Of a DNA stretch of 64,000 bases, positions 1 through 64,000 are shown in pieces (position 1 is the first letter of the stretch; each line of letters opens with the position of its first letter). The notes below the pieces were generated by a model. It was not told where the DNA came from. It ran no database searches and saw nothing but the letters and a program-made list of their open reading frames with translations. The DNA is from Lutibacter sp. (GTDB lineage: Bacteria; Bacteroidota; Bacteroidia; Flavobacteriales; Flavobacteriaceae). The stretch spans positions 248,001-312,000 of the forward strand of contig JAUXPH010000040.1 in NCBI GenBank assembly GCA_030683995.1, given 5' to 3'. The translations under genes were made by a program, and so were the position numbers.

Positions 1-1122
1 ACATTCTCCCGGCCAAACTTTTCCTTTCATATAAGGACCATCGGCACGTTTACAAAAATAATCTTTGTCAAGTCCTTCCTTAAAAACGCTGTAATCATTG
101 TCTATTTTAATTCCAGGATCTATAATAGCTACAGTTTTAAAACCGATATCAGCCAATTCCTTCACCATTCGTCTGGGATTTGGAAAATATTCTTTATTCC
201 AGGTAAAACACCTAAAACCCTCCATATAATCGATGTCTAAATAAATAGCATCACAAGGAATTCTAAGTTCTCTAAATTTATTGGTGATTTCTTTTACGTT
301 AGATTCCGGATAATAACTCCATTTGCATTGGTGGTATCCCAAGGCCCAAAGCGGCGGCAATTCGTGCGGTTTTCCGGTTAAATCAGTATAATTGGAAACC
401 ACTTCACCCATTTCAGGGCCATAAATAAAATAATAATTCATTTCGCCACCCTGCGCCCAAAAACTGGTGACATTTCTGCGTTCCTGACAAAAATCAAAAT
501 AGGAGCGAAAAGTATTGTCGAAAAATATGCCGTAAGCTTTTCCGTGATGCAATCCTGTGTAAAATGGAATTGCTTTATAAATTGGATCAGTATCTTTGTC
601 GAATGCATAAGAATCGGTCACCCAATTCTCAAATCGTTTGCTTTTTAAATTTAAGGCAACCGGTTTATCTCCCAATCCGTAATAACTTTCTTTTTCTTGT
701 GAATTTTTGGACATTTTTACAATATTGCCTCCAAATTCGTAACTTTCTTCCCAATGAAAACCAAGTTCATCTTCAGAAATAAGTGTATTGTCTTTTGCAT
801 CAAAAATAGATTTTCTCATATCTTCTTTTGATATATGGCAAATTAACTTTGAAGTGGTAATGATATAATTGATTTCGTCTTCGGTTACTTCAAGATGGTT
901 AAATCCCCTGCTCGCATAACGTGTTATGGCATAAGAAAAATCATTTTCAAATATTGAAGTTGTGGTATAACGAAAACGCAACACACTGTCTCTCTGTACA
1001 GTAAGCTGTAACACTACATTATTTTCACTCCTAAAATAGAGCGTGTCAACATCTTTTTTATAGGAAATTATTTTTGAAGGAAATTGATTTCCTTTTAATT
1101 CAAGTTCGGTGTTTATAATCAT
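1..1122 (-). CDS. Glycoside hydrolase family 31 alpha-glucosidase, N-terminal part (cut by window edge)
   Basis: This is the first 374 codons of a GH31 enzyme, a retaining alpha-glucosidase/alpha-xylosidase-type hydrolase; the catalytic Asp region lies outside the window. Seen: a beta-rich N-terminal domain, then the start of the barrel with PPLWALGYHQCKWSYYPES near residues 255-275, IYLDIDYMEG near 292-302, and a last visible segment VWPGEC. These are the usual GH31 landmarks in the usual order. No signal peptide is visible (start MIINTELELKGNQ), so it is probably cytoplasmic and acts on imported oligosaccharides or glycogen-derived sugars. A promoter-like TACGTTTG lies about 25 bp upstream of the start on the same strand. 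The precise substrate cannot be read from this part. Confidence 0.93.
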   Translation of the reverse strand, partial: MIINTELELKGNQFPSKIISYKKDVDTLYFRSENNVVLQLTVQRDSVLRFRYTTTSIFENDFSYAITRYASRGFNHLEVTEDEINYIITTSKLICHISKEDMRKSIFDAKDNTLISEDELGFHWEESYEFGGNIVKMSKNSQEKESYYGLGDKPVALNLKSKRFENWVTDSYAFDKDTDPIYKAIPFYTGLHHGKAYGIFFDNTFRSYFDFCQERRNVTSFWAQGGEMNYYFIYGPEMGEVVSNYTDLTGKPHELPPLWALGYHQCKWSYYPESNVKEITNKFRELRIPCDAIYLDIDYMEGFRCFTWNKEYFPNPRRMVKELADIGFKTVAIIDPGIKIDNDYSVFKEGLDKDYFCKRADGPYMKGKVWPGEC

Positions 1123-1475
1123 AAATTTTTTATTTGAACAAAATGCAAACGTACTAAAATAAATAATTTAAAAATCGTTATTTTCTTATTAATACAAGAC
1201 AAAAATCATATTTCATTGAAATTCAACAAAATAAAATGTCTAAAATTCGTATAAAAATATAGCATAAATCACGGTTTTATAACAATAATTTTAATGAGAA
1301 TTCCAGCCGGCAACTGTATTAAAATATTTTCCGATTTACTTGCCAAGATTCTTTTAACAGAATTTAAGTCATTTTAAAACATTCTTTTTTTTCAGGTAAA
1401 TCACTAAATCCTTCAAATTATTTAATTTTTTTCATACTTTGGTATTACAAAATTAAATCGAAAAAAAGATTCATT
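1123..1475. other. Intergenic region between divergent GH31 and CD225 genes
   Basis: AT-rich divergent spacer. It holds the GH31 -7 element near its left end and, near its right end, TACTTTG about 35 bp before the next gene, which is one base short of the -7 consensus. I see no ORF, hairpin or repeat in the middle. Confidence 0.6.
1147..1154 (-). promoter_or_regulatory. -7 promoter element for the GH31 gene
   Basis: On the minus strand this reads TACGTTTG, matching the Bacteroidetes -7 consensus TAnnTTTG, 24 bp before the GH31 start codon. No convincing TTTG -33 element is seen at the expected distance, so this is a partial match. Confidence 0.4.
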
Positions 1476-1742
1476 ATGAACCAACATCCACCAAAAAATT
1501 ACTTGATAGAATCCATTTTAGTGACCATATTTTGCTGTCTGCCTTTCGGAATTGTGGGAATTATAAATGCCGCGCAAGTAAATTCTAAATATGATTTGGG
1601 AGATTATGAAGGTGCTCTTAAAGCTTCCAAAGAAGCGCAGAAGTGGATGACTTGGGGAATTATATCGAGTCTTATTATAGGCTTTTTTTATCTTATTTTT
1701 ATTTTTGCCATAGGCGGTTTGGCAATGATGAGCGATTTTTAA
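1476..1742 (+). CDS. CD225/dispanin family small membrane protein
   Basis: An 88-residue protein with two hydrophobic helices (about residues 10-32 and 58-83) separated by a short loop containing NAAQVNSKYDLGDYEGALKAS. This helix-loop-helix layout and the loop motif (AxxVxxxxxxGDxxGAxxxSxxAxxW) are the CD225/dispanin signature, the family of interferon-induced transmembrane proteins. Bacterial members have no established role. It is followed after 6 bp by a DUF2752 gene, a pairing that suggests co-transcription. The function is unknown beyond membrane location. Confidence 0.85.
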   Translation: MNQHPPKNYLIESILVTIFCCLPFGIVGIINAAQVNSKYDLGDYEGALKASKEAQKWMTWGIISSLIIGFFYLIFIFAIGGLAMMSDF

Positions 1743-1748
1743 AAAAAT

Positions 1749-2150
1749 ATGCAAAAGAAAATTACATGGTTCGCCATTATTTTTGGTACTTTAAGTTTGG
1801 CTGTATTTTATTTTTTCATCAATCCGAACGATGTCAATTTTCTTCCTGAATGTCCCTTGTACTTCACCACAGGTTTTTATTGTCCGGGTTGCGGAAGCCA
1901 GCGCGCCACCCACCAACTTTTGAATTTCAATATTTTTGGCGTTTTGCAGCAAAATGTACTGTTTCTTATAAGTTTACTTATTTTAGGATATCATATCACT
2001 TTGACAGGAATTAATGCATTTTTCAAAAAGAACTTTTATAATTATATGTATCATCCTAAAACACCTTTGGTAATTTTGGCAGTAATTGTAGTTTTTTGGA
2101 TCCTTCGCAATATTCCTTATTACCCGTTTAATTTGTTGGCGCCAAACTAA
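1749..2150 (+). CDS. DUF2752 domain membrane protein
   Basis: A 133-residue protein with three or so hydrophobic helices and the DUF2752 hallmark CPLYFTTGFYCPGCGSQRA (residues about 35-53), in which Cys and the PxCG(S/G)xR motif are conserved. The two close Cys residues (YCPGC) could be redox active or bind metal, but no function is established for the family. It sits 6 bp after the CD225 gene in the same direction and is followed by a strong hairpin with U-tracts on both strands, so the two genes probably form a complete small operon. Confidence 0.87.
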   Translation: MQKKITWFAIIFGTLSLAVFYFFINPNDVNFLPECPLYFTTGFYCPGCGSQRATHQLLNFNIFGVLQQNVLFLISLLILGYHITLTGINAFFKKNFYNYMYHPKTPLVILAVIVVFWILRNIPYYPFNLLAPN

Positions 2151-2177
2151 AAAAGCACCCAAATGGATGCTTTTTTT
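2149..2177. terminator. Bidirectional intrinsic terminator
   Basis: The hairpin AAAAAGCA-CCC...GGA-TGCTTTTTTT lies between the convergent DUF2752 gene and folE, with A/T tracts on both sides so that it can end transcription in both directions. Confidence 0.75.
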
Positions 2178-2197
2178 GTTGATTGAAATTATTATAT

Positions 2198-2893
2198 TTA
2201 TTTTATGCCCTCAAAATCTGTGTCCATTTTTATATAATCCAAAAACTCTCTGCGAACGTTTTCATCTTTAAATTTACCGCCGAATTCTGAAGTTACGGTG
2301 CTGCTTTCAATATCGCGCACACCACGCGAATTTACGCACAAATGTTTGGCGTCAATTACACAAGCCACATCATCCGTGCCCAAAGCTTCCTGCAACGATT
2401 GCACCACTTGCATGGTTAAACGTTCCTGAACTTGAGGTCGTTTTGCGAAATAATCCACAATGCGATTCATTTTAGACAATCCGATGACATTTCCGTTTGA
2501 AATGTAAGCAACGTGCGCCCTGCCAACAATTGGCAATAAGTGATGTTCACAGGTGGAATAAACAACAATGTTTTTTTCCACCAGCATTTCGCCATACTTG
2601 TAATTATTGTCGAAGGTGGATAATTTTGGTTTATTGGCCGGATTTAATCCGCCAAAAAGTTCATTCACAAATGATTTTGCAACTCTTTTTGGGGTTCCTT
2701 TTAAACTGTCATCATTTAAATCCATTCCCAAAGTAATCAAAATATCTTTCACGCTTTCTTGAATTCGCGCTATTTTCTCGTGGTCTGAAATATCAAAAGC
2801 ATCAGCTCTCAAAGGCGTTTTAGCAGAGGATCCTACGTGATCATCTCCCATTTCATCTATTCTGTTTGTCATTATGTTTTTACCTTCAAACAT
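2198..2893 (-). CDS. folE: GTP cyclohydrolase I
   Basis: FolE converts GTP to 7,8-dihydroneopterin triphosphate, the first step of folate (and queuosine/pterin) synthesis, in the cytoplasm. The 231-residue protein has the zinc ligands Cys115 and His118 in STCEHHLLP, the active-site stretch VGRAHVAYIS, the KMNRIVDYFAKRPQVQERL block, and Cys186 in KHLCVNSRGVRD. The length is typical for the FolE1 type. An alternative start at Met8 (MTNRIDEMG) is possible, because the first seven codons look unlike conserved sequence. It is transcribed after hisS in the same direction order but has its own -7 element. Confidence 0.97.
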   Translation of the reverse strand: MFEGKNIMTNRIDEMGDDHVGSSAKTPLRADAFDISDHEKIARIQESVKDILITLGMDLNDDSLKGTPKRVAKSFVNELFGGLNPANKPKLSTFDNNYKYGEMLVEKNIVVYSTCEHHLLPIVGRAHVAYISNGNVIGLSKMNRIVDYFAKRPQVQERLTMQVVQSLQEALGTDDVACVIDAKHLCVNSRGVRDIESSTVTSEFGGKFKDENVRREFLDYIKMDTDFEGIK

Positions 2894-2910
2894 TTTTAGT
2901 CATTAAACGG

Positions 2911-2918
2911 CAAATTTA
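2911..2918 (-). promoter_or_regulatory. -7 promoter element for folE
   Basis: Minus strand TAAATTTG, a match to TAnnTTTG, lies 18 bp before the folE ATG in the short folE-hisS spacer. The -33 region would fall inside hisS and is not obvious. Confidence 0.45.
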
Positions 2919-2927
2919 CAACTTATT

Positions 2928-4304
2928 TTAAAGTAGCGCCGTGATTCTAATTAATTCTTTTAAACCGCAAACTTCCTGTTCGCCGCTTTGCATATTTTTT
3001 AAGGTGTACGTATTGTTTTCAATTTCCGTAGACCCAACCATCACCACAAAAGGAATTTCCATTTTATTGGCATAATTCATTTGCTTTTTCAACTTTGCTT
3101 TGTCGGGATACAATTCCGATTTAATATTGTTTCTCCTTAATTCTACCAATGCTTTCATACAAAAAGCAGCTTCTGCATCACCAAAATTTATAAACAGCAC
3201 TTTTGGTTTTGGCAACTCAAGATCCGTAAACAAATTTAATTCTTCAAGCACCAAATAAATACGGTCCAAACCAAACGAAATACCAACGCCGCTCATATCA
3301 TTTAAACCGAAAATTCCGGTTAAATCATCATACCTTCCGCCACCGCCAATAGATCCCATATTTACGCCTTCCGGAGCGGAAACTTCATAAATGGCACCAG
3401 TATAATAATTCAAACCGCGCGCCAAGGTAACGTCAATCAAAAGTTTGGCCGATTCCAGTCCGAATTTTTCCACATTTTCAATCACAAAACGCAAATCTTC
3501 AACGCCGCTTGTTCCTTCTTTAGATTCGGCCAATAAAGTCTGCAATTGGTTTAATTTTTCCTGATTGCTTCCGTGAAAATTAAATAAAGGTTTTACTTTT
3601 TCAATGGCTTCTACAGAAATGCCTTTTTCCAACATTTCTTTGGCAACACCATCGGCACCAATCTTGTCCAATTTATCAAGCGCCACCGTAAAATCGATTA
3701 ATTTATCAGCCGCTCCAATAATTTCGGCGATACCCGCCAATATTTTACGATTGTTCAATTTGATAATGGTTCCCGGTAAGTTTAATTTACTGAAAACGGC
3801 ATCATACAATTGCACAAATTCAATTTCCTGCCACAAACTTTTGCTTCCAACCACATCGGCATCACATTGGTAAAATTCTCTAAAACGTCCTTTTTGCGGA
3901 CGATCGGCGCGCCAAACAGGTTGCATTTGGTAGCGTTTGAATGGAAATTCTATCTCATTTTGATGCTGTACCACATAACGGGCAAAAGGCACCGTTAAGT
4001 CGTAACGCAATGCTTTTTCTGAAATTTTTGAGGTCACTTTTAAACTGTCTTTGGCTTGAAGCAATGTATCATCAACCTTGCTTAAATAATCTCCCGAATT
4101 CAGTATTTTAAAAATCAAGCGGTCCCCTTCTTCCCCATATTTCCCCATCAAGGTTTCCGAATTTTCAAAACTTGGCGTTTCAATAGGCTGAAATCCGTAG
4201 GTTTCAAAAACTTGTTTAATAGTCGAAAAAATATAGTTTCTTTTTGCCACTTCGGAAGGCGAAAAATCGCGGGTTCCTTTTGGTATGCTTGGTTTTTGTG
4301 CCAT
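2928..4304 (-). CDS. hisS: Histidyl-tRNA synthetase
   Basis: Class II aminoacyl-tRNA synthetase that charges tRNA-His. Visible family features: N-terminal PKGTRDFSP, motif 2 RYQMQPVWRADRPQKGRFRE (residues about 124-143), the histidine-binding loop LARGLNYYTGAIYEV, GGGGRYDDL, and motif 3 GVGISFGLDRIYL near residue 345, followed by an anticodon-binding domain. At 458 residues it is slightly longer than the E. coli enzyme, as usual for Bacteroidetes. The sequence GDRLIFKILNSGDY is also typical. It lies alone between a membrane-protein gene and folE, and is unlinked to the his operon 45 kb away. Confidence 0.97.
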   Translation of the reverse strand: MAQKPSIPKGTRDFSPSEVAKRNYIFSTIKQVFETYGFQPIETPSFENSETLMGKYGEEGDRLIFKILNSGDYLSKVDDTLLQAKDSLKVTSKISEKALRYDLTVPFARYVVQHQNEIEFPFKRYQMQPVWRADRPQKGRFREFYQCDADVVGSKSLWQEIEFVQLYDAVFSKLNLPGTIIKLNNRKILAGIAEIIGAADKLIDFTVALDKLDKIGADGVAKEMLEKGISVEAIEKVKPLFNFHGSNQEKLNQLQTLLAESKEGTSGVEDLRFVIENVEKFGLESAKLLIDVTLARGLNYYTGAIYEVSAPEGVNMGSIGGGGRYDDLTGIFGLNDMSGVGISFGLDRIYLVLEELNLFTDLELPKPKVLFINFGDAEAAFCMKALVELRRNNIKSELYPDKAKLKKQMNYANKMEIPFVVMVGSTEIENNTYTLKNMQSGEQEVCGLKELIRITALL

Positions 4305-4347
4305 CTTTAAAAATTGGTTTGCAAATATCTAAAAATTAAAAAACAAT

Positions 4348-4824
4348 TTAAAGGTTTTCCAACATTGATTTTTCTTTTGCCGACAAAGGAACTTCATTGG
4401 CGAATTTATATTTGGTGGGATAAACCACAAGAATCATCAGCATTAATATGCCAACCAAAATAAAGTAAAAACTGTTGTTGGATTCCATCACAAAAATAAT
4501 GCACATTAACGCAGGAAATTCTAACATAGCAACCCTAAAAATATGTGCCGTACTGTATTTGGCGGCTTTTTGCGATAAATTGGCATCTGCCGGAATTTGC
4601 TTTAAAAGCTTGTTATACAAATATTTACTGGATAAATTTCCCACAAAAGAAATCAAGATTGCCATATATAAAAACATTTTATCTTCTTCATAAGAAAAAA
4701 ACAGTTGTTCTCCGGCATTTAAAGCCACGTATGCTCCAAAAACCACAATAATAAACAATAAGGAGAAGTGGATTAATTGCAACGATTTCATAAAATCTTT
4801 TGGTTGTCGGTTGGTATAGCTCAT
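4348..4824 (-). CDS. Conserved hypothetical four-helix membrane protein
   Basis: A 158-residue protein with four hydrophobic segments (about residues 14-34, 50-64, 94-112 and 116-134) and a short cytoplasmic C-terminal tail (VPLSAKEKSMLENL). I do not recognise a named family; similar small four-helix proteins next to kdsB or hisS are common in Flavobacteria, but this is a general impression and not a search result. Its start codon abuts the heptanucleotide repeat array that separates it from kdsB. Function unknown. Confidence 0.7.
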   Translation of the reverse strand: MSYTNRQPKDFMKSLQLIHFSLLFIIVVFGAYVALNAGEQLFFSYEEDKMFLYMAILISFVGNLSSKYLYNKLLKQIPADANLSQKAAKYSTAHIFRVAMLEFPALMCIIFVMESNNSFYFILVGILMLMILVVYPTKYKFANEVPLSAKEKSMLENL

Positions 4825-4826
4825 TG

Positions 4827-4980
4827 GTTAGATGTTATTTGTTAAATGTTAAATGTTATAGGTTATAGGTTATAGGTTATAGGTTAAATGTTATAGGTTA
4901 TAGGTTATTGGTTATTGGTTATTGGTTATTGGTTTTTGGTTATTTGTTAGATGTTATTTGTTAAACGTTATTTGTTAATA
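4827..4980. repeat. Heptanucleotide tandem array, 22 units of GTTANNN
   Basis: Twenty-two consecutive 7-bp units, nearly all beginning GTTA on the plus strand (one GTTTTTG), run in perfect register without a single indel. The common units are GTTATAG, GTTATTG, GTTAAAT and GTTATTT. The array fills the spacer between kdsB and the next gene, begins 3 bp from that gene's start, and extends into the end of kdsB, encoding its last residues and stop codon. Confidence 0.92.
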
Positions 4981-5705
4981 TTTATAAAGATTGCCTTTGC
5001 TTTTTCCAAATCTTCGGGTGTGTCGATGCCAATGGCAATTTGATCGGTTTCTACCATTTTCACTTTTAATCCGTTGGCCAAAAAACGAAGGTTTTCTAAT
5101 TTTTCCGCAGCTTCCAGCCTATTCATTGGCAATTTGGTGAATTTTAGTAAAGCATCTTTTCTGAAGGCATAAATACCGATATGTTTATAATAATCGGCAA
5201 AAGATTCATCCCTTGGATACGGAATTGCCGAACGAGAAAAATACATCGCGAAATTTTGCTCATCAGTCACCACTTTTACATTGTTCGGATTGTTAATTTC
5301 AGCTTTGTCATCCATTTTTATCATTAAGGAAGCGATGTCAATTTCCTTTTTTTGATCCGTTTTAAAAACTTCCAGCAACATTGAAAGTGATTCTCTTTGC
5401 GTAAAAGGTTCATCACCCTGAACGTTTACAACAATGTCAACCTCCATATTTTCAATGGCTTCCGCAATTCTGTCACTCCCCGATTCGTGCTCCTTTTTAC
5501 TTTTTATGGCTTTCCCTCCGGTGAAAATAATTTCATCAAAAATAACATCACTGTCCGTCACCACATAAACTTCATCAAACAAATTGGCATTTTTTGTTGC
5601 TTCATAAGTTCTTAAAATAACCGTTTTCCCTGCCAAATCTTTCATTAATTTTCCAGGAAATCGGCTTGCCTCAAAGCGTGCGGGAATCATTGCGATAATT
5701 TTCAT
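4968..5705 (-). CDS. kdsB: 3-deoxy-manno-octulosonate cytidylyltransferase (CMP-Kdo synthetase)
   Basis: KdsB activates Kdo with CTP to give CMP-Kdo for lipid A core assembly. Seen: N-terminal [20 protein letters not shown] (sugar nucleotidyltransferase signature), [26 protein letters not shown] (metal/CTP-binding), and [13 protein letters not shown], all as in KdsB. The length of 245 residues is standard. The last codons (INK and stop) lie inside the 7-bp repeat array, so the C-terminus has probably been set by the repeat. The ATG overlaps the stop of the upstream BrkB gene by 4 bp, indicating translational coupling. Confidence 0.96.
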
Positions 5706-6727
5706 TTTTTTAGCTCTTTTTCTTTTGATTCCTTTAAATCTTTCAGTTCTCGTTCTTTTTCTAATAATTCCTCCTCTTTCACTGCTATTTCTTTCAATTC
5801 CAAATCCTTTAAATAATTTCTTTTAAGTCTGTTGATGCTCGCATTTAGTTCAAATCCCAACAACAAGATGATGGAATTTAACCAAACAAAAACCATTAAC
5901 ACCAACAAAGTACCAATGGAGCCGTAAAGTTGGTTGTAGGTGGCGAATTTCAACACATAAATGGCAAATAATTTAAACATTAATAAGGTTAAAACAGTTG
6001 TTAAAACTGAACCTGGCGTAAAAAAAGTGCTTTGTTTTACCTCTTTCGCTCCATATTTATACAAAACAGAAACTGAAAAAAATATCAATGCCACCAATAA
6101 AAAGAACCTTCCTTTTTCAATCCAAAACACTTCATCTTCCAGCCATCCTCGTGCTTTTAAATCGTTTATGCCTATTTCAAAATAAACTGTCACCGCAACC
6201 ACCACAAATAAAATAACCGTCAATACGATTGCCATAAGCATAGAAACAAAATATTGGCGCAGAATACTTCGCATTTCAACCACATGATAAGAATATTCAA
6301 ATCCGGCAAAAATGGAACTTACCCCGTTTGCCATTAAAAAAATGGAGGCTAAAAATCCGAAAGAAAGCAATCCGCCGTATTTATTAATTACAATATCGCG
6401 GATGACTTCCTGAAAAGAGCTGGCTGTGTTTGGAGGCAACAAGCTTTCAATCATAAACAAAAAATCTAGCTGAAATCCTTCAATCGGCACATATGGAATG
6501 AGCGTAAGTATAAAAAGTAAAAATGGAAACAAAGCCATAAAAAAGCTGAATGCAATACCGCCGGCGCGAGATGTTAGCGCACCTTTAATGATCCCAAGAA
6601 AATATATTTTTAGCACTTCATAAAGTGACATACCCATTAAACCTGGAATTTTTACATTTTTCCCCAGCCTAATAATCCATTCCAGTTTCTTGATTTTATT
6701 TATGATTGCTACGGTGTGTTTCCTCAT
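5702..6727 (-). CDS. YihY/BrkB family inner-membrane protein
   Basis: A 341-residue protein with about six membrane helices and the family landmarks [23 protein letters not shown] (cut here to the first part: residues about 52-74), [42 protein letters not shown] and LGFELNA. The family was once mistaken for ribonuclease BN; its true role (possibly transport or membrane homeostasis) is not settled. The C-terminal 35 residues are a highly charged Lys/Glu coiled tail, longer than in most members. It overlaps kdsB by 4 bp. Confidence 0.9.
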
Positions 6728-6760
6728 TTATTTTTTAAATAGATTCAAACTTTGATTGGT

Positions 6761-6842
6761 ATTTTTTGATTTACGCTCTTCGGCTGTGCTTAGTGTGACG
6801 ATTTTTTTGATTTACGCTCTTCGACTGTGCTCAGGGTGACGA
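6761..6842. repeat. Two tandem ~40-bp copies of a CTGTGCTCAGGGTGACG-type repeat
   Basis: Two direct copies, each reading roughly TTTTTTGATTTACGCTCTTC followed by G(G/A)CTGTGCT(T/C)AG(T/G)GTGACGA, lie back to back with about 4 mismatches. The GCTCAGGGTGACG part resembles dispersed repeats seen widely in Bacteroidetes genomes; a relative occurs in the hisC-hisD spacer. Confidence 0.75.
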
Positions 6843-6866
6843 ATTTTTTGATTAATTCGTGATTTT

Positions 6867-6894
6867 TTAACATTTAACATATAACATTTAACAT
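6867..6894. repeat. Heptanucleotide array 3' of nadC (4 units, TTAACAT type)
   Basis: Four 7-bp units (TTAACAT, TTAACAT, ATAACAT, TTAACAT) end 11 bp from the nadC stop codon. This is the same 7-bp family as the kdsB array, in reverse-complement form. Confidence 0.8.
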
Positions 6895-6905
6895 TTTACT
6901 GATAA

Positions 6906-7763
6906 TTAAACCGCTTTCAAACTCAAATCCATATTGTAAACAGAATGTGTTAAAGCGCCTGAAGAAACATAATCTACGCCGCATTCGGCATATTTCCTGA
7001 CGGATTCCAAATTTATGCCGCCGGATGATTCGGTTTGGCATTTATTTCTAATTAACTGAACTGCTTTTTTGGTTTCTTCAAAATCAAAATTATCGATCAA
7101 TATTCTGTGAATGCCTTCGTGTTCCAATATTTCCTTAATTTCTTCAATGCTTCTGGCTTCAACAATAATTTTTAAATCTAAGCTATTTTCTTTTAAGTAG
7201 CTTTTTGTCTTTTCAATGGCTTTTGAAACGCCTCCGGCAAAATCGATATGATTGTCTTTCAACATAATCATATCATACAATGCAAATCGGTGATTTTCGC
7301 CACCGCCAATTTTAACCGCCCATTTTTCTATGGCCCTGATGCCCGGCGTGGTTTTACGGGTATCCAAAATTTTGGTTTTTGTGCCTTCCAGCAATTTGGC
7401 AAATTCCTTTGTTTTTGTGGCAATGGCGCTCATTCGCTGCATCACGTTTAACACCAATCGCTCCGATTTTAAAATAGATTGTGAGCTTCCTTCCACATAA
7501 AATACCACATCGCCATATTTTACGGTTTCTCCGTCGTTAATCAATGTTTCCACTTTTAACGCCGAATCCACATAACTAAAAATTCTTTTAGCCATTTCTA
7601 CGCCTGCAATAATTCCGGCTTCTTTAACCAATAATTTTGCTTTTCCTTTCGCTTCTTTTGGAATACACGCCAAAGAGCTGTGATCACCGTCACCCACATC
7701 TTCTCTAATAGCATTTGAAATGATTAGTTCAAGTTCTTTTTCAAATTGTTTTTGTGAAATCAT
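6906..7763 (-). CDS. nadC: Nicotinate-nucleotide diphosphorylase (quinolinate phosphoribosyltransferase)
   Basis: NadC makes nicotinate mononucleotide from quinolinate and PRPP in de novo NAD synthesis. Seen: N-terminal EDVGDGDHSS, the RLVLNVMQRMSAIAT helix, the active-site block ILDTRKTTPGIRAIEKWAV with GGGENHR and MIMLKDNHI, and the C-terminal VDYVSSGALTHSV. All are highly conserved NadC motifs, and 285 residues is the family length. A TATTTTTG -7 element lies 21 bp upstream of the start. It is separated from the BrkB gene by the tandem repeat and a heptad array. Confidence 0.97.
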   Translation of the reverse strand: MISQKQFEKELELIISNAIREDVGDGDHSSLACIPKEAKGKAKLLVKEAGIIAGVEMAKRIFSYVDSALKVETLINDGETVKYGDVVFYVEGSSQSILKSERLVLNVMQRMSAIATKTKEFAKLLEGTKTKILDTRKTTPGIRAIEKWAVKIGGGENHRFALYDMIMLKDNHIDFAGGVSKAIEKTKSYLKENSLDLKIIVEARSIEEIKEILEHEGIHRILIDNFDFEETKKAVQLIRNKCQTESSGGINLESVRKYAECGVDYVSSGALTHSVYNMDLSLKAV

Positions 7764-7783
7764 TGGGTTTGTCTATTATCAAA

Positions 7784-7791
7784 CAAAAATA
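7784..7791 (-). promoter_or_regulatory. -7 promoter element for nadC
   Basis: Minus strand TATTTTTG (TAnnTTTG consensus), 20 bp before the nadC ATG. No clear -33 TTTG at the right distance. Confidence 0.4.
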
Positions 7792-7831
7792 ACTTTTTTA
7801 TTTTCAAAAAAATTCATTCTTTAATTCTTTT

Positions 7832-7839
7832 TATATTTA
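7832..7839 (+). promoter_or_regulatory. Probable -7 element for the rlmH leader
   Basis: TATATTTA differs from TAnnTTTG only in its last base and lies 11 bp upstream of the conserved leader element in front of rlmH. Confidence 0.3.
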
Positions 7840-7850
7840 CCGAATTAAAC

Positions 7851-7931
7851 GAGCATTGCAAATTTTGACATACAAAGTAATGAATAATGGCAGGCAGCAA
7901 TCTGTTACCGTTAAAAATAGAATGTAAATAA
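7851..7931 (+). promoter_or_regulatory. Dispersed leader element with short uORF, rlmH copy
   Basis: An ~80-nt element starting GAGCATTGCAAATTTTGA runs up to the rlmH start codon and closely resembles the sequences in front of coaE and the CBS-domain enzyme. It contains a 15-codon ORF at 7880-7927 (MNNGRQQSVTVKNRM) whose stop TAA is 4 nt before the rlmH ATG. A stem (TAATG/CGTTA, then CAG/CTG) can form within it. See the findings for the comparison. Confidence 0.7.
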
Positions 7932-8405
7932 ATGAAAATTAAACTGTTGGCCATTGGCAAAACCGATGATAAAAATTTACAGACCTTAATTGAGGCTTAT
8001 CAAAACAGGCTGAAGCATTATATCAATTTTGAGATTGATGTGATTGCCGATATCAAGAATGTCAAAAACCTAACCGAAGCGCAGCAAAAGGAAAAGGAAG
8101 GCGAACTCATTTTAAAAAAATTAACGGCAACAGACGTTTTAATTTTATTGGATGAAAAAGGAACCCAATTTAGTTCTGTCGCATTTTCTGAATATCTTCA
8201 AAAAAAAATGAATGCCGGCGTTAAACAATTGGTGTTGGTGATTGGCGGCCCGTACGGATTTTCAGAAGCCGTTTACCAGCAGGCGCAAGGAAAAATATCC
8301 TTATCAAAAATGACTTTTTCGCACCAAATGATTCGCTTGTTCGTGGTGGAACAATTGTATAGGGCCAACACTATTTTAAAAAACGAACCATATCACCATG
8401 AATAA
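7932..8405 (+). CDS. rlmH: 23S rRNA pseudouridine-1915 N3-methyltransferase
   Basis: RlmH is a SPOUT methyltransferase that modifies pseudouridine 1915 in helix 69 of 23S rRNA. Family features are clear: [13 protein letters not shown] at the start, [28 protein letters not shown] (the SAM-binding knot), [23 protein letters not shown] and the C-terminal PYHHE. The length of 157 residues is exact for the family. Its last 8 bp overlap rdgB, so the two are translationally coupled. Confidence 0.97.
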
Positions 8406-8985
8406 ATTAAAACTGGTTTTTGCCACAAATAATAAACATAAACTTGAAGAAGTTCAGGCGATGCTCACCAATTTCGAAATTGTAAATCTGGCCGATATCC
8501 ATTGTTTTGAAGATATTCCTGAAACTGCAGATACTTTGGAAGGAAATGCCATTTTAAAGGCCAATTTTATCACTGAAAAATTTGGACTCGATTGTTTTGC
8601 CGATGATACCGGACTTGAAGTTGCCGCTTTAAATAACGAACCGGGTGTTTATTCGGCCCGCTATGCCGGGGAAAACAACAATGCAGAGGCAAATATGAAT
8701 AAATTGTTAAAAAACGTCGAAAACAATCCGAACCGGAAAGCGCAATTTAAGACGGCAATTGCCTTAAATATTCAAGGAAAACAGTTTATATTTGAAGGAA
8801 TTTGCGAAGGTACCATTTTAACAGAAAAACGGGGAACAAGCGGTTTTGGCTACGACCCTATTTTTATGCCCGATGGTTTTAATACCTCATTTGCAGAAAT
8901 GGACATGAATGAAAAAGGCAACATTAGCCATCGCGGAAAGGCAATTGAAAAATTAGTTACATTTTTAAACGAGCATCATTGGTAA
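8398..8985 (+). CDS. rdgB: XTP/dITP diphosphatase (RdgB/HAM1 family)
   Basis: This enzyme removes non-canonical purine triphosphates (XTP, dITP, ITP) and so protects DNA and RNA from base misincorporation. Seen: the N-terminal [16 protein letters not shown], the active-site region [40 protein letters not shown], and [10 protein letters not shown] near the C-terminus, all hallmarks of the family. It starts inside the end of rlmH and ends inside the TTG-started permease gene, forming a tight operon. Confidence 0.96.
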
Positions 8986-10013
8986 ATCCAACAAAATCAT
9001 ATAGAAACACTTTTCTAATTTTATTGGGTGCGCTCCTGCTTATTTTTATTGTAAACATAAGTCTGGGATCCGTTTACATTCCCTTAAAACAATTGTTTCT
9101 GGCTTTTGTGGATGGTGAAGTTGAAAAGGAATCGTGGAAATCAATTGCACTTAATTACAGATTGCCAAAGGCCATTACGGCGATTATTGTGGGTTCCGGT
9201 TTGTCGATCAGCGGATTGTTGATGCAAACTTTGTTCAGGAATCCGCTGGCCGGCCCTTACGTTTTGGGAATCAGTTCGGGTGCCAGTTTGGGGGTCGCCA
9301 TATTAATTTTGGGAGCCTCATTTTTTGGCGCAACCGCCGCCGGTTTTGCATTTAGCAGCTGGGGACACGCCATTGCTGCAAGTCTTGGTGCGTTTTTAGT
9401 GCTTTCGGCCGTGATGCTGGCCGCAATTAAAGTCAGAAATACGATGTCTATCCTGATTATAGGATTGATGTTTGGCAGTTTAACGGCTTCCGTAATCAGT
9501 GTGCTCGCCTACTTTAGCAGCGCCAATCAGTTGCAACAATATCTATTTTGGAGTTTTGGCAGCTTGGGAAATTTAAGCTGGAATGAAATTTTGGTGCTTT
9601 TAATCATTTTTGTGATTGGAATGACCTTTGTGATTTTCATCATAAAACCTTTGAACAGCTTGCTATTGGGAGAAAATTATGCAAAAAGTATGGGCGTTAA
9701 CGTTAAACGAACCCGAAATTTAACCTTGATTTCCACCAGCTTGTTAACGGGCGTAATTACCGCTTTCTCCGGTCCCATTGCCTTTATTGGTTTGGCGGTT
9801 CCGCATTTGACGAAACTGCTTTTCAGCACTTCCAACCATAAAATATTGGTGCCGGCAGTTGCCATAAGCGGCGCTATTATTATGTTGATTTGCGACAGTA
9901 TTGCCCAATTGCCAACCAGCGAATATACCTTGCCCATTAACGCGATAACGTCATTATTTGGTGCACCCATCATTATTTGGTTGCTGGTAAGAAAACGAAA
10001 AATAACCTATTAA
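8979..10013 (+). CDS. FecCD/BtuC family ABC transporter permease
   Basis: A 344-residue polytopic protein with about ten membrane helices. It carries the FecCD landmarks [19 protein letters not shown], the motif [21 protein letters not shown] (residues about 82-102, of which the LFRNPLAxPxxLGxxSGA core is diagnostic) and [17 protein letters not shown]. Such permeases import vitamin B12, haem or siderophore-iron. The start is TTG, overlapping rdgB by 7 bp; no better ATG lies nearby. The ATPase gene follows directly, but no periplasmic binding protein is present in the neighbourhood, so the substrate is uncertain. Confidence 0.93.
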
Positions 10014-10817
10014 GTGGATTTGAATAACCAACATATCATTAAAACCAGCAAATTAAGCATTGGTTACACGTCTAAAAAGAACGTGAACATCATTGCGGCT
10101 GACTTAAACATTGAACTTGGCAAAGGAAAATTGGTTTGTTTGTTGGGAAAAAACGGGATTGGGAAATCGACTTTGTTGCGGACTTTAACCAAGGTTCAGC
10201 CTGCTTTAAGCGGTGAAATTTTCATCAATAACACCAACTTAAAAACATTAAACAGTGTTGAATTGGCCAAATCGCTCAGTTTGGTTTTAACCGAGCATTT
10301 GCCCGAAAGCAATTTGTCGGTTTATGAACTGGTGGCTTTGGGCCGTCAGCCTTATACCAATTGGGTGGGTAATTTATCTGAAACGGATTTAAAATTTATC
10401 GACAATGCCTTTGAACAAACCAATACCAAACATTTAATCAACGCAAAATATTACGAATTAAGCGACGGACAGCTTCAAAAAGTATTAATTGCCAGGGCTT
10501 TGGCGCAAAATACCGACATTATTATTTTAGATGAGCCAACGGTGCATTTGGACATTCACCATACCATTGAAACTTTTGCCTTGTTAAAAAAACTAGCCAA
10601 AGATTTCCATAAAACGATTATTGTTTCCACCCATGAAGTAAATTTGGCTTTGCAATTGGCTGATATTTTATGGTTGATGACTCCTTCAAATTTTATGGCG
10701 GACACTACCGAAAATTTAATTGAAAATGATCGTCTTGACCAGCTTTTTGAATCTGATTTAATCAGCTTTAACAAAACTTTAAAACAGTTTACACTCTCTA
10801 ATTCCTACCAACCTTAG
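10014..10817 (+). CDS. ABC transporter ATP-binding protein (FecE/BtuD type)
   Basis: A 267-residue nucleotide-binding subunit with Walker A GKNGIGKS (residues 45-52), a slightly unusual signature LSDGQLQKVLIARALAQ (149-165; LSGGQ is usual), Walker B IIILDEP (169-175) and the switch His in VSTHEVNLAL. It begins with GTG directly after the permease stop codon with no gap, so it is translated together with the permease, which it should energise for import of B12, haem or a siderophore. The C-terminal 50 residues are divergent, as in many FecE-like proteins. Confidence 0.93.
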   Translation: MDLNNQHIIKTSKLSIGYTSKKNVNIIAADLNIELGKGKLVCLLGKNGIGKSTLLRTLTKVQPALSGEIFINNTNLKTLNSVELAKSLSLVLTEHLPESNLSVYELVALGRQPYTNWVGNLSETDLKFIDNAFEQTNTKHLINAKYYELSDGQLQKVLIARALAQNTDIIILDEPTVHLDIHHTIETFALLKKLAKDFHKTIIVSTHEVNLALQLADILWLMTPSNFMADTTENLIENDRLDQLFESDLISFNKTLKQFTLSNSYQP

Positions 10818-10825
10818 TATCTTTG
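10818..10825 (+). promoter_or_regulatory. -7 promoter element for the M28 peptidase gene
   Basis: TATCTTTG fits TAnnTTTG and lies 21 bp before the peptidase ATG, immediately after the ATPase stop codon, so the peptidase probably has its own transcript. Confidence 0.45.
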
Positions 10826-10846
10826 ATTGTTCAATAAAATCTTTTT

Positions 10847-11872
10847 ATGAAGAAAATTCTTTTTACCGCGCTATTTTTAAGTCTGTTACAAGTTGGCTTT
10901 AACAGCAATATAATTGCCCAAGCGGCTGAATCTGTCGAAATTACAGGGAAATTGGCGCAAAAATTTGCTGCCGGAATTACCGATGCCGATTTGAAAACAC
11001 ATTTATATATAATTGCTTCGGATGAATTTGAAGGAAGAAATACCGGTGAACCCGGACAAAAATTGGCGGCAGAATACCTGAAAGATTATTATATGTCAAA
11101 AAATATTGCCTCTCCTTTGGGCGAAAATAATTATTTTCAAACTATTTCAACACAACATTTAAGCCGGAATTTAAAAGCTTCAGAAAATGTGGTTGCCTTT
11201 ATCAAAGGTTCTGAATTTCCTGATGAAATTTTGGTGATTTCTGCGCATTATGACCATCTTGGAATGAATGAAGATGGCGAAATTTATAATGGCGCCGATG
11301 ATAATGGTTCAGGAACTGTGGCTGTAATGGCGATTGCTGAAGCTTTTCAGAAAGCCTTTGAAGAAGGAAACGGACCAAAACGTTCTATCTTGTTTTTGCA
11401 TGTTACCGGAGAGGAAAATGGATTGCTTGGTTCTAAATATTATGTGACTTTTCCTATTTTTCCTTTGGCAAATACCGTTTCAAATTTAAATATAGATATG
11501 ATCGGCCGTTCAGACGATGCCCACGAAAAAGATCCAAATTATGTGTATTTAATTGGTTCTGATAAACTTAGTAAGGAATTACACGAATTATCTGAAGAAA
11601 TGAACAATAAATTCACCAAATTAAATTTAGACTACAAATACAATTTGGACAGTGATCCAAATCGTTTTTATTACCGCTCAGACCATTACAGTTTTGCAAA
11701 AAATAACATTCCAGTTATTTTCTATTTCAACGGCACCCACGAAAATTACCACCGCATAAGCGACACGCCCGATAAAATTAATTATGAAATGTTGGCCAAA
11801 AGAACGCAATTGGTGTTTTATACCGCCTGGGAAATAGCGAATAGGGAAAAAAGAATTACGGTTAATAAGTAG
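10847..11872 (+). CDS. Secreted M28 family zinc aminopeptidase
   Basis: A 341-residue exported peptidase. A signal peptide covers about residues 1-26 (MKKILFTALFLSLLQVGFNS, then cleavage after an Ala-rich stretch). The di-zinc ligands of M28 are visible: His134 and Asp136 in SAHYDHLG, Asp151 in GADDNGSG, Glu189/190 in TGEENGLLGS, Asp in NIDMIGR, and a C-terminal His in YRSDHYSF. The family cleaves N-terminal residues or C-terminal peptides, and this protein probably acts in the periplasm. It has a promoter-like element of its own just after the ABC genes. Confidence 0.93.
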   Translation: MKKILFTALFLSLLQVGFNSNIIAQAAESVEITGKLAQKFAAGITDADLKTHLYIIASDEFEGRNTGEPGQKLAAEYLKDYYMSKNIASPLGENNYFQTISTQHLSRNLKASENVVAFIKGSEFPDEILVISAHYDHLGMNEDGEIYNGADDNGSGTVAVMAIAEAFQKAFEEGNGPKRSILFLHVTGEENGLLGSKYYVTFPIFPLANTVSNLNIDMIGRSDDAHEKDPNYVYLIGSDKLSKELHELSEEMNNKFTKLNLDYKYNLDSDPNRFYYRSDHYSFAKNNIPVIFYFNGTHENYHRISDTPDKINYEMLAKRTQLVFYTAWEIANREKRITVNK

Positions 11873-11932
11873 CTTAGTGTGCAGTCGCAGTTTTCAGTAA
11901 TAAAAAGTTCCGTAAACTGATTTACTAAAAAA

Positions 11933-12937
11933 TTAATGAATGATTTTAAAAATCAACTCTTTCAAAATATCTCCTGCAGGCAAGGCATTTGCGCCGACAC
12001 CTTTACTTTTTAAATCTGCATCACGCAACAAACCGATGACCTGTGACACTTTTCGCATCGGATAGTTTTTTGCGGCTGACGTATAGTCTGAAACAAAAAA
12101 CGGATTTACCCCCAAAGCTTTTGCGACGTTGTTGCTCGATTTGTCTTTTAAACTATGGTAAATTAGCAACTGGGTAAAAAAACCGTTCAGTAATGAAATG
12201 GTTACAACCATTGGATTTGCTTTTTGGTTTTGCGCAAAATGGTTGATAATTCTGTTGGCGCTCAGCACATTTCTTTCACCGACCGCTTTTCGCAATTCAA
12301 AATTGTTATAATCTTTGCTGATGCCAATATTTTCTTCAATGGCACTTGGCGTTATGGTCGAATTTGGCGGTAAAACAATCATTAACTTGTCCAGTTCATT
12401 GCTGATTTTACTCAAATCATTTCCCAAATATTCCACCAGCATCAAGGTGGCTTTTGTGTCTATTTTATAATTTTTGCCCGCTAAAACCCTCCTAATCCAG
12501 TCGGCAACCTGATTTTCATACAGTTTTTTGCTCTCATACACCAATCCGCATTTTTGGATGGCTTTGTACAACTTTTTGCGCTTGTCGATGGTTTTGTATT
12601 TATAACAAATAACCAGCACCGTTGAAGGCTGCGGATTTTCGGCATAAGAAGCCAAATTTTCAATAGTTCTCGACAAGTCCTGCGCTTCCTTTACAATCAC
12701 CACTTGCCTGTCGGCCATCATCGGATAGCGTTTAGCATTGTCAATTAAATCTTCCACAGCAACATCCCTTCCGTATAAAACCATTTGGTTAAATCCCTTT
12801 TCTTCTTCGGAAAGGACATTTTTTTCAATATATTCAGAAATTTTATCAATATAATACGGCTCATCGCCCATCAAAAAATATATGGGTTTTATATTTCCGC
12901 TTTGGATATCTGAAACTATTTTGGTTACATCACTCAT
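11933..12937 (-). CDS. holA: DNA polymerase III subunit delta
   Basis: HolA is the clamp-loader subunit that opens the beta sliding clamp. The 334-residue protein shows the family pattern: IKPIYFLMGDEPYYIDKIS at the start, VVIVKEAQDLS, LVICYKYKTIDKRKKLYK, and the C-terminal DLSKISNELDKLMI with PMRKVSQVIGLLRDADLKSKG. The length and order match HolA. It is divergent from the HsdR_N-like gene with only 29 bp between starts, an arrangement common in Flavobacteria. Confidence 0.93.
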   Translation of the reverse strand: MSDVTKIVSDIQSGNIKPIYFLMGDEPYYIDKISEYIEKNVLSEEEKGFNQMVLYGRDVAVEDLIDNAKRYPMMADRQVVIVKEAQDLSRTIENLASYAENPQPSTVLVICYKYKTIDKRKKLYKAIQKCGLVYESKKLYENQVADWIRRVLAGKNYKIDTKATLMLVEYLGNDLSKISNELDKLMIVLPPNSTITPSAIEENIGISKDYNNFELRKAVGERNVLSANRIINHFAQNQKANPMVVTISLLNGFFTQLLIYHSLKDKSSNNVAKALGVNPFFVSDYTSAAKNYPMRKVSQVIGLLRDADLKSKGVGANALPAGDILKELIFKIIH

Positions 12938-12966
12938 TTATAAAAAAAAATTAGCATTTTTGTGGG

Positions 12967-13413
12967 ATGCAGCCATTGAATTTACCTACATATCCTTTCA
13001 AAATCAAAAGTAGCGAAAATAAGTATTTTATATTCGATATTGTCCGAAAAAAATATATGGTTCTGACTCCCGAAGAATGGGTTCGCCAGCATATAATTCA
13101 TTATTTAATATCGGCAAAAAACTATCCGATTTCGCTCATTGCCGTTGAAAAAAAGGTAACCGTCAACAAATTAACCAAACGCACGGACATCCTGGTTTTT
13201 AACACCAAGGGAACACCGCATATTATTGTTGAATGCAAAGCGCCTTCGATAAAAATTACCCAAGAGGCTTTCGACCAAATTGCGCGGTATAATTTAAAAT
13301 TGGAAGCAAATTATCTCATCGTCACCAATGGATTGACCCATTTTTACGCTGTGATGGATTTAGAAAATGAATGCTATGTTTTTTTAGATGCGATTCCTAA
13401 TTATAATTTTTAA
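12967..13413 (+). CDS. HsdR N-terminal-like (PD-(D/E)XK nuclease fold) protein
   Basis: A 148-residue stand-alone protein resembling the N-terminal domain of type I restriction enzyme R subunits. Seen: TPEEWVRQHIIHYLI, then the nuclease core KRTDILVFNTKGTPHIIVECKAPS, in which Asp and the E-x-K pair (D...ECK) are the PD-(D/E)XK residues, followed by FDQIARYNLKL. No helicase or methylase gene is nearby, so it is not a restriction system by itself; the family occurs next to holA across Flavobacteria and may serve in DNA metabolism. Its biological role is unknown. Confidence 0.85.
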   Translation: MQPLNLPTYPFKIKSSENKYFIFDIVRKKYMVLTPEEWVRQHIIHYLISAKNYPISLIAVEKKVTVNKLTKRTDILVFNTKGTPHIIVECKAPSIKITQEAFDQIARYNLKLEANYLIVTNGLTHFYAVMDLENECYVFLDAIPNYNF

Positions 13414-13416
13414 AAA

Positions 13417-14675
13417 ATGAAAAAATATTCAAAATTTGCTTTCTTGATCCTTGTTATTTTTGTGATTGCGGTTTATTTTATTCCGGCACCACAACCAGAT
13501 TTTTTTAAGCTGTATGCCCAAAATGACGTCTCTGGGCAAAGTTTAAAAGAATTTAAATCAAGAGCTACTAAAAAAGTAATGGTAAATGATATTGCATGGA
13601 ATTATTACGCTGGCGGAAACGGCAATAAAACCATTCTTTTTATACACGGAATGGGTGGGTCTTATGATTTATGGTGGCAACAAGTTGTGGCGTTTGAAAA
13701 AGATTATAAAGTAATTTCTTATACGCTTCCTGAAAGTATCAATTCGCTTGAAATGGTTTCCATAGGAATTTTAAAAATTTTAGAAGCAGAAAACGTTGAC
13801 AATTTTTATGCAGTTGGCACTTCAATGGGTGGTTATATTGCGCAATATTTGGTATCCATTATTCCAAACAGAATAGAAAGAGCCGTTTTTGGAAATACTT
13901 TTCCCCCAAACAATTTAATTGCCAAAGAAAATGAAACAAAGAGCAAAATAATTCCTTATTTACCAGAAATTATAATCTCAAAATTGGGGAAAGAAAAATT
14001 AAATAATGAAATTGTCCCGGCGGCTAAAAATTCACCTTTGTTAAAAGCATTTTTGGTGAGTTTGCCTTTTAGCAAACAACAATTTATAAATAGGTATTAT
14101 ATTATTGTCGACAGGTTTTCAATAATTCCTGATAAGTATGAAATAAAACGCATTCCGAAATTAATTATTGAATCGGATAATGACCCGCTGGTTCAGCCTG
14201 AATTACGAAAAAAAATTAAAGAATTGTACGCGAATGCCGAAGTTTTCACTTTTCATCAAGAAGGCCATTTTCCTTATATAAATGCAGCTTCAGCATACAA
14301 TAAAGCGCTCAGAAATTTCTTGGAAAAGGAAAATGACTATGAAATTGCAGAAAAAACTATTACAAACTATTTTGAAGGAAGAAAAAATGCCAACTTATCA
14401 CAATTGAAAAATGCTTTTTCTGCTGATGCAATTTTAATAACAAGCCAAGATGACAAAGAGTTAATAATCCCTTTTTTCGCTTATTTAAGCAAAGTGCAAA
14501 CCGACGGAATTCAACAAGTGGAGACTAAAATTATGGATGGAGATATTACAGGAAATATTGCTTGCTATAAAACAAGCTTATTTATTCCGATAAATCTTAC
14601 ACAGATTATTTAACTTTGGTAAAAAAGCAAAATGATTGGAAAATAGTAAGTAAAACTTTTACAAAAATAAAATAA
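13417..14675 (+). pseudogene. Alpha/beta hydrolase with C-terminal NTF2-like domain; probable frameshift near 14587
   Basis: The open frame runs to 14613 (398 residues): an N-terminal membrane anchor (residues 6-22), the alpha/beta hydrolase motifs LFIHGMGGSYDLWWQQ, the nucleophile elbow GTSMGG and a late His in HQEGHFPY, then a C-terminal domain starting about residue 310 (ENDYEIAEKTITNYFEGRKN) like lumazine-binding/NTF2 proteins. The frame breaks at FIP: reading the other frame from GAT (14589) gives DKSYTDYLTLVKKQNDWKIV and stops at 14675, the natural end of such a domain. One missing base (ATTCCGAT for ATTCCnGAT) explains it. This is either a sequencing error or a real truncation of about 25 residues. 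Confidence 0.75.
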
Positions 14676-15677
14676 TTGAAAATAGCCATCGTCATCCTAA
14701 ACTGGAACGGAAAAAAACTGCTGGAAAAATTTCTTCCTTCCATCGTTAAATACAGCGATTTTGATTTTGCGCAAATTTATGTCGCTGACAACGCTTCTGC
14801 CGATGATTCTGTTGCTTTTGTGAAGTCAATGTATCCTCAGATTAAAATCATTCAAAATAGCATAAACAGCGGATTTGCAAAAGGATATAACGATGCTTTG
14901 CAGCACGCTGATGCCGATATTTATGCTTTGGTAAATTCGGATATTGAAGTGACCGAAGGCTGGTTAAATCGTGTTATTTCCATTTTTGATACTGAGCCAA
15001 ATACGGCCATTATCCAGCCAAAAATACTGGATTATAAAAATAAAAACAAGTTTGAATATGCAGGTGCAGCGGGCGGATTTATTGACAATTTTGGCTATCC
15101 TTTTTGCCGGGGCCGCATTTTTTCTGAGTTAGAAACCGATCAAAATCAATTTAACGACGAAGCAGAAATTTTTTGGGCATCGGGCGCTTGTTTTTTTATT
15201 CGTTCAGCAGTTTATCATGAATTAAAAGGTTTTGATGAAGATTATTTTGCGCATCAGGAAGAAATAGATTTGTGCTGGCGGGCGAAAAATTTGTCCAAAA
15301 CCATTAAATATATTGGCAGTTCAACGGTTTATCACGTTGGCGGCGCCACTTTAAAAGAAGCAAATCCAACAAAAACATTCTTAAATTTCAGAAACAGTTT
15401 GTTTAGTTTGGTTAAAAATCTGCCCGAAAACAGGTTAATTCCAATCATTTTTGCCCGACTTATATTGGATGGTTTTGCCGGAATAAAATTTTTAGCGGAA
15501 TTGAAGCCTTTGCATTTCCTGGCAATTATTAAGGCGCATTTCAGTTTTTACCGGTATTTTTCCAAAATGCTCAAAAAAAGAAAAAAATCCGCTAAAACAG
15601 CGGATTATTATACAATAAAAAGCATTGTTTGGCAGTATTTTGTATTGGGCAAAAAAGAATATAAAGAATTGCTATAA
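14676..15677 (+). CDS. Family 2 glycosyltransferase
   Basis: A 333-residue GT-A fold glycosyltransferase that transfers a sugar from a nucleotide donor, probably in cell-surface polysaccharide or glycoprotein synthesis. Seen: IAIVILNWNGKKLLEKFLPS at the N-terminus, VADNASADDS, NSGFAKGYNDAL, ALVNSDIEV (the metal-binding DxD region), WASGACFFIRS, and FDEDYFAHQEEIDLCWRA with the catalytic ED-type pair. This pattern is the rhamnosyltransferase-like GT2 subgroup. The start is TTG, placed directly after the frame-restored stop of the hydrolase gene. It converges with and overlaps the Sua5-like gene by 6 bp. Confidence 0.93.
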   Translation: MKIAIVILNWNGKKLLEKFLPSIVKYSDFDFAQIYVADNASADDSVAFVKSMYPQIKIIQNSINSGFAKGYNDALQHADADIYALVNSDIEVTEGWLNRVISIFDTEPNTAIIQPKILDYKNKNKFEYAGAAGGFIDNFGYPFCRGRIFSELETDQNQFNDEAEIFWASGACFFIRSAVYHELKGFDEDYFAHQEEIDLCWRAKNLSKTIKYIGSSTVYHVGGATLKEANPTKTFLNFRNSLFSLVKNLPENRLIPIIFARLILDGFAGIKFLAELKPLHFLAIIKAHFSFYRYFSKMLKKRKKSAKTADYYTIKSIVWQYFVLGKKEYKELL

Positions 15678-16295
15678 CAACGCCTCCACACTTCCCAATC
15701 CTTCACGCAAAATGGTAATTTCTCCTTCAGATAAATCGACCACGGTTGATGGAATATTGCTTCCATAACCTCCATCAATCACAATATCCACTTTGTTTTC
15801 CCATTTTTCGAATATCAATTCAGGATCCGTGGTATATTCCAATAAATCGTCTTCATCATAAATTGAGGTTGAAACTATGGGATTTCCCAATTTCTTTACC
15901 AATTCCCTGATAATATTATTGTCGGGAATACGAATCCCCACCGTTTTTTTATTTTTAAAAGCTTTCGGCAAATTGGTGCTCGACGGCAAAATAAAAGTAT
16001 ACGGTCCCGGCAATGCCTTTTTTAGAATTTTATAGGCTGGCGTATCAATTTGTTTTACATAATCAGACAAATTGCTTAAATCATAACAAATAAATGAAAA
16101 ATTCGCCTTATCCAATTTTAAACCCTTAAGCTGCGCAACCCTTTCCATCGCTTTGGTGTTGGTTATGTCGCAGCCTAACCCATAAACGGTATCCGTTGGG
16201 TAAATAATGATTCCGCCTTTTTGTAAAACCTTGACAACTTTGTCAATTTCACGTTCGTTCGGATTTTCATTATATATTTTAATTAACTCTGACAT
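15672..16295 (-). CDS. L-threonylcarbamoyladenylate synthase (Sua5/YciO/YrdC family)
   Basis: A YrdC-domain protein of 207 residues, involved in making threonylcarbamoyl-AMP for the t6A modification of tRNA position 37. Seen: GGIIIYPTDTVYGLGCDITN, the KGLKLDKANFSFIC segment (KxR-like region with the usual R replaced; typical of the YciO branch), LPGPYTFILPS, TVGIRIPDN, and GNPIVSTS. The absence of a C-terminal Sua5 domain and the LKLDKANFSF variant place it nearer YciO, so the activity should be treated as family-level. It follows the response-regulator gene after 31 bp. Confidence 0.88.
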   Translation of the reverse strand: MSELIKIYNENPNEREIDKVVKVLQKGGIIIYPTDTVYGLGCDITNTKAMERVAQLKGLKLDKANFSFICYDLSNLSDYVKQIDTPAYKILKKALPGPYTFILPSSTNLPKAFKNKKTVGIRIPDNNIIRELVKKLGNPIVSTSIYDEDDLLEYTTDPELIFEKWENKVDIVIDGGYGSNIPSTVVDLSEGEITILREGLGSVEALL

Positions 16296-16326
16296 ATACA
16301 GATACTTAAATTGCGAAATTTTATTT

Positions 16327-17025
16327 TCAGGGCTTCTCTACCAATCTGAATCCTTCTCCGTGAATGTTTAAAATTTCCACATGTGGATCGGGTTTTAAAT
16401 ATTTTCGAAGTTTGGCAATATACACATCCATACTTCGTGAAGTGAAATAATTGTCGTCTCTCCAAATTTTAGTCAGCGCCAATTCACGAGGCATTAGATC
16501 GTTTTTATGCGTGGCCAGCAATTTCAATAATTTGCTTTCTTTTGGGGAAAGTTTCTGAACTTCACCGCCATCAAAAGATAAATGTCGCAATTTTGAATTG
16601 AACTCAAATTTTCCGATTTTATATTCAAAAACATCTTCTTCAATGGTTTGTTCGGTCTCTTTGCGTTGTAAAATGGCTTTAATTTTATACAACAACACTT
16701 CAGAATCAAAAGGCTTGTTTAAATAATCATCGCCGCCCGACTGGTATCCTTTCAGCACATCTTCTTTCATGGTTCTGGCCGTTAAAAATATAATCGGCAC
16801 TTCAGAATTGGTTGCCCTGATGTCTTTTGCCAATGAAAAACCATCCTTTCGTGGCATCATTACATCCAAAATACAAAGATCGAAATCGTCATTTTTAAAC
16901 ATAATCAATCCTTCCAAACCATCTTTGGCCAAAGTCACTTTATAATCGTTCAATGATAGATAATCTTTCAAAACAGTCCCGAAATTGGGATCGTCTTCCA
17001 CCAATAAAATTCTATTATTTTCCAT
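16327..17025 (-). CDS. OmpR/PhoB-type response regulator
   Basis: A 232-residue regulator with a receiver domain (residues 4-118; acidic pair ED11D12, phospho-acceptor Asp54 in CILDVMMPRKDG, and conserved Lys in YLNKPFDSE) and a winged-helix DNA-binding domain (about 130-230, with SPKESKLLKLLATH and SMDVYIAKLRKYL). It pairs with the histidine kinase 10 bp upstream. Such pairs next to coaE resemble the RprY/RprX system of Bacteroides, but I cannot establish orthology from the sequence alone. Confidence 0.95.
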   Translation of the reverse strand: MENNRILLVEDDPNFGTVLKDYLSLNDYKVTLAKDGLEGLIMFKNDDFDLCILDVMMPRKDGFSLAKDIRATNSEVPIIFLTARTMKEDVLKGYQSGGDDYLNKPFDSEVLLYKIKAILQRKETEQTIEEDVFEYKIGKFEFNSKLRHLSFDGGEVQKLSPKESKLLKLLATHKNDLMPRELALTKIWRDDNYFTSRSMDVYIAKLRKYLKPDPHVEILNIHGEGFRLVEKP

Positions 17026-17035
17026 TTTTTTTATT

Positions 17036-18607
17036 TTAAATTAAAGGCAGTTTAATGGTGAAAGTGCTTCCAATTCCTTTTTCACTTTCCACCTCAACTT
17101 CGCCTTGATGAATTTCAACAATTTTTTTCACGTATGCAAGTCCTAATCCATGGCCTTTTACATTGTGAATATTCCCTGTTTCTTCTCTGTAAAACTTCTT
17201 AAAAACATTCTTTTGAACGCTTTTAACCATGCCTATTCCTTGATCTTTTACTTTAATAATGATATGTTTTGCCGTATTTTCTGTGGTTATATCAATTTTT
17301 GGCGCACCTTCAGAATATTTTATGGCGTTGTCCAACATATTTACAATCACATTGGTAAAATGAAAATGATCAGCCAAAATTTCAGTTGCTTCTGCATTTA
17401 ATTTCAATTTAATATAACCGCCTTTGTCATTAACCAATAAATCCACGTGCGTTACAGCCACGTTTATCAGGTCGTGCACATCCACTTTTTCTTTGTTGAC
17501 ATCCAGCTGATTTTTTTCAAGTTTGGAAATTCGCAACACATTTTCAACTTGGGCATTCATGCGTTTATTTTCCTCACGAATCATTTTTACATAACGCATC
17601 ACTTTTTCCTGATCGCCAATCACTTTCGGATTTTTAATGGCATCCAATGCTAAATTAATGGTCGCTATGGGTGTTTTAAATTCGTGCGTCATATTGTTGA
17701 TGAAATCCGTTTTAATTTCTGAAACTTGCTTTTGTTTAATTAATTGATACAACGCACTTGCAAATGCTAAAATAATAATCAATATAAAGAAAACAGACAA
17801 CAGCAATATTTTAAAAATTGAAGCTAAAATGTAATTTTTCTTTTGCGGAAATGTCACATATAATTGATAATTACTGTTTCCTTCCGCATCAGCAAACATA
17901 GGCACCATATAGCTTTTTCCGACTTCTTTTCTGAAATATCCCGATTTTACCGGAGTGGCCAACCCGTTGCTGTAAATTCCATATTTAAAATTAGTGCTAA
18001 TTCCTTTGGAATTCAACTCATTGGCCAACCTAAAAGTAATTTCCCTGTTACTTACCCTTCTGTGAACCGGAAGTCTGCTTGTATAAATATCAAATTGTCC
18101 TTCCAAATACGATTTTTCGGCAGCTTTAAACCTGCCTACTTTTACATATCTTTCTTCCGGAGGTTCAAGGCCACCCGCAGTTTTATCCAACACTTGATCT
18201 TTTACAATCACAATTTCTTCTTTGCTGTAAATCTCTTTAAAATTTAAGCTGTCATTTTCAAAGAACTCTGTAGGCACTTTATAATTGGACTCAATAATGC
18301 TTTGGGAATACGTAAATTTTTCATTGTTGGCAGTATCTATTTTTTCAAAAATAAATTTACTGACATCAGAAACCTTTAATTTATCGCCTTCTGTATAGAG
18401 CTCTTCAATTTTAAAATAAAAATCGTTAAACTCACGCTGTTTAATATCGTCTGAAACTTTTGCCAAGGCAAACTTAACATTTGCCGAAAATTGCTCTTCC
18501 GTTATTTGTACTGTATTCTTAATCCAAAATACCTGTACCGAGATAATGCCGATTAAGGCAACACTCATTAAAATAACGATGAGCACAAATATCCTTTTCC
18601 TCATCAT
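17036..18607 (-). CDS. Membrane sensor histidine kinase
   Basis: A 523-residue HisKA/HATPase_c kinase. Membrane helices at about residues 5-29 and 262-289 flank a periplasmic sensor domain of about 230 residues. The H-box is INNMTHEFKTPIATINLALD with His308, and the ATPase part has N-box VIVNMLDNAIKYSEG, G1 VKDQGIGM, F-box FKKFYRE and G2 GHGLGLAYVKKIVE. It probably phosphorylates the adjacent response regulator. The sensed signal is unknown. The family resemblance is to Bacteroidetes RprX-type kinases. Confidence 0.95.
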   Translation of the reverse strand: MMRKRIFVLIVILMSVALIGIISVQVFWIKNTVQITEEQFSANVKFALAKVSDDIKQREFNDFYFKIEELYTEGDKLKVSDVSKFIFEKIDTANNEKFTYSQSIIESNYKVPTEFFENDSLNFKEIYSKEEIVIVKDQVLDKTAGGLEPPEERYVKVGRFKAAEKSYLEGQFDIYTSRLPVHRRVSNREITFRLANELNSKGISTNFKYGIYSNGLATPVKSGYFRKEVGKSYMVPMFADAEGNSNYQLYVTFPQKKNYILASIFKILLLSVFFILIIILAFASALYQLIKQKQVSEIKTDFINNMTHEFKTPIATINLALDAIKNPKVIGDQEKVMRYVKMIREENKRMNAQVENVLRISKLEKNQLDVNKEKVDVHDLINVAVTHVDLLVNDKGGYIKLKLNAEATEILADHFHFTNVIVNMLDNAIKYSEGAPKIDITTENTAKHIIIKVKDQGIGMVKSVQKNVFKKFYREETGNIHNVKGHGLGLAYVKKIVEIHQGEVEVESEKGIGSTFTIKLPLI

Positions 18608-18702
18608 CCAAATTTACACGTTCAACAGTATAATCATTGTTATTTAACGTAGATTAACATCTTTATTATTTCTTTAACAATTTATTATGAAAAATTTTAT
18701 TT

Positions 18703-19287
18703 TTATTTTAATTTTTTAAGCAATTCAAAAATAGTAAAAACTTGCTTTTTTGTGTCATCCAAATGGTTGTTTCTGATCACAAAATCCGATTTTTTGATCT
18801 TATAATCATCCTCCGACTGGTTTTTCATCCGTTCTAAAACTTGCGCTTCAGAAACTCCGTCGCGTTTCATAATTCTTTCAATTTTATGCTCAAAATCGGC
18901 AATGACCGTAATAACATAATCACAAATCTGATTGCTGCCGCTCTCAAATAAAATGGCTGCTTCATAAATCACGAAATCCGCTTTTTGCTTTTTTATAAAA
19001 TGATGAAAATCTTCACGTACTTTAGGATGCACCAACGCATTCAACGCATTTAATTTTTCTTCATTGTTAAAAACAACCGATGAAATATAGGTTCTGTTCA
19101 ATGCTCCTTTTTCATAAGCTTTTTCACCAAATAGTTTTATGATCTGATTTTTTAACCCATCATCAGCATTCATCAATTTCTTCGCCTCAATATCTGCCAC
19201 ATAAGTAACCGCGCCCAGCGCTTTAAAAAGTGCCAAAACAGTGCTTTTGCCACTGCCGATGCCGCCTGTTAGCCCAATTATTTTCAT
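18703..19287 (-). CDS. coaE: Dephospho-CoA kinase
   Basis: CoaE phosphorylates the 3'-hydroxyl of dephospho-CoA, the last step of coenzyme A synthesis. Seen: P-loop GLTGGIGSGKST (residues 5-16), ADIEAKKLM, VHPKVREDF, EAAILFESG and the lid region KRDGVSEAQVLERMKNQ. The length (194 residues) is normal. The start codon is fixed by the P-loop position. It is preceded by the dispersed uORF leader element, and the YbbR-like gene ends within that spacer. Confidence 0.96.
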   Translation of the reverse strand: MKIIGLTGGIGSGKSTVLALFKALGAVTYVADIEAKKLMNADDGLKNQIIKLFGEKAYEKGALNRTYISSVVFNNEEKLNALNALVHPKVREDFHHFIKKQKADFVIYEAAILFESGSNQICDYVITVIADFEHKIERIMKRDGVSEAQVLERMKNQSEDDYKIKKSDFVIRNNHLDDTKKQVFTIFELLKKLK

Positions 19288-19368
19288 CTGTTTATATTCT
19301 ATTTTTTAGCGGTAACAGCTGCTGTTCGCCAATAATCATTCATTTGTGTATCAAAATTTGTTATGCTC
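19288..19368 (-). promoter_or_regulatory. Dispersed leader element with short uORF, coaE copy
   Basis: The minus strand reads GAGCATAACAAATTTTGATA and continues to the coaE start, matching the leaders of rlmH and the CBS-domain gene. It contains a 15-codon ORF at 19339-19292 (MIIGEQQLLPLKNRI) ending 4 nt before the coaE ATG. A second overlapping ORF (MNDYWRTAAVTAKK) starts 4 nt earlier in another frame. The hairpin TTGGCG-AACAG-CAG-CTGTT-AC-CGCTAA spans its middle. The element starts only 3 bp after the stop of the upstream YbbR-like gene. Confidence 0.7.
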
Positions 19369-19371
19369 CTT

Positions 19372-20340
19372 TCATTTTTGAATTAAAAATTCCAGTTGTG
19401 GCGGATTTATTTTCAAGGCATAAACAAAATCACTTTTTTTCGTTATTATTGGCGTTAAATAAGTGATTAACGTATCGTTTTCATATTGTTTATAATCAAA
19501 AACCACCGTAACATCATTTTGGGTAATTTTACTGAAATTTGAAAGTCCGGCCTGATAAATCACTTCAATTTCTTTAGGAAAAGTTGTGACTGTAACACCA
19601 AACGGGACATTGATAATGGTCACCGGGATTTTAAAAGTGCCCTCTGTGAATTTATCGACCTTCCCATTGACCTTAACTTTTATGGCCGACATTTTTATTT
19701 GTTCTGATTTATAGGGCGATTTTAATACCAAATCTACCGCAATATCTTCAAATACATCATTTAATTTTAACGGACCCGTGGTAATTCCGGCTATGGAATC
19801 AATGAGTTTTTTTGAACCTGAAACAGTCACGGAATCGGGTATCAATACCAATTTCTCCACCAAATTATACCCGGCTTTATATTGAATTTCGAGATTGGGA
19901 ATTATAGGAACTTTTTTAGAGATTGAATTGCCTATTTCAATATAAATAGTATCTCTTAAAACGCTCATAATTTCTATTTCATTTGAAAATTGTGAATTTA
20001 AGAAGGCAATTTGCTTGTTTGGCAATATGTAATAGTTCGATTTGGTTTTGGCAATATTTTTTAACTTCAATAATATTTTGCGCTTTTTGAATTTATATTT
20101 CAGCAACATAAATCCTGGCGCCTTTATTTGCAATTCCACTTCAGAAATAGGCTTTTTCTGAACCATTTTATCCTTTGGCAAATCTGTATATTCCACCTTA
20201 AACACAACAGGCGAAATAAAAGTATTAGACAATCTCATCAACACCCATATAATGGAGGACAATACCAAAAAAAATAAAAAGACTTTTATTTTTCTGTTAT
20301 TTTTAATCGATTTAATGGCCGAAGCTGTTGTTGTTTTCAT
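19372..20340 (-). CDS. YbbR/CdaR-like membrane-anchored protein
   Basis: A 322-residue protein with one N-terminal membrane helix (about residues 18-37) and a long extracytoplasmic part made of repeated YbbR-type beta domains (for example VEYTDLPKDKMVQKKPISEVELQI and NVPFGVTVTTFPKEIEVIY). In Firmicutes, the YbbR protein CdaR regulates the diadenylate cyclase CdaA; in Bacteroidetes the role is not established. It is followed by coaE, with the leader element between them. The family assignment rests on repeat pattern and gene context. Confidence 0.75.
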   Translation of the reverse strand: MKTTTASAIKSIKNNRKIKVFLFFLVLSSIIWVLMRLSNTFISPVVFKVEYTDLPKDKMVQKKPISEVELQIKAPGFMLLKYKFKKRKILLKLKNIAKTKSNYYILPNKQIAFLNSQFSNEIEIMSVLRDTIYIEIGNSISKKVPIIPNLEIQYKAGYNLVEKLVLIPDSVTVSGSKKLIDSIAGITTGPLKLNDVFEDIAVDLVLKSPYKSEQIKMSAIKVKVNGKVDKFTEGTFKIPVTIINVPFGVTVTTFPKEIEVIYQAGLSNFSKITQNDVTVVFDYKQYENDTLITYLTPIITKKSDFVYALKINPPQLEFLIQK

Positions 20341-20368
20341 TTTAGGAATATAATAAAATAAATATACA

Positions 20369-20396
20369 AAAAAAGTGAGCCAATCAGCTCACTTTT
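20369..20396 (-). terminator. Intrinsic terminator after yajC
   Basis: Perfect hairpin AAAAGTGAGC-TGATTG-GCTCACTTTT on the minus strand, followed by a T-tract, 17 bp after the yajC stop. It separates the nusB-DUF1573-yajC operon from the YbbR/coaE genes. Confidence 0.8.
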
Positions 20397-20413
20397 ATAA
20401 GAAGTGCTCCTTT

Positions 20414-20731
20414 TTACTTTACTTCTTCCGGAACTTGGTATTTTTTGCTCAATTCCATAGAAATGGCTGAACGCTCAAATTTAATTTTCCCTGCACTTGT
20501 TTCAATAATTACGGTATTGTCGCTATCCACAATATCAACAATTTTACCGTGAATACCACTGCTGGTCACTATTTTATTGCCTTTTGCAATAGAAGTTTGA
20601 AATTTCTTTTCGTTTTTCTGACGTTTTATTTGCGGTCTTATCATAAATAGATAAATAACCACAAACATTAATAAGAAAGGAAGCATACTTGTTAATGAGC
20701 TTGCACTTTGTAAAGCGATTGTTGTATACAT
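20414..20731 (-). CDS. yajC: Preprotein translocase accessory subunit YajC
   Basis: YajC binds the SecDF part of the Sec translocon in the inner membrane. The 105-residue protein has a single N-terminal helix (about residues 13-31, SLTSMLPFLLMFVVIYLFM), the diagnostic MIRPQIKRQKNEKKFQ directly after it, and the KGNKIVTSSGIHGKIVDI segment. The length and order match the family. It follows the DUF1573 gene closely and is followed by an intrinsic terminator. Confidence 0.95.
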   Translation of the reverse strand: MYTTIALQSASSLTSMLPFLLMFVVIYLFMIRPQIKRQKNEKKFQTSIAKGNKIVTSSGIHGKIVDIVDSDNTVIIETSAGKIKFERSAISMELSKKYQVPEEVK

Positions 20732-20757
20732 ATTTTATATTTTAATTAATTGACTGA

Positions 20758-21210
20758 TTATTTTTTTGGAGTTACGGTTCCTCCAATGCGCAACGTTTCG
20801 GTTACATCAGCTGTATTGGTTTGCAAAGTGATTGTTTTGCTTTGTTTTCCTGTTCTTCCTTTTGAATCAAACGAAAACTTTAATTCTCCGGAATCTCCAG
20901 GTTTAATAGGGTCTTTAGGCCATTCAGGAACTGTGCAACCGCAAGATGCTGATGCATTTGTAATGATTAAGTCGGTTTTTCCTTTGTTGGATATTTTAAA
21001 TATGCCTTCCACAACTTCGCCTTCATTCACAGTGCCAAAATCGTAATCTTTTGTGTCAAACTCAATAATGGCAGTTCCCATACTAATTTTTGCGTCTCTT
21101 TCTTTTGCAGTTTCTAAATTTGCTGCATCTATTTTTGCTGATGCGTTGTCTTTGCAAGAAACAAATGCCAAACTCAATAAAGCAACTATTACAATACTAT
21201 TTTTTCTCAT
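20758..21210 (-). CDS. DUF1573 domain lipoprotein
   Basis: A 150-residue exported protein with a lipoprotein signal ending in the lipobox FVSC (Cys20) and a single DUF1573 immunoglobulin-like domain (about residues 45-145; DFGTVNEGEVVEGIFKISNKG, SASCGCTVPEWPKDPIKPG). The CGCT motif is the family signature. DUF1573 proteins are abundant in Bacteroidetes envelopes with no defined role. Location between nusB and yajC is conserved in many Flavobacteria and implies co-expression. Confidence 0.93.
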   Translation of the reverse strand: MRKNSIVIVALLSLAFVSCKDNASAKIDAANLETAKERDAKISMGTAIIEFDTKDYDFGTVNEGEVVEGIFKISNKGKTDLIITNASASCGCTVPEWPKDPIKPGDSGELKFSFDSKGRTGKQSKTITLQTNTADVTETLRIGGTVTPKK

Positions 21211-21243
21211 GGTTTTAATTTTATTTTGTGTAAAAATATGAAA

Positions 21244-22182
21244 TTACATCAATCCCCGCCCAATTTTATTCAATCTTTTTGAGGCTGTAAAATCTTTTAA
21301 AATTTTGTCAATGACGCCGTTTATAAAAAAACTGCTTTTTTCTGATGAATAATCTTTGGAAATTTCAATATATTCGTTAATGGTGACACTGGTTGGAATA
21401 GATGGAAATTTTAAAAACTCGCTGATTGCCATTTTAATCAATATCATATCAATTTCCGCAATTCGGTCTGTGTCCCAATTCGGTGTTTTATTTTCAATTT
21501 CCTTTTCAAATTCCTTATGGTTCAACACCACTTTTCTGAATAAGTCCACCACAAATTTTTTGTCGTCATCATCTTTATAAATATCACCCAACAAAAAAGT
21601 CTGTTTTGGCTTCATTTGATTCAACGATTTAACAATCCAGGTATTCACAAAAGGAATGTCATCTACCCAACTAATGGTTTTGTCTTCAAAATATTCTGCC
21701 AATTTTTCATTTGGAGCCACCACATTTTTAAACAGCGCAACCACAAAATCCCGGTCTTCTTCAAAAGAAGATTTTTCAGATTTCAAATAAGCTGCATAAA
21801 TGCTGCTTTCTTTCACAAGTCTCAAAATTTCGTGGACATATTCATTGTCCAAACGCCAATAATTAAGCTTTTTTTCTTCCAAATAAGTATTTAAGGAAGC
21901 GCTTTCCTCCAATACCCTAAAAATTTGATTGTTAATAAATTTGCGATTCGGATTTAAATCTTGCGTAGTGGCCAAATATTTTTTGCCTGAAATTTCAATA
22001 TGTTTTTTCTCCATATTCTTAACCTCAACAAGCAAACGAAGCATCAGCACATATAAATCGTGCATTTTTTCAATGCTGATGTATAAAAATTCTTCCTCTT
22101 TTTTAAGGTTATCACTTTTAGACTGAAGCAACGCATAAACCGATTGCATTACTTTTATTCTAATATGTCTTCTGTTTATCAT
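21244..22182 (-). CDS. nusB: Transcription antitermination factor NusB, long form
   Basis: NusB binds boxA RNA with S10 and supports rRNA transcription antitermination. The 312-residue protein is twice the length of E. coli NusB; the NusB fold proper is the C-terminal half (about 150-300, with KNVVAPNEKLAEYFEDK, DWDTDRIAEIDMILIKMAISE-like residues and INEYIEISKDYSSEKSSFFINGVID, here quoted in parts), while the N-terminal half starts RRHIRIKVMQSVYALLQS. This extended form is normal in Bacteroidetes. A TATTTTTG -7 element lies upstream, and it heads the nusB-DUF1573-yajC operon. Confidence 0.93.
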   Translation of the reverse strand: MINRRHIRIKVMQSVYALLQSKSDNLKKEEEFLYISIEKMHDLYVLMLRLLVEVKNMEKKHIEISGKKYLATTQDLNPNRKFINNQIFRVLEESASLNTYLEEKKLNYWRLDNEYVHEILRLVKESSIYAAYLKSEKSSFEEDRDFVVALFKNVVAPNEKLAEYFEDKTISWVDDIPFVNTWIVKSLNQMKPKQTFLLGDIYKDDDDKKFVVDLFRKVVLNHKEFEKEIENKTPNWDTDRIAEIDMILIKMAISEFLKFPSIPTSVTINEYIEISKDYSSEKSSFFINGVIDKILKDFTASKRLNKIGRGLM

Positions 22183-22517
22183 TTAAAGAACTTTTGAAAC
22201 TTTATGTGGTACAAAACGCAAAAATACTAATATTTTTGATAAATAAAATTTTGTTTTTTGTTTATTTCCATAAAGTTTATAAATTCTAAAAATACTGTTT
22301 TGGTTCTGAAATATTTTTTGGTGGGACTGAAAGCTTTTTTTTGGTTGGCCTGCCCGCCAGATGGCGGGTCGGGTTTTTCATTCCAGACTTTTTACTCAGC
22401 CAAAAGGTAAATCTAAAGAAACGAAATCGAAGGGCAATTTTAATTACGATTGATGAACTGCCAGCCGCAGGCAGGTTTTAGATTTTGATCAGCGGTCTTT
22501 CGTGTATCCACAGACTT
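22183..22517. repeat. Spacer with dispersed palindromic repeats
   Basis: Between nusB and the orphan ABC permease. Besides the nusB -7 element, it holds a GC-rich palindrome CCCGCC-AGAT-GGCGGG (22353-22368) and a smaller CTGCC...GGCAG hairpin (22458-22474), in a sequence style like REP elements. No ORF is supported. Confidence 0.6.
22219..22226 (-). promoter_or_regulatory. -7 promoter element for the nusB operon
   Basis: Minus strand TATTTTTG (TAnnTTTG), 36 bp before the nusB start. No obvious -33 element. Confidence 0.4.
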
Positions 22518-23387
22518 TTAAATAGTATCGATAAAATTCTTTTCTGCCCTGTTAAAAATTAATATCCCCAAAAACAGCACAACAGTGGTAGTTATTAAGG
22601 TATAAATAAACATTCCGATATCAAAAACACCTGTATTAAGCAGCATAAAACGAACCGATTCAATCACAAAGGATAATGGATTGTACTGTACCACCCAGGC
22701 ATATTTTGGCAATTTTTCTACAAAATACGCCACGGGATACATCACAGCCGAAATATACATTAAGAGTTGCATCCCAAATCCCACCAAAATACTTAAATCC
22801 CTGTATTTGGTGACCATTGCAGATATAATCATTCCCAATCCCAAGCCCAACATTCCCATAATCAACACCATTACCGGAAACAACATCGCATATTTATTGA
22901 TGCTGATGTCTGCACCTTTATAATAGTAAAACCCAAAAAATGCCATAAAAATAAAAAGTTGAATTCCGAACCTCACCAAATTTGATATTACGGCAACTAA
23001 TGGCATAATTAAGCGTGGAAAATAGACTTTTCCGAAGATGCCCGCATTGGCCGAAAACGTGTTGGAAGTTCCCGAAAAGCAAGCCGTGAAATAGTTCCAA
23101 ATGGTGATTCCTGCCAAATTGAATAAAAAAGGAGGCACTGTTCCTGTTGAAATATTGGCGACATTGTTAAAAATAAGGGTAAATATTACCGACGTGAACA
23201 ATGGCTGAATTAAATACCACAAAGGTCCGAGAACAGTTTGTTTATAAGCTGTAATGATGTTTCTTTTCACAAAAAGCATCAACAAATCGCGGTATTGCCA
23301 AACTTCTTTTAAATTTAAACTGAAAAGCTTGTTTTTTGGGGTTATTTCAAACAACCAATCACTATTATTTTCAGTGGTATTTTGCAT
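22518..23387 (-). CDS. ABC-2 type permease, polysaccharide/polyol phosphate export family
   Basis: A 289-residue permease with about six membrane helices and the landmarks of the Wzm/RfbA/TagG export group: YRDLLMLFVKRNIITAYKQTVLGPLWYLIQPL at residues about 31-62 (quoted here only as YKQTVLGPLWYLIQPL), GTVPPFLFNLAGITIWNYF, KVYFPRLIMPL and VVQYNPLSFVIESVR. These export O-antigen or teichoic-acid-like polymers with a cognate ATPase. Here no ATPase gene is adjacent on either side, which is unusual for this family. Confidence 0.9.
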   Translation of the reverse strand: MQNTTENNSDWLFEITPKNKLFSLNLKEVWQYRDLLMLFVKRNIITAYKQTVLGPLWYLIQPLFTSVIFTLIFNNVANISTGTVPPFLFNLAGITIWNYFTACFSGTSNTFSANAGIFGKVYFPRLIMPLVAVISNLVRFGIQLFIFMAFFGFYYYKGADISINKYAMLFPVMVLIMGMLGLGLGMIISAMVTKYRDLSILVGFGMQLLMYISAVMYPVAYFVEKLPKYAWVVQYNPLSFVIESVRFMLLNTGVFDIGMFIYTLITTTVVLFLGILIFNRAEKNFIDTI

Positions 23388-23727
23388 AAAATGAATTAAA
23401 AATCAACGCTTTAAGGCTTCTAATTGTTTTAGTTTTATTTTTGGCTTTTGTGAAGCAATTTAATCTTGGTAAATATATAGTATTGTAGGGAAACTTGGAA
23501 ATTGTTTATTTATTTAATTTTAATTTGCGATTGTGCGCTCTTGCAGTCGTGGGGTCAAGAGAATTTTGACAATTCCGGCAGGTTTTAAATGTTGAATTAT
23601 TGATTAGCTTAATGCGCTGAGGTCTTCCGTCTTCGGTTGGGCTTTATAAGATCCTGAAATTAAAGATCCAGCGTTATTTAAGCTTTGTATAAATAATGCT
23701 AGCGCTATTCAAAAAATCATTAAGTCC
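23388..23727. other. Intergenic region with an imperfect hairpin
   Basis: Lies 3' of the PorP-like gene and 5' of the ABC permease (both minus strand). It contains the stem AGCGTTATTTA...TAAATAATGCT at 23670-23700, which could be a structured 3' end of the PorP transcript although it lacks a T-tract. TATATTTA near 23475 (minus strand) is a near match to a -7 element. No gene is supported. Confidence 0.5.
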
Positions 23728-24729
23728 TTAATAAAAAATACTAAAATCTCCTCTTCTTCCGCTTCTGTAGGGATCTAAATCAAATATAAAAAAGGCATTG
23801 ATAGAATTACTGACAAAGTAGTCTGCTTCCTTACTAAAAGGCATTTTATAATTGAGTCCAAAATCAAATATTTCCATATGCAAAGCAGCGTTTACGCCAA
23901 ATTCATGCACATTAAAATCATCCATATAATTAAAATGTTGGCTTATGCCAATTGCGAATGTAGATAAATTTAATTCCTGATAGAAATCCAATCGGTACTT
24001 GTTTGCCTGTTTTGAAGCTGCCCCAAAAAGATATAAATAGGAATATCTCGGCAACATATTTTGATTGTATCTGTTAATGTCAATTTCATATCCCAGCTGT
24101 GCAGAAACAAGCGTTTCCAACTTATACTTTTCGTCTTCTTCCACTGAATTTTTGGGCCTGTTTAAATGCTTTAACGACAGACCGAAAAATAAATTTTCAT
24201 CGTTGCTCATGGTAAATGACGCACCCATATCAAGATAACTTATTTTACCGCTTTCTGCCAAAGGATCAATAGTGACAGAATTGATTTGGCCCGTAAATAA
24301 ATTAATTTGATCCTGAAAAACCATTTCATTAAAGTTAAAACTGGCCGTTGAAAAACCAGCGGTTAAACCCGCGTATACAAGCCAATAATTGGACATTTCC
24401 ATGTGGTAAACATAACTCACAGAGGCCTGTGTATTTGAATAACCCGAATTACTGAGTTTGCTGTTATACACATCAACCCCCAAGCTGAAATTGCTGTATT
24501 CAAAAAATGTATTTGCAAAAAGGTAGCGTTGTTCCAATTTACTGTCAAAAGTCTTTCCCGGGAATTTATTTACAACACCAATTTTTGTTGTGTTTTTAAA
24601 CCCATAAAAACTGGGATTTAGAAAATTTGGCATTTTATTTAAATTATCAATAATTTGATCTTGCCCAAATGAAAATTGAATCCCACAAATAATTAAAAAC
24701 GCAATGATTGTAAAAGTTCTTTTTCTCAT
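23728..24729 (-). CDS. PorP/SprF family type IX secretion outer-membrane protein
   Basis: A 333-residue protein with a signal peptide (residues 1-22, ending FSFGQ), followed by the PorP/SprF N-terminal pattern DQIIDNLNKMPNFLNPSFYG and alternating hydrophobic beta strands ending in an aromatic-rich C-terminus (FDLDPYRSGRRGDFSIFY), as expected for an outer-membrane barrel. SprF-like proteins are needed for secretion or surface attachment of their adjacent SprB-like adhesin through the type IX system. Its start overlaps the adhesin gene stop by 4 bp, supporting that partnership. Confidence 0.9.
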   Translation of the reverse strand: MRKRTFTIIAFLIICGIQFSFGQDQIIDNLNKMPNFLNPSFYGFKNTTKIGVVNKFPGKTFDSKLEQRYLFANTFFEYSNFSLGVDVYNSKLSNSGYSNTQASVSYVYHMEMSNYWLVYAGLTAGFSTASFNFNEMVFQDQINLFTGQINSVTIDPLAESGKISYLDMGASFTMSNDENLFFGLSLKHLNRPKNSVEEDEKYKLETLVSAQLGYEIDINRYNQNMLPRYSYLYLFGAASKQANKYRLDFYQELNLSTFAIGISQHFNYMDDFNVHEFGVNAALHMEIFDFGLNYKMPFSKEADYFVSNSINAFFIFDLDPYRSGRRGDFSIFY

Positions 24730-27700
24730 CTTAATAATAATGCTTGATTACTTACAATTACTTCTTTGCCAAAATTATCTATTCCTTTAAAAACATATTT
24801 AAATATCTTTCCATTAAATGGAGTGCCATCACGCAAATTGCCGTCCCAACCCCAATTATTATTACTGACCACATTGGCGGCTGTGGCAAAAAGCAGGTTA
24901 TTCCACAGGTCATAAATCTCAAATTCAAAACTGTTGAAGCCTACTAATTCCCCTTGGAAGTAATCATTTATGCCATCACTGTTGGGTGTAAAAATATCAG
25001 GAAACATAGCGAGATATCCTTTGCCCACACTAATTTTTTTAGTGTATTCTTTATAACAGCCTAAATCATTATAAATCCTTAGCGTCACATCCCGTATTCC
25101 TGATACAACAAAGCTATGTACCGGAGATTCTTCCTCGGATAAATCGGAACCGTCACCAAAATCCCACTCCAATCTTGTATAAGGCAGTGCTGATGTATTT
25201 CTAAAAGTGACAGGTTCATTTATATTAATAATCCCATTTATATTATAGCCGACAGAGCTTATTTCGAATGAAGGGTTAACTACTTTGATGTCGATAGTAA
25301 CGGTTTCACCACACCCATATTGATTGACAATATTAAGAACGCCATCAGCAACAAAATTATCAATATAAACCAAATAATTGTTGCTGCCTAAATTATCGGC
25401 ATTTGCCACAATGCCATTGTAGTAAAAACTAACCGGGCCATTATTTTCATCGATCACTTTAACAGTCAATGTCCCTGCATTGCCTTTACATAAATTACTG
25501 TCCAACACCGGATTTTCCAAAATTCTAATTGAATTTTGTGTGCTGACTGTATAAATCGTTTGAAATTTGTAGGCTGGATTGCTATCTGAACAATTAAACA
25601 AATTACTGGTAACTGTTAGCCTGTATCTTCCTTCCATTAAATTATTTACCCTTAATATATTTTGACCAATTACAGTATACGTCGGATTTGGATTTCCGGT
25701 GTTCGCACTTGGTATTTCTCGCTCCCAAAGAATGCTGTAGGGTATTTTTCCTCCATTAATATTGACTGCTATGTAACCATCGGCATTTTCTGAATCACAA
25801 CTTACATTGCCAATCATATTATTGACAACAATGGGTTGATAATTGGCAGTAAATGTAAAACTTATGGGTGCGCTTTTGCAATTTTGGCTGTCAATAATAA
25901 TACCAACATAATTTCCGGGTATAATTGGTATGACAGCCTCATTGGAATGATAATTATTGGGGCCAAACCACTCAAAGTTATAATAAGGGTTACCATTACT
26001 ATCCCTATAAGGTATTCCTCCTCTTATGTCAACCACATTTATTCCAAATGTAGGGTTACTGTTACAAGTATCAAATTCAATTGCCGTAGTGCCCGTAAAT
26101 TCTAATGGCACATAAGCATCCAAAGTGAAGTTTTTAGTAATAGTACAGCCATTGTCATCAGAAACAATAAGTGTATAATTCCCCGCATTTAAAAGATTCG
26201 TAATCGATTTTAAATTAGCGCCGGATTGTGAAAAAGAGGAAGGTCCTGTCCAAGCATAAAAATAGTTTGTGCTTACCCCGCCGGTCACCTGAACGGTAAT
26301 TGAACCGCCTTTATTACAAATAATAGGCTGCACGTTTTCAGTAAGTGCCAATGCATTTGGCTCTGTTATTATAACTTCTACTGAAGTCGTACAACCATTC
26401 TTATCGGTAATGATTATTGTATGTTTACCCGCTTTTAAATTTGATGCAGTTTTACTTGTTGAATTACTGCTTAAACCCCAATCATATTTGTAAGGTTCAA
26501 CTCCACCTGTCGGCATTATCGTTGCTACTCCGTTACTCTCCCCTTTACATTTTACCGGACTGTCCTGAGTGGCTGTTGCTGATAATTTAGCCGGCTCAGT
26601 AATTAATACAGAAACTATTGTTTCGCATAAATTTGCATCTACTACTTTTACAGTATGAGTTCCTGCAGTCAAATTTGTAACTGTAGCGCTTGCTGCCGAA
26701 TTACTGCCATCCCAAAAAAAGGTATATGGAAGTTTTCCGCCAGAAGCTGTTACTGTAGCTGAACCATCAGCGCTTCCATTGCAGGTTACTGCTTTAAGTT
26801 GAACTGCAGTAGCCGTTATAGAAACCAATTCCGTAATCATTACGGTAGCTGTTGTTACACAATCATTTGCATCCCTGATTGTAATGGTATGTGATCCAGC
26901 AGATAAATCTATGGCTACATCACTTGAAGAAGCGCTTTTATCCCAAAAATAAATATATGGAGGCGTGCCGCCAACAACTGTTACTGTTGCCGCTCCGTTT
27001 GAGGCTCCTTTACAAAGTACCGGACTGTTTTGAGTTGCTGTTGCCGTTATAACTATTGGTTCGGTAATTGTCACTGTTGTCGTGGTTTCACAACCATTTC
27101 CATCTATTACCTTTACGGTATGAGTTCCTGCATTTAAATTTGTAACTGTCGCGCTTGATGCTGCCAAATTGTCCCAATAATATGTATAGGGTGTAGTGCC
27201 GCCAACAGCAGTTACTGTTGCTGATCCATTGGACTCTCCTTTGCATTTTACCGGACTGTTTTGAATTGCTGTTGCCACTAAAAGCGCAGGTTCCGTGATG
27301 ATTACTGAAATTGTTTTTATGCAACCATTTGCATCCTTGACGGTAATGTTATGTGTCCCTGCCGATAAATCCGCAGCAGTATTGGTTGTTGCTGCACTAT
27401 TTTGCCATACATAAGTATAAGGTGTCGTTCCGCCTTCAACTGTCACTGTTGCTGATCCATTTAAGGCTCCTTTACATTTTGCAGGACTGTTTTGAATAAT
27501 AGTTACCGTTAAATCAGCTGGCTCGGTAATCACTACATTGGCTTTTATTTCACAGCCATTCTTATCTTTTACTGTAACAGTATGAATCCCAGCAGCCAAA
27601 TCTGAAGCTACAGCACTTATGGATGTACTTTTATCCCAAGAATAGGTATATGGCAATGTTCCTCCAATAGCTGTTACTGTAGCCGACCCATTAGATGCCC

Positions 27701-29222
27701 CATTACATACCACTGATTTATATTGAGTGGCCATTGCCGTTAATACCGTTGGTTCGTTAATAAGCACAATTGTAGATGTTTCACAACCATTTGCATCCCT
27801 TATGGTAATATTGTGTACGCCAGCAGCTAAATCTGTAGCTGTATTAATTGTTGATGAACTATTTTCCCAAATATAGGTATAGGGCAATGTTCCTCCAGAA
27901 GCGGTCACAGTGGCTGATCCATCAGACCCTCCAAAGCATTTTACAGAACTATTTTGAATGGCTGTTGCAGATAAAATAATTGTTGGTTCAGTAATGGTTA
28001 CAAAAGCCTTAATTTCACAATCATTTGCATCTTTGATGGTAACAGTATGGATTCCTGCCGCTAAGTCTGAAGCTGTGGCGCTGGTGGACGAACTTTTATC
28101 CCAAGTATACCTATATGGAGTTGTCCCGCCGGAAACAGTAACTGTAGCGACTCCGTCAGAACCTCCCTTGCATTTTACTGGACTGTTTTGAATTGCTGAT
28201 GCCGCTAAAATAGTTGGTTCAGTAATTGTTACCGTAGCAGTTGTTTTACAACCATTTATATCTGTTATTGTAACAGTATGAAATCCAACACCTAAATTTG
28301 TTGCTTGAGCAGTTATTGCCGTACTTTTATCCCAAGAAAAACTATATGGGGTTGTTCCTCCCGTAACTGTTACTGTTGCTACGCCATTAAATTCCCCTTT
28401 GCATTTTACCTGACTGTTTTGGACAGCTGTCGCCGATAAAACTGCTGGTTCAGTAATCGTTACTAAAGCTGTTGCTTTACAACCATTAGAATCGGTAATG
28501 GTAATAGTATGCAACCCCGCTGCTAAATCTAAAGCTGTTGCACTTGTTGATGAGCTTCTATCCCAAATATACGTGTAAGTACCTGTACCACCTAAAACTG
28601 TAACCGTTGCTTTTCCATTGGATTCTCCATTACATTTTACCGGGCTGTTTTGAGTTGCTGCTGCCGTTAACAATGTTGGTTCAGTAATTGTTATTGTAGT
28701 AGATATTTTACAACCATTCTTGTCTGTAATTGTAACGGTATGTAATCCCGCAACTAAATCTGTAGCTGTATTAAGTATTGAACTACTACTCAGACCCCAA
28801 TCATATGTATAAGGTGATGTTCCGCCAAAAGCTGTCACCGTCGCTGAACCGTTAGATTCTCCTTTACATTTTACCGGGCTGTTTTGAATTGCTGTTGCCG
28901 CTAAAACAGCTGTTGGTTGAGTGATTATTACATCCACAAAATTGGTGCAACTAGGTGTAGGCGTCTTTGAATCTGTCACTGTTACTCTATATGTCCCAGC
29001 TGCTAAACCGGTCGCTTTTGCCGTTGTTTGAACCGGACTTGTATTCCAAGAATAGGTATAAGGTGCTGTTCCACCAGCTCCTATAGCAGTGGCTTCACCA
29101 TCAGAACCCCCAAAACAACTTACCGCTTTAACTGTTGCAGTTACCGTACATTGCCCATTTGCATAAGCAACCATAAGAAAAAAGAAGAGAAATTGAAATA
29201 ATTTAAATCTAAAATACAGCAT
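24726..29222 (-). CDS. SprB-repeat surface adhesin with type IX (CHU_C) C-terminal domain
   Basis: A 1498-residue secreted protein. Order: signal peptide (residues 1-24, ending YANGQ); twelve SprB repeats of 77-80 residues (25-956) with the pattern VKCKGESNGSATVT..GGT.PYTY.W....TATDL.AG.HTVTI.D.NGC...VTITEP; one divergent SprB-like unit (957-1040); further Ig/SprB-like modules; a PKD domain (WDFGDGSDLSEEESPVHSF); and the gliding-motility C-terminal domain FPDIFTPNSDGINDYFQG...NNLLFATA. The last domain is the type B secretion signal. It is most likely a cell-surface adhesin for gliding or attachment; it is much shorter than SprB itself. A promoter lies upstream and the SprF-like partner downstream. 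Confidence 0.94.
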   Translation of the reverse strand: MLYFRFKLFQFLFFFLMVAYANGQCTVTATVKAVSCFGGSDGEATAIGAGGTAPYTYSWNTSPVQTTAKATGLAAGTYRVTVTDSKTPTPSCTNFVDVIITQPTAVLAATAIQNSPVKCKGESNGSATVTAFGGTSPYTYDWGLSSSSILNTATDLVAGLHTVTITDKNGCKISTTITITEPTLLTAAATQNSPVKCNGESNGKATVTVLGGTGTYTYIWDRSSSTSATALDLAAGLHTITITDSNGCKATALVTITEPAVLSATAVQNSQVKCKGEFNGVATVTVTGGTTPYSFSWDKSTAITAQATNLGVGFHTVTITDINGCKTTATVTITEPTILAASAIQNSPVKCKGGSDGVATVTVSGGTTPYRYTWDKSSSTSATASDLAAGIHTVTIKDANDCEIKAFVTITEPTIILSATAIQNSSVKCFGGSDGSATVTASGGTLPYTYIWENSSSTINTATDLAAGVHNITIRDANGCETSTIVLINEPTVLTAMATQYKSVVCNGASNGSATVTAIGGTLPYTYSWDKSTSISAVASDLAAGIHTVTVKDKNGCEIKANVVITEPADLTVTIIQNSPAKCKGALNGSATVTVEGGTTPYTYVWQNSAATTNTAADLSAGTHNITVKDANGCIKTISVIITEPALLVATAIQNSPVKCKGESNGSATVTAVGGTTPYTYYWDNLAASSATVTNLNAGTHTVKVIDGNGCETTTTVTITEPIVITATATQNSPVLCKGASNGAATVTVVGGTPPYIYFWDKSASSSDVAIDLSAGSHTITIRDANDCVTTATVMITELVSITATAVQLKAVTCNGSADGSATVTASGGKLPYTFFWDGSNSAASATVTNLTAGTHTVKVVDANLCETIVSVLITEPAKLSATATQDSPVKCKGESNGVATIMPTGGVEPYKYDWGLSSNSTSKTASNLKAGKHTIIITDKNGCTTSVEVIITEPNALALTENVQPIICNKGGSITVQVTGGVSTNYFYAWTGPSSFSQSGANLKSITNLLNAGNYTLIVSDDNGCTITKNFTLDAYVPLEFTGTTAIEFDTCNSNPTFGINVVDIRGGIPYRDSNGNPYYNFEWFGPNNYHSNEAVIPIIPGNYVGIIIDSQNCKSAPISFTFTANYQPIVVNNMIGNVSCDSENADGYIAVNINGGKIPYSILWEREIPSANTGNPNPTYTVIGQNILRVNNLMEGRYRLTVTSNLFNCSDSNPAYKFQTIYTVSTQNSIRILENPVLDSNLCKGNAGTLTVKVIDENNGPVSFYYNGIVANADNLGSNNYLVYIDNFVADGVLNIVNQYGCGETVTIDIKVVNPSFEISSVGYNINGIININEPVTFRNTSALPYTRLEWDFGDGSDLSEEESPVHSFVVSGIRDVTLRIYNDLGCYKEYTKKISVGKGYLAMFPDIFTPNSDGINDYFQGELVGFNSFEFEIYDLWNNLLFATAANVVSNNNWGWDGNLRDGTPFNGKIFKYVFKGIDNFGKEVIVSNQALLLR
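26355..29150 (-). repeat. Twelve tandem ~231-bp coding repeats (SprB repeats)
   Basis: In-frame tandem repeats of 77-80 codons within the adhesin gene, with short near-identical blocks at DNA level (for example the stretch encoding NSPVKCKGESNGSATV). Unit lengths counted from the protein are 80, 79, 77, 77, 77, 78, 77, 77, 77, 77, 78 and 78 residues. Confidence 0.92.
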
Positions 29223-29571
29223 GGATTGATTCTTAGATATTTTATAATTAGCATATTTATATCAAATATATAATAATTCGCTTATTAACAAGTATTATTA
29301 TTTAAAAAAAACAATTTTTATACTTTTTTTACAAAAAAAAGACTTTAAATTCATTCCTGCCTTAAAAAAATAAAGGTTTTTACATCCTATTTAAGAGAAA
29401 ATTTGATGTTTGAAACAAAATAAAGCAATAATAAATTCCGATCTTAAACACCTCCTAATATCCCATACTAAAAATTAAACAGGATTGGTTGTTGGTTTTA
29501 TTTTGTTGAAGTTCTCAGCTATTTTATTAATAAGAACCTTAATAGGTAGTCGCTTCAAGTTTCAAAACATT
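29223..29571. other. AT-rich intergenic region upstream of the adhesin gene
   Basis: Apart from the adhesin promoter, this is very AT-rich sequence with long A and T runs; I see no ORF, hairpin or repeat before the heptad array at its right end. Confidence 0.5.
29263..29291 (-). promoter_or_regulatory. Promoter of the SprB-repeat adhesin/PorP operon
   Basis: Minus strand TTG-N18-TATATTTG, a good fit to the Flavobacterium promoter consensus, with the -7 element 41 bp before the start codon. Confidence 0.6.
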
Positions 29572-29592
29572 TTAACCTATAACATTTAACTT
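29572..29592. repeat. Heptanucleotide array 3' of the CBS-domain enzyme (3 units)
   Basis: Units TTAACCT, ATAACAT and TTAACTT lie 2 bp from the stop codon of the PLP enzyme gene. Same 7-bp family as at nadC, lpdA, hisIE and hisA. Confidence 0.7.
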
Positions 29593-29594
29593 TA

Positions 29595-30956
29595 TTACTG
29601 AATCGCCCTAATCACGTCGTGTTTGGTAATGATGTGAAATTTATCATTGCCCAGGTTTACCAGTACAGCACCGTTATCTCGGTTGATGAGTTTTGAAATC
29701 TGATCGATGGACGTGTCGCTTTTTACTATTGGAAAAGGCGCCCGCATCACTTCTTTTATCGGTTTGTTGGCGATGTCCTTGTCGTTGAAATACAAACGAA
29801 ACAAATCACTTTCATCCACTGACCCCACAAATCCGTCCACATCGGTAACCGGTATTTGGGAGATGTCATAATTTCGCATACGCTCAATGGCGTGAGAAAC
29901 CAATTCTTCCGTTTTTACGGTAATCATAGGAATATCTAAACGGTCTTTGATTAAATCGATGGCCACCTTTTTTTCATCGTCCAGAAAACCGCGTTCACGC
30001 ATCCAGTCATCGTTAAATATTTTGGCAACATATCGACTGCCGTGGTCGTGAAAAAGCACCACCACCACGTCGTCTTTGGTGAAATGTTCTTTCAGTTGCA
30101 ACAATCCTTTCACTGCAGAACCTGCTGAATTTCCCACAAATATCCCTTCTTCCTTGGCAATTTTACGTGTATAAACCGCCGCATCTTTATCGGTCACTTT
30201 GGTAAATCCATCGATTACGCTGAAATCCACGTTTTTAGGCAGAATATCTTCTCCGATGCCTTCAGTGATGTATGGATAAATTTCATTCTCGTCGAAAATG
30301 CCCGTTTCGTGGTATTTTTTAAAAACCGAGCCATAAGTATCTATTCCCCAGATTTTAATGGCAGGATTTTTCTCTTTTAAATATTTTCCAACACCCGAAA
30401 CAGTTCCTCCGGTGCCAACGCCCGTAACAAAATGGGTAATTTTTCCATCGGTTTGTTCCCATATTTCTGGTCCGGTCTGTTCATAATGCGCCAGAGAATT
30501 CGACGGATTGTCGTATTGGTTTACGTACCAGGAATTTGGGGTTTCTACCGCCAAACGTTTTGAAACAGAATAATAAGATCGCGGATCATCAGGTCCTACA
30601 TTTGTCGGACACACCACCACTACAGCGCCCACAGCCCTTAAAATATCCATTTTTTCTTTGGATTGTTTGTCGCTGATGACACAAATCAATTTATACCCTT
30701 TAATAATTGCCACCAAAGCCAATCCCATTCCTGTATTTCCTGATGTGCCTTCAATAATGGTTCCTCCAGGTTTTAACACCCCTTGCTTTTCGGCATCTTC
30801 AATCATTTTTACCGCCATCCTGTCCTTCACAGAATTTCCGGGATTAAAGGTTTCCACCTTAGCCAATACCAAGGCATCAATTTCTTTTACAATTTTATTG
30901 AGTTTAACCATTGGGGTGTTGCCAATAGTTTCCAGTATATTTTTAGCGTATTTCAT
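29595..30956 (-). CDS. PLP-dependent cysteine synthase/cystathionine beta-synthase with CBS domains
   Basis: A 453-residue enzyme: an N-terminal fold-type II PLP domain (residues 1-310) with the PLP-binding Lys in NPGNSVKDRMAVKMI, the substrate loop EGTSGNTGMGLA and the phosphate-binding GTGGTVSGVG, followed by two CBS domains (about 335-450, DISQIPVTDVDGFVG and NRDNGAVLVNLGNDKFHIITKHDVI). It makes cystathionine from Ser and homocysteine, or cysteine from O-acetylserine; which one cannot be decided here. The CBS pair may bind an adenosine ligand. The dispersed uORF leader lies immediately upstream. Confidence 0.93.
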   Translation of the reverse strand: MKYAKNILETIGNTPMVKLNKIVKEIDALVLAKVETFNPGNSVKDRMAVKMIEDAEKQGVLKPGGTIIEGTSGNTGMGLALVAIIKGYKLICVISDKQSKEKMDILRAVGAVVVVCPTNVGPDDPRSYYSVSKRLAVETPNSWYVNQYDNPSNSLAHYEQTGPEIWEQTDGKITHFVTGVGTGGTVSGVGKYLKEKNPAIKIWGIDTYGSVFKKYHETGIFDENEIYPYITEGIGEDILPKNVDFSVIDGFTKVTDKDAAVYTRKIAKEEGIFVGNSAGSAVKGLLQLKEHFTKDDVVVVLFHDHGSRYVAKIFNDDWMRERGFLDDEKKVAIDLIKDRLDIPMITVKTEELVSHAIERMRNYDISQIPVTDVDGFVGSVDESDLFRLYFNDKDIANKPIKEVMRAPFPIVKSDTSIDQISKLINRDNGAVLVNLGNDKFHIITKHDVIRAIQ

Positions 30957-31050
30957 CTATTTAGATTTTATTTTTTTAGCGGTAACAGCTGCTGCCGGCT
31001 GGCTGGTTCGCTATTAATCATTCGGTTGTAAATCAAAATTTATTATGCTC
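30957..31050 (-). promoter_or_regulatory. Dispersed leader element with short uORF, CBS-enzyme copy
   Basis: The third copy of the leader: GAGCATAATAAATTTTGAT at its 5' end and CAGCTGTTACCGCTAAAAAA near its 3' end, with an extra ~13 bp in the loop region. It encodes a 17-codon ORF at 31021-30968 (MINSEPASRQQLLPLKK) whose stop is 11 nt before the gene start. The stem TAGCG-AAC...GTT-AC-CGCTA is retained. Confidence 0.7.
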
Positions 31051-31075
31051 GTTTCATCTGTTTAGTTTTCGAATG

Positions 31076-31083
31076 CAAATATA
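31076..31083 (-). promoter_or_regulatory. -7 promoter element for the CBS-domain enzyme
   Basis: Minus strand TATATTTG, 25 bp upstream of the conserved leader element, so that the element would lie wholly in the 5' untranslated RNA. Confidence 0.5.
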
Positions 31084-31130
31084 CAATTTTTGTATAATTG
31101 GTGTTTTGGATACTTTACTATCCCCCGCCT

Positions 31131-31222
31131 CCCGATAGCTTATCGGGAAAAATTAAGCTTAATTTGGAATAATAATTAAACAATTTGAACTTTTTTAATT
31201 CCCCCTTCGGGGGTTAGGGGGC
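31131..31222. repeat. CCCGATAG palindrome and C5-GAA-G5 element 3' of the FtsX-type gene
   Basis: Contains the dispersed palindrome CCCGATAGCTTATCGGG (31138-31154 region) and, directly after the permease stop codon, the element reading on the minus strand GCCCCCTAA followed by CCCCCGAAGGGGG and AATT. The latter has four relatives elsewhere in the window. Confidence 0.75.
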
Positions 31223-31223
31223 T

Positions 31224-32459
31224 TTATTCAAACTTAATGGATTTTGCCGGACTTATTTTTGCGATAATGATGGAAGGAATAATTAGCATAGACAAGCAAA
31301 GTAACAATGTACCTACATTTAAAAGGACAATATACCCAAAATCAATATAGACCGGAACCCTATTTACGTAGTAGGTTGAAGGATCTAAGGTTAAAACACC
31401 AAAATATTTTTGAACAAATAGCAGCGTGAGCCCAATAAGGTTTCCCCAAAACAATCCTTTTATGATCAGATAGGCCGCATTGTACAAAAAGATTTTTCTG
31501 ATGCTGAAATTGGACCCGCCAAGCGCTTTTAAAATGCCTACCATTTGTGTTCTTTCTAAAATAAGCACCAATAAAGCGGTAATCATATTGATGCCGGCAA
31601 CCAAAATCATAATGGCGATAATCAAGTACATATTGTTGTCGAACAAACTAATCCATTCAAAGATGGATGGATATTTTTCAATAACGCTTTTACTGTTTAA
31701 AACCGAAGCCGTTTGCAAATAAACCTGGTCGCTTTTTTGCTGAATATCATCGAAATTGTTCAGCAACACTTCAAATCCGCCTACTTCATCATCGTTCCAA
31801 CGGTTCATTTTTTGAATGTGCCTGATATCGGCAATCACAAAATTTTCATCAAACTCCTGAAAGCCGGAATTATAGATTCCCACCACGTTCACCACACGAA
31901 TCCAGGGCGCTTTTGCCGGATCATCCTTTACAAAAAGAATGTTAAATTCATCATCCAGATGTATATCGAGCCTATTGGAAATTTCTTCGGATATGAGCAC
32001 TTCATTGGCAACTTCTTTAGAAAAATTGGGCAATCTTCCTTTGGTGAGGTATTCTTTAAAAAAAGTCCAGTCGTACTCCTGCCCCACGCCTTTAAAAATA
32101 ATGCCTTCAAAATCGGTTTTGGTTCTTATGATTCCCGCTTTGGTGGCAAACACCTGCACATTTTTAACGCCTTCTATGGTGGTGAATTTCGGATAAAAAA
32201 CCTGTTTTTTTGAAACCGGATTTAAAGTAATCTCCGAATTGTTGTCGTCAAAATTCGTAATTTGTATGTGTCCGTTAAACCCTGAAAGTTTTTCGCGAAT
32301 CTTTTGCTGAAGTCCGATCCCTGTAGCCACGGAAACCATCATAATAACCATCCCCATCGCAATGGCGATAATGGCGATTTTTATTATCGGTGATGAAATG
32401 CTACTTTTGTATTGCTTTGCGGCAATAATGCGTTTTGCAATAAATAACTCGTAATTCAA
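31224..32459 (-). CDS. FtsX/LolE-type ABC transporter permease
   Basis: A ~411-residue membrane protein with one N-terminal helix (PIIKIAIIAIAMGMVIMMVSV), a large extracytoplasmic MacB-like domain (about residues 60-270) and three C-terminal helices with NMITALLVLILERTQMVGILKALG, the FtsX-domain signature. It resembles LolC/LolE permeases that extract lipoproteins from the inner membrane. The open frame extends to an ATG at 32486, but that would overlap the divergent NamZ-like start; the TTG at 32459 (LNYELFIAKRII) matches how family members usually begin, so I chose it. No ATPase gene is adjacent. Confidence 0.88.
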   Translation of the reverse strand: MNYELFIAKRIIAAKQYKSSISSPIIKIAIIAIAMGMVIMMVSVATGIGLQQKIREKLSGFNGHIQITNFDDNNSEITLNPVSKKQVFYPKFTTIEGVKNVQVFATKAGIIRTKTDFEGIIFKGVGQEYDWTFFKEYLTKGRLPNFSKEVANEVLISEEISNRLDIHLDDEFNILFVKDDPAKAPWIRVVNVVGIYNSGFQEFDENFVIADIRHIQKMNRWNDDEVGGFEVLLNNFDDIQQKSDQVYLQTASVLNSKSVIEKYPSIFEWISLFDNNMYLIIAIMILVAGINMITALLVLILERTQMVGILKALGGSNFSIRKIFLYNAAYLIIKGLFWGNLIGLTLLFVQKYFGVLTLDPSTYYVNRVPVYIDFGYIVLLNVGTLLLCLSMLIIPSIIIAKISPAKSIKFE

Positions 32460-32466
32460 TTGATCT

Positions 32467-33699
32467 ATGATTTCTATACGGTTCAAAAATACATATTTCT
32501 TCTCGGTTTTTCTGATGTTTTTTTGTTTGAATTCCTGCTCAGCAAAAAATCAGGTTACGAATCATATTCCTGATTCAAAAGTTATGACACAAACCCAACC
32601 TCAGGAAATTGTGGTTGGCGCAAACAATATGGCTGCTTACTTGCCTTTATTGAAGGGTAAAAATATAGCGATTGTAGCCAATCAAACCAGCGTTATTTTC
32701 AAAAAGAATGGGTATACGCATTTGGCGGATTCCCTGCTTTCCTTAGGCATTAATATCACAAAAGTATTTTCTCCGGAGCACGGATTTAGAGGCGCTGCCG
32801 ATGCCGGCGAAACAGTGACTGATGGCTTTGATTTAAGGACAGATTTGCCTATTGCTTCTTTGTATGGAAAAAACAAAAAACCGACAACAGAACAGCTTAA
32901 AGGAATTGAACTGGTAATTTTTGATATTCAGGATGTTGGAGTGCGATTTTACACCTATACCTCTACGCTCCATTATATGATGGAAGCCTGCGCAGAAAAT
33001 GGCATTCCGATTATTATACTGGATCGGCCAAATCCGAATGGGCATTTTATTGATGGGCCGACCTTAAAAATAGAACATAGCACTTTTTTAGGAATGCATC
33101 CTGTTCCGTTGGTTTACGGAATGACCATTGGAGAATATGCGAAAATGATCAACGGAGAACAGTGGTTAAAAAATAAGGCAACGGCTAATTTGACAGTAAT
33201 TAATTTAAAAAACTACACGCATCAAAGTGAATATTCCCTGCCCATTAAGCCTTCTCCCAACCTGCCAAACGACAAAGCCATCAATTTGTATCCAAGTCTG
33301 GGATTTTTTGAAGGTACCATTATCAACGCCGGAAGGGGAACTGAAAACCAATTTCAGCAATATGGCGCACCATTTTTTCCGAAAACTGCGTTTAGTTATA
33401 CACCACAACCCAATGATGGCGCAAAATTTCCAAAACATTTAGGAAAAATATGTTATGGCGTAAATTTAAAAAATACGGAAAAATTAAGCAGTGTTAACAT
33501 TGCTTGGCTTATAGACGCTTATTCCAAAACACCGGCATCTGAAGCATTTTTTGGTGCCACGTTTACGGCCCACGCCGGAACTACCGAACTTGAAACCCAA
33601 ATAAAAAACGGAATGCCCGCTGAAAAAATTAGGGCTTCTTGGCAGCCCGAAATTGAAGCATTTAAAAAAATAAGATCAAAATATTTGTTATACGAATGA
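32467..33699 (+). CDS. DUF1343/NamZ-like exo-beta-N-acetylmuramidase lipoprotein
   Basis: A 410-residue exported protein with a lipoprotein signal (lipobox LNSC, about residue 24) and a DUF1343 domain (about 45-408). Seen: KNIAIVANQTSV, SPEHGFRGAADAGETV, IFDIQDVGVRFYTYTSTLHY, LDRPNPNG and EGTIINAGRGTENQFQQYGAP, all strongly conserved in the family whose B. subtilis member NamZ removes terminal MurNAc from peptidoglycan. It probably functions in muropeptide recycling in the envelope. Its start is 7 bp from the chosen start of the divergent permease gene. Confidence 0.92.
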   Translation: MISIRFKNTYFFSVFLMFFCLNSCSAKNQVTNHIPDSKVMTQTQPQEIVVGANNMAAYLPLLKGKNIAIVANQTSVIFKKNGYTHLADSLLSLGINITKVFSPEHGFRGAADAGETVTDGFDLRTDLPIASLYGKNKKPTTEQLKGIELVIFDIQDVGVRFYTYTSTLHYMMEACAENGIPIIILDRPNPNGHFIDGPTLKIEHSTFLGMHPVPLVYGMTIGEYAKMINGEQWLKNKATANLTVINLKNYTHQSEYSLPIKPSPNLPNDKAINLYPSLGFFEGTIINAGRGTENQFQQYGAPFFPKTAFSYTPQPNDGAKFPKHLGKICYGVNLKNTEKLSSVNIAWLIDAYSKTPASEAFFGATFTAHAGTTELETQIKNGMPAEKIRASWQPEIEAFKKIRSKYLLYE

Positions 33700-34065
33700 T
33701 TTTCAAACAAATTTTGGCGATTGCCGTCGATCAATATCTCAAAAAAAAGACTGTTTTCAAATTATTGCAAATTTTAAGGTTTCTTTCATTTTATTGTTAA
33801 TTATTTTGATTTAATACACCTACAAACAAACCTGCTTCTAACAATCCGACACTTATTTATTTATGCATCTAATTGATTGCCAAATCCTTGAAGAATTTCA
33901 AAATCGAAGAATGCTAATTTTTGATTAATACAGAATCTTTTAATCGCTTATAAAAATCTAATTAATTTACCTATTTTACAAATTGTGACATTTTACGCTT
34001 TTTTACCCTTAAAATTGATCTTTAAAAAGGCATTATTCTACTTTTTTTTAATTTTTTTGACTTAT
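33700..34065. other. AT-rich intergenic region, nothing recognised
   Basis: About 360 bp of very AT-rich sequence 3' of the NamZ-like gene. I see no ORF with coding character, no strong hairpin and no dispersed repeat in it; the regulatory repeats of the next gene begin after it. Confidence 0.5.
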
Positions 34066-34199
34066 TTTATAAACAAATGGTAAGTTTATATAAATAAATG
34101 GTAATTTTTTTAAAATTAAAAACCCTTTGTTTACTGATAAAATGACGTGTTTTATAAACAAATGGTAAGTTTTTTACAACAAATGGTAAGTTTTTTATA
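34066..34199 (+). promoter_or_regulatory. Four direct repeats with AAATGGTAA core, in two pairs at 21-bp spacing
   Basis: The core AAATGGTAA occurs at 34075, 34096, 34160 and 34181 within a longer unit like ATAAACAAATGGTAAGTTTT. Both pairs are spaced exactly 21 bp, and the second pair ends 16 bp before the -33 element of the CAP-gene promoter. Two direct 9-bp half-sites with 12-bp gaps is the geometry of LytTR-family regulators (AgrA type), and AATGGTAAG fits six of the eight informative positions of the published LytTR half-site pattern. The binding protein is not in this window. Confidence 0.7.
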
Positions 34200-34205
34200 C
34201 AAAAG

Positions 34206-34236
34206 TTTGTTTATTAAATTATTCTTCCTACATTTG
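34206..34236 (+). promoter_or_regulatory. Promoter of the CAP-domain lipoprotein gene
   Basis: TTTG-N19-TACATTTG, an exact match to the Bacteroidetes consensus. It predicts a start about 34243 and a 5' leader of about 168 nt that includes the 26-bp tandem repeats. Confidence 0.75.
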
Positions 34237-34286
34237 TATCATAAGAATGCAAAAAACCAAAACCCCGAAAACAATAAAAATACAAT

Positions 34287-34410
34287 AACCCCAAAACCCA
34301 AAAAAAATAAATCAACCCTAAAAGCTTAAAAAATAAATTAACCCTAAAACCCAAAAAAATAAATCAACCCCTAACGCTTAAAAAATAAATTAACCCCTAA
34401 CCCCAAAAAA
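34287..34410 (+). repeat. 26-bp tandem repeats in the 5' leader, the last unit containing the ribosome-binding/start region
   Basis: Five units beginning AACCC (at 34287, 34314, 34340, 34366 and 34392) of 26-27 bp. Odd units end CCCAAAAAAATAAATC, even units GCTTAAAAAATAAATT; the fifth unit is CCCCAAAAAAATGAAAAC and supplies the start codon of the lipoprotein gene. So the repeats look like copies of the initiation region in which ATG has become ATA. Confidence 0.85.
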
Positions 34411-34914
34411 ATGAAAACTTATGCCCCAAAATTACTCGCATTAATTCTTTTAACTACCTTATTATTTTCCTGCGCAAAAGAAGAAGACGGTGTTTACTTC
34501 AATGAAAACAGCGAAGTTGTTAACGCCAAGGTTGTTTATTCAGCTATGGAATCCGAAATCGTTAGCTTGGTAAACGCACACAGATCAAGCTTAGGCTTAA
34601 ACACCCTAAACACTTTAAACATTGTTTCGGGCGTGGCAGACGGTCATACCAATTATATGATTGAAGTTGGCCAAGTTAGCCACGACAATTTTGCACAAAG
34701 AGCCCAAACCTTAATGAATGAAGCTGGTGCAAAAACAGTGGGCGAAAATGTAGCTTACGGATTTAACACTGCTGAAGGTGTGGTTAAAGGCTGGTTAAAC
34801 AGCGAAGGCCACAGAAAAATTATTGAAAATGCAGATTATACCCACTTCGGGATATCTATGGAAAAAAGCAGTGATAACAGAAATTACTTTACAAATATTT
34901 TCATAAAAAAGTAA
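34411..34914 (+). CDS. CAP-domain (SCP/PR-1-like) lipoprotein
   Basis: A 167-residue exported protein with a lipoprotein signal (lipobox LFSC, Cys21), a short linker and a CAP domain (about 45-165). Seen: ESEIVSLVNAHRSSLGL, DGHTNYMIEVGQVSHDNF (with His residues), TVGENVAYG, VKGWLNSEGHRKIIENADYTHFGI and YFTNIF; GENVA and the GHR motif are the CAP signatures. Bacterial CAP proteins are secreted or surface-bound with unclear activities. Its control region is unusually elaborate (21-bp phased repeats, exact promoter, repeat-built leader). Confidence 0.93.
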   Translation: MKTYAPKLLALILLTTLLFSCAKEEDGVYFNENSEVVNAKVVYSAMESEIVSLVNAHRSSLGLNTLNTLNIVSGVADGHTNYMIEVGQVSHDNFAQRAQTLMNEAGAKTVGENVAYGFNTAEGVVKGWLNSEGHRKIIENADYTHFGISMEKSSDNRNYFTNIFIKK

Positions 34915-34981
34915 CCTAAAAACATATACAATTCCCCACATCAAACAGAAGTTAATTTTTAAACCCCTAAATTAAACAAAG

Positions 34982-35170
34982 ATGAAAGCAACACAATTAC
35001 AAGGAATCGAAAGTATCAACTTTTTAAAAGTTGTGAATAACAGTCTAAACAATTCAACTGATTTAACTAAAAAAGCAAACCGAATATACATCAATACTAT
35101 GATGCCTGGTTTCAATTATATCAACCAATTTGGTGAAGTTGTTACGCCACATAGATGCGCTTTACTATAA
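34982..35170 (+). CDS. Small protein of 62 residues, unknown family
   Basis: Begins MKATQLQGIESINFLKVVNN and ends EVVTPHRCALL with a single Cys four residues from the end. No signal peptide, membrane helix or double-Gly leader is visible; the N-terminal third is an amphipathic, Asn/Gln/Ser-rich segment, then a basic KKANR, then an aromatic/Asn-rich YINTMMPGFNYINQFGE. It lies 67 bp after the CAP gene, and its upstream bases (AAACCCCTAAATTAAACAAAG) resemble those before the CAP start. Base and codon use look coding. It might be a peptide precursor or a small regulator; this is inference and I do not recognise it. Confidence 0.6.
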   Translation: MKATQLQGIESINFLKVVNNSLNNSTDLTKKANRIYINTMMPGFNYINQFGEVVTPHRCALL

Positions 35171-35203
35171 TTTTCCAAATACATAGATAAAATATTAATC
35201 CGC

Positions 35204-35418
35204 GTTGTCCCCACAACGGTTTAATCAAGAGTTGTCCCCACAACGGTTTTATTTTGAAAAAAACAGTAAAGATTAAGTTCATTAAATAAAATAAAAATCA
35301 ATGTCCCCACAACGGTTTTAAAATTAAAAGCATAAAAATGGTTGTCCCCACAACGGTTTTAAAAATCAAATTTCCTTTTATTAAATAAGTAATAAGTTGT
35401 TGTTCTACAACAGTTTTA
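35204..35418 (+). repeat. Cluster of five GTTGT-CCCC-ACAAC hairpin units
   Basis: Copies start at 35204, 35231, 35300, 35341 and 35399. The unit is GTTGTCCCCACAACGGTTTT (then A); the first is followed by T-A instead, the third has AATGT for GTTGT, and the last is degenerate (GTTGTTCTACAACAGTTTTA) but keeps the GTTGT/ACAAC stem. Intervals are 27, 69, 41 and 58 bp, so spacing is irregular. The units lie between the 62-aa gene and the convergent YkgJ gene. Confidence 0.85.
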
Positions 35419-35489
35419 ACAAATAGAGATCTAAAGATCCATAACCCATCAAAGCAATCCTTTTAAAATCAGTATTGTCTTAAAAAACT

Positions 35490-35545
35490 GGGAAGCTACT
35501 AAAATATCGATTGTAAGGGGTTACAAGCGGTATTACTGGCTTCCC
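35490..35545. other. Long stem-loop with central TTGTAA-GGGG-TTACAA
   Basis: GGGAAGC (35490) pairs with GCTTCCC (35539), AATATCG (35503) with CGGTATT (35528, one G-U pair), and TTGTAA (35511) with TTACAA (35521) around a GGGG loop. The centre mirrors the hairpins just upstream but with the G-strand in the loop. There is no T-tract directly after it on either strand, so it is not a simple terminator. Confidence 0.65.
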
Positions 35546-35611
35546 TTTCTTCATTTAAAAAAGGCTCAACGCTGAAAGTTAAAAGTTCAGGTGAAAGCAA
35601 AAATAAACATT

Positions 35612-35640
35612 TAACAGTTAACGTATAAACAATTAACAGC
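35612..35640. repeat. Heptanucleotide array 3' of ykgJ-like gene (imperfect)
   Basis: TAAC words at 35612 and 35619, TAAA at 35626 and TAAC at 35634 (nearly 7-bp period) end a few bases from the YkgJ stop codon. Member of the same 7-bp family, degenerate. Confidence 0.5.
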
Positions 35641-35643
35641 CTG

Positions 35644-36141
35644 CTAAAGCGGCAATTTCTTTTTCAAAGCTTCCACAATGTTGTAGACGGCCGGACAGAT
35701 TTCCGTATTTTTCATAGATAAATCGGTGAGTTGGATAAATTTTCGTCGGTTGGTATGCGGATATTCATTGCAGGCTTTTGGACGCACATCGTAAATGGTG
35801 CACATATTGTCATTTAAATCCAAAAAAGAACAAGGGGAAGTTTTTAACACATAAAAATCATCTTGATCTCTTTCCAAATAGGTTGCAATAAATTGATGTT
35901 CTTTCATTTTTACATACTTGGCAATGCGCTGGATGTCCTTTTCCGTAAAGATAGGGCTGGTGGTTTTGCAGCAATTTCCGCAGGTTAAGCAATCCGTTCG
36001 CTTAAACTCGCTATTGTGCAATTCCTGCACCACAAAATCCAAATTGTTAGGCGTACGCTTTTTCAATTTTTCAAAATATTTTTTTGTTTCCAGGTGTTTT
36101 TCTTTCGCTAAACCCGGCAATTCTTTTAAAAACGCTTCCAT
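35644..36141 (-). CDS. YkgJ family cysteine-cluster protein
   Basis: A 165-residue cytoplasmic protein with the zinc/iron-chelating Cys cluster: CLTCGNCCKTTSPIF (residues about 56-70), SPCSFLDLNDNMCTIYDVRPKACNEYPH (quoted in parts) and ICPAVYNI. This arrangement (CxxCxxCC...CxFL..xxCxIYxxRPxxCxxYP) defines the YkgJ/UPF0153 family, thought to bind a metal; the function is not established. A promoter-like TATTTTTG is just upstream, divergent from argS. Confidence 0.9.
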   Translation of the reverse strand: MEAFLKELPGLAKEKHLETKKYFEKLKKRTPNNLDFVVQELHNSEFKRTDCLTCGNCCKTTSPIFTEKDIQRIAKYVKMKEHQFIATYLERDQDDFYVLKTSPCSFLDLNDNMCTIYDVRPKACNEYPHTNRRKFIQLTDLSMKNTEICPAVYNIVEALKKKLPL

Positions 36142-36157
36142 TTATTTAATTTATTGG

Positions 36158-36165
36158 CAAAAATA
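36158..36165 (-). promoter_or_regulatory. -7 promoter element for the YkgJ gene
   Basis: Minus strand TATTTTTG, 16 bp before the YkgJ start codon, in the 84-bp divergent spacer shared with argS. Confidence 0.4.
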
Positions 36166-36190
36166 CAATTTAAACTTTTAAAAATTATCG

Positions 36191-36198
36191 TACTTTTG
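36191..36198 (+). promoter_or_regulatory. -7 promoter element for argS
   Basis: TACTTTTG (TAnnTTTG) lies 27 bp before the ATG at 36226. It sits inside the longest open frame, which shows that the upstream ATG at 36154 is not the real start. Confidence 0.5.
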
Positions 36199-36225
36199 CT
36201 CCTTAACAGATTTCAGCAAAAAAAG

Positions 36226-37995
36226 ATGCAAAACAGTTTAGAAAACGCCATAAAAAAAGGGTTAAAAGAAATTTACGATGTCACATTGGACTCGGTGGAA
36301 TTTCAGGCAACGAACAAAGACTTTGAAGGTGATATCACCGTGGTTATTTTTGCGCTATTACGTTACATCAAAGGAAATCCTGTTGAAATTGGCACCAAAC
36401 TGGGCAACTATTTAAAAGAAAATGTACCTGAAGTTACAGATTTTAATGTGGTGAAAGGCTTTTTGAATCTGGTGATTTCCGATGAATTCTTCCTGAATGC
36501 CTTCAATGAAATTTATAAGACTCATAACTACGGATTTGTAACACCGAATCCGGCCGAAAAAGCGGTGATGGTGGAATATTCTTCCCCAAATACCAATAAA
36601 CCATTGCATTTGGGGCATATCAGAAATAATTTATTAGGCTATTCCGTGGCCGAAATTATAAAGGCTTCCGGGAAAAAAGTATATAAAACACAAATCATCA
36701 ACGACCGTGGCATCCATATTTGTAAAAGTATGCTGGCCTGGCAACGTTTTGGCAATGGCGCAACGCCGGAAAGCACCGGTTTAAAAGGAGACAAATTGGT
36801 GGGAAACTACTATGTGGCCTTCGACAAAGCTTATAAAGAAGAAATTGCCCTGTTAATTGCGGCTGGAAAAACCGAAGAAGAAGCTAAAAAACAGGCACCC
36901 ATTTTGTTGGAAGCCCAAGAAATGCTTCTTAAATGGGAAGCCGGAGATGAAGCAGTAGTTTCTCTTTGGAAAACAATGAACCAATGGGTTTATGCTGGTT
37001 TTGATCAAACCTACGCCACGCTTGGGGTAGATTTTGACAAAAATTATTACGAAAGCACGACCTATTTATTGGGAAAAGATGTGGTTACTATTGGACTTGA
37101 AAAAGGCGTTTTTTACAAAAAAGAAGATGGCTCGGTATGGATCGATTTAACCGCAGATGGTTTGGATGAAAAAATTGTTTTGCGATCGGATGGCACCGCG
37201 GTTTATATGACTCAAGATATTGGAACCGCCATTGAACGTTTTAAAGATTTTGATTTAAGTGAGCTGGTTTATACGGTTGGAAATGAGCAAGATTACCATT
37301 TTAAAGTGTTGTTTCTGATTCTTAAAAAACTGGGCTTTGAATGGGCTGATAATTTATACCATTTATCGTATGGCATGGTAGATTTACCTAGCGGAAAAAT
37401 GAAATCACGTGAAGGAACCGTGGTAGATGCCGACGATTTAATGGAAGAAATGGTAGCTACTGCCAGAAAGATTTCACAGGAATTGGGAAAACTGGAAGGC
37501 TATTCAAAACCGGAAAAAGAAGCATTGTATAAAATAATTGGCTTGGGTGCCTTAAAATACTATATTTTAAAGGTAGATCCAAAAAAACGAATTTTGTTCG
37601 ATCCTGAAGAATCTGTCGATTTTAACGGAAACACAGGTCCGTTTATCCAATACACCTATGCCCGAATTCAATCCATCATCAGAAAAGCAGATTTTGATTT
37701 TTCAGGAGAAATTTCGGCTATTTCCTTGCACGAAAAGGAACGCGAACTGATCAAACAAATTCAGCAGTTTCCTGAAATCATACAAAATGCATCCAAAAAT
37801 CACAGTCCGGCCCTGATCGCAAATTACACGTATGATTTGGTAAAAGAATACAATTCGTTGTACCAAAGTCTGCCCATTTTAGGAAGCGAAAACGAAAACG
37901 AAAAAATACTGAGAACACAACTTTCAGCAAAAGTGGGCGAAATTATTAAAGCCGCTTTTAAATTATTGGGGATTGAAGTTCCGGAAAGGATGTAA
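36226..37995 (+). CDS. argS: Arginyl-tRNA synthetase
   Basis: Class I synthetase charging tRNA-Arg. With the start at MQNSLENAIKKGL it has 589 residues, the normal size. Seen: an N-terminal Add1-like domain, the HIGH-type motif SSPNTNKPLHLGHIRNNLLG, the GIHICKSMLAW region, DGTAVYMTQDIGTAIERF, the KMSKS-like KMKSREGTVVDADDL and a C-terminal anticodon domain with GPFIQYTYARIQSI. The frame is open for 24 further codons upstream, but those encode a Leu/Ile run unlike ArgS and contain the promoter element. Confidence 0.96.
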   Translation: MQNSLENAIKKGLKEIYDVTLDSVEFQATNKDFEGDITVVIFALLRYIKGNPVEIGTKLGNYLKENVPEVTDFNVVKGFLNLVISDEFFLNAFNEIYKTHNYGFVTPNPAEKAVMVEYSSPNTNKPLHLGHIRNNLLGYSVAEIIKASGKKVYKTQIINDRGIHICKSMLAWQRFGNGATPESTGLKGDKLVGNYYVAFDKAYKEEIALLIAAGKTEEEAKKQAPILLEAQEMLLKWEAGDEAVVSLWKTMNQWVYAGFDQTYATLGVDFDKNYYESTTYLLGKDVVTIGLEKGVFYKKEDGSVWIDLTADGLDEKIVLRSDGTAVYMTQDIGTAIERFKDFDLSELVYTVGNEQDYHFKVLFLILKKLGFEWADNLYHLSYGMVDLPSGKMKSREGTVVDADDLMEEMVATARKISQELGKLEGYSKPEKEALYKIIGLGALKYYILKVDPKKRILFDPEESVDFNGNTGPFIQYTYARIQSIIRKADFDFSGEISAISLHEKERELIKQIQQFPEIIQNASKNHSPALIANYTYDLVKEYNSLYQSLPILGSENENEKILRTQLSAKVGEIIKAAFKLLGIEVPERM

Positions 37996-38374
37996 AAGCC
38001 CCCTAACCCCCGAAGGGGGAATTGATAATTGATCATTAAGATGTTGAAAACTGAGAATCTAGATTAGAAAATATAGAGAAAAGACTAAAGGAAAAAATTA
38101 GTCAATTTAGAAGGTGAGAATAAAGAAAGAATGAATTAAACCTCTAATAACAGCATTTGTGTTAGGGATTGCAGTGAAAATCCTTTTTTGATTCGCCCTT
38201 TTGGTGAATGAAAAAAGATTGTAACGAAAAGCCCGCCCCGCCAGCTGGCGGGGAACGCCCAAAATAACGTTCTATAAATTGCTGTTCTTATTAGAATTAA
38301 GTCATAAAAAATAAAAAGTGCAGTTTTATGTTCACTAACAACTGCTAATAAATAAACAATTAAACAAATAAAAC
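37996..38374. repeat. Spacer between argS and lpdA with C5-GAA-G5 element and a GGGAACGCCCA-type repeat
   Basis: Four bases after the argS stop comes GCCCCCTAA followed by CCCCCGAAGGGGG and AATT, the same element that follows the FtsX-type gene. At about 38160-38268 there is a longer dispersed element running from GTGTTAGGGATTGCAGTG to GGCGGGGAACGCCCA with an internal CCCGCC-AGCT-GGCGGG palindrome; its reverse-complement relative is at about 54850-54975. No gene is supported. Confidence 0.7.
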
Positions 38375-39763
38375 ATGAAATACGACATCATCATTTTAGG
38401 AAGTGGTCCGGGAGGATACGTTACCGCAATTAGAGCATCACAACTAGGTTTTAAAGTGGCTATTGTAGAAAAAGAAAATTTAGGCGGCATTTGTTTAAAC
38501 TGGGGTTGTATTCCTACCAAAGCCTTGTTAAAAAGCGCCCAGGTGTATGACTATTTAAAACATGTGGATGAATACGGCTTAAAAGCCGAGGCCATCGACA
38601 AAGATTTTGGCGCCGTGATTAAACGCAGCAGAAATGTGGCTGACGGTATGAGCAAAGGCGTTCAGTTTTTGATGAAGAAAAACAAAATTGAGGTTATTGA
38701 CGGTTTCGGAAAATTGAAAACCGGCAAAAAAATAGACGTGACGGATGCAGAAGGAAAAGTGACTGAGTACAGTGCCGAACATATCATTATTGCCACAGGC
38801 GCACGTTCCCGTGAACTGCCAAGTTTGCCTCAGGACGGAAAAAAAGTGATAGGATACAGAGAAGCGATGACCTTGCCTGTGCAACCTAAAAAATTGATTG
38901 TTGTGGGCTCTGGCGCTATTGGCGTTGAGTTTGCCCATTTTTACAATGCGATGGGAACAGAAGTAACCATTGTAGAGTTTTTGCCAAACTTGGTGCCGCT
39001 TGAAGATCTCGACGTTTCTAAACAATTTGAACGTTCCTTTAAAAAATCGGGTATTAAAGTCATGACCAGTTCTTCTGTGGAATCTGTTGATACTTCAGGC
39101 GATGGCGTTAAGGCTGTGGTGAAGACCAAAAAAGGTGAAGAAATATTGGAAGCCGACATTGTGCTTTCTGCTGTTGGCATTAAATCGAATATTGAAAATA
39201 TCGGACTGGAAGAAGTGGGTATTGTAACCGACCGTGATAAAATCATTGTGAATGATTTTTACCAAACCAATATTCCTGGCTATTACGCCATTGGGGATGT
39301 TGTTCCGGGTCCTGCCCTAGCGCACGTTGCTTCTGCAGAAGGTATTTCCTGCGTTGAAAAAATTGCAGGTTTGCACACCGAAGCCATTGACTACGGAAAC
39401 ATTCCGGGATGTACTTATGCAACACCAGAAATTGCAAGCGTGGGAATGACAGAGGCTCAGGCCTTGGAAAAAGGTTACGAACTTAAAATTGGAAAATTCC
39501 CGTTTTCTGCTTCAGGAAAAGCAAAAGCTGCAGGAACGCCTGATGGATTCGTAAAAGTGATTTTCGATGCAAAATATGGAGAATGGCTGGGTTGCCATAT
39601 GATTGGCGCCGGCGTTACCGATATGATTGCTGAAGCGGTTTTAGGGAGAAAATTAGAAACTACAGGACACGAAGTGCTTAAAACCATACATCCGCATCCA
39701 ACCATGAGTGAAGCTGTGATGGAAGCTGTTGCTGATGCTTATGGCGAAGTGATTCATTTGTAG
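38375..39763 (+). CDS. lpdA: Dihydrolipoyl dehydrogenase (E3)
   Basis: FAD-dependent E3 subunit of 2-oxoacid dehydrogenases and the glycine cleavage system; it reoxidises dihydrolipoamide with NAD+. The 462-residue protein shows the FAD fingerprint IILGSGPGGYVTAIRASQLG, the redox disulfide GGICLNWGCIPTKALL, the NAD-binding VVGSGAIGVEFAHFYNAMG, the second FAD motif GYYAIGDVV and the C-terminal catalytic HPHPTMSEAVMEA. It is monocistronic here, with a perfect terminator downstream. Confidence 0.96.
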   Translation: MKYDIIILGSGPGGYVTAIRASQLGFKVAIVEKENLGGICLNWGCIPTKALLKSAQVYDYLKHVDEYGLKAEAIDKDFGAVIKRSRNVADGMSKGVQFLMKKNKIEVIDGFGKLKTGKKIDVTDAEGKVTEYSAEHIIIATGARSRELPSLPQDGKKVIGYREAMTLPVQPKKLIVVGSGAIGVEFAHFYNAMGTEVTIVEFLPNLVPLEDLDVSKQFERSFKKSGIKVMTSSSVESVDTSGDGVKAVVKTKKGEEILEADIVLSAVGIKSNIENIGLEEVGIVTDRDKIIVNDFYQTNIPGYYAIGDVVPGPALAHVASAEGISCVEKIAGLHTEAIDYGNIPGCTYATPEIASVGMTEAQALEKGYELKIGKFPFSASGKAKAAGTPDGFVKVIFDAKYGEWLGCHMIGAGVTDMIAEAVLGRKLETTGHEVLKTIHPHPTMSEAVMEAVADAYGEVIHL

Positions 39764-39768
39764 TGTCG

Positions 39769-39796
39769 GTTATACGTTAAATGTTAAATGTTATTT
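39769..39796. repeat. Heptanucleotide array 3' of lpdA (4 units)
   Basis: GTTATAC, GTTAAAT, GTTAAAT and GTTATTT in perfect 7-bp register, beginning 5 bp after the lpdA stop codon. Confidence 0.8.
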
Positions 39797-39797
39797 T

Positions 39798-39839
39798 AAA
39801 AAAGACAATTTTTAATAAATTAAAAATTGTCTTTTTTTT
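39798..39839 (+). terminator. Intrinsic terminator after lpdA
   Basis: Perfect inverted repeat AAAAAAGACAATTTTTAAT / ATTAAAAATTGTCTTTTTT with a T8 tract. Confidence 0.85.
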
Positions 39840-39907
39840 ATGGTAAAAATTTGCCTGAAACCTGAAACTTGAAACTTGAAATATTAAACCAACAAAAAAC
39901 AACTAAT

Positions 39908-39937
39908 TTTGCCTTCATTTAAATTTTATTATATTTG
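39908..39937 (+). promoter_or_regulatory. Promoter of the Cys-rich lipoprotein gene
   Basis: TTTG-N18-TATATTTG, 35 bp before the start codon: a good match to the Bacteroidetes consensus. Confidence 0.65.
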
Positions 39938-39972
39938 CATATATCATCAATTCTAAAGAAAAACCAATTACT

Positions 39973-40395
39973 ATGAAGACTTTTAACATTATTTTATTTT
40001 TTGTTTTGGCCATTTCATTTTCTTGTAAAGAAGAAAAGCCAAAACCTATATTACAGGAAAACACCCAGACCGCTTCTGTGAAGCATTATATTTGCGCCAA
40101 TAAATGCGAAAACAGCGGCAGCGATGTTGCAGGCGCTTGTCTGGTCTGCAAAAATCCTTATCTGCACAATGACGCTTTTCATAGCCAGGATTTATTAAAA
40201 AACGGACCTTTAAATGTTCCTACCAATATTCAGGCGCCGGCAGCCAACACGCCAGCAGCGCCATCTCCTGCGCAAAATGCCAAAGGAATTTATCATTACA
40301 CTTGTAACAAAGGTTGCTATGGCGGATCTGGTACCGCTTCAAATTGTACAAATTGCGGAGAACCTTTAGCGCACAATCAAGTATATCACAACTAG
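39973..40395 (+). CDS. Lipoprotein with two repeated Cys/His-rich (CxxC...CxxC) units
   Basis: A 140-residue exported protein with lipobox ISFSC (Cys18). Two similar modules follow: YICANKCENSGSDVAGACLVCKNPYLHNDAFH (residues about 40-71, quoted by its key Cys and His: CxxxC...CxxC...HNxxFH) and YTCNKGCYGGSGTASNCTNCGEPLAHNQVYH (about 107-137), separated by a Pro/Ala-rich linker of about 35 residues. Each module has four Cys and a C-terminal HN..(F/Y)H, suggesting a metal site in the periplasm or on the surface. It resembles proteins annotated as heavy-metal-binding domains. The role is unknown; the next gene follows after 12 bp. Confidence 0.82.
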   Translation: MKTFNIILFFVLAISFSCKEEKPKPILQENTQTASVKHYICANKCENSGSDVAGACLVCKNPYLHNDAFHSQDLLKNGPLNVPTNIQAPAANTPAAPSPAQNAKGIYHYTCNKGCYGGSGTASNCTNCGEPLAHNQVYHN

Positions 40396-40407
40396 AAAAC
40401 AATTAAT

Positions 40408-40845
40408 ATGGCATTTTCCTTTTTAAATCTTTTAAAACCAAATAAAAACACCATCAGTATTGCCGAAATAATTTCTGAAATTGATTTCAAAGGCGGAACA
40501 AAATACGCGGAAAACAGCAATAATACAGTGTATTTGGATATTGAAGAATTGGGCGGATTTCCTTTTATCAAAACCATTATCATCGGTGATTTCTCCACAA
40601 AGATAAAACGGACCGGCTGCACGCTTTCTTTTATTTTTGAAAATGATTCTTTGGTTTTGAGTTCAGACAATAATGATGTTGAATCCAATCAAATAAAAAA
40701 CACACCGGCCTATTATACGGAAATAGATTTTGAATTAACCGAAGAAGAATCGGCTAAAATAAGCAGTGAACAAGTGCTGGAAATTCAATATACCTTTAAG
40801 GACAAAATGCTAACATTCAATCCAATTCCTACTCAAATTCAATAA
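40408..40845 (+). CDS. Conserved hypothetical protein, 145 residues
   Basis: No recognised family. The sequence starts MAFSFLNLLKPNKNTISIAEI and is a soluble, mixed alpha/beta protein with a central beta-rich part (YLDIEELGGFPFIKTIIIGDFSTKIKRTG) and an acidic C-terminal half. There is no signal peptide or membrane helix. It is 12 bp after the Cys-rich lipoprotein gene and so probably co-transcribed. Its end overlaps the convergent bshC by 17 bp. Confidence 0.7.
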   Translation: MAFSFLNLLKPNKNTISIAEIISEIDFKGGTKYAENSNNTVYLDIEELGGFPFIKTIIIGDFSTKIKRTGCTLSFIFENDSLVLSSDNNDVESNQIKNTPAYYTEIDFELTEEESAKISSEQVLEIQYTFKDKMLTFNPIPTQIQ

Positions 40846-42424
40846 CCGTAAACTCAAATTTCAGCGGATCTGTATTTTTGAGTAATGTGGGAATAAGGTC
40901 TGCTCCCATTAATTCATAAAATGCAGAAAAATTTTGGTTGCGTTCCTGCAGACTTTGGTTGGGAAACAATTCGTTTTGCACTTGCTTAATACGATCGACC
41001 ACACCAGAAAGTTTGCGCTTTTGTGCATTCAGCAACCGTTTTTCCAAATTATCAAGTCCGTTTAATTGCTTTTTTTCCTGAGCATTTACTGCTCCTAAAA
41101 AGGTGCTGTCGGTTTTTTTGGCAAGCTCCTTTAAAGCAGAAAATTGTTGCTGCAAGGTGTTTTTTTGTTCAGAAAAATCTATTTTTATTTCAGAATGCTG
41201 CTTAATGACCTTGGCAATTAAGATTTCTTGTTTGGAAAAAATTTCAGTGACCGAAATGTTTAATTTATCCAATTTATGCATCTGTTTTTTAGTGGCCAGC
41301 AATACTGAATTTCGCAAAACTAAAATTGGAAAAGGCACATTTACAGCGTTGAAATAATTTTTTAGCTGAAACCAATACGCCAACTCTCCTCCTCCGCCAA
41401 TATAAGCCAAGTTTGGTAACACAATTTCCTGGTAAATCGGACGCATTATAACATTTGGACTAAAACGTTCGGGATGTTCTTCAACTTCCTTCATCATTTC
41501 ATGTTCAGAAAAAGTGAGATTAGTATTGTTAATTGTAAAATGATTTTTTTCGAAAATAATGCGTTCCCTTAGCGCATCTTTCAAGTAAAATAAGTTAATT
41601 TCTCTCGGATTTACCTGAATTTTATATTCGGTTGACAAAAGCTGATCCGTTTTGGAAACCATATTGAAAGAAGTGTTTTGAAGCAATTCCTGTTTCACAA
41701 AAGGCGCAAACTGTTTTTTTATTTTTACATCATCTCCATCAACAATGACCAATCCATAGACTCCAAAAAGCTCATTTACCAAAAAGCGTGTGGCTTCTAC
41801 CAGATTATCGTTATTTAAATACGCATTTTTAAACAATTCCCTTGTGGCATCGGCATTTTTGGAAGTTCCCAAAATGGAAGAAAATTCATTAAAAACAGCA
41901 TCAAAACCGCTTGTTTTTAATCGGCCCACAGCACCGCCACTTTCCGTGTTCCAGCTGATTTTTGTGTTGTTGACATTGAAATATTGTATTTCCTCAAAAT
42001 CGTGGTCTTCCGTTGCCATCCAATACACCGGCACAAAATTTTGTTGCGGAAATTCTTTTTTTAATCTGACAGCTAAGTTTATGACGGTCACAATTTTATA
42101 CAAAAAATACAAAGGTCCGGTAAAAATATTCAATTGATGTCCGGTAGTCACCGTAAACGTATTTTCATTTAAAAGCAACTCCAAATTTTGAGCTGCTTCA
42201 TCTGAAATGATGGTATTTATATATTGTTGTTTCAGCGCATCGCTTAATAATTGTCTCGATGGTGTTGAAAACGCTGTTTTTTTTGATTCAATCTGATTTT
42301 TAAATCCGGTAACATCTGGAAAATTCCCGTAAAATTCTGATAATTCGGGTTTTTCGTCCAAATAATCACAAATTAATTTTGAAAAATAACCGGTAGCTGA
42401 AAAAGGAATATGGTGAACACTCAT
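40829..42424 (-). CDS. bshC: Bacillithiol biosynthesis cysteine-adding enzyme
   Basis: BshC adds cysteine to glucosaminyl-malate in the last step of bacillithiol synthesis; many Bacteroidetes use this thiol. The 531-residue protein shows TVTTGHQLNIFTGPLYFLYK, WMATEDHDFEEIQYFNV, SVLLATKKQMHKL and the family's PNLAYIGGGGELAYWFQLK region, with a C-terminal coiled-coil (SALKELAKKTDSTF to KRLLNAQKRKL). The length is standard. bshA and bshB are not in the window. Confidence 0.95.
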   Translation of the reverse strand: MSVHHIPFSATGYFSKLICDYLDEKPELSEFYGNFPDVTGFKNQIESKKTAFSTPSRQLLSDALKQQYINTIISDEAAQNLELLLNENTFTVTTGHQLNIFTGPLYFLYKIVTVINLAVRLKKEFPQQNFVPVYWMATEDHDFEEIQYFNVNNTKISWNTESGGAVGRLKTSGFDAVFNEFSSILGTSKNADATRELFKNAYLNNDNLVEATRFLVNELFGVYGLVIVDGDDVKIKKQFAPFVKQELLQNTSFNMVSKTDQLLSTEYKIQVNPREINLFYLKDALRERIIFEKNHFTINNTNLTFSEHEMMKEVEEHPERFSPNVIMRPIYQEIVLPNLAYIGGGGELAYWFQLKNYFNAVNVPFPILVLRNSVLLATKKQMHKLDKLNISVTEIFSKQEILIAKVIKQHSEIKIDFSEQKNTLQQQFSALKELAKKTDSTFLGAVNAQEKKQLNGLDNLEKRLLNAQKRKLSGVVDRIKQVQNELFPNQSLQERNQNFSAFYELMGADLIPTLLKNTDPLKFEFTVIEFE

Positions 42425-42433
42425 TATCCTTTA

Positions 42434-43093
42434 TTATTTTTTCTGAAACAATGTGTATACATATTCTCTTGTATTTCCTGAAGGTTGCGTGTAGGTATGA
42501 TTGAATGATTTCAGCAATTCAAAATCGCTTCCCAATCGTTCTTGCAGCATTTCTTCATTGTAATTAAAAACGTCCAATCCGCTGCATTTTTTAGCGCCCT
42601 CTAAATTAAACTCAGCCAAAATTACGAATCCTTTTGGTTTTAAAACGCTTTTAAGCAAATCAAAATAGGCTTTTTGATCCTTTTCTTCCGTAAAAAAATG
42701 CAACACTGCCCTGTCGTGCCACAAATCAATGTTTTTCAATTTCAATAATTCAGCAGGATTGGTTAAATCATCCACAATAAATTTAATTTGTGCATTTTTA
42801 GGCACCAATAAATTGTTTTTCAATTCGGTTAAAGCCACTGAAGAAATATCATTTACCACCAAATTTTCATAACCTTTTGCCAACAATTCAGATATTAAAG
42901 TAGTTGCGCCGGCGCCGGCATTAAAAATGAAAGCCTCTTTTGGCACGTTACAGGCTTCTATCAATTTAATGGAAGGAGCAGGATTTTCTTCATACCAGCC
43001 TAAGCTGGTGATGGCCGATTTTTGATAGGCCGCATTCCAATGTTTTTCGTAATCGAATCTAGTTTTATCTTCTTTAACAGAATTTTCGTTCAT
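42434..43093 (-). CDS. Class I SAM-dependent methyltransferase
   Basis: A 219-residue methyltransferase with motif I FIFNAGAGATTLISELLAKGY (GxGxG reduced to NAGAGA), motif II-like LVVNDISSVAL, and a DLWHDRAVLHFFTE segment typical of the thiopurine/SAM-methyltransferase-like group. The WYEENPAPSIKLIE start is shared with many similar bacterial proteins. The substrate is unknown. It is 9 bp upstream of bshC and probably co-transcribed with it. Confidence 0.85.
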   Translation of the reverse strand: MNENSVKEDKTRFDYEKHWNAAYQKSAITSLGWYEENPAPSIKLIEACNVPKEAFIFNAGAGATTLISELLAKGYENLVVNDISSVALTELKNNLLVPKNAQIKFIVDDLTNPAELLKLKNIDLWHDRAVLHFFTEEKDQKAYFDLLKSVLKPKGFVILAEFNLEGAKKCSGLDVFNYNEEMLQERLGSDFELLKSFNHTYTQPSGNTREYVYTLFQKK

Positions 43094-43319
43094 TTTACTG
43101 CTGATTTTATTTTATAAAAGTAAGCTATTAAGCTCGTTTGTTGAAATATCCTTAAAAATCTAACAATATTTTAACGAATAAAATTCGAAACGATTAAAAG
43201 GTGAATTAAGACAACGCCCTTGTCTAAAAATTGGTTGTGAATTCCAGACTTATCAAAGTTTAAACTGTCCTAAAAATTGAATTTATTTAATTACATTTAG
43301 CCTTTTAATTTTTTGATCA

Positions 43320-45782
43320 ATGAAAAATCTCTTTTTTTTTATTATTGCTATTTCAGCGCTGTCGATTTCTACAAACGCCCAAACCCTTAAATCCCCTGCA
43401 GAATTTTTGGGATATGAACTTGGCTCCCAATATACAAGGCATCATAAATTGGTGGATTATTTTATGTATGTGAATGAAAATTCAAAAAGTATGCAGCTTG
43501 AAAAATATGGAGAAACTTATGAGCAACGGCCTTTGTATGTTTCTTATATTTCTTCGGAAGAAAACATCAAAAATTTGGAAACGATACGTGAGGACAATCT
43601 AAAAAGAACAGGGATTTTAAAGGGAAACCCGAGCACGGAAATTGCGATAATATGGCTGAGCTATAACGTTCACGGCAACGAAACATCAAGTTCTGAAGCC
43701 GCTATGCAAACATTGTACGAATTGGTCACAAAAAAACAAGATTGGCTTAAAAACACCTTGGTGATTATAGATCCTTGTTTAAATCCGGATGGACGAGATC
43801 GCTATGTAAACTGGTACAATGAAAATAAAAGTACACCCTTCAATCCAAATCCGGAAACTACGGAACACCAAGATCCTTGGCCGGGAGGAAGAGCAAATCA
43901 TTATTTGTTCGATTTAAACAGGGATTGGGCTTGGGCAACACAAATTGAAACCCAACAGCGTTTAAAAATCTACAATAAATGGTTGCCGCAAGTGCACGTT
44001 GATTTTCACGAACAAGGCATCAACAGTCCGTATTATTTTGCGCCAGCCGCAGAGCCTTTTCACGAAATTATCACTCCCTGGCAACGAGATTTCCAAACGC
44101 AAATAGGAAAAAACAATGCCCATTATTTTGATAAAAACGGCTGGGCTTATTTTACCAAAGAGCGATTTGATTTGTTATATCCAAGTTATGGCGACACTTA
44201 TCCAACTTATATGGGAGCGATTGGTATGACCTATGAACAGGCGGGAGGCGGAAGAGGCGGATTGGGCGTCACGCTTGAAAATGAAACCGTTCTTACGTTA
44301 ACTGACAGGGTGGAGCATCATTTTACCAGCGGAATTTCCACTGTAGAAATGACTTCAAAAAATGCCCCAAAACTAATTGCCGAATTTGTAAAGTTTTTTG
44401 ACAATTCCAACCTAAAATACAAAAGCTACATTTTAAGGGGTGATTCAGAGAAAATAGTAAAACTGAAAGCATTATTCGATGCCCACGAAATAGAAAGTTT
44501 TACTTCAGAAGGAAAAAAAGTGACCGCTTATGATTATGATAGCAAAACCAGAAAATCTGTTCAAACTTTAAAAACCGACTTGATTGTATCCGCGCGTCAG
44601 CCAAAAGGGAAAATGGTGACTGCGCTGTTAGAACCAGAAGTAAAATTATCGGATTCCGTAACCTACGATATTACGGCGTGGAGTTTACCATTTGCTTACG
44701 GATTGCAAGGATTTGCTTCAGAGACGGAAATTTTGTTCAAGGAAAACAGCCAGCTTCAACCAACTATTTTTAGCAATACTGTAAACAAAGAAGCTTATGC
44801 TTACTTGTTAAAATACAATGAAGTTTCCGATGCGGAATTGTTGGGAGATTTATTGGAGGCAGGATTTAATGTTCGTTTTAGCAATGCAGCATTTACCATT
44901 GAAGGAAGCAAATATGCCAAAGGCTCCATAATTGTGATGAGAGGCGAAAACAAAAAAATCCAAAATTTTGATGAAACGCTTGTCAAAATCGCCAACAATT
45001 TGAATAAAAAAGCGTCTGCAGTAAATTCGGGGATGGTAGATTCCGGTTTTGATTTTGGTTCTGGAAATGTGGCCTTAATCCGCCATAAAAAAGTGGCCGT
45101 TTTATCAGGTGAAGGCACTTCCACTTTGAATTTTGGCGAGATCTGGCATTTATTCGAAACAGAACTACAATATCCGCTTCATGTGCTTAATACCAGAAAC
45201 TTCAACCGATGGAATTTGTCCCAATATGACGTGTTAATTTTACCGGAAGACTATAAAGCAGATAAAGAAACTTTGGCGCTGCTTTCATCCTACATCACCA
45301 ATAAAGGAACCTTAATTGTGATTGGAAATTCAGTTTCAAATTTCGCCGACAAGGAAGGTTTTTCATTGAAAAATAAAGAAAAAAAGGACAGTCTATCCAC
45401 AAAAATTAACACCACTCCTTTCGTTCAACGGGAACGTGAAGATTTGAAAAAAACCATTAGCGGCAGTATTTTTAAAAGTAAGGTTGATCCTACCCACCCG
45501 CTCGCTTTTGGATACTCCGATTCTTACTACAGCTTAAAATTAAGCGGCACTTCCTACAAATTGCTGGAAGAAGGTGTTAATGTTGCATATTTTCCGGAAA
45601 ACACAAAAAATTATTCGGGATTTGCAGGGTCGGAAGCATTAAAAAATGTACCGAATTCATTGTTGATCGGAATTGAACACAAAGGAAAAGGAAAACTCAT
45701 TTATATGGTGGACAATCCGCTATTCCGATCATTTTGGCAAAACGGGAAACTGTTTTTTGCCAATGCAGTTTTTTTAAATTAG
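43320..45782 (+). CDS. Secreted M14 zinc carboxypeptidase family protein
   Basis: An 820-residue exported protein: signal peptide (residues 1-20), M14 peptidase domain (about 40-350) and a C-terminal part with an unassigned glutamine-amidotransferase-like fold (about 560-815). Zinc ligands are seen as His118 and Glu121 in YNVHGNETSSSEA and His230 in VDFHEQG; the ligand spacing and NPDGRDRYVNW are family features, and MTYEQAGGGRGGL holds the probable catalytic Glu. It likely degrades peptides outside the cytoplasm. A terminator follows. Confidence 0.9.
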   Translation: MKNLFFFIIAISALSISTNAQTLKSPAEFLGYELGSQYTRHHKLVDYFMYVNENSKSMQLEKYGETYEQRPLYVSYISSEENIKNLETIREDNLKRTGILKGNPSTEIAIIWLSYNVHGNETSSSEAAMQTLYELVTKKQDWLKNTLVIIDPCLNPDGRDRYVNWYNENKSTPFNPNPETTEHQDPWPGGRANHYLFDLNRDWAWATQIETQQRLKIYNKWLPQVHVDFHEQGINSPYYFAPAAEPFHEIITPWQRDFQTQIGKNNAHYFDKNGWAYFTKERFDLLYPSYGDTYPTYMGAIGMTYEQAGGGRGGLGVTLENETVLTLTDRVEHHFTSGISTVEMTSKNAPKLIAEFVKFFDNSNLKYKSYILRGDSEKIVKLKALFDAHEIESFTSEGKKVTAYDYDSKTRKSVQTLKTDLIVSARQPKGKMVTALLEPEVKLSDSVTYDITAWSLPFAYGLQGFASETEILFKENSQLQPTIFSNTVNKEAYAYLLKYNEVSDAELLGDLLEAGFNVRFSNAAFTIEGSKYAKGSIIVMRGENKKIQNFDETLVKIANNLNKKASAVNSGMVDSGFDFGSGNVALIRHKKVAVLSGEGTSTLNFGEIWHLFETELQYPLHVLNTRNFNRWNLSQYDVLILPEDYKADKETLALLSSYITNKGTLIVIGNSVSNFADKEGFSLKNKEKKDSLSTKINTTPFVQREREDLKKTISGSIFKSKVDPTHPLAFGYSDSYYSLKLSGTSYKLLEEGVNVAYFPENTKNYSGFAGSEALKNVPNSLLIGIEHKGKGKLIYMVDNPLFRSFWQNGKLFFANAVFLN

Positions 45783-45783
45783 C

Positions 45784-45824
45784 AAAAAAGCTGTTCGAAA
45801 TAAATTTCGAACAGCTTTTTTTTT
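45784..45824 (+). terminator. Intrinsic terminator after the M14 peptidase gene
   Basis: Perfect hairpin AAAAAAGCTGTTCGAAAT / ATTTCGAACAGCTTTTTT with T9. It begins at the peptidase stop codon. Confidence 0.85.
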
Positions 45825-45862
45825 GGAAAGACAATTTTAAACATAAATTCAATGTTCTCATC

Positions 45863-46537
45863 TCAATCAACCAAAGAAACTCCGTTTAAATTGGTGGTCA
45901 GCACATCACTCATATAATCCAAATATGGCCGCATCGCCACAAAAGAAGCGACAACTTCATCTAAAAAGTTTGGCGCCAACACTTCATCATCGGTAAATTC
46001 ACGCGTCACAATAAATTGTTTTAGCCTTATTAAATCAATATTAGGATGGTTCTTGTCAAAACCTCTAGGCGCCGATTTCACGGCATCACCTTTTAATTTT
46101 CCGAAATGCTTCTTAAAATCGGCTGTGTTTACAACGGCGCGAATTTCTGAAGCATCCGTTTCAAATTCTTTTCTGATGCGTGCCAAATCTTCTTTATTCG
46201 GTTCCCAAAATCCGCCAGCCAAAAAACTTTCTCCCGGACTGATATGCAAATAATATCCGCCGCGCAATTTGTTCGTAGCCCGCGTAAATTGTCCGCCAAA
46301 ATGCGATTTAAAAGGCAGCTTGTCTTTTGAAAATCGCACATCCCTATAAATTCTGAATATTTTTACACTTTCAATAAGGTCTGAAGTTTTTAAACGCTCC
46401 ATCACTGCATTATAAAAAGCTTTCACTTTTTTTTGCTCCGCGTCAAACATTGTTTTGTTCGCATTGAACCACTCGCGATTGTTATTCTGCTTGAGTTCCT
46501 TTAAAAAATCTAAAGTTGATTTTGAAATTGTGTTCAT
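45863..46537 (-). CDS. DUF2461 family protein
   Basis: A 224-residue soluble protein with the family landmarks FLKELKQNNNREWFNANKTMF, FRIYRDVRFSKDKLPFKSHFGGQF (as key words RIYRDVRFSKDK.P.K), GGYYLHISPGESFLAGGFW and AVKSAPRGFDKNHPNIDLI. The function of DUF2461 is unknown. It lies downstream of hisIE on the same strand, separated by a heptad repeat array, and is probably outside the his regulon. Confidence 0.92.
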   Translation of the reverse strand: MNTISKSTLDFLKELKQNNNREWFNANKTMFDAEQKKVKAFYNAVMERLKTSDLIESVKIFRIYRDVRFSKDKLPFKSHFGGQFTRATNKLRGGYYLHISPGESFLAGGFWEPNKEDLARIRKEFETDASEIRAVVNTADFKKHFGKLKGDAVKSAPRGFDKNHPNIDLIRLKQFIVTREFTDDEVLAPNFLDEVVASFVAMRPYLDYMSDVLTTNLNGVSLVD

Positions 46538-46580
46538 TACTGTTTTTATATTGAGTTGTGGGTTTTTATTTTTAGAACTT

Positions 46581-46636
46581 CTAATATTTAATATCTAATA
46601 TTTAACTTCTAATATCTAACATTTAACTTCTAATAT
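46581..46636. repeat. Heptanucleotide array 3' of hisIE (8 units)
   Basis: CTAATAT, TTAATAT, CTAATAT, TTAACTT, CTAATAT, CTAACAT, TTAACTT, CTAATAT in perfect register; the next word in phase, CTA, is the hisIE stop codon (TAG) itself. Confidence 0.88.
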
Positions 46637-47233
46637 CTACCGTCTTCCCTCCAAAACCTTCACAATATCTTTCAAGGTAAATCCTTTTGCCTGCAACAAA
46701 ATTAGGAAATGAAAAAGCAAATCGGCACTTTCGTTTACGAACAATTCGTCGTTGTCATCTTTTGCTTCAATCACCACTTCTACGGCCTCCTCGCCTACTT
46801 TTTGGGCAATTTTGTTGATGCCTTTCTCAAACAAAGAAGCCACATAACTTTTTTCGGAATTGCCTGCTTCTCTCCTGCTTTTAATCACTTTTTCCAGTTG
46901 CGACAAAAATCCGAAAGTTGTTTCGTTTTGTTCTCCCCAACAAGTATCCGTTCCTTTATGGCAGGTTGGACCAACGGGATTCACCTGAATGAGCAATGTA
47001 TCTTGGTCGCAGTCATTTTGTATGGAAACCACATTCAAAAAATGGCCGCTTTCCTCTCCTTTTGTCCATAACCTGTTCTTGGTTCTGCTGAAAAAGGTCA
47101 CTTGGTTCATTTTAATTGTTTTGTCAAACGCGTTCTGGTTCATATAACCCAGCATCAACACATTTTTTGTGGTTGCGTCCTGAATGATAGCGGGAATTAA
47201 TCCGTCGTTATTTTTGTTGAAATTTATGTTCAT
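46637..47233 (-). CDS. hisIE: Bifunctional phosphoribosyl-AMP cyclohydrolase/phosphoribosyl-ATP pyrophosphatase
   Basis: Catalyses steps 2 and 3 of histidine synthesis. The 198-residue fusion has HisI first (residues about 1-105: VLMLGYMNQNAF, FFSRTKNRLWTKGEESGHFL, and metal ligands DCDQDTLL and GPTCHKGTDTCW) and HisE second (about 110-198: SYVASLFEKGINKIAQKVGEEAVEVVIEA, quoted by its KVGEEAVEVVIEA core). The order and length match other fused HisIE proteins. It is the last gene of the his operon. Confidence 0.96.
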   Translation of the reverse strand: MNINFNKNNDGLIPAIIQDATTKNVLMLGYMNQNAFDKTIKMNQVTFFSRTKNRLWTKGEESGHFLNVVSIQNDCDQDTLLIQVNPVGPTCHKGTDTCWGEQNETTFGFLSQLEKVIKSRREAGNSEKSYVASLFEKGINKIAQKVGEEAVEVVIEAKDDNDELFVNESADLLFHFLILLQAKGFTLKDIVKVLEGRR

Positions 47234-47280
47234 CTTATTTTAGTCTAAAGTTTTAAAGTCTGAAATTGCAAAGTACATTG

Positions 47281-48036
47281 CTAAATCCGAACTTCTATAT
47301 CGTTATTTTTAAGTTCCTTTTTTAAATCCACAATGTCGATTTCTTTGAAATGAAACACGCTTGCCGCCAAAGCTGCATCGGCTTTTCCATCTTTAAATGT
47401 ATCCACAAAATGTTGCATATTTCCTGCGCCTCCCGAGGCTATGATGGGAATATTCACTAAAGATCCCAACCTGGCCAACGCTTCATTGGCAAATCCGTTT
47501 TTTGTGCCATCGTGATCCATCGAAGTAAACAAAATTTCTCCTGCGCCACGTTGTTCCACTTCTTTGGCCCAATCGAACAGTTTAATGTTTGTCGGTACTT
47601 TTCCGCCCACCAAATGCACAATCCATTCTCCGTCAATTTGTTTTGCATCAATGGCAACCACAATGCACTGGCTTCCAAATTTCGCTGCCAATTCATTGAT
47701 TAATTGCGGATTCTTTACTGCGGAAGAGTTGATGGAAACCTTATCGGCGCCCGAATTCAACAACAATTCCACGTCTTCAACCGATGAAATTCCACCTCCG
47801 ACCGTAAACGGAATGTTTATTTTTTGGGCAACCCGCATCACAAGTTCAGCCAATGTTTTACGCTTTTCTTCCGTTGCTGAAATATCTAAAAAAACCAATT
47901 CATCGGCGCCGTTTTGTGCGTAAATTTCTGCCAATTCCACCGGATCGCCGGCATCGCGTAAATCGACAAAATTAACGCCTTTTACGGTTCTGCCGTTTTT
48001 TATATCCAAACAAGGGATAATTCTTTTTGTTAACAT
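47281..48036 (-). CDS. hisF: Imidazole glycerol phosphate synthase subunit HisF
   Basis: The cyclase half of the HisHF complex, which makes imidazole glycerol phosphate and AICAR. The 251-residue TIM barrel shows [30 protein letters not shown] with the catalytic Asp11 region at the start (CLDIKNG), [26 protein letters not shown], and [12 protein letters not shown] (second catalytic Asp). Family length is exact. It follows hisA, separated by the MITE-like element. Confidence 0.97.
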
Positions 48037-48164
48037 CTGGCAAAGTTAAATATTAGAAGTATTGATTGTTTCGTTTTTCATTTCAAAAAAGTTGAATTTT
48101 TATATTAAAAGTTGAATTTTTAGTGCTTATATAAAAAAATATCTAATATCTAATATCTAATAAT
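48037..48164. other. Part of hisA-hisF spacer with heptad array
   Basis: AT-rich, with CTAATAT units at 48143-48163 continuing the 7-bp family, interrupted by the palindromic element that follows. A direct repeat AAAGTTGAATTTTTA occurs twice (around 48088 and 48107). Confidence 0.6.
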
Positions 48165-48335
48165 GCGAATTAAGGGTTGAATAGCCATTGGCTTTAGCCA
48201 ACGGATTAAAATATGTTCGTATTGAAGGCTTTAGCCAAAACATTTTTATTATTTTGGCTAAAGCCAATTTGAAATTCAACATTTGCCCGCCAGCTAAAGC
48301 AGGCGGCTATTGACTAAAACTAACCCTTAATTCGC
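48165..48335. mobile_element. MITE-like palindromic element in the hisA-hisF spacer
   Basis: 171 bp bounded by perfect 14-bp terminal inverted repeats GCGAATTAAGGGTT / AACCCTTAATTCGC. Inside are a perfect hairpin GGCTTTAGCCAAAA...TTTTGGCTAAAGCC (48227-48265), another TTGGCTTTAGCCAA palindrome and a GCCCGCC...GGCGGC hairpin. No ORF. It splits a heptad array, which gives evidence of insertion. Confidence 0.8.
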
Positions 48336-48357
48336 GTTAATATCTAATATTTAATAT
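48336..48357. repeat. Heptad array that provides the hisA C-terminus
   Basis: TTAATAT, CTAATAT, TTAATAT in phase; the CTA of the second unit is the hisA stop (TAG) and the array encodes its last residues IKY. Confidence 0.75.
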
Positions 48358-49078
48358 CATTAATAATATAATTTTCCAACTCCTTCATACTGATTTTGTG
48401 CTCGTAAATTGCTTTTCCAATAATAGTGCCTTCACAACCCATTTCAGCAAGTTTCGGCAATTCATCAAAGGTTGAAATTCCACCCGAAGCTATTAGTTTT
48501 ATGCCTTTGGCTTCAACTAATATTTTTTTATACAACTCAAAACTCGGTCCTTCCAACATTCCATCTTTGGCAATATCGGTACAAATTACATACTGAATTC
48601 CTTCTTTTATATAATTTTGAATGAAGGGAATCAAATCTTCTTCCGAAGATTCCAACCAACCGCTTACCGCTATTTTCTCATTTAAAGCATCAGCACCCAA
48701 AATAATTTTATCCGAACCATATTTTTTCAGCCAACTTTTAAAACCTTCCTCATTTTTAACGGCAATACTTCCGCCCGTGATTTGATGTGCACCGCTTTCA
48801 AAAGCAATACGTAAATCATCATCCGATTTGAGACCGCCTCCAAAATCAATTTTTAATTTGGTGTTTTTTGCGATTGTTTCCAAAACTTTATGATTTACGA
48901 TATGGCTCGACTTTGCACCATCCAAATCCACCAAGTGCAAATATTCAATTCCGTGAGACTCAAACATTTTTGCCACTTCCAGCGGATTTTCATTGTAAAT
49001 TTTTTGCGTTCCATAATCCCCTTTTGAAAGGCGAACGCATTTACCGTTTAAAATATCAATTGCAGGTATAATTCTCAT
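48344..49078 (-). CDS. hisA: Phosphoribosylformimino-5-aminoimidazole carboxamide ribotide isomerase
   Basis: HisA isomerises ProFAR to PRFAR, step 4 of the pathway. The 244-residue barrel shows [48 protein letters not shown], the second catalytic Asp in [19 protein letters not shown] (part), and [13 protein letters not shown]. The last residues and the stop codon lie in a 7-bp repeat array. It is 14 bp downstream of hisH. Confidence 0.97.
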
Positions 49079-49092
49079 TTTTAATTGTTTAA

Positions 49093-49728
49093 TTATATTT
49101 TCAAAAAATTCGCTAAAATTTGTTCCCCGACATCACCACTTTTTTCTGGATGAAATTGTGTTCCATAAAAATTAGACTTTTGCAAAGCTGAAGCGTATTT
49201 TAGGCCATAATCAGTGGTAGCTATGGCTTCATCATTCATCGGAACATAATAACTGTGCACCAAATACATATATTCGTTTTCAGCAATTCCTTCGAACAGT
49301 GCTGATTTCAAGTTGGAAATTTGGTTCCAGCCAATTTGCGGAACTTTCACCGTATTGTTAAACTTCACCACATCCACATCAAAAATACCCAAGCCTTTGG
49401 TGTCGCCTTCTTCGCAATAATTGCACATCAGTTGCATACCCAGACAAATTCCCAATACAGGCTGCTTTAAAGTTGGAATCAGTTGGTCCAAACCAGTCGA
49501 TTTCAATTTCTTCATGGCGCTGCTCGCCTCTCCAACACCGGGAAAAATGACTTTATCCGCTGCGGTGATTTCTTCAACATTGTCGCTTAAAACCGCTTCA
49601 TAACCCAATCGCTGAATCGCAAATTTTATGGATTGTATGTTTCCTGCACCGTAATTTATAATAACTATTTTAAGCCCCCCAGCCCCCGAAGGGGGAGCTG
49701 ATACCGTGTGTTTTATAATTTGAATCAT
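49093..49728 (-). CDS. hisH: Imidazole glycerol phosphate synthase glutaminase subunit HisH
   Basis: Class I glutamine amidotransferase that supplies ammonia to HisF. Seen: [29 protein letters not shown], the nucleophile Cys in [18 protein letters not shown], and the catalytic His/Glu in [12 protein letters not shown]. Family members start at the [12 protein letters not shown] position; here no start codon exists there, and the frame continues through a C5-GAA-G5-type repeat to an ATG at 49728. So the protein carries an 18-residue extension ([18 protein letters not shown]), the SAPPSGAGG part being repeat-encoded. Confidence 0.93.
49674..49701. repeat. C5-GAA-G5 element inside the 5' end of hisH
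   Basis: Plus strand AAGCCCCCCAGCCCCCGAAG then GGGGAGCT, the same element that follows argS and the FtsX-type gene, but here inverted relative to the gene and translated as part of HisH. Confidence 0.8.
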
Positions 49729-49766
49729 TAATTTTGATATTTAACTTTTATCCCGCACTTGTAGGA

Positions 49767-49801
49767 TTAACTTTTAATATTTAAAATTTAACTTTTAACT
49801 T
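49767..49801. repeat. Heptad array between hisH and hisB (5 units)
   Basis: TTAACTT, TTAATAT, TTAAAAT, TTAACTT, TTAACTT in perfect 7-bp register. Confidence 0.75.
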
Positions 49802-49820
49802 ATTTATTCCCCCTTCGGGG

Positions 49821-49954
49821 CAATGTCATTAAGTTAAGGAAATATTTGTCATTCCGACAAAGGAGGAATCGCAACAAATGAGCACGTATGATGAGATTCC
49901 TCGTACCTCGGAAGGACAAAAATAATGCATAAATGTCTTAACTTAATGACATTG
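49821..49954. mobile_element. MITE-like element inserted in a C5-GAA-G5 repeat 3' of hisB
   Basis: 134 bp with perfect 18-bp terminal inverted repeats CAATGTCATTAAGTTAAG / CTTAACTTAATGACATTG and an inner palindromic part (GTCATTCCGA...TCGGAAGGAC; GAGGAATC...GATTCCTC). It is flanked by CCCTTCGGGG (left) and CCCTTCTGGGG (right), which look like a ~10-bp target duplication and together restore an ordinary C5-GAA-G5 repeat when the element is removed. It has no coding capacity, so it must have been moved by a transposase elsewhere. Confidence 0.82.
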
Positions 49955-49974
49955 CCCTTCTGGGGTTAGGGGGC

Positions 49975-51114
49975 TTACAACATTCCCTTCGTGCTTGGCA
50001 AAATCATTTTTTCCGGATCTCTTTTCACTGCCACTTTTATGGCTTTGGCAAATGCCTTAAAAATAGCTTCTATTTTGTGATGTTCGTTGGTTCCTTCGGC
50101 TTTGATGTTGATATTTGCCTTTGCGCCATCAGAAAAAGATTTAAAAAAATGATAAAACATTTCCGTAGGCATTTTTCCCACCATTTCTCTTTTGAAATCT
50201 GTTTCCCAAACCAGCCAGTTTCTTCCGCCGAAATCAATCGCCACCTGCGCCAGACAATCGTCCATTGGCAAACAAAATCCGTAACGCTCAATGCCTAATT
50301 TGTTTCCAATCGCTTTCGCAAAAACTTCGCCAAGCGCAATGGCGGTGTCTTCAATGGTGTGGTGTTCATCTACTTCCAAATCGCCTTTAACGGTAATTTC
50401 CAAATCCATTTGTCCGTGACGCGCAATTTGGTCGAGCATATGGTCGAAAAAAGCAATTCCGGTATTGATACTGCTTTTCCCGGTTCCGTCCAGGTTTAAA
50501 TTGATATAAATATCCGTTTCATTTGTTTTTCTTTCTGTTAAAGCCGAACGTTCTGCAAGTTTCAGAAATTCGTATATTGTTTTCCAATCCGTTGTCTGCA
50601 ACACGATAAAATCATCCAGTTCTTCTCTTTTTGAAGAAATTTCAGTGCTTCCCAAAGCTTCATCGGCGTTGATAAAAATCGCTTTTGCGCCCAAATTTTT
50701 AGCCAATTCCACATCGGTGATCCGATCACCTATCACAAATGAATTTTCCAGATCATAATCGGGATTGTTGAGGTATTTTGTCAACAAGCCTGTTGCAGGC
50801 TTTCGGGTTGGCGCATTTTCGTAGGCAAATGTTTTGTCAATCAACACTTCCTTAAAAACAACGCCTTCATTTTCAAATGCTTTCATCACCAAATGATGCA
50901 CCGGCCAAAAGTTAACTTCCGGGTGCGAATCGGTTCCTAAACCATCTTGGTTGGTGACCATCACCAATTCAAAATCCAGTTCCGAAGCAATTTTTCCCAA
51001 ATATTGAAAGACTTTCGGGTAAAATTCCAATTTCTCAAAACTGTCTAACTGATAGTCGCTTGGTTCCAAAACCATCGTTCCGTCTCGGTCAATAAACAAT
51101 ACTTTTTGCTTCAT
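49975..51114 (-). CDS. hisB: Bifunctional histidinol-phosphatase/imidazoleglycerol-phosphate dehydratase
   Basis: A 379-residue fusion catalysing steps 6 and 8. The N-terminal HAD phosphatase (residues 1-170) has the nucleophile motif [13 protein letters not shown] and [19 protein letters not shown]; the C-terminal dehydratase (about 190-379) has [34 protein letters not shown], and [16 protein letters not shown] with manganese-binding His residues. The fusion is normal in Flavobacteria. The ATG lies 1 bp after the hisC stop. Confidence 0.97.
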
Positions 51115-51115
51115 T

Positions 51116-52168
51116 TTATAATTGTTTTAATGCTTCAATTAATTTTTTATTTTCTGATGCTGTCCCAACGGTCAAACGCAAACAATTTTCGCATAAAGGC
51201 TGGGTAGTTCTGTTTCTGATGACAATTCCTTTGGCAATCAATTCGTTGTAACGTTTATTGGCGTCATCCACTTTGACCAAAATGAAGTTGGCTTCGGTGG
51301 GATAAATCTTTTCCACAAATTTCACCTCATGCAAAACTTCAAGCAAAGCTTCTCTTTCCGTTATAATTGATTCAATTTCAACTTGAATGCTGTTTTTGTC
51401 TTTCAATCTTTCCAAAGCCCTTTTTTGGGTCAATGCATTCACGTTGTAAGGCGGTTTAATCTTGTTTAAAACCGCAATAATTTCTGCGGAAGCATAACAA
51501 ATTCCCAACCTTATTCCTGCCAAACCATAAGCTTTGGACAAAGTTTGTGTAATCACCAAGTTTGGATATTCATCAAATTCGTTGATCCAACTGTCTTTTT
51601 TGGAAAAATCGATATACGCTTCATCAATCACCACCAATCCTTTAAAATTTTGCATCAAATACACCACGCTTTCATCAGAAAATGAATTTCCGGTCGGATT
51701 GTTGGGCGAACACAAAAATATAATTTTCGTATTTGCGTCAACAGCCTCTAAGATTTTTTCAATTTGCGGCTGAAAATCTACAGAAAGCAATACTTCCCTG
51801 TTTTCAACGGCATTGATATTGGCCAAAACCCCGTACATTCCGTAGGTTGGCGGAAGCGTAATCACATTGTCCGTTTTTGGTTCGCAAAAAGCCCTGAAAA
51901 TCAAATCCAGCACTTCATCGCTGCCGTTTCCCAATAATATTTGTTTTTCAGCAACGCCTTTTAATTTTGCCAACGCCTTTTTTAGGGAGATTTGCTGCGG
52001 ATCGGGATAGCGGTTTACGCCATTTTCAAACGGATTCTCATTGGCATCCAAAAAAATCATTTCTGCAGTGTCGAAATCCTCAAATTCATCGCGGGCAGAC
52101 GAATAAGGTTTCATGGACTTCACGTTTTCCCTGACCAAATTACCTAAATTAAATATATTTTTTTCCAT
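51116..52168 (-). CDS. hisC: Histidinol-phosphate aminotransferase
   Basis: PLP aminotransferase, step 7. With the start at [15 protein letters not shown] it has 350 residues. Seen: [54 protein letters not shown] and the PLP lysine in [15 protein letters not shown]. The frame extends three codons further to a GTG at 52177, but that lies within a dispersed repeat ending in GTGACG; the ATG at 52168 is more likely. Confidence 0.96.
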
Positions 52169-52171
52169 ATA

Positions 52172-52264
52172 CGTCACCCTGAACTTGTTTCAGGGTCTCA
52201 AGTTATTAATATTCTACATGATGTGATTTCGAAACAGGTCTGCTTACCGGACAGGCAGATCCGA
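52172..52264. repeat. Dispersed palindromic repeat in the hisC-hisD spacer
   Basis: Bounded by GTCACCCTGA... and ...CGAAATGAC. It contains the hairpin CCCTGAA-CTTG-TTTCAGGG and a GTCTGC...GCAGAT stem. Related in style to the 6.8-kb repeats; it occupies nearly the whole spacer up to the hisC start. Confidence 0.7.
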
Positions 52265-52272
52265 AATGACTA

Positions 52273-53562
52273 TTACTCTGATTTTAAACTTTTTAATCGA
52301 AGTGTCACCGCATTTTTGTGCGCTGTCAATCCTTCTGCTTCGGCCATAATTTCTATGGTTTTCCCAATATTTTGAATTCCTTTTTCTGAAATTTTCTGAA
52401 AGGTCATCGATTTTAGAAAAGAATCCAGATTTACGCCCGAGTATGCTTTTGAATAACCGTTGGTTGGCAAAGTATGATTGGTTCCTGAAGCATAATCCCC
52501 GGCACTTTCCGGCGTGTAATTCCCAATAAAAACAGAACCTGCGTTTTCAATGTTATCAATATAAAAATCGTTGTCGTAGCTGCAAATTATAAAGTGTTCC
52601 GGACCGTACTCGTTGATCATTTCCATTGCCATTTCTTTGGATTCCACAAAAATTAACTTCGAATTTTCTATGGATTTTGCGGCTATTTTTTTGCGGGAAA
52701 GCAATGGCAGCTGGATTTCAATTTCTTTTTCAACTTCATTCAGCATTTCCATGGAAGTCGACACCAAAATCACCTGGCTGTCGGTTCCGTGTTCTGCCTG
52801 GCTCAACAAATCGGAAGCCACAAAGCTCACGTTGGCTGTATCATCAGCAACAATTAACAGTTCGCTCGGACCTGCAGGCATATCAATCGCCACGCCGTAT
52901 TTGGTTGCCAATTGTTTTGCAACGGTCACATACTGATTCCCTGGACCGAATATTTTATAAACTTTCGGGATGGTTTCCGTTCCGAATGTGAGTCCGGCAA
53001 TCGCCTGAATTCCGCCCACTTTTAAAATCTTGGTAATGCCGCAAAGTTGTGCTGCATAAAGAATGGCCGGATTGATTTCTCCTTTTTTATTGGGCGGCGA
53101 ACACAAAACAACCTCTTTACAACCCGCAATCTGCGCCGGAATGCCCAACATCAACACCGATGAAAACAAAGGTGCGGTGCCTCCCGGAATGTACAATCCA
53201 ATTTTCTGGATCGGTCTTTTTTCCTGCCAGCATTCCACGCCTTCAACAGTTTCCACAAAAATTTTGTCCGTTTTTTGCGCCAAATGAAATTTTTCTATGG
53301 CTGATTTCGCTTGCTGTATGGCCGCTTTTAATTCATTAGATATCGCTTTTTCCGCTGCAGAAATTTCTTTTTCGGAAACGCATAAATCATCCAATGAAAC
53401 ACCGTCAAAAATGGCGGTATATCTTTTTATGCCGTCATCGCCGTTTCTTTTTACATCGTCAAAAATAGAAGTCACCGTATTTTCAACAGCTTCAATGGTT
53501 TGTGTTGGTCTTTTTAACATGGAAATCCATGTTGTTTTTGGCGGATTTATTATTTTTTTCAT
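52273..53562 (-). CDS. hisD: Histidinol dehydrogenase
   Basis: Oxidises histidinol to histidine in two NAD-linked steps, the last of the pathway. The 429-residue protein shows YIPGGTAPLFSSVLMLGIPA, VGGIQAIAGLTFGT, KIFGPGNQYVTVAKQLA, DMPAGPSELLIVADD, the zinc/catalytic region LLSQAEHGTDSQVIL, the EYGPEHF motif, and the C-terminal GDYASGTNHTLPT. All expected motifs are present; the length is standard. Confidence 0.97.
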   Translation of the reverse strand: MKKIINPPKTTWISMLKRPTQTIEAVENTVTSIFDDVKRNGDDGIKRYTAIFDGVSLDDLCVSEKEISAAEKAISNELKAAIQQAKSAIEKFHLAQKTDKIFVETVEGVECWQEKRPIQKIGLYIPGGTAPLFSSVLMLGIPAQIAGCKEVVLCSPPNKKGEINPAILYAAQLCGITKILKVGGIQAIAGLTFGTETIPKVYKIFGPGNQYVTVAKQLATKYGVAIDMPAGPSELLIVADDTANVSFVASDLLSQAEHGTDSQVILVSTSMEMLNEVEKEIEIQLPLLSRKKIAAKSIENSKLIFVESKEMAMEMINEYGPEHFIICSYDNDFYIDNIENAGSVFIGNYTPESAGDYASGTNHTLPTNGYSKAYSGVNLDSFLKSMTFQKISEKGIQNIGKTIEIMAEAEGLTAHKNAVTLRLKSLKSE

Positions 53563-53589
53563 TTTTTTTAAAATTGTGTTACTGTTTTT

Positions 53590-53716
53590 CCTATCCCCAA
53601 CCCTTTCCTAAGGAAAGGGAGTTTGATTGGACTTAAAATCTTAATCGTAATAAATAATTAAAGAACTTTTAAAATTCCCCCTTCGGGGGCTAGGGGGCTT
53701 TCGGGGGCTAGGGGGC
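53590..53716. repeat. hisD-hisG spacer with repeats
   Basis: Contains a palindrome CTTTCCTAAGGAAAG (53604-53618) and, immediately 3' of the hisG stop, a doubled C5-GAA-G5-type element: minus strand GGCCCCCTAGCCCCCGAAAG followed by CCCCCTAGCCCCCGAAGGGG. Confidence 0.75.
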
Positions 53717-54574
53717 CTAGATAACCATTTTCTCAATCGGAACCACCAGCAAACCTTCTGCTCCCAAAAGTTTTAACTCATCAATCACTTCCCAAAATCT
53801 GTCTTTTTCTATCACGGTATGAATGGAGCTCCATCCTACTTCCGCCAAAGGCAAAACGGTCGGACTCCGCATTCCCGGTAATATTTTAATGATTTCTGGA
53901 ATCTTATCATTGGGTGCGTTCATTAAAATATAACGCGATTTTCTTGCTTTTAGCACTGCTTCAATCCGAAATTTAAGTTTGTTCAAAATCACCTGACTTT
54001 CTGCTGAAATTGTTGGCGAAACCGCTAAAACGGCTTCACTGTTCAGCATCACTTCAACTTCCTTTAAATTGTTTTTAAACAAAGTGCTTCCGCTCGAAAC
54101 GATATCGCAAATGGCATCGGCCAAACCAATGCTTGGCGCAATTTCTACCGAGCCGCTAATAACGTGTATATCAGGCGTTAAATTAAATTTACTGAAGTAT
54201 TCTTTTACGGTATTCGGATAAGAAGTGGCAATGCGCAGACCTTCCAAATCGTTGATGTTTTTATATTTTAGGCTTTTTGGAACCGCCAAAGAGACACGGC
54301 ATTTTGAAAACCCGAGTCGCTCTATCACTTTAATTCCGTTGCCTTTTTCAATCAGCACATTGTCGCCAATAATGGCAATATCAACCACGCCATCTTTTAA
54401 ATACTGAGGAATATCCCCGTTTCTCAAATACAACACTTCCAAAGGAAAATTACTTGCCGAGGCTTTTAGCTGGTCTTTTCCGTTATCGATGGAAATGCCG
54501 CAATCTTTTAAAAGTTGAAGAGAATCTTCGTTTAACCTGCCTGCTTTCTGAACTGCGATTTTTAATTTACTCAT
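53717..54574 (-). CDS. hisG: ATP phosphoribosyltransferase, long form
   Basis: HisG condenses ATP with PRPP, the committed and histidine-inhibited step. With the start at MSKLKIAVQKAGRLNEDSL it has 285 residues. Seen: LKIAVQKAGRL, EVLYLRNGDIPQYLKDGVVDIAIIGDNVL (part), RIATSYPNTVKEYF, the PRPP-binding region AIGLADAICDIVSSGSTLFKNN (as ADAICDIVSSGSTL) and a C-terminal ACT-like regulatory domain (about 210-285), the hallmark of the long form. It is the first gene of the operon, 48 nt after the attenuator hairpin. Confidence 0.97.
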   Translation of the reverse strand: MSKLKIAVQKAGRLNEDSLQLLKDCGISIDNGKDQLKASASNFPLEVLYLRNGDIPQYLKDGVVDIAIIGDNVLIEKGNGIKVIERLGFSKCRVSLAVPKSLKYKNINDLEGLRIATSYPNTVKEYFSKFNLTPDIHVISGSVEIAPSIGLADAICDIVSSGSTLFKNNLKEVEVMLNSEAVLAVSPTISAESQVILNKLKFRIEAVLKARKSRYILMNAPNDKIPEIIKILPGMRSPTVLPLAEVGWSSIHTVIEKDRFWEVIDELKLLGAEGLLVVPIEKMVI

Positions 54575-54621
54575 TTTATTTTTTGTTGTTAGGTTCGAGT
54601 AAATCAATGGATTCTAAAGAA

Positions 54622-54652
54622 AAAACCCGCTTGATCAACTCAAACGGGTTTT
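54622..54652 (-). terminator. his operon attenuator (intrinsic terminator in the leader)
   Basis: Minus strand AAAACCCGTTTGA-GTTGA-TCAAGCGGGTTTT followed by TTTTC, a strong hairpin with one G-U pair and a T6 tract, located between the His-rich leader peptide and hisG. The 5' arm shares the 8-mer TGAGTTGA with the end of the leader peptide gene; the upstream word ACTCA can pair with either copy, so alternative structures are possible. Confidence 0.85.
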
Positions 54653-54684
54653 AAATATATGTTTAATTTTTACACAATACATTT

Positions 54685-54741
54685 TCAACTCACCTGAGTG
54701 CGATTATGAAAATGATGATGATGGTTTTGTGAAAAATTCAT
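54685..54741 (-). CDS. hisL: his operon leader peptide, MNFSQNHHHHFHNRTQVS
   Basis: An 18-codon ORF with five His codons in seven positions (HHHHFH), transcribed from the his promoter and followed by the attenuator hairpin 33 nt after its stop. This is the classical arrangement of transcription attenuation by ribosome stalling: low charged tRNA-His stalls the ribosome on the His run and prevents the terminator. The ATG is about 20 nt after the predicted transcription start. Confidence 0.88.
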   Translation of the reverse strand: MNFSQNHHHHFHNRTQVS

Positions 54742-54763
54742 TGTTCTTATTTTATTGATGTGG

Positions 54764-54792
54764 CAAATATAGAAAAATGTTTCATACACAAA
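54764..54792 (-). promoter_or_regulatory. his operon promoter
   Basis: Minus strand TTTG-N17-TATATTTG, 22 bp before the leader-peptide ATG. Good match to the Flavobacterium consensus. Confidence 0.7.
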
Positions 54793-55249
54793 CCGCTATT
54801 TTCGAAAATATTTACAAAATCATACGCTTTGTTAAATAATTAACAGTTTTCTGGGCGTTCCCCGCCACCTGGCAGGACTGCCTGCCGGCAGACAGGTCGT
54901 GCTGTTCGTTGCAAGTCCTCGTCACGCCCAAAAGCGTGACTGCGGGCTTTTCACTGCCATCACTAACGCAACTTAAATTACGATTTGTGATTTCCGTCCC
55001 GATAGCTATCGGGATTAAGATTTCAAAATTTTGATTTCATAGTTGTTAGATAAAATCTCATAAAAATGATTGGTCTTAATATAAATGGAATTTTATAAAC
55101 AGGTCGAAAATTTATTTACTACAAACAGTGAATCTCTCTAAAAATCAGGATTTTGGGCAACGAAATGTTTTTATTATAAATTTAACCGGACAACAATGCT
55201 TTACACCAAAGGGTGATTTATTGCATTATTTAAAGTCGATTTATGTTTT
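54793..55249. repeat. Intergenic region with a long dispersed palindromic element
   Basis: At about 54850-54975 lies the reverse-complement relative of the element 5' of lpdA (ends GGGCGTTCCCCGCC and CACTGCCATCACTAAC), with inner palindromes CTGCCTGCCGGCAGACAG and TCACGCCCAAAAGCGTGA. CCCGATAGCTATCGGG follows at 55000-55015. A 62-codon open frame at 55128-55316 is not supported because it spans the galM promoter. Nothing else is seen. Confidence 0.65.
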
Positions 55250-55257
55250 TATATTTG
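55250..55257 (+). promoter_or_regulatory. -7 promoter element for galM-galK
   Basis: TATATTTG (TAnnTTTG), 65 bp before the galM start. No good -33 element at the expected spacing. Confidence 0.4.
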
Positions 55258-55322
55258 ACCTTTACAAAATAATCAGTTTTAAGGAACAACCATATTCATT
55301 AATTTACAAAAAATAGACAACA

Positions 55323-56219
55323 TTGTATCAGATAAAACAAACAATAGATTTAAAAAACAACATAAACTTCATAGAAATTGAAGATTCAAACAAGGCTACT
55401 TATGCCAAAATACATTTGAATTTAGGCGGAAGTTTGCAAGAACTTATGTTGTTAAATCACCATCTTATTAAAGATTTGCATCCTTTGACATATCAAAATA
55501 CGTATGCTTCTGCGATTTTGTTTCCGTTTGCAAACAGAATTGCTGATGGAAGCTATGTTTATGATAACAAAACATACCAATTGGAAATAAATCAAAAAGA
55601 AGAAAATAATGCGCTCCACGGATTGATTTACAACAAAACATTTGAATTGATCAGCCAAAAAACAACACCAGAAAAAGCAGAAGTTTTGCTAAGTTATGAA
55701 GAATTTGAGCAATTTGAAGGTTTTCCGTTTACCTATGCCATTGATTTAAAATACATATTAACCAAAAACAGCCTTGATGTAATAGTTTCCATAAAAAATA
55801 CCGACACCAAAACATTCCCTTTTACCATTGGCTGGCATCCTTATTTTATCAGCCAAAATTTATTTAAAAGCGCTGTTCATTTTAAAAGTCGTAAAAAATT
55901 CATTTTTGACAAAAGAAACATCACCCAAGGCATTGAGGAAATAGCCATTGACCGCACAATTTTTATTGAAAACAAAACACTGGATGATTGTTTTGATTTG
56001 GATTCAAATGAAATAAGTTTTGAAACGCCTGTTTATAGTTTTGCATTAAAATCATCTGAAAAAGACAGCTTTTTGCAATTGTATACGCCACCGCATCCAA
56101 ATACCATAGCCATTGAACCCACAACCGGAATTTCCAACAGTTTCAACAATGGCGAGGGATTAAAAACATTAAACCCGAACGATTCCTATCAAATTCAATG
56201 GAATCTTAAACTCATTTAA
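55323..56219 (+). CDS. galM: Aldose 1-epimerase (galactose mutarotase)
   Basis: Interconverts alpha and beta anomers of galactose or glucose. The 298-residue beta-sandwich protein shows FPFANRIADGSYVYDNKTYQL (as NRIADGSY), NALHGLIYNKTFEL with the conserved catalytic His, TIGWHPYF with the second His, DDCFDLDS and the late Glu in IAIEPTTGISNSFNNGEGL. These are the galactose-mutarotase residues. The start is TTG. It lies 3 bp upstream of galK. Confidence 0.9.
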   Translation: MYQIKQTIDLKNNINFIEIEDSNKATYAKIHLNLGGSLQELMLLNHHLIKDLHPLTYQNTYASAILFPFANRIADGSYVYDNKTYQLEINQKEENNALHGLIYNKTFELISQKTTPEKAEVLLSYEEFEQFEGFPFTYAIDLKYILTKNSLDVIVSIKNTDTKTFPFTIGWHPYFISQNLFKSAVHFKSRKKFIFDKRNITQGIEEIAIDRTIFIENKTLDDCFDLDSNEISFETPVYSFALKSSEKDSFLQLYTPPHPNTIAIEPTTGISNSFNNGEGLKTLNPNDSYQIQWNLKLI

Positions 56220-56222
56220 AAA

Positions 56223-57371
56223 ATGAACGAAGCATTAATTTCAAACATAAAAACCCAGTTTATTGCTAAATTTCAAGGAAAACCATTAATGATTTTTTCA
56301 CCGGGAAGAATCAATATAATTGGTGAACACACCGATTATAACGATGGTTTTGTTTTTCCGGCAGCGGTTGATAAAGGAATTGTGGCAGCAATTGGAAAAA
56401 GTGATTTGGGAATTTCAACTGCTTATGCCGTTGATAAACAAGAAACTATTGCATTCTCCATCAATAACTTAAAACCATATCCGCAAGGAAGTTGGCAAAA
56501 CTATATTTTAGGCGTTGTAGGAGAAATTCAGAACAGCAATAAAACCATTGGTAATTTTAACATCGCTTTTGGCGGTGATATTCCCAGTGGTGCCGGTATG
56601 TCATCATCCGCAGCTTTAGAAAACAGTGTTGTTTTTGGGTTGAATGAAATTTTTAATTTAGGACTTTCCAAAGAAGAAATGATTTTGATTTCCCAGAAAG
56701 CAGAACACAATTATGTAGGCGTAAAATGCGGTATTATGGACCAATATGCCAGTATGTTCGGCATTAAAAATAATGCGTTGCTGTTGGATTGCAGAACCAT
56801 AAAATCGAAACCTTTTGAAATAAATTTTAAAGGCTACGAGCTTATTTTGATAAACACCAATGTAAAACACAGTTTATCGGATAGCGCTTATAACTATCGC
56901 CGCTCGGTTTGCGAATCCATTGCCGAAATGTTGCAAGTAAAAGCATTAAGAGATGCCACAGAATTTGATTTGGAAACCATTAAAGAAAGCATATCACCTG
57001 AAAACTATCAAAAAGCTTTGTATGTCATTCAGGAAAATGACAGGGTGATAAAAGCTTCCGAAGCCATTGAAGCAGGCAATTTAAAAACATTGGGGAATCT
57101 CATTTACGCCTCTCACGCAGGATTGCAGCATCAATACAAAGTAAGTTGTGAAGAATTGGATTTCTTAGTGGAACAGGCAAAATTAAACGGCCAGATATTA
57201 GGGGCCAGAATGATGGGCGGCGGTTTTGGAGGCTGTACTATCAATTTAATCGCAAAATCGGCAACAAAATCATTCAAAACTATTGTTTCTGAAGCCTATA
57301 AAAATAAATTTGACAAAGAATGTACTATTTATTTTGTTGAACTTTCTGACGGTACAGGAATTATAGCCTAA
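56223..57371 (+). CDS. galK: Galactokinase
   Basis: GHMP kinase that phosphorylates galactose at C1, first step of the Leloir pathway. The 382-residue protein has the galactokinase signature GRINIIGEHTDYNDGFVFP, the ATP-binding GDIPSGAGMSSSAALENS, the catalytic Asp region CGIMDQYASMFG, and the C-terminal GARMMGGGFGGCTINL. The length is normal. galT and galE are not in the window. Confidence 0.97.
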   Translation: MNEALISNIKTQFIAKFQGKPLMIFSPGRINIIGEHTDYNDGFVFPAAVDKGIVAAIGKSDLGISTAYAVDKQETIAFSINNLKPYPQGSWQNYILGVVGEIQNSNKTIGNFNIAFGGDIPSGAGMSSSAALENSVVFGLNEIFNLGLSKEEMILISQKAEHNYVGVKCGIMDQYASMFGIKNNALLLDCRTIKSKPFEINFKGYELILINTNVKHSLSDSAYNYRRSVCESIAEMLQVKALRDATEFDLETIKESISPENYQKALYVIQENDRVIKASEAIEAGNLKTLGNLIYASHAGLQHQYKVSCEELDFLVEQAKLNGQILGARMMGGGFGGCTINLIAKSATKSFKTIVSEAYKNKFDKECTIYFVELSDGTGIIA

Positions 57372-57577
57372 TAAAACAACCTCAACAATACGCAATATGA
57401 TTGTATTTAAATTTGCCAACAAATCCTAAAATTGGTGGATCTTCCTAAATTCTAATTCAAAAATGTAAGAATAATGTAAGTTATTAGCATAATTGTGTAA
57501 CAAATTTACTAACTTTAATATCGAATTTTGCACAGTTAAACAAATTATTATCAATTAATCAGTAAAATCAAAATAAA

Positions 57578-58240
57578 ATGAAAAAAAGAAATTTATTTTT
57601 AGGGTTGGCGTTAGTCGCCTTAGTATTTACATCTTGTAAAGACGAAAAAGCAGTTGCAGCTGAGAAATCAGTAGATACTTACGTAGTCTATGTTGATTCA
57701 ATAGGAAATATTGAAGCAACAGAAGTTAAAGCCAACTGGCAGTCAATTAATGATTCTTATCAAATTAGAGTTACAGAAGCTGAAATGGCTTTAGACAACT
57801 TAAAAGAAAGAGAAGCTGCACAAGTAAGAATTGATGCAAGTAAAGCAAAATTTGAAGCTTTAAGAGCTCAAATGGAAGCAGAAATGCAAGCTCAAGCCGC
57901 TTTAAACACAAAACAAGCTTTGAGAAACGCTTTGTTTGGAGAAGGTAAAATTGGTGATGACATGAATTTTGATTGGGTTACCAAAGACAATATTCTTGCT
58001 GTTTACGAACAATTCGTTAACACTGCTGACGCCAACAAAGACAATTATTCTCGTGAAGACTGGGATGAAGTGAAATTAATGTATGAAGCTCTTGACAGCA
58101 GAAAAAATACTGTAGAAAAAGAAGGACTTTCATCAGCCGACAACAAAAAAATTGCTGGTTTAAAATTAAAATTTGCGCCAATGTTAACATTCAACAGAAT
58201 GGGTGCAAAAACTGAAGAAATGAAAGAAGCCAAACAATAA
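57578..58240 (+). CDS. Lipoprotein with coiled-coil central region, unknown function
   Basis: A 220-residue exported protein with lipobox VFTSC (Cys20). A charged coiled-coil rich in Ala, Glu, Lys and Met/Gln spans about residues 65-115 (REAAQVRIDASKAKFEALRA and following), then a helical domain (120-210). The Trp/Asp patterns (NWQSINDSYQ, SREDWDEVKLMYEALDSRKN) recur in a family of Flavobacterial lipoproteins, possibly DUF6565, but I cannot confirm the family. It is monocistronic with its own terminator. Confidence 0.75.
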   Translation: MKKRNLFLGLALVALVFTSCKDEKAVAAEKSVDTYVVYVDSIGNIEATEVKANWQSINDSYQIRVTEAEMALDNLKEREAAQVRIDASKAKFEALRAQMEAEMQAQAALNTKQALRNALFGEGKIGDDMNFDWVTKDNILAVYEQFVNTADANKDNYSREDWDEVKLMYEALDSRKNTVEKEGLSSADNKKIAGLKLKFAPMLTFNRMGAKTEEMKEAKQ

Positions 58241-58262
58241 AACTTTTTGGTTAGTTAATGTG

Positions 58263-58299
58263 AAAAATGACAGTCAGAAATGGCTGTCATTTTTTTTTA
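58263..58299 (+). terminator. Intrinsic terminator
   Basis: AAAAATGACAG-TCAGAAATGG-CTGTCATTTTTTTTT, 20 bp after the lipoprotein stop codon. It is strong and could also serve the convergent peptidase gene. Confidence 0.85.
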
Positions 58300-58341
58300 T
58301 TAGGTAGTTCTTACATAAAATCTCCAATCTCTAAAATAATT

Positions 58342-59898
58342 TTAATCCAAACCTCCGCTTCTGTTTCCATCTTTTGGCGCTGGCCATTCCAATTGTTTAC
58401 CTGTTGTTGAATTAATTGGCAAAATAATTTTTTCTCTGGAAGTTTTCTCAGGATCTTCGCTGGCCAAATAAGTCATAATGGCAATAAGTGCCACATTATT
58501 TTTTAAGTCATCGAACACAATTTTATCATAAGTGTCTTTATTTGTATGCCAAGTATAATTAAAATACGACCAATTTAAGGAACTCATCATAAAAGTGGGT
58601 GCGCTTGCTGAAACAAAAGATGAATGATCTGAACCTCCGCCTGATGGAGATCCAGGATATGTGGTTTTTATATGTTTGCTGATATTTTCAGGAACTTCCC
58701 TTAACCATCTGCCCAAAAAATCGTAGGAGTGCAAAAATCCTTGTCCGTTAATAGTGCTCACCCTTCCTGTCCCATTATCCTGATTAAATACCACTTGTAC
58801 ATTATCTACAATTTCTGGATTGTCTTTAACAAATGCTCTTGATCCGTTCAAACCTTGTTCTTCGCTTCCCCACAAACCAACAATAATGGTTCTCTTCGGA
58901 TTGGGATAATATTTTTTCAAAATACGCGCCACTTCCATCATAGTAATGGTTCCGGTTCCATTGTCGGTTGCGCCGCTTCCGCCATCCCAAGAATCGAAAT
59001 GGGCAGAAAGTATGATAGACTCTTCTGGTTTTTCGGTTCCTTCTATGCGTGCAATGGTATTAAAAGTTGGCATAACACCCAATTCTTTAGATGCTGCCAC
59101 TACCCTAATCTTTGGTTTTTTACCGTTTTCTGCAAGTCGGTAAACCATGCCATAATCTTCCAGTGAAATATCTACTGTGGGTATTTTTTTTACGCGAGTC
59201 CCGAATATTTTATTCACGCCAAAACCTTTGGACCAGTTGGATTGAACAATGCCAACCGCGCCTGCTTTTTCAAGCGCTTCATCAAGCTTTCTGCTGCTGT
59301 ACCCGCTATTGTTTAGGTTATCATTCCAAGCAGTCGTCTGCGAAATTCTGTCGGCCTTCATTTTCTCAAAAGATTCCGGAGTCGCAAATTCTTCCCAATT
59401 ATAATCAGGTCTTCCCGTTTTTTGAGGCATAGAAATCAGCACAAATTTTCCTTTTACGGTTGGCAACCACTTTGAAAAACCAATGGAATCTTTTATGCTG
59501 ACAGGTAGCATAATTACTTCAGCAGTCACTCCTTTTTTAGGCGTTGAGGCACTCCAAGCCAATTGCATTCCTTCCAAAGATTTTATGCGAGGTTCCACCA
59601 AATCAATATGAGAAATGCCGCGATCCCAACCGCGCCAAACACCATATTGCTGATTTGAAACCGATATTCCCCAATCCATAAATTTTGTAACCGCCCAATC
59701 GTGCGCTGTTTTCATTTTTGATGAACCAACCAAGCGCGGACCTATTTCATCTAATAATTCATAACCAAGCTGCTCCAATTGGGAATTTTCATAAGTCTCC
59801 TTCATTACATTATCAATAAAAACTTCTTTTTGTTGCGCAAAAATTATGGAAGTGATAAAAAATAAGATAATTAAAATAACTGCATTTAATTTTTTCAT
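58342..59898 (-). CDS. Secreted M28 family peptidase with PA domain
   Basis: A ~518-residue exported peptidase (start chosen at MKKLNAVILIILFF; five codons upstream, MKYII, lack signal character). Signal peptide residues 1-21; PA-like insert at about 115-260; peptidase core with zinc ligands in SAHFDSWDGGSGATDNGTG (His, Asp, Asp), WGSEEQGLNGSRA (Glu pair), VVFNQDNGTG (Asp) and a C-terminal GGSDHSSF (His), numbering about 300-450. It is a probable aminopeptidase of the M28 family, paralogous in type to the one at 10.8 kb but not closely similar. Confidence 0.9.
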   Translation of the reverse strand: MKKLNAVILIILFFITSIIFAQQKEVFIDNVMKETYENSQLEQLGYELLDEIGPRLVGSSKMKTAHDWAVTKFMDWGISVSNQQYGVWRGWDRGISHIDLVEPRIKSLEGMQLAWSASTPKKGVTAEVIMLPVSIKDSIGFSKWLPTVKGKFVLISMPQKTGRPDYNWEEFATPESFEKMKADRISQTTAWNDNLNNSGYSSRKLDEALEKAGAVGIVQSNWSKGFGVNKIFGTRVKKIPTVDISLEDYGMVYRLAENGKKPKIRVVAASKELGVMPTFNTIARIEGTEKPEESIILSAHFDSWDGGSGATDNGTGTITMMEVARILKKYYPNPKRTIIVGLWGSEEQGLNGSRAFVKDNPEIVDNVQVVFNQDNGTGRVSTINGQGFLHSYDFLGRWLREVPENISKHIKTTYPGSPSGGGSDHSSFVSASAPTFMMSSLNWSYFNYTWHTNKDTYDKIVFDDLKNNVALIAIMTYLASEDPEKTSREKIILPINSTTGKQLEWPAPKDGNRSGGLD

Positions 59899-59913
59899 AA
59901 TGATGTATTTCAA

Positions 59914-60401
59914 ATATTTTTTTAATTAATTTTTATTGATAGGAAAAATTTGACTTTCTTTTTAAATTTAAAGAGAAACAGAACCCTTTTGCCACGCTTT
60001 AAATTTTTCAATAATTTTACGATAAATAGTTGGGTTTATCTATAAAAAGATCATTTTTTTTATCAAAAAAATGAGCTAATTGCTTAAAAAAGTAAGGTAG
60101 GTTTTATATTTTGGGGGTCATTTTTTCAACTTCGAACCAACATAAAAAAACCAGACAACTTGCCTGGTTTTCTTAGTAAATTGATTTGTATGTATCAGTA
60201 ATTTTGCATTTGTTTAATCTTTATCTCAAATTTGATATTGAAACATTAAACATTTGCACCATCAAATATAAAGAATTTTATTTTAAGTTAAGTCCATATT
60301 TCAAATTCATTTTAAGAAATTTTTTTGGATAACATTCTTATTTTAGGTGAATTGTCTTTTATTTTAGTGTTAGGCTTCATTTAAATTAAATTGCGATATC
60401 G
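59914..60401. other. Intergenic region with hairpin and possible small RNA
   Basis: AT-rich region between two minus-strand genes. It holds the terminator-like hairpin at 60147-60172 and a minus-strand TATATTTG at 60263-60270, which together could delimit a ~110-nt transcript. No convincing ORF is seen. Confidence 0.4.
60147..60172 (-). terminator. Terminator-like hairpin
   Basis: Minus strand AAAACCAGGCAAGTTGTCTGGTTTTTTT: stem AAACCAG/CTGGTTT with a T7 tract on the minus strand, about 230 bp after the TPR kinase stop. Confidence 0.7.
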
Positions 60402-62456
60402 TTAATCTTTCCAAATTGGCAAGGTAAACTTAAATTCGCTTCCTTGGTTTACCACACTTTCCACCCAAATTTTACCACCGTGACTTTCCACAAAATCGCT
60501 GCATAAAATCAATCCCAACCCCGAGCCTTGTTCATTGAAGGTTCCTAAACTGGAGTTTATTTCGTTAACGCTGAAAATGGCCGCAATTTCATCTGCTGTC
60601 ATCCCAACGCCATTGTCTTTTACCGTAATTTCAACAAAATCTTTTTTCAAGACTGAGTAAATATGTATTTCTCCTTTTGGTTGGGTGAATTTTATGGCAT
60701 TTGAAATTAAATTTCGAAGAATGGTATCAAGCATATGCTCGTCGGCCTTCACATGAACATTTTTTTCAACGCTGTTTAAAATAGCGATTTCTTTATTAAT
60801 GGCCTGAATTTCCAAAAACGAAATTACCCCTGCAACTTGATGCGCTAAATTGATGTTTTTCGCTTTAAATTTTAAATTGCCCGATTGTGAATTGGCCCAC
60901 ATCAGCAAGTTATCGAGCAAACTTGAAACTTTTGCTGTTGAACCTTTTATTATTTTTAAAAATTTTAATCGTTTTGCTGCATCATATATTTCATTATTTT
61001 CAATCATCAAATCGGTAAAACCTGCTATTGAATTGAATGGGTTTTTTAAATCGTGCGCAATGATGGAGAAAAATTTATCTTTTGTGCTATTCAATTGTTT
61101 TAACTTATTGCTTTGCCCATCAATCTCATCCTTCATTTTATGTACCTGATAATTTTTATACTCCAATAAATTATAGGCTTTTTTCTTGGATGCGTTTTGT
61201 TGAATAAGTAAAATAAACAAAAAGGCAAAAATAACCATGGCAATAATTAAAAAATGGGTGTATTTCCTTTCTCTTTCATAATTTAATTGTGCCTCCTCAC
61301 TTGTTTTAGATAAATCAGAAATGGTGTACTGCGATTTTTCTAATTCGTTTAAGGTATTGAATAATTTAATCTTTTTTACCCTGTCCATTTTCAACAAACT
61401 ATCTTTAATAACGATATATTCCCTTAATCGTTTTAACGCCAAAACATTGTCCCCTAAGCCTTCATAAGCAATTGAGGCTTGTAATAAATTTTCTGTTTTA
61501 TAATCTAAATTGCCAATTAAATCGGCAATTGCATAGCTTTCTCTAGCTGCATATATTGCGCGTTGAAATCTTTTTTGTTTATTTTCAACATCAGCGATAT
61601 TTAAAAGGACGATGGACTGTAAATCCTTCTCATCCAAACTATCGGCAATTTTCATCGCCTTATCTAGATATTCCTTTGCCTTTATATATTGTTTTAAATT
61701 GATATAGCAATCTCCAATATTGTTATAATTGATGGCAATGCCATATTGATCTCCTAATTTATCTTCAATGGCGATGGATTTTTTATAATAATTCAACCCT
61801 TCTTCAACTCTTCCATTGTCGGCCAAGGCGTTAGCAATATTCGTATAAGAGCTTGAAATTCCATATTTATCATCCAGCTTTTCATAAATTAGCAAAGCAT
61901 CCCGAAAATATTTTTCGGCCAAATCATAATTTTCCTCATTGTAATAAAGGTTTCCAATGTTGGTATAATTTGAAGCAATCCCTTTTTGATCTTGAACTTC
62001 TTTATGAAGCGCCAACGATTTTAAATAATACTCAATTGCCCTGTCTTCAGCATATAATTCAGAATAATTAGTACCCAAAGAATTGTATATCTCTGCCATT
62101 TTCTTTTTATCGCCGAGTTTTTCAAAGATCAAAAAAGCATCGTTGTAATTTTTTATGGCGTTCGTATAATCAACGATTTTCTCATAATGGCGGCCAATGC
62201 TTTTGTAAACTTGCGCTATTTTAGGCTGATGTGCTGATTTTTTTGCCAATTCCAATGCTTTCGTTAAATTAACCAATGAGGAATCTGGCTTCGTCTTTAA
62301 ATATAAATTTGAGATTTTTATATGAAGCGTAACTTTTGCGGTATCAACCAATTCTTGTTGAAGTTCCTTTTTTAATTTATTTATATCCGCGACTTCCTGA
62401 CCTATGATGAGTGAAGAAAATCCCAAATAAAATAAAATTATAAATCTATTTTTCAT
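60402..62456 (-). CDS. TPR-domain sensor histidine kinase
   Basis: A 684-residue protein: signal peptide or membrane start (1-20), about seven tetratricopeptide repeats (50-360, units such as AEIYNSLGTNYSELYAEDRAIEYYLKSLAL), coiled linker, membrane helix (about 401-419), HisKA with His468 in FFSIIAHDLKNPFNSIAGF, and HATPase with NLISNAIKFTQ, VKDNGVGM and GSGLGLILCSDFVE. This is a typical Bacteroidetes TPR-kinase; the TPR part is periplasmic. No response regulator is adjacent, so its partner is elsewhere. Confidence 0.94.
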   Translation of the reverse strand: MKNRFIILFYLGFSSLIIGQEVADINKLKKELQQELVDTAKVTLHIKISNLYLKTKPDSSLVNLTKALELAKKSAHQPKIAQVYKSIGRHYEKIVDYTNAIKNYNDAFLIFEKLGDKKKMAEIYNSLGTNYSELYAEDRAIEYYLKSLALHKEVQDQKGIASNYTNIGNLYYNEENYDLAEKYFRDALLIYEKLDDKYGISSSYTNIANALADNGRVEEGLNYYKKSIAIEDKLGDQYGIAINYNNIGDCYINLKQYIKAKEYLDKAMKIADSLDEKDLQSIVLLNIADVENKQKRFQRAIYAARESYAIADLIGNLDYKTENLLQASIAYEGLGDNVLALKRLREYIVIKDSLLKMDRVKKIKLFNTLNELEKSQYTISDLSKTSEEAQLNYERERKYTHFLIIAMVIFAFLFILLIQQNASKKKAYNLLEYKNYQVHKMKDEIDGQSNKLKQLNSTKDKFFSIIAHDLKNPFNSIAGFTDLMIENNEIYDAAKRLKFLKIIKGSTAKVSSLLDNLLMWANSQSGNLKFKAKNINLAHQVAGVISFLEIQAINKEIAILNSVEKNVHVKADEHMLDTILRNLISNAIKFTQPKGEIHIYSVLKKDFVEITVKDNGVGMTADEIAAIFSVNEINSSLGTFNEQGSGLGLILCSDFVESHGGKIWVESVVNQGSEFKFTLPIWKD

Positions 62457-62664
62457 TATTTTTTTTGATGCGCTATGAAAAAAAATATTTAATTTGTTGG
62501 TCTAGCAATTTATTTTTAACAAATTATAACAAACAAATCTAAACTAATTTATCCGATAGAAAAAATAGAATGGTTCTATTTAAGTTATAAAATACAATAA
62601 AAGGGTATTGATTGACGTTATTTACGCAATTTAGGCAACACCCTCCTATTTTTCATTACTTTCT

Positions 62665-63096
62665 TCATATTTCTTTTAACATCACATAATGGTCCCCAAC
62701 GTACGAAATTTCAAATTTTTCACCATAAGTCTGAAATCCTTGCTTTTTATAAAATTCAACTGCGGCAATACGCGCATTGCACCATATAATCTGGCAGTTT
62801 TTTTTCTTTAATATTTGAACCGCTTTTTCAAACATCAATTTTCCGGCCCCAAAACCCTGATATTCCGTTAAAGTGGCCATTCCTCTTAATTGGTACTGAT
62901 TACCTTCAAAATTTTTATTACTTGCTTTCATATAACTGGAAACTGCAATCAATTTATTGCCTTCAAAAGCGCCTAAATGAATGGTGTCTTTATCAAAATC
63001 GCCATCAAATTCGAAAGGCAACGGAATGTTTTTACGCAAAACCTCCAAACGGATCGGAAAAGTTTCTTCCGCAGAAATTTCTTTAATTTGTATCAT
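62665..63096 (-). CDS. GNAT family N-acetyltransferase
   Basis: A 143-residue acetyltransferase with the acetyl-CoA-binding motif A region QLRGMATLTEYQGFGAGKLMFEKAV (loop QGFGAG) and motif B IIWCNARIAAVEFYKKQGFQ. The substrate is unknown. It is divergent from a second, unrelated GNAT gene 113 bp away. Confidence 0.9.
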   Translation of the reverse strand: MIQIKEISAEETFPIRLEVLRKNIPLPFEFDGDFDKDTIHLGAFEGNKLIAVSSYMKASNKNFEGNQYQLRGMATLTEYQGFGAGKLMFEKAVQILKKKNCQIIWCNARIAAVEFYKKQGFQTYGEKFEISYVGDHYVMLKEI

Positions 63097-63209
63097 TGCT
63101 TTAGCTATATTTTTAAATTAATGAGATTTTTCACATAATATCGGAAACAATGCTGTTTTTGAAATTATTTTCCTACTATTGACATGAATGATGCTAATTT
63201 ACTATTAAT

Positions 63210-63644
63210 ATGGAACATCTTGAAATTAAATTAATTGAGAAAGAAAATATTTTCTCCATTTTGCCGCTACTAAGGGAGTTGAATACAAATACGCCTGAAA
63301 ATGTTTTAAAACAACGCTTGTTGGAGATGACCACACAGCATTATGAATGTGTTGGCGTGTATTTAAATGATGAATTGGTGGGTATTAGCGGACTTTGGTT
63401 TTTGACACGCCATTACTGCGGAAAAACGGTTGAACCTGACCACGTGGTAATTGGCAAAAATCACAGAAATAAAGGTTTGGGGAAAAAATTATTCGAATGG
63501 ATTTATAATTACGCACAAAGCATTGGTTATGAAGCCTCTGAATTAAATACCTATATTGAGAATGAAAAATCGCACCGGTTTTATGAAAATGAAGGTTATA
63601 AAAAACTGGGATTCCACTACGTAAAAAAGTTTAAAAATTCTTAG
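63210..63644 (+). CDS. GNAT family N-acetyltransferase
   Basis: A 144-residue acetyltransferase with the motif A loop VVIGKNHRNKGLGKKLFEW (RNKGLG) and ELNTYIENEKSHRFYENEGYKKLGF, the common R-FYENEGYK-type C-terminal end. The substrate is unknown. It is not closely similar to the divergent GNAT protein. Its stop lies just before the tRNA promoter. Confidence 0.9.
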   Translation: MEHLEIKLIEKENIFSILPLLRELNTNTPENVLKQRLLEMTTQHYECVGVYLNDELVGISGLWFLTRHYCGKTVEPDHVVIGKNHRNKGLGKKLFEWIYNYAQSIGYEASELNTYIENEKSHRFYENEGYKKLGFHYVKKFKNS

Positions 63645-63650
63645 AAAACG

Positions 63651-63681
63651 TTTGTAAAAGTCTAAAAGGATTGTATATTTG
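63651..63681 (+). promoter_or_regulatory. Promoter of tRNA-Gly
   Basis: TTTG-N19-TATATTTG, a perfect consensus promoter ending 10 bp before the tRNA. Confidence 0.75.
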
Positions 63682-63691
63682 CCAAGCATTT

Positions 63692-63764
63692 GCGAGAGTA
63701 GCTCAGTTGGTAGAGCTTCAGCCTTCCAAGCTGACTGTCGCCGGTTCGAGCCCGGTCTCTCGCT
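63692..63764 (+). tRNA. tRNA-Gly(TCC)
   Basis: A 73-nt cloverleaf: acceptor GCGAGAG/CTCTCGC, D-arm with AGCTCAGTTGGTAGAGCT, anticodon arm CAGC-CTTCCAA-GCTG (anticodon TCC), T-arm GCCGG-TTCGAGC-CCGG(T) and discriminator T. No encoded CCA. Confidence 0.95.
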
Positions 63765-63765
63765 C

Positions 63766-63798
63766 AAAAAAAGCCAAACTTTCGTTTGGCTTTTTTTA
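63766..63798. terminator. Bidirectional intrinsic terminator between tRNA-Gly and the rhomboid gene
   Basis: AAAAAAAGCCAAAC-TTTC-GTTTGGCTTTTTTT, perfect, with T-tracts in both directions. Confidence 0.88.
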
Positions 63799-64000
63799 TA
63801 AAAATCTTTTTCCGAAAAGCAACAAAAGCACAATTGGAATTCCCAGTAAAATGACTGTAGTTGTACTGTTTGAAAATACCTCGGGATACACCAACAACAT
63901 CAACGCGTAACCGCCAACCGAGCCTCCTAAATGCGCCGCATGTCCAATATTGCCCACTTTGTTTTTCATTCCATAGATGGAATACACCAAATAACCAACA
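63796..64000 (-). CDS. Rhomboid family intramembrane serine protease, C-terminal part (cut by window edge)
   Basis: The last 67 codons of a rhomboid protease whose N-terminal part lies beyond the right edge. Visible is the catalytic-His helix NIGHAAHLGGSVGGYALMLL, with the HxAHLGG motif typical of rhomboids, followed by a final helix ILLGIPIVLLLLFGKRFL. The catalytic Ser (GxSG) is outside the window. Confidence 0.88.
   Translation of the reverse strand, partial: VGYLVYSIYGMKNKVGNIGHAAHLGGSVGGYALMLLVYPEVFSNSTTTVILLGIPIVLLLLFGKRFL

Follow-up and report, generated by a model that had tools for sequence, protein, structure and literature searches.

Elements of the IS200/IS605 type, which are served by the Y1 transposase TnpA, have no terminal inverted repeats and keep a fixed word in the left flank. 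For IS608, the available part of one study (PMC5934647) describes insertion 3′ of a retained tetranucleotide, with folded ends and short guide sequences that pair with the cleavage sites and the target. A repeated element in the window (the whole 64,000-nucleotide stretch of Lutibacter sp. DNA analyzed here) resembles them: no terminal inverted repeats are seen by eye, and a fixed word remains in its left flank. Its covarying CATNTG/CAN'ATG helix may be a guide for the cleavage site. It differs in being ~88 nt in all and in having a right end that repeats the target word, rebuilding the start codon. No linked TnpA was found for it among the Y1 genes examined.

HEARO elements adjoin ATGA or GTGA. 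The target-adjacent motif of IscB/IsrB, which belong to the IS200/IS605 superfamily, can be NTGA, and DtIsrB nicked ATGA targets, according to the accessible text of PMC9581776. Unlike these OMEGA and HEARO systems, the element contains no internal nuclease gene and has no Rfam match at the gathering threshold. REPs are short, occur in many copies and are thought to be mobilized in trans by Y1 proteins (PMC8266576, in its available part), and they carry a GTAG (or CGTC) tag (PMC3733652 and PMC8266576, available parts). The element is as short and as high in copy as the REP/BIME repeats of TnpA-REP (RAYT), but its consensus has neither GTAG nor CGTC, and the Y1 genes of its own genome lie amid other repeats. 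Rickettsia palindromic elements, described as ~150 bp and integrated in genes in the accessible text of PMC10969869, are likewise small selfish DNA tolerated by coding genes. They fuse in frame within genes, whereas the element lies mostly at start codons, where it does not alter the protein.

Flavo-1 RNA is dispersed in Flavobacteria. One example (RF01705) was detected by Rfam in the window at 38157-38242 (+) with 58.6 bits, and no element copy in the tested stretches matches its model at threshold. At its 3′ end, this Flavo-1 RNA runs into an arm (38230-38271) with 79% complementarity to 54842-54883. At gathering thresholds, Rfam gave no match to element copies in the stretches tested, and a permissive scan of the rlmH copy returned three families, with E of 2.7-6.5 only.

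The observations as a whole are best explained by a miniature non-autonomous mobile element that is targeted to ATGAA, rebuilds the start codon and may move in a manner like IS200/IS605, a reading that we hold with high confidence. Miniature non-autonomous elements are known, but a target that makes insertion at a gene start harmless to the protein is an unusual feature, and searches of the open-access literature found no account of a start-codon-inserting element in Bacteroidota.

Copies, target word and empty sites

The original prediction placed near-identical leaders directly before rlmH, coaE and a CBS-domain enzyme. Alignment with other family copies confirmed all three at these places, with slightly wider limits. 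Chance does not account for their relatedness (a whole-genome search with the rlmH copy as query returns the coaE copy at E = 1.4e-13), but 'near-identical' is too strong, since the coaE and rlmH copies have 79% identity over 89 nt. To our knowledge, rlmH, coaE and the PALP + CBS enzyme share no common pathway. The copies and their neighbors are as follows.

7844..7931, + strand: element copy before rlmH, 88 nt; contig coordinates of the profile match C11:255844-255936; empty site in genomes G172 and G162
7880..7927, + strand: upstream ORF (uORF) of the original prediction, MNNGRQQSVTVKNRM plus stop; present, not conserved in the family
7932..8405, + strand: rlmH (SPOUT_MTase), first five bases ATGAA
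18703..19287, - strand: coaE (domain match CoaE)
19288..19375, - strand: element copy before coaE, 88 nt
19372..20340, - strand: YbbR-like gene upstream of coaE, whose stop codon is regenerated by the insertion
29595..30956, - strand: PALP + CBS domain enzyme (domain match)
30957..31057, - strand: element copy before the PALP + CBS enzyme, 101 nt (C11:278952-279052)

The left word of the rlmH copy is ATTAA, not ATGAA, and the gene's own ATGAA lies at 7932-7936. At coaE, the left ATGA (19375-19372) also contains the TGA stop of the upstream YbbR-like gene. The CBS copy carries a short palindromic expansion, CCAGCCAGCCGGCAG. A sequence model built from 23 own-genome copies, with the three window copies in its training set, finds exactly three copies in the window, the fourth hit having E = 6.4.

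The window holds repeats of other kinds as well. A 1498-aa ORF (24726-29222, -) contains at least eight DNA repeats at 231-nt spacing that are 62-76% alike (26820-28739), and its predicted product resembles a repeat-built surface protein. Runs of 7-base units (such as GTTATAG/TAACATT and ATATCTA) lie at 4809-4986, 6861-6907, 46568-46635 and 48116-48162, with further window copies in either orientation. The palindromic repeat CCCCCTTCGGGGGTTAGGGGG occurs in both orientations at 31187-31225, 37995-38028, 49672-49696 and 53663-53701, and short direct repeats, TTGTCCCCACAACGGTTTTAA, stand in four copies between ORFs at 35204-35370.

The unit is 88 nt long in 40 and 87 nt in 19 of 98 complete own-genome copies. 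Longer copies measure 108 nt (7 copies), 107 nt (4) and 128 nt (3), with a CCTGCCGGCAGGCAG-type palindrome in the middle of the unit. From 5′ to 3′, the order of parts is ATGAA, AYGA, helix H1 (GC.. to ..GC), six linker bases (GARTTC or GAACAG), helix H2, in which CATNTG pairs with CAN'ATG across an A-rich loop, and AA. In most cases the gene starts with the last ATGAA. Tandem copies run head to tail with a single ATGAA common to each joint. Among the 79 own-genome arrays, the right-hand pentamer is ATGAA in 74, CTGAA, ATGAT and ATGAC in one each, and cut off in two, and the left-hand word is ATGAA in 70. Another ATGA-type site is rarely the target instead.

In sister genomes, filled sites at rlmH, coaE and the CBS gene have ATGAA on each side of the element, and empty sites have a single ATGAA. 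Therefore, insertion restores the start codon and, at coaE, the stop of the overlapping upstream gene as well. That a mobile repeat inserts before start codons, one of the two possibilities raised in the original prediction, is borne out by insertion at ATGAA with precise empty sites.

Among 30 rlmH loci of the genus, 10 are filled and 19 empty, and in the remaining one, G167, the upstream region differs; the filled site of G179 has a copy with an inner deletion. The empty site of G172 reads ..tatatttaccga-ATGAAAATTAAACTG, and the filled site of G178 reads ..tatatttaccga-ATGAA-ACGAGC....AACAG-ATGAAAATTAAACTG. The filled state at rlmH is probably derived, because more distant genomes are among the empty ones. 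At coaE, 8 of 30 loci are filled and 22 lack the element. Empty sites with flanks of the filled type were found in G166, G163, G178 and G170, where a single ATGA combines the upstream stop with the coaE start. In filled sites with a typical left end (G000, G181 and G159), the left ATGA ends the YbbR-like gene and the right ATGA starts coaE. The CBS comparison used 18 of 30 loci, the others being paralogues or partial; 5 are filled and 13 are without the element, including those of G181, G180, G178 and G159. The G181 site is empty despite 98% protein identity.

The top-scoring copies of G172 and of G159, picked by score, show few base differences although their flanks differ, suggesting that they spread fairly recently. 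Some copies at coaE are chimeric, as those of G000 and G181 are alike in the 5′ half and unlike in the 3′ half, and this would fit tandem arrays that grow and collapse. As a separate observation, the rlmH leaders of G000 and G180 (L154 and L155) have the same flanks and the same decayed left ATTAA, with a strongly different element middle, which suggests conversion or tandem turnover inside this site.

The own genome (3.08 Mb) has 102 matches to the sequence model, and 101 copies, tandems included, lie in its 79 arrays. A second subfamily (ATGAAATGAGC.. CATATG) is seen alongside the main one at C11:93639-93732, and because the two coexist the own-genome count of ~100 is probably a lower bound. 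At C59:1-425 (L056/L108), five head-to-tail copies run off the contig end; long arrays of the element probably break short-read assemblies of these genomes. The own-genome locus L105 has a same-site copy in L333, a contig named Lutibacter.

A search of the genome and its relatives, as had been proposed, revealed a large family that extends beyond Flavobacteriaceae across Bacteroidota. Matches occur in 32 of 38 genomes of the genus, from 0 to 137 per genome depending on species, and in 44 of 149 genomes of the family sample, including the own genome and one congener, the remainder scoring weaker. A strict pattern (ATGAAAYGAGC - 30 to 60 - CATNTG - 12 to 34 - CANATGAA) matches 12 of 395 phylum genomes, two of which, G319 (8 hits) and G562 (3), are outside the own class, while a control in which GACG replaces GAGC has no match in any of the 395. 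Over GTDB contigs, at least 115 stretches matched the strict pattern, and the taxa among 80 of them are Flavobacteriales, Bacteroidales and relatives, Terrimonas, Marivirga and a few unnamed bacteria. The pattern imposes ATGAAAYGAGC, CATNTG and CANATGAA, so their conservation among these GTDB matches is no evidence. In a check for phage carriage, it matched one contig of a viral collection.

Helices, reading frame and start codons

Two short predicted helices covary across Bacteroidota: H1, which closes the 5′ half, and H2, which includes the start codon. The original prediction had named a different hairpin (TTGGCG/CGCTAA and its counterparts), whose complementary bases exist but are not the helices backed by comparison; the proposed check for covariation thus came out positive for other helices.

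The strict pattern leaves the fourth base of the left CATNTG and the third base of CANATG free. Among the phylum matches listed, this N pair is Watson-Crick in 108 of 119 (C-G 49, G-C 29, A-T 25, T-A 5, wobble 4, other 7). After three of the 119 were dropped as duplicates, it is Watson-Crick in 105 of 116 distinct copies among the matches listed, compared with 37 ± 4.7 with shuffled partners, the shuffles ignoring relatedness. The third and fourth pairs of H1 form in 85 and 74 of these 116 listed copies, compared with 46 and 54 after the same shuffling.

RNAalifold returned both H1 and H2 unprompted from 65 phylum copies, picked out of 97 eligible ones for a Watson-Crick N pair and a length of up to 100. 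The N pair of this alignment was selected for and hence is no evidence, in contrast to the free-N counts above. With the structure named, 94.7% of the cells of the 65-copy alignment pair, but 13-46% do so when partners are slid by 1-3 columns. The consensus of recent copies folds as H1 + H2 at -11.0 kcal/mol, and the mean folding energy is -15.8 vs -9.9 for mononucleotide shuffles (116/118 distinct phylum copies, among the matches listed). RNAalifold on the first 23 own-genome copies returned no pairs.

Of 98 own-genome copies, 58 have an intact H2, and its completeness does not increase with score (19/32, 21/33 and 18/33 from low to high). By eye, H2 no longer pairs in the rlmH copies of G000, G180 and G170, with the gene retained. 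Because H2 is broken or incomplete in many filled sites, the gene apparently does not need it. The phylum-wide covariation instead suggests that the element itself needs H2.

The original prediction also proposed a translational-coupling or uORF leader. The three upstream ORFs exist as written, with stops 4 nt (rlmH), 4 nt (coaE) and 11 nt (CBS) before the gene, but the frame is not conserved over 98 complete own-genome copies, and a uORF coding signal was rejected on that ground, which leaves translational coupling unsupported. Unit lengths in these copies fall into the three classes modulo 3 as 49/30/19. The uORF stop lies 4 nt before the gene in only 23 and at another distance before it in 58; in 3 it does not precede the gene, and the remaining 14 lack an ATG where one was sought. 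In variants such as ATGAAATGAGCC, the left frame runs for two codons before a stop. Both the uORF and the change to the 5′ UTR would be by-products of insertion.

The own-genome copies favor start codons but do not require them. When copies were mapped against start codons, as the original prediction had advised, 63 of 77 readable arrays ended on an ATG that opens an ORF of at least 40 aa, and 14 did not. By reading, the latter comprise seven in sense 5′ regions, two antisense, two intergenic, two inside reading frames (L104 and L116) and one by a contig start (L059). As examples of the sense 5′ group, a ruvA-like start lies 2 nt past the terminal ATGAA and a recA-like start 59 nt past it (names from sequence).

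The expected share was taken from the window, where ATGAA occurs 274 times: at 22 called starts, 38 intergenic sites, 212 coding sites and 2 at edges. Starts thus make up 22 of 60 non-coding sites, and 37% would be expected if non-coding insertion were neutral. The observed 63 of 75 non-coding arrays, with two arrays cut at contig ends and two inside reading frames omitted, gives a binomial P = 4e-17, treating arrays as independent and using simple ORF-based gene calls from one 64-kb window. ATGAA begins 22 of the 57 called window genes. In the phylum set, among the matches listed, the ATG after 87 of 118 distinct copies opens an ORF of at least 60 aa, and after 2 it opens one of 30-59 aa; a tandem copy follows in 8, while 19 are off-start and 2 at a locus end.

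Movement and alternative explanations

We propose that the element moves as folded single-stranded DNA in the IS200/IS605 manner. The internal CATNTG would serve as a guide, pairing with the cleavage site on the right, and its CAT would pair with the target's ATG. The enzyme would be supplied in trans from another locus. Copies would build up at start codons because insertion there keeps the protein intact, and preferential targeting of transcribed, exposed strands may add to the start bias. We say that the element may work like IS200/IS605, not that it is a member, because of four results: no matching Y1 gene among those read, the lack of a longer version in a limited search, the case of G161, and no clear preference for target bases beyond ATGAA.

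The own genome has three Y1 transposase genes (L029, L030 and L031 on C48, C24 and C7), each amid other repeat families and none cognate. Their own repeats, GTCCCGTTAGGGAC, GCGGATTTGCAATCCG and CTCGTCTGTGACGAG, are RAYT/REP-like and unrelated to the element. The Y1 transposases examined were rejected as the mobilizer, as a copy was found in just 2 of 52 Y1-containing stretches scanned, some of them overlapping. The two are in G181, directly before the Y1 gene, and in G159, near one; the other stretches had none at the threshold used. By eye, a degenerate-looking left end lies downstream of the Y1 gene of L214. Reading the flanks of nine IS200-like or related stretches in sister genomes turned up no Y1 gene whose flanks matched. 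In G161, which is 88% complete, there are 69 copies but Y1 has no match. Y1 genes occur in 13 of 14 genomes with at least 45 matches vs 7 of 24 others (hypergeometric 1.5e-4), an association that is weak because the 45-match cut was chosen post hoc and the high-copy genomes are mostly one clade by rlmH identity.

An autonomous, longer version with the same ends was absent from a limited search of 208 right-end matches, in which the partner check covered right ends, left ends being counted (n = 332). Fifteen distinct right ends without a recognized left end were copies with a changed left end or cut by the locus end. The target base beyond ATGAA matched the guide in 33 of 112 cases vs 26.5 expected (p = 0.077), so no preference is claimed. 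A G lies just 5′ of the own-genome target word in 29 of 78. Two stretches of G047 with near-consensus copies contained, by ORF reading, no mobile island but ordinary-looking genes.

The exactness of the sites bears on several other explanations. If a tyrosine or serine recombinase integrated a minicircle in a site-specific way, ATGAA would be the crossover core, and an identical core on both sides, one core common to tandem copies and precise empty sites would all be expected. However, no inverted arms are seen by eye around the core, and the covariation of CATNTG with CAN'ATG would have no obvious role, leaving this route improbable. A five-base repeat on both flanks also recalls a MITE of an ordinary DDE transposase with ATGAA as a chance 5-bp target duplication. 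That is very doubtful, since the duplication is always of a fixed word and not of arbitrary bases, the consensus ends ACGAGC.. and ..AAACAG do not read as mutual inverted repeats, and head-to-tail copies have one ATGAA in common. The chimeric copies at coaE in G000 vs G181 could be produced by an ordinary dispersed repeat that spreads by recombination without its own insertion mechanism; flanks that differ right up to ATGAA and exact empty sites contradict it, and we give it almost no credence.

Two further explanations start from the RNA. If the leader were cis-regulatory, with the start codon paired in H2, a regulating uORF and copies kept by selection on expression, then covarying helices that include the start codon, the strong start preference and the fold of the consensus RNA into H1 + H2 at -11.0 kcal/mol would follow. 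This is quite unlikely given the patchy empty sites in close relatives (as at the CBS gene of G181, with 98% protein identity), the unconserved uORF frame, the loss of H2 from the rlmH copies of G000, G180 and G170 while the gene persists, the copies where no gene starts and the diversity of downstream genes. Alternatively, the leader RNA could insert into, or template at, the AUGAA of an mRNA by reverse splicing or reverse transcription, which would directly explain the bias to start codons and to the sense strand (9 of 13 non-start copies are sense and 2 of 13 antisense by reading, with L059 omitted) as well as the conserved fold. Antisense and intergenic copies occur, however, and there is no Rfam family match at its threshold. 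RVT_1 is unmatched at E ≤ 0.001 in the own genome, which is 99.95% complete and carries ~100 copies, and its matches in 15 of 38 genus genomes do not follow element copy number. A reverse-transcriptase route is thus unlikely, and the RNA-level route as a whole strikes us as most unlikely. Compared with all of these, single-stranded movement of a miniature DNA element remains our preferred reading. As a bolder extension, held tentatively, these may be phylum-wide start-codon-homing elements with an internal guide that pairs with CAN-ATG, so that they recognize and always rebuild the initiation codon, served by a dedicated trans enzyme or an RNA-linked route. Their target specificity would then suit the single position in a bacterial gene at which an insertion does no harm.

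Mobile elements normally cost the gene they land in, and this element rebuilds its target word. ATGAA provides stop-plus-start where genes overlap and is also a very common gene start, and housekeeping genes, among them rlmH, coaE and one that is miaA-like (name from sequence), can carry the element with the protein unchanged. A structured leader of 88 or more nt has been added to some sixty genes of one genome, patchily among close species. Bacteroidota depend little on Shine-Dalgarno sites. For this phylum, the family offers a natural experiment on how leaders evolve and on translation initiation, and its enzyme, if found, would be a start-codon-directed inserter.
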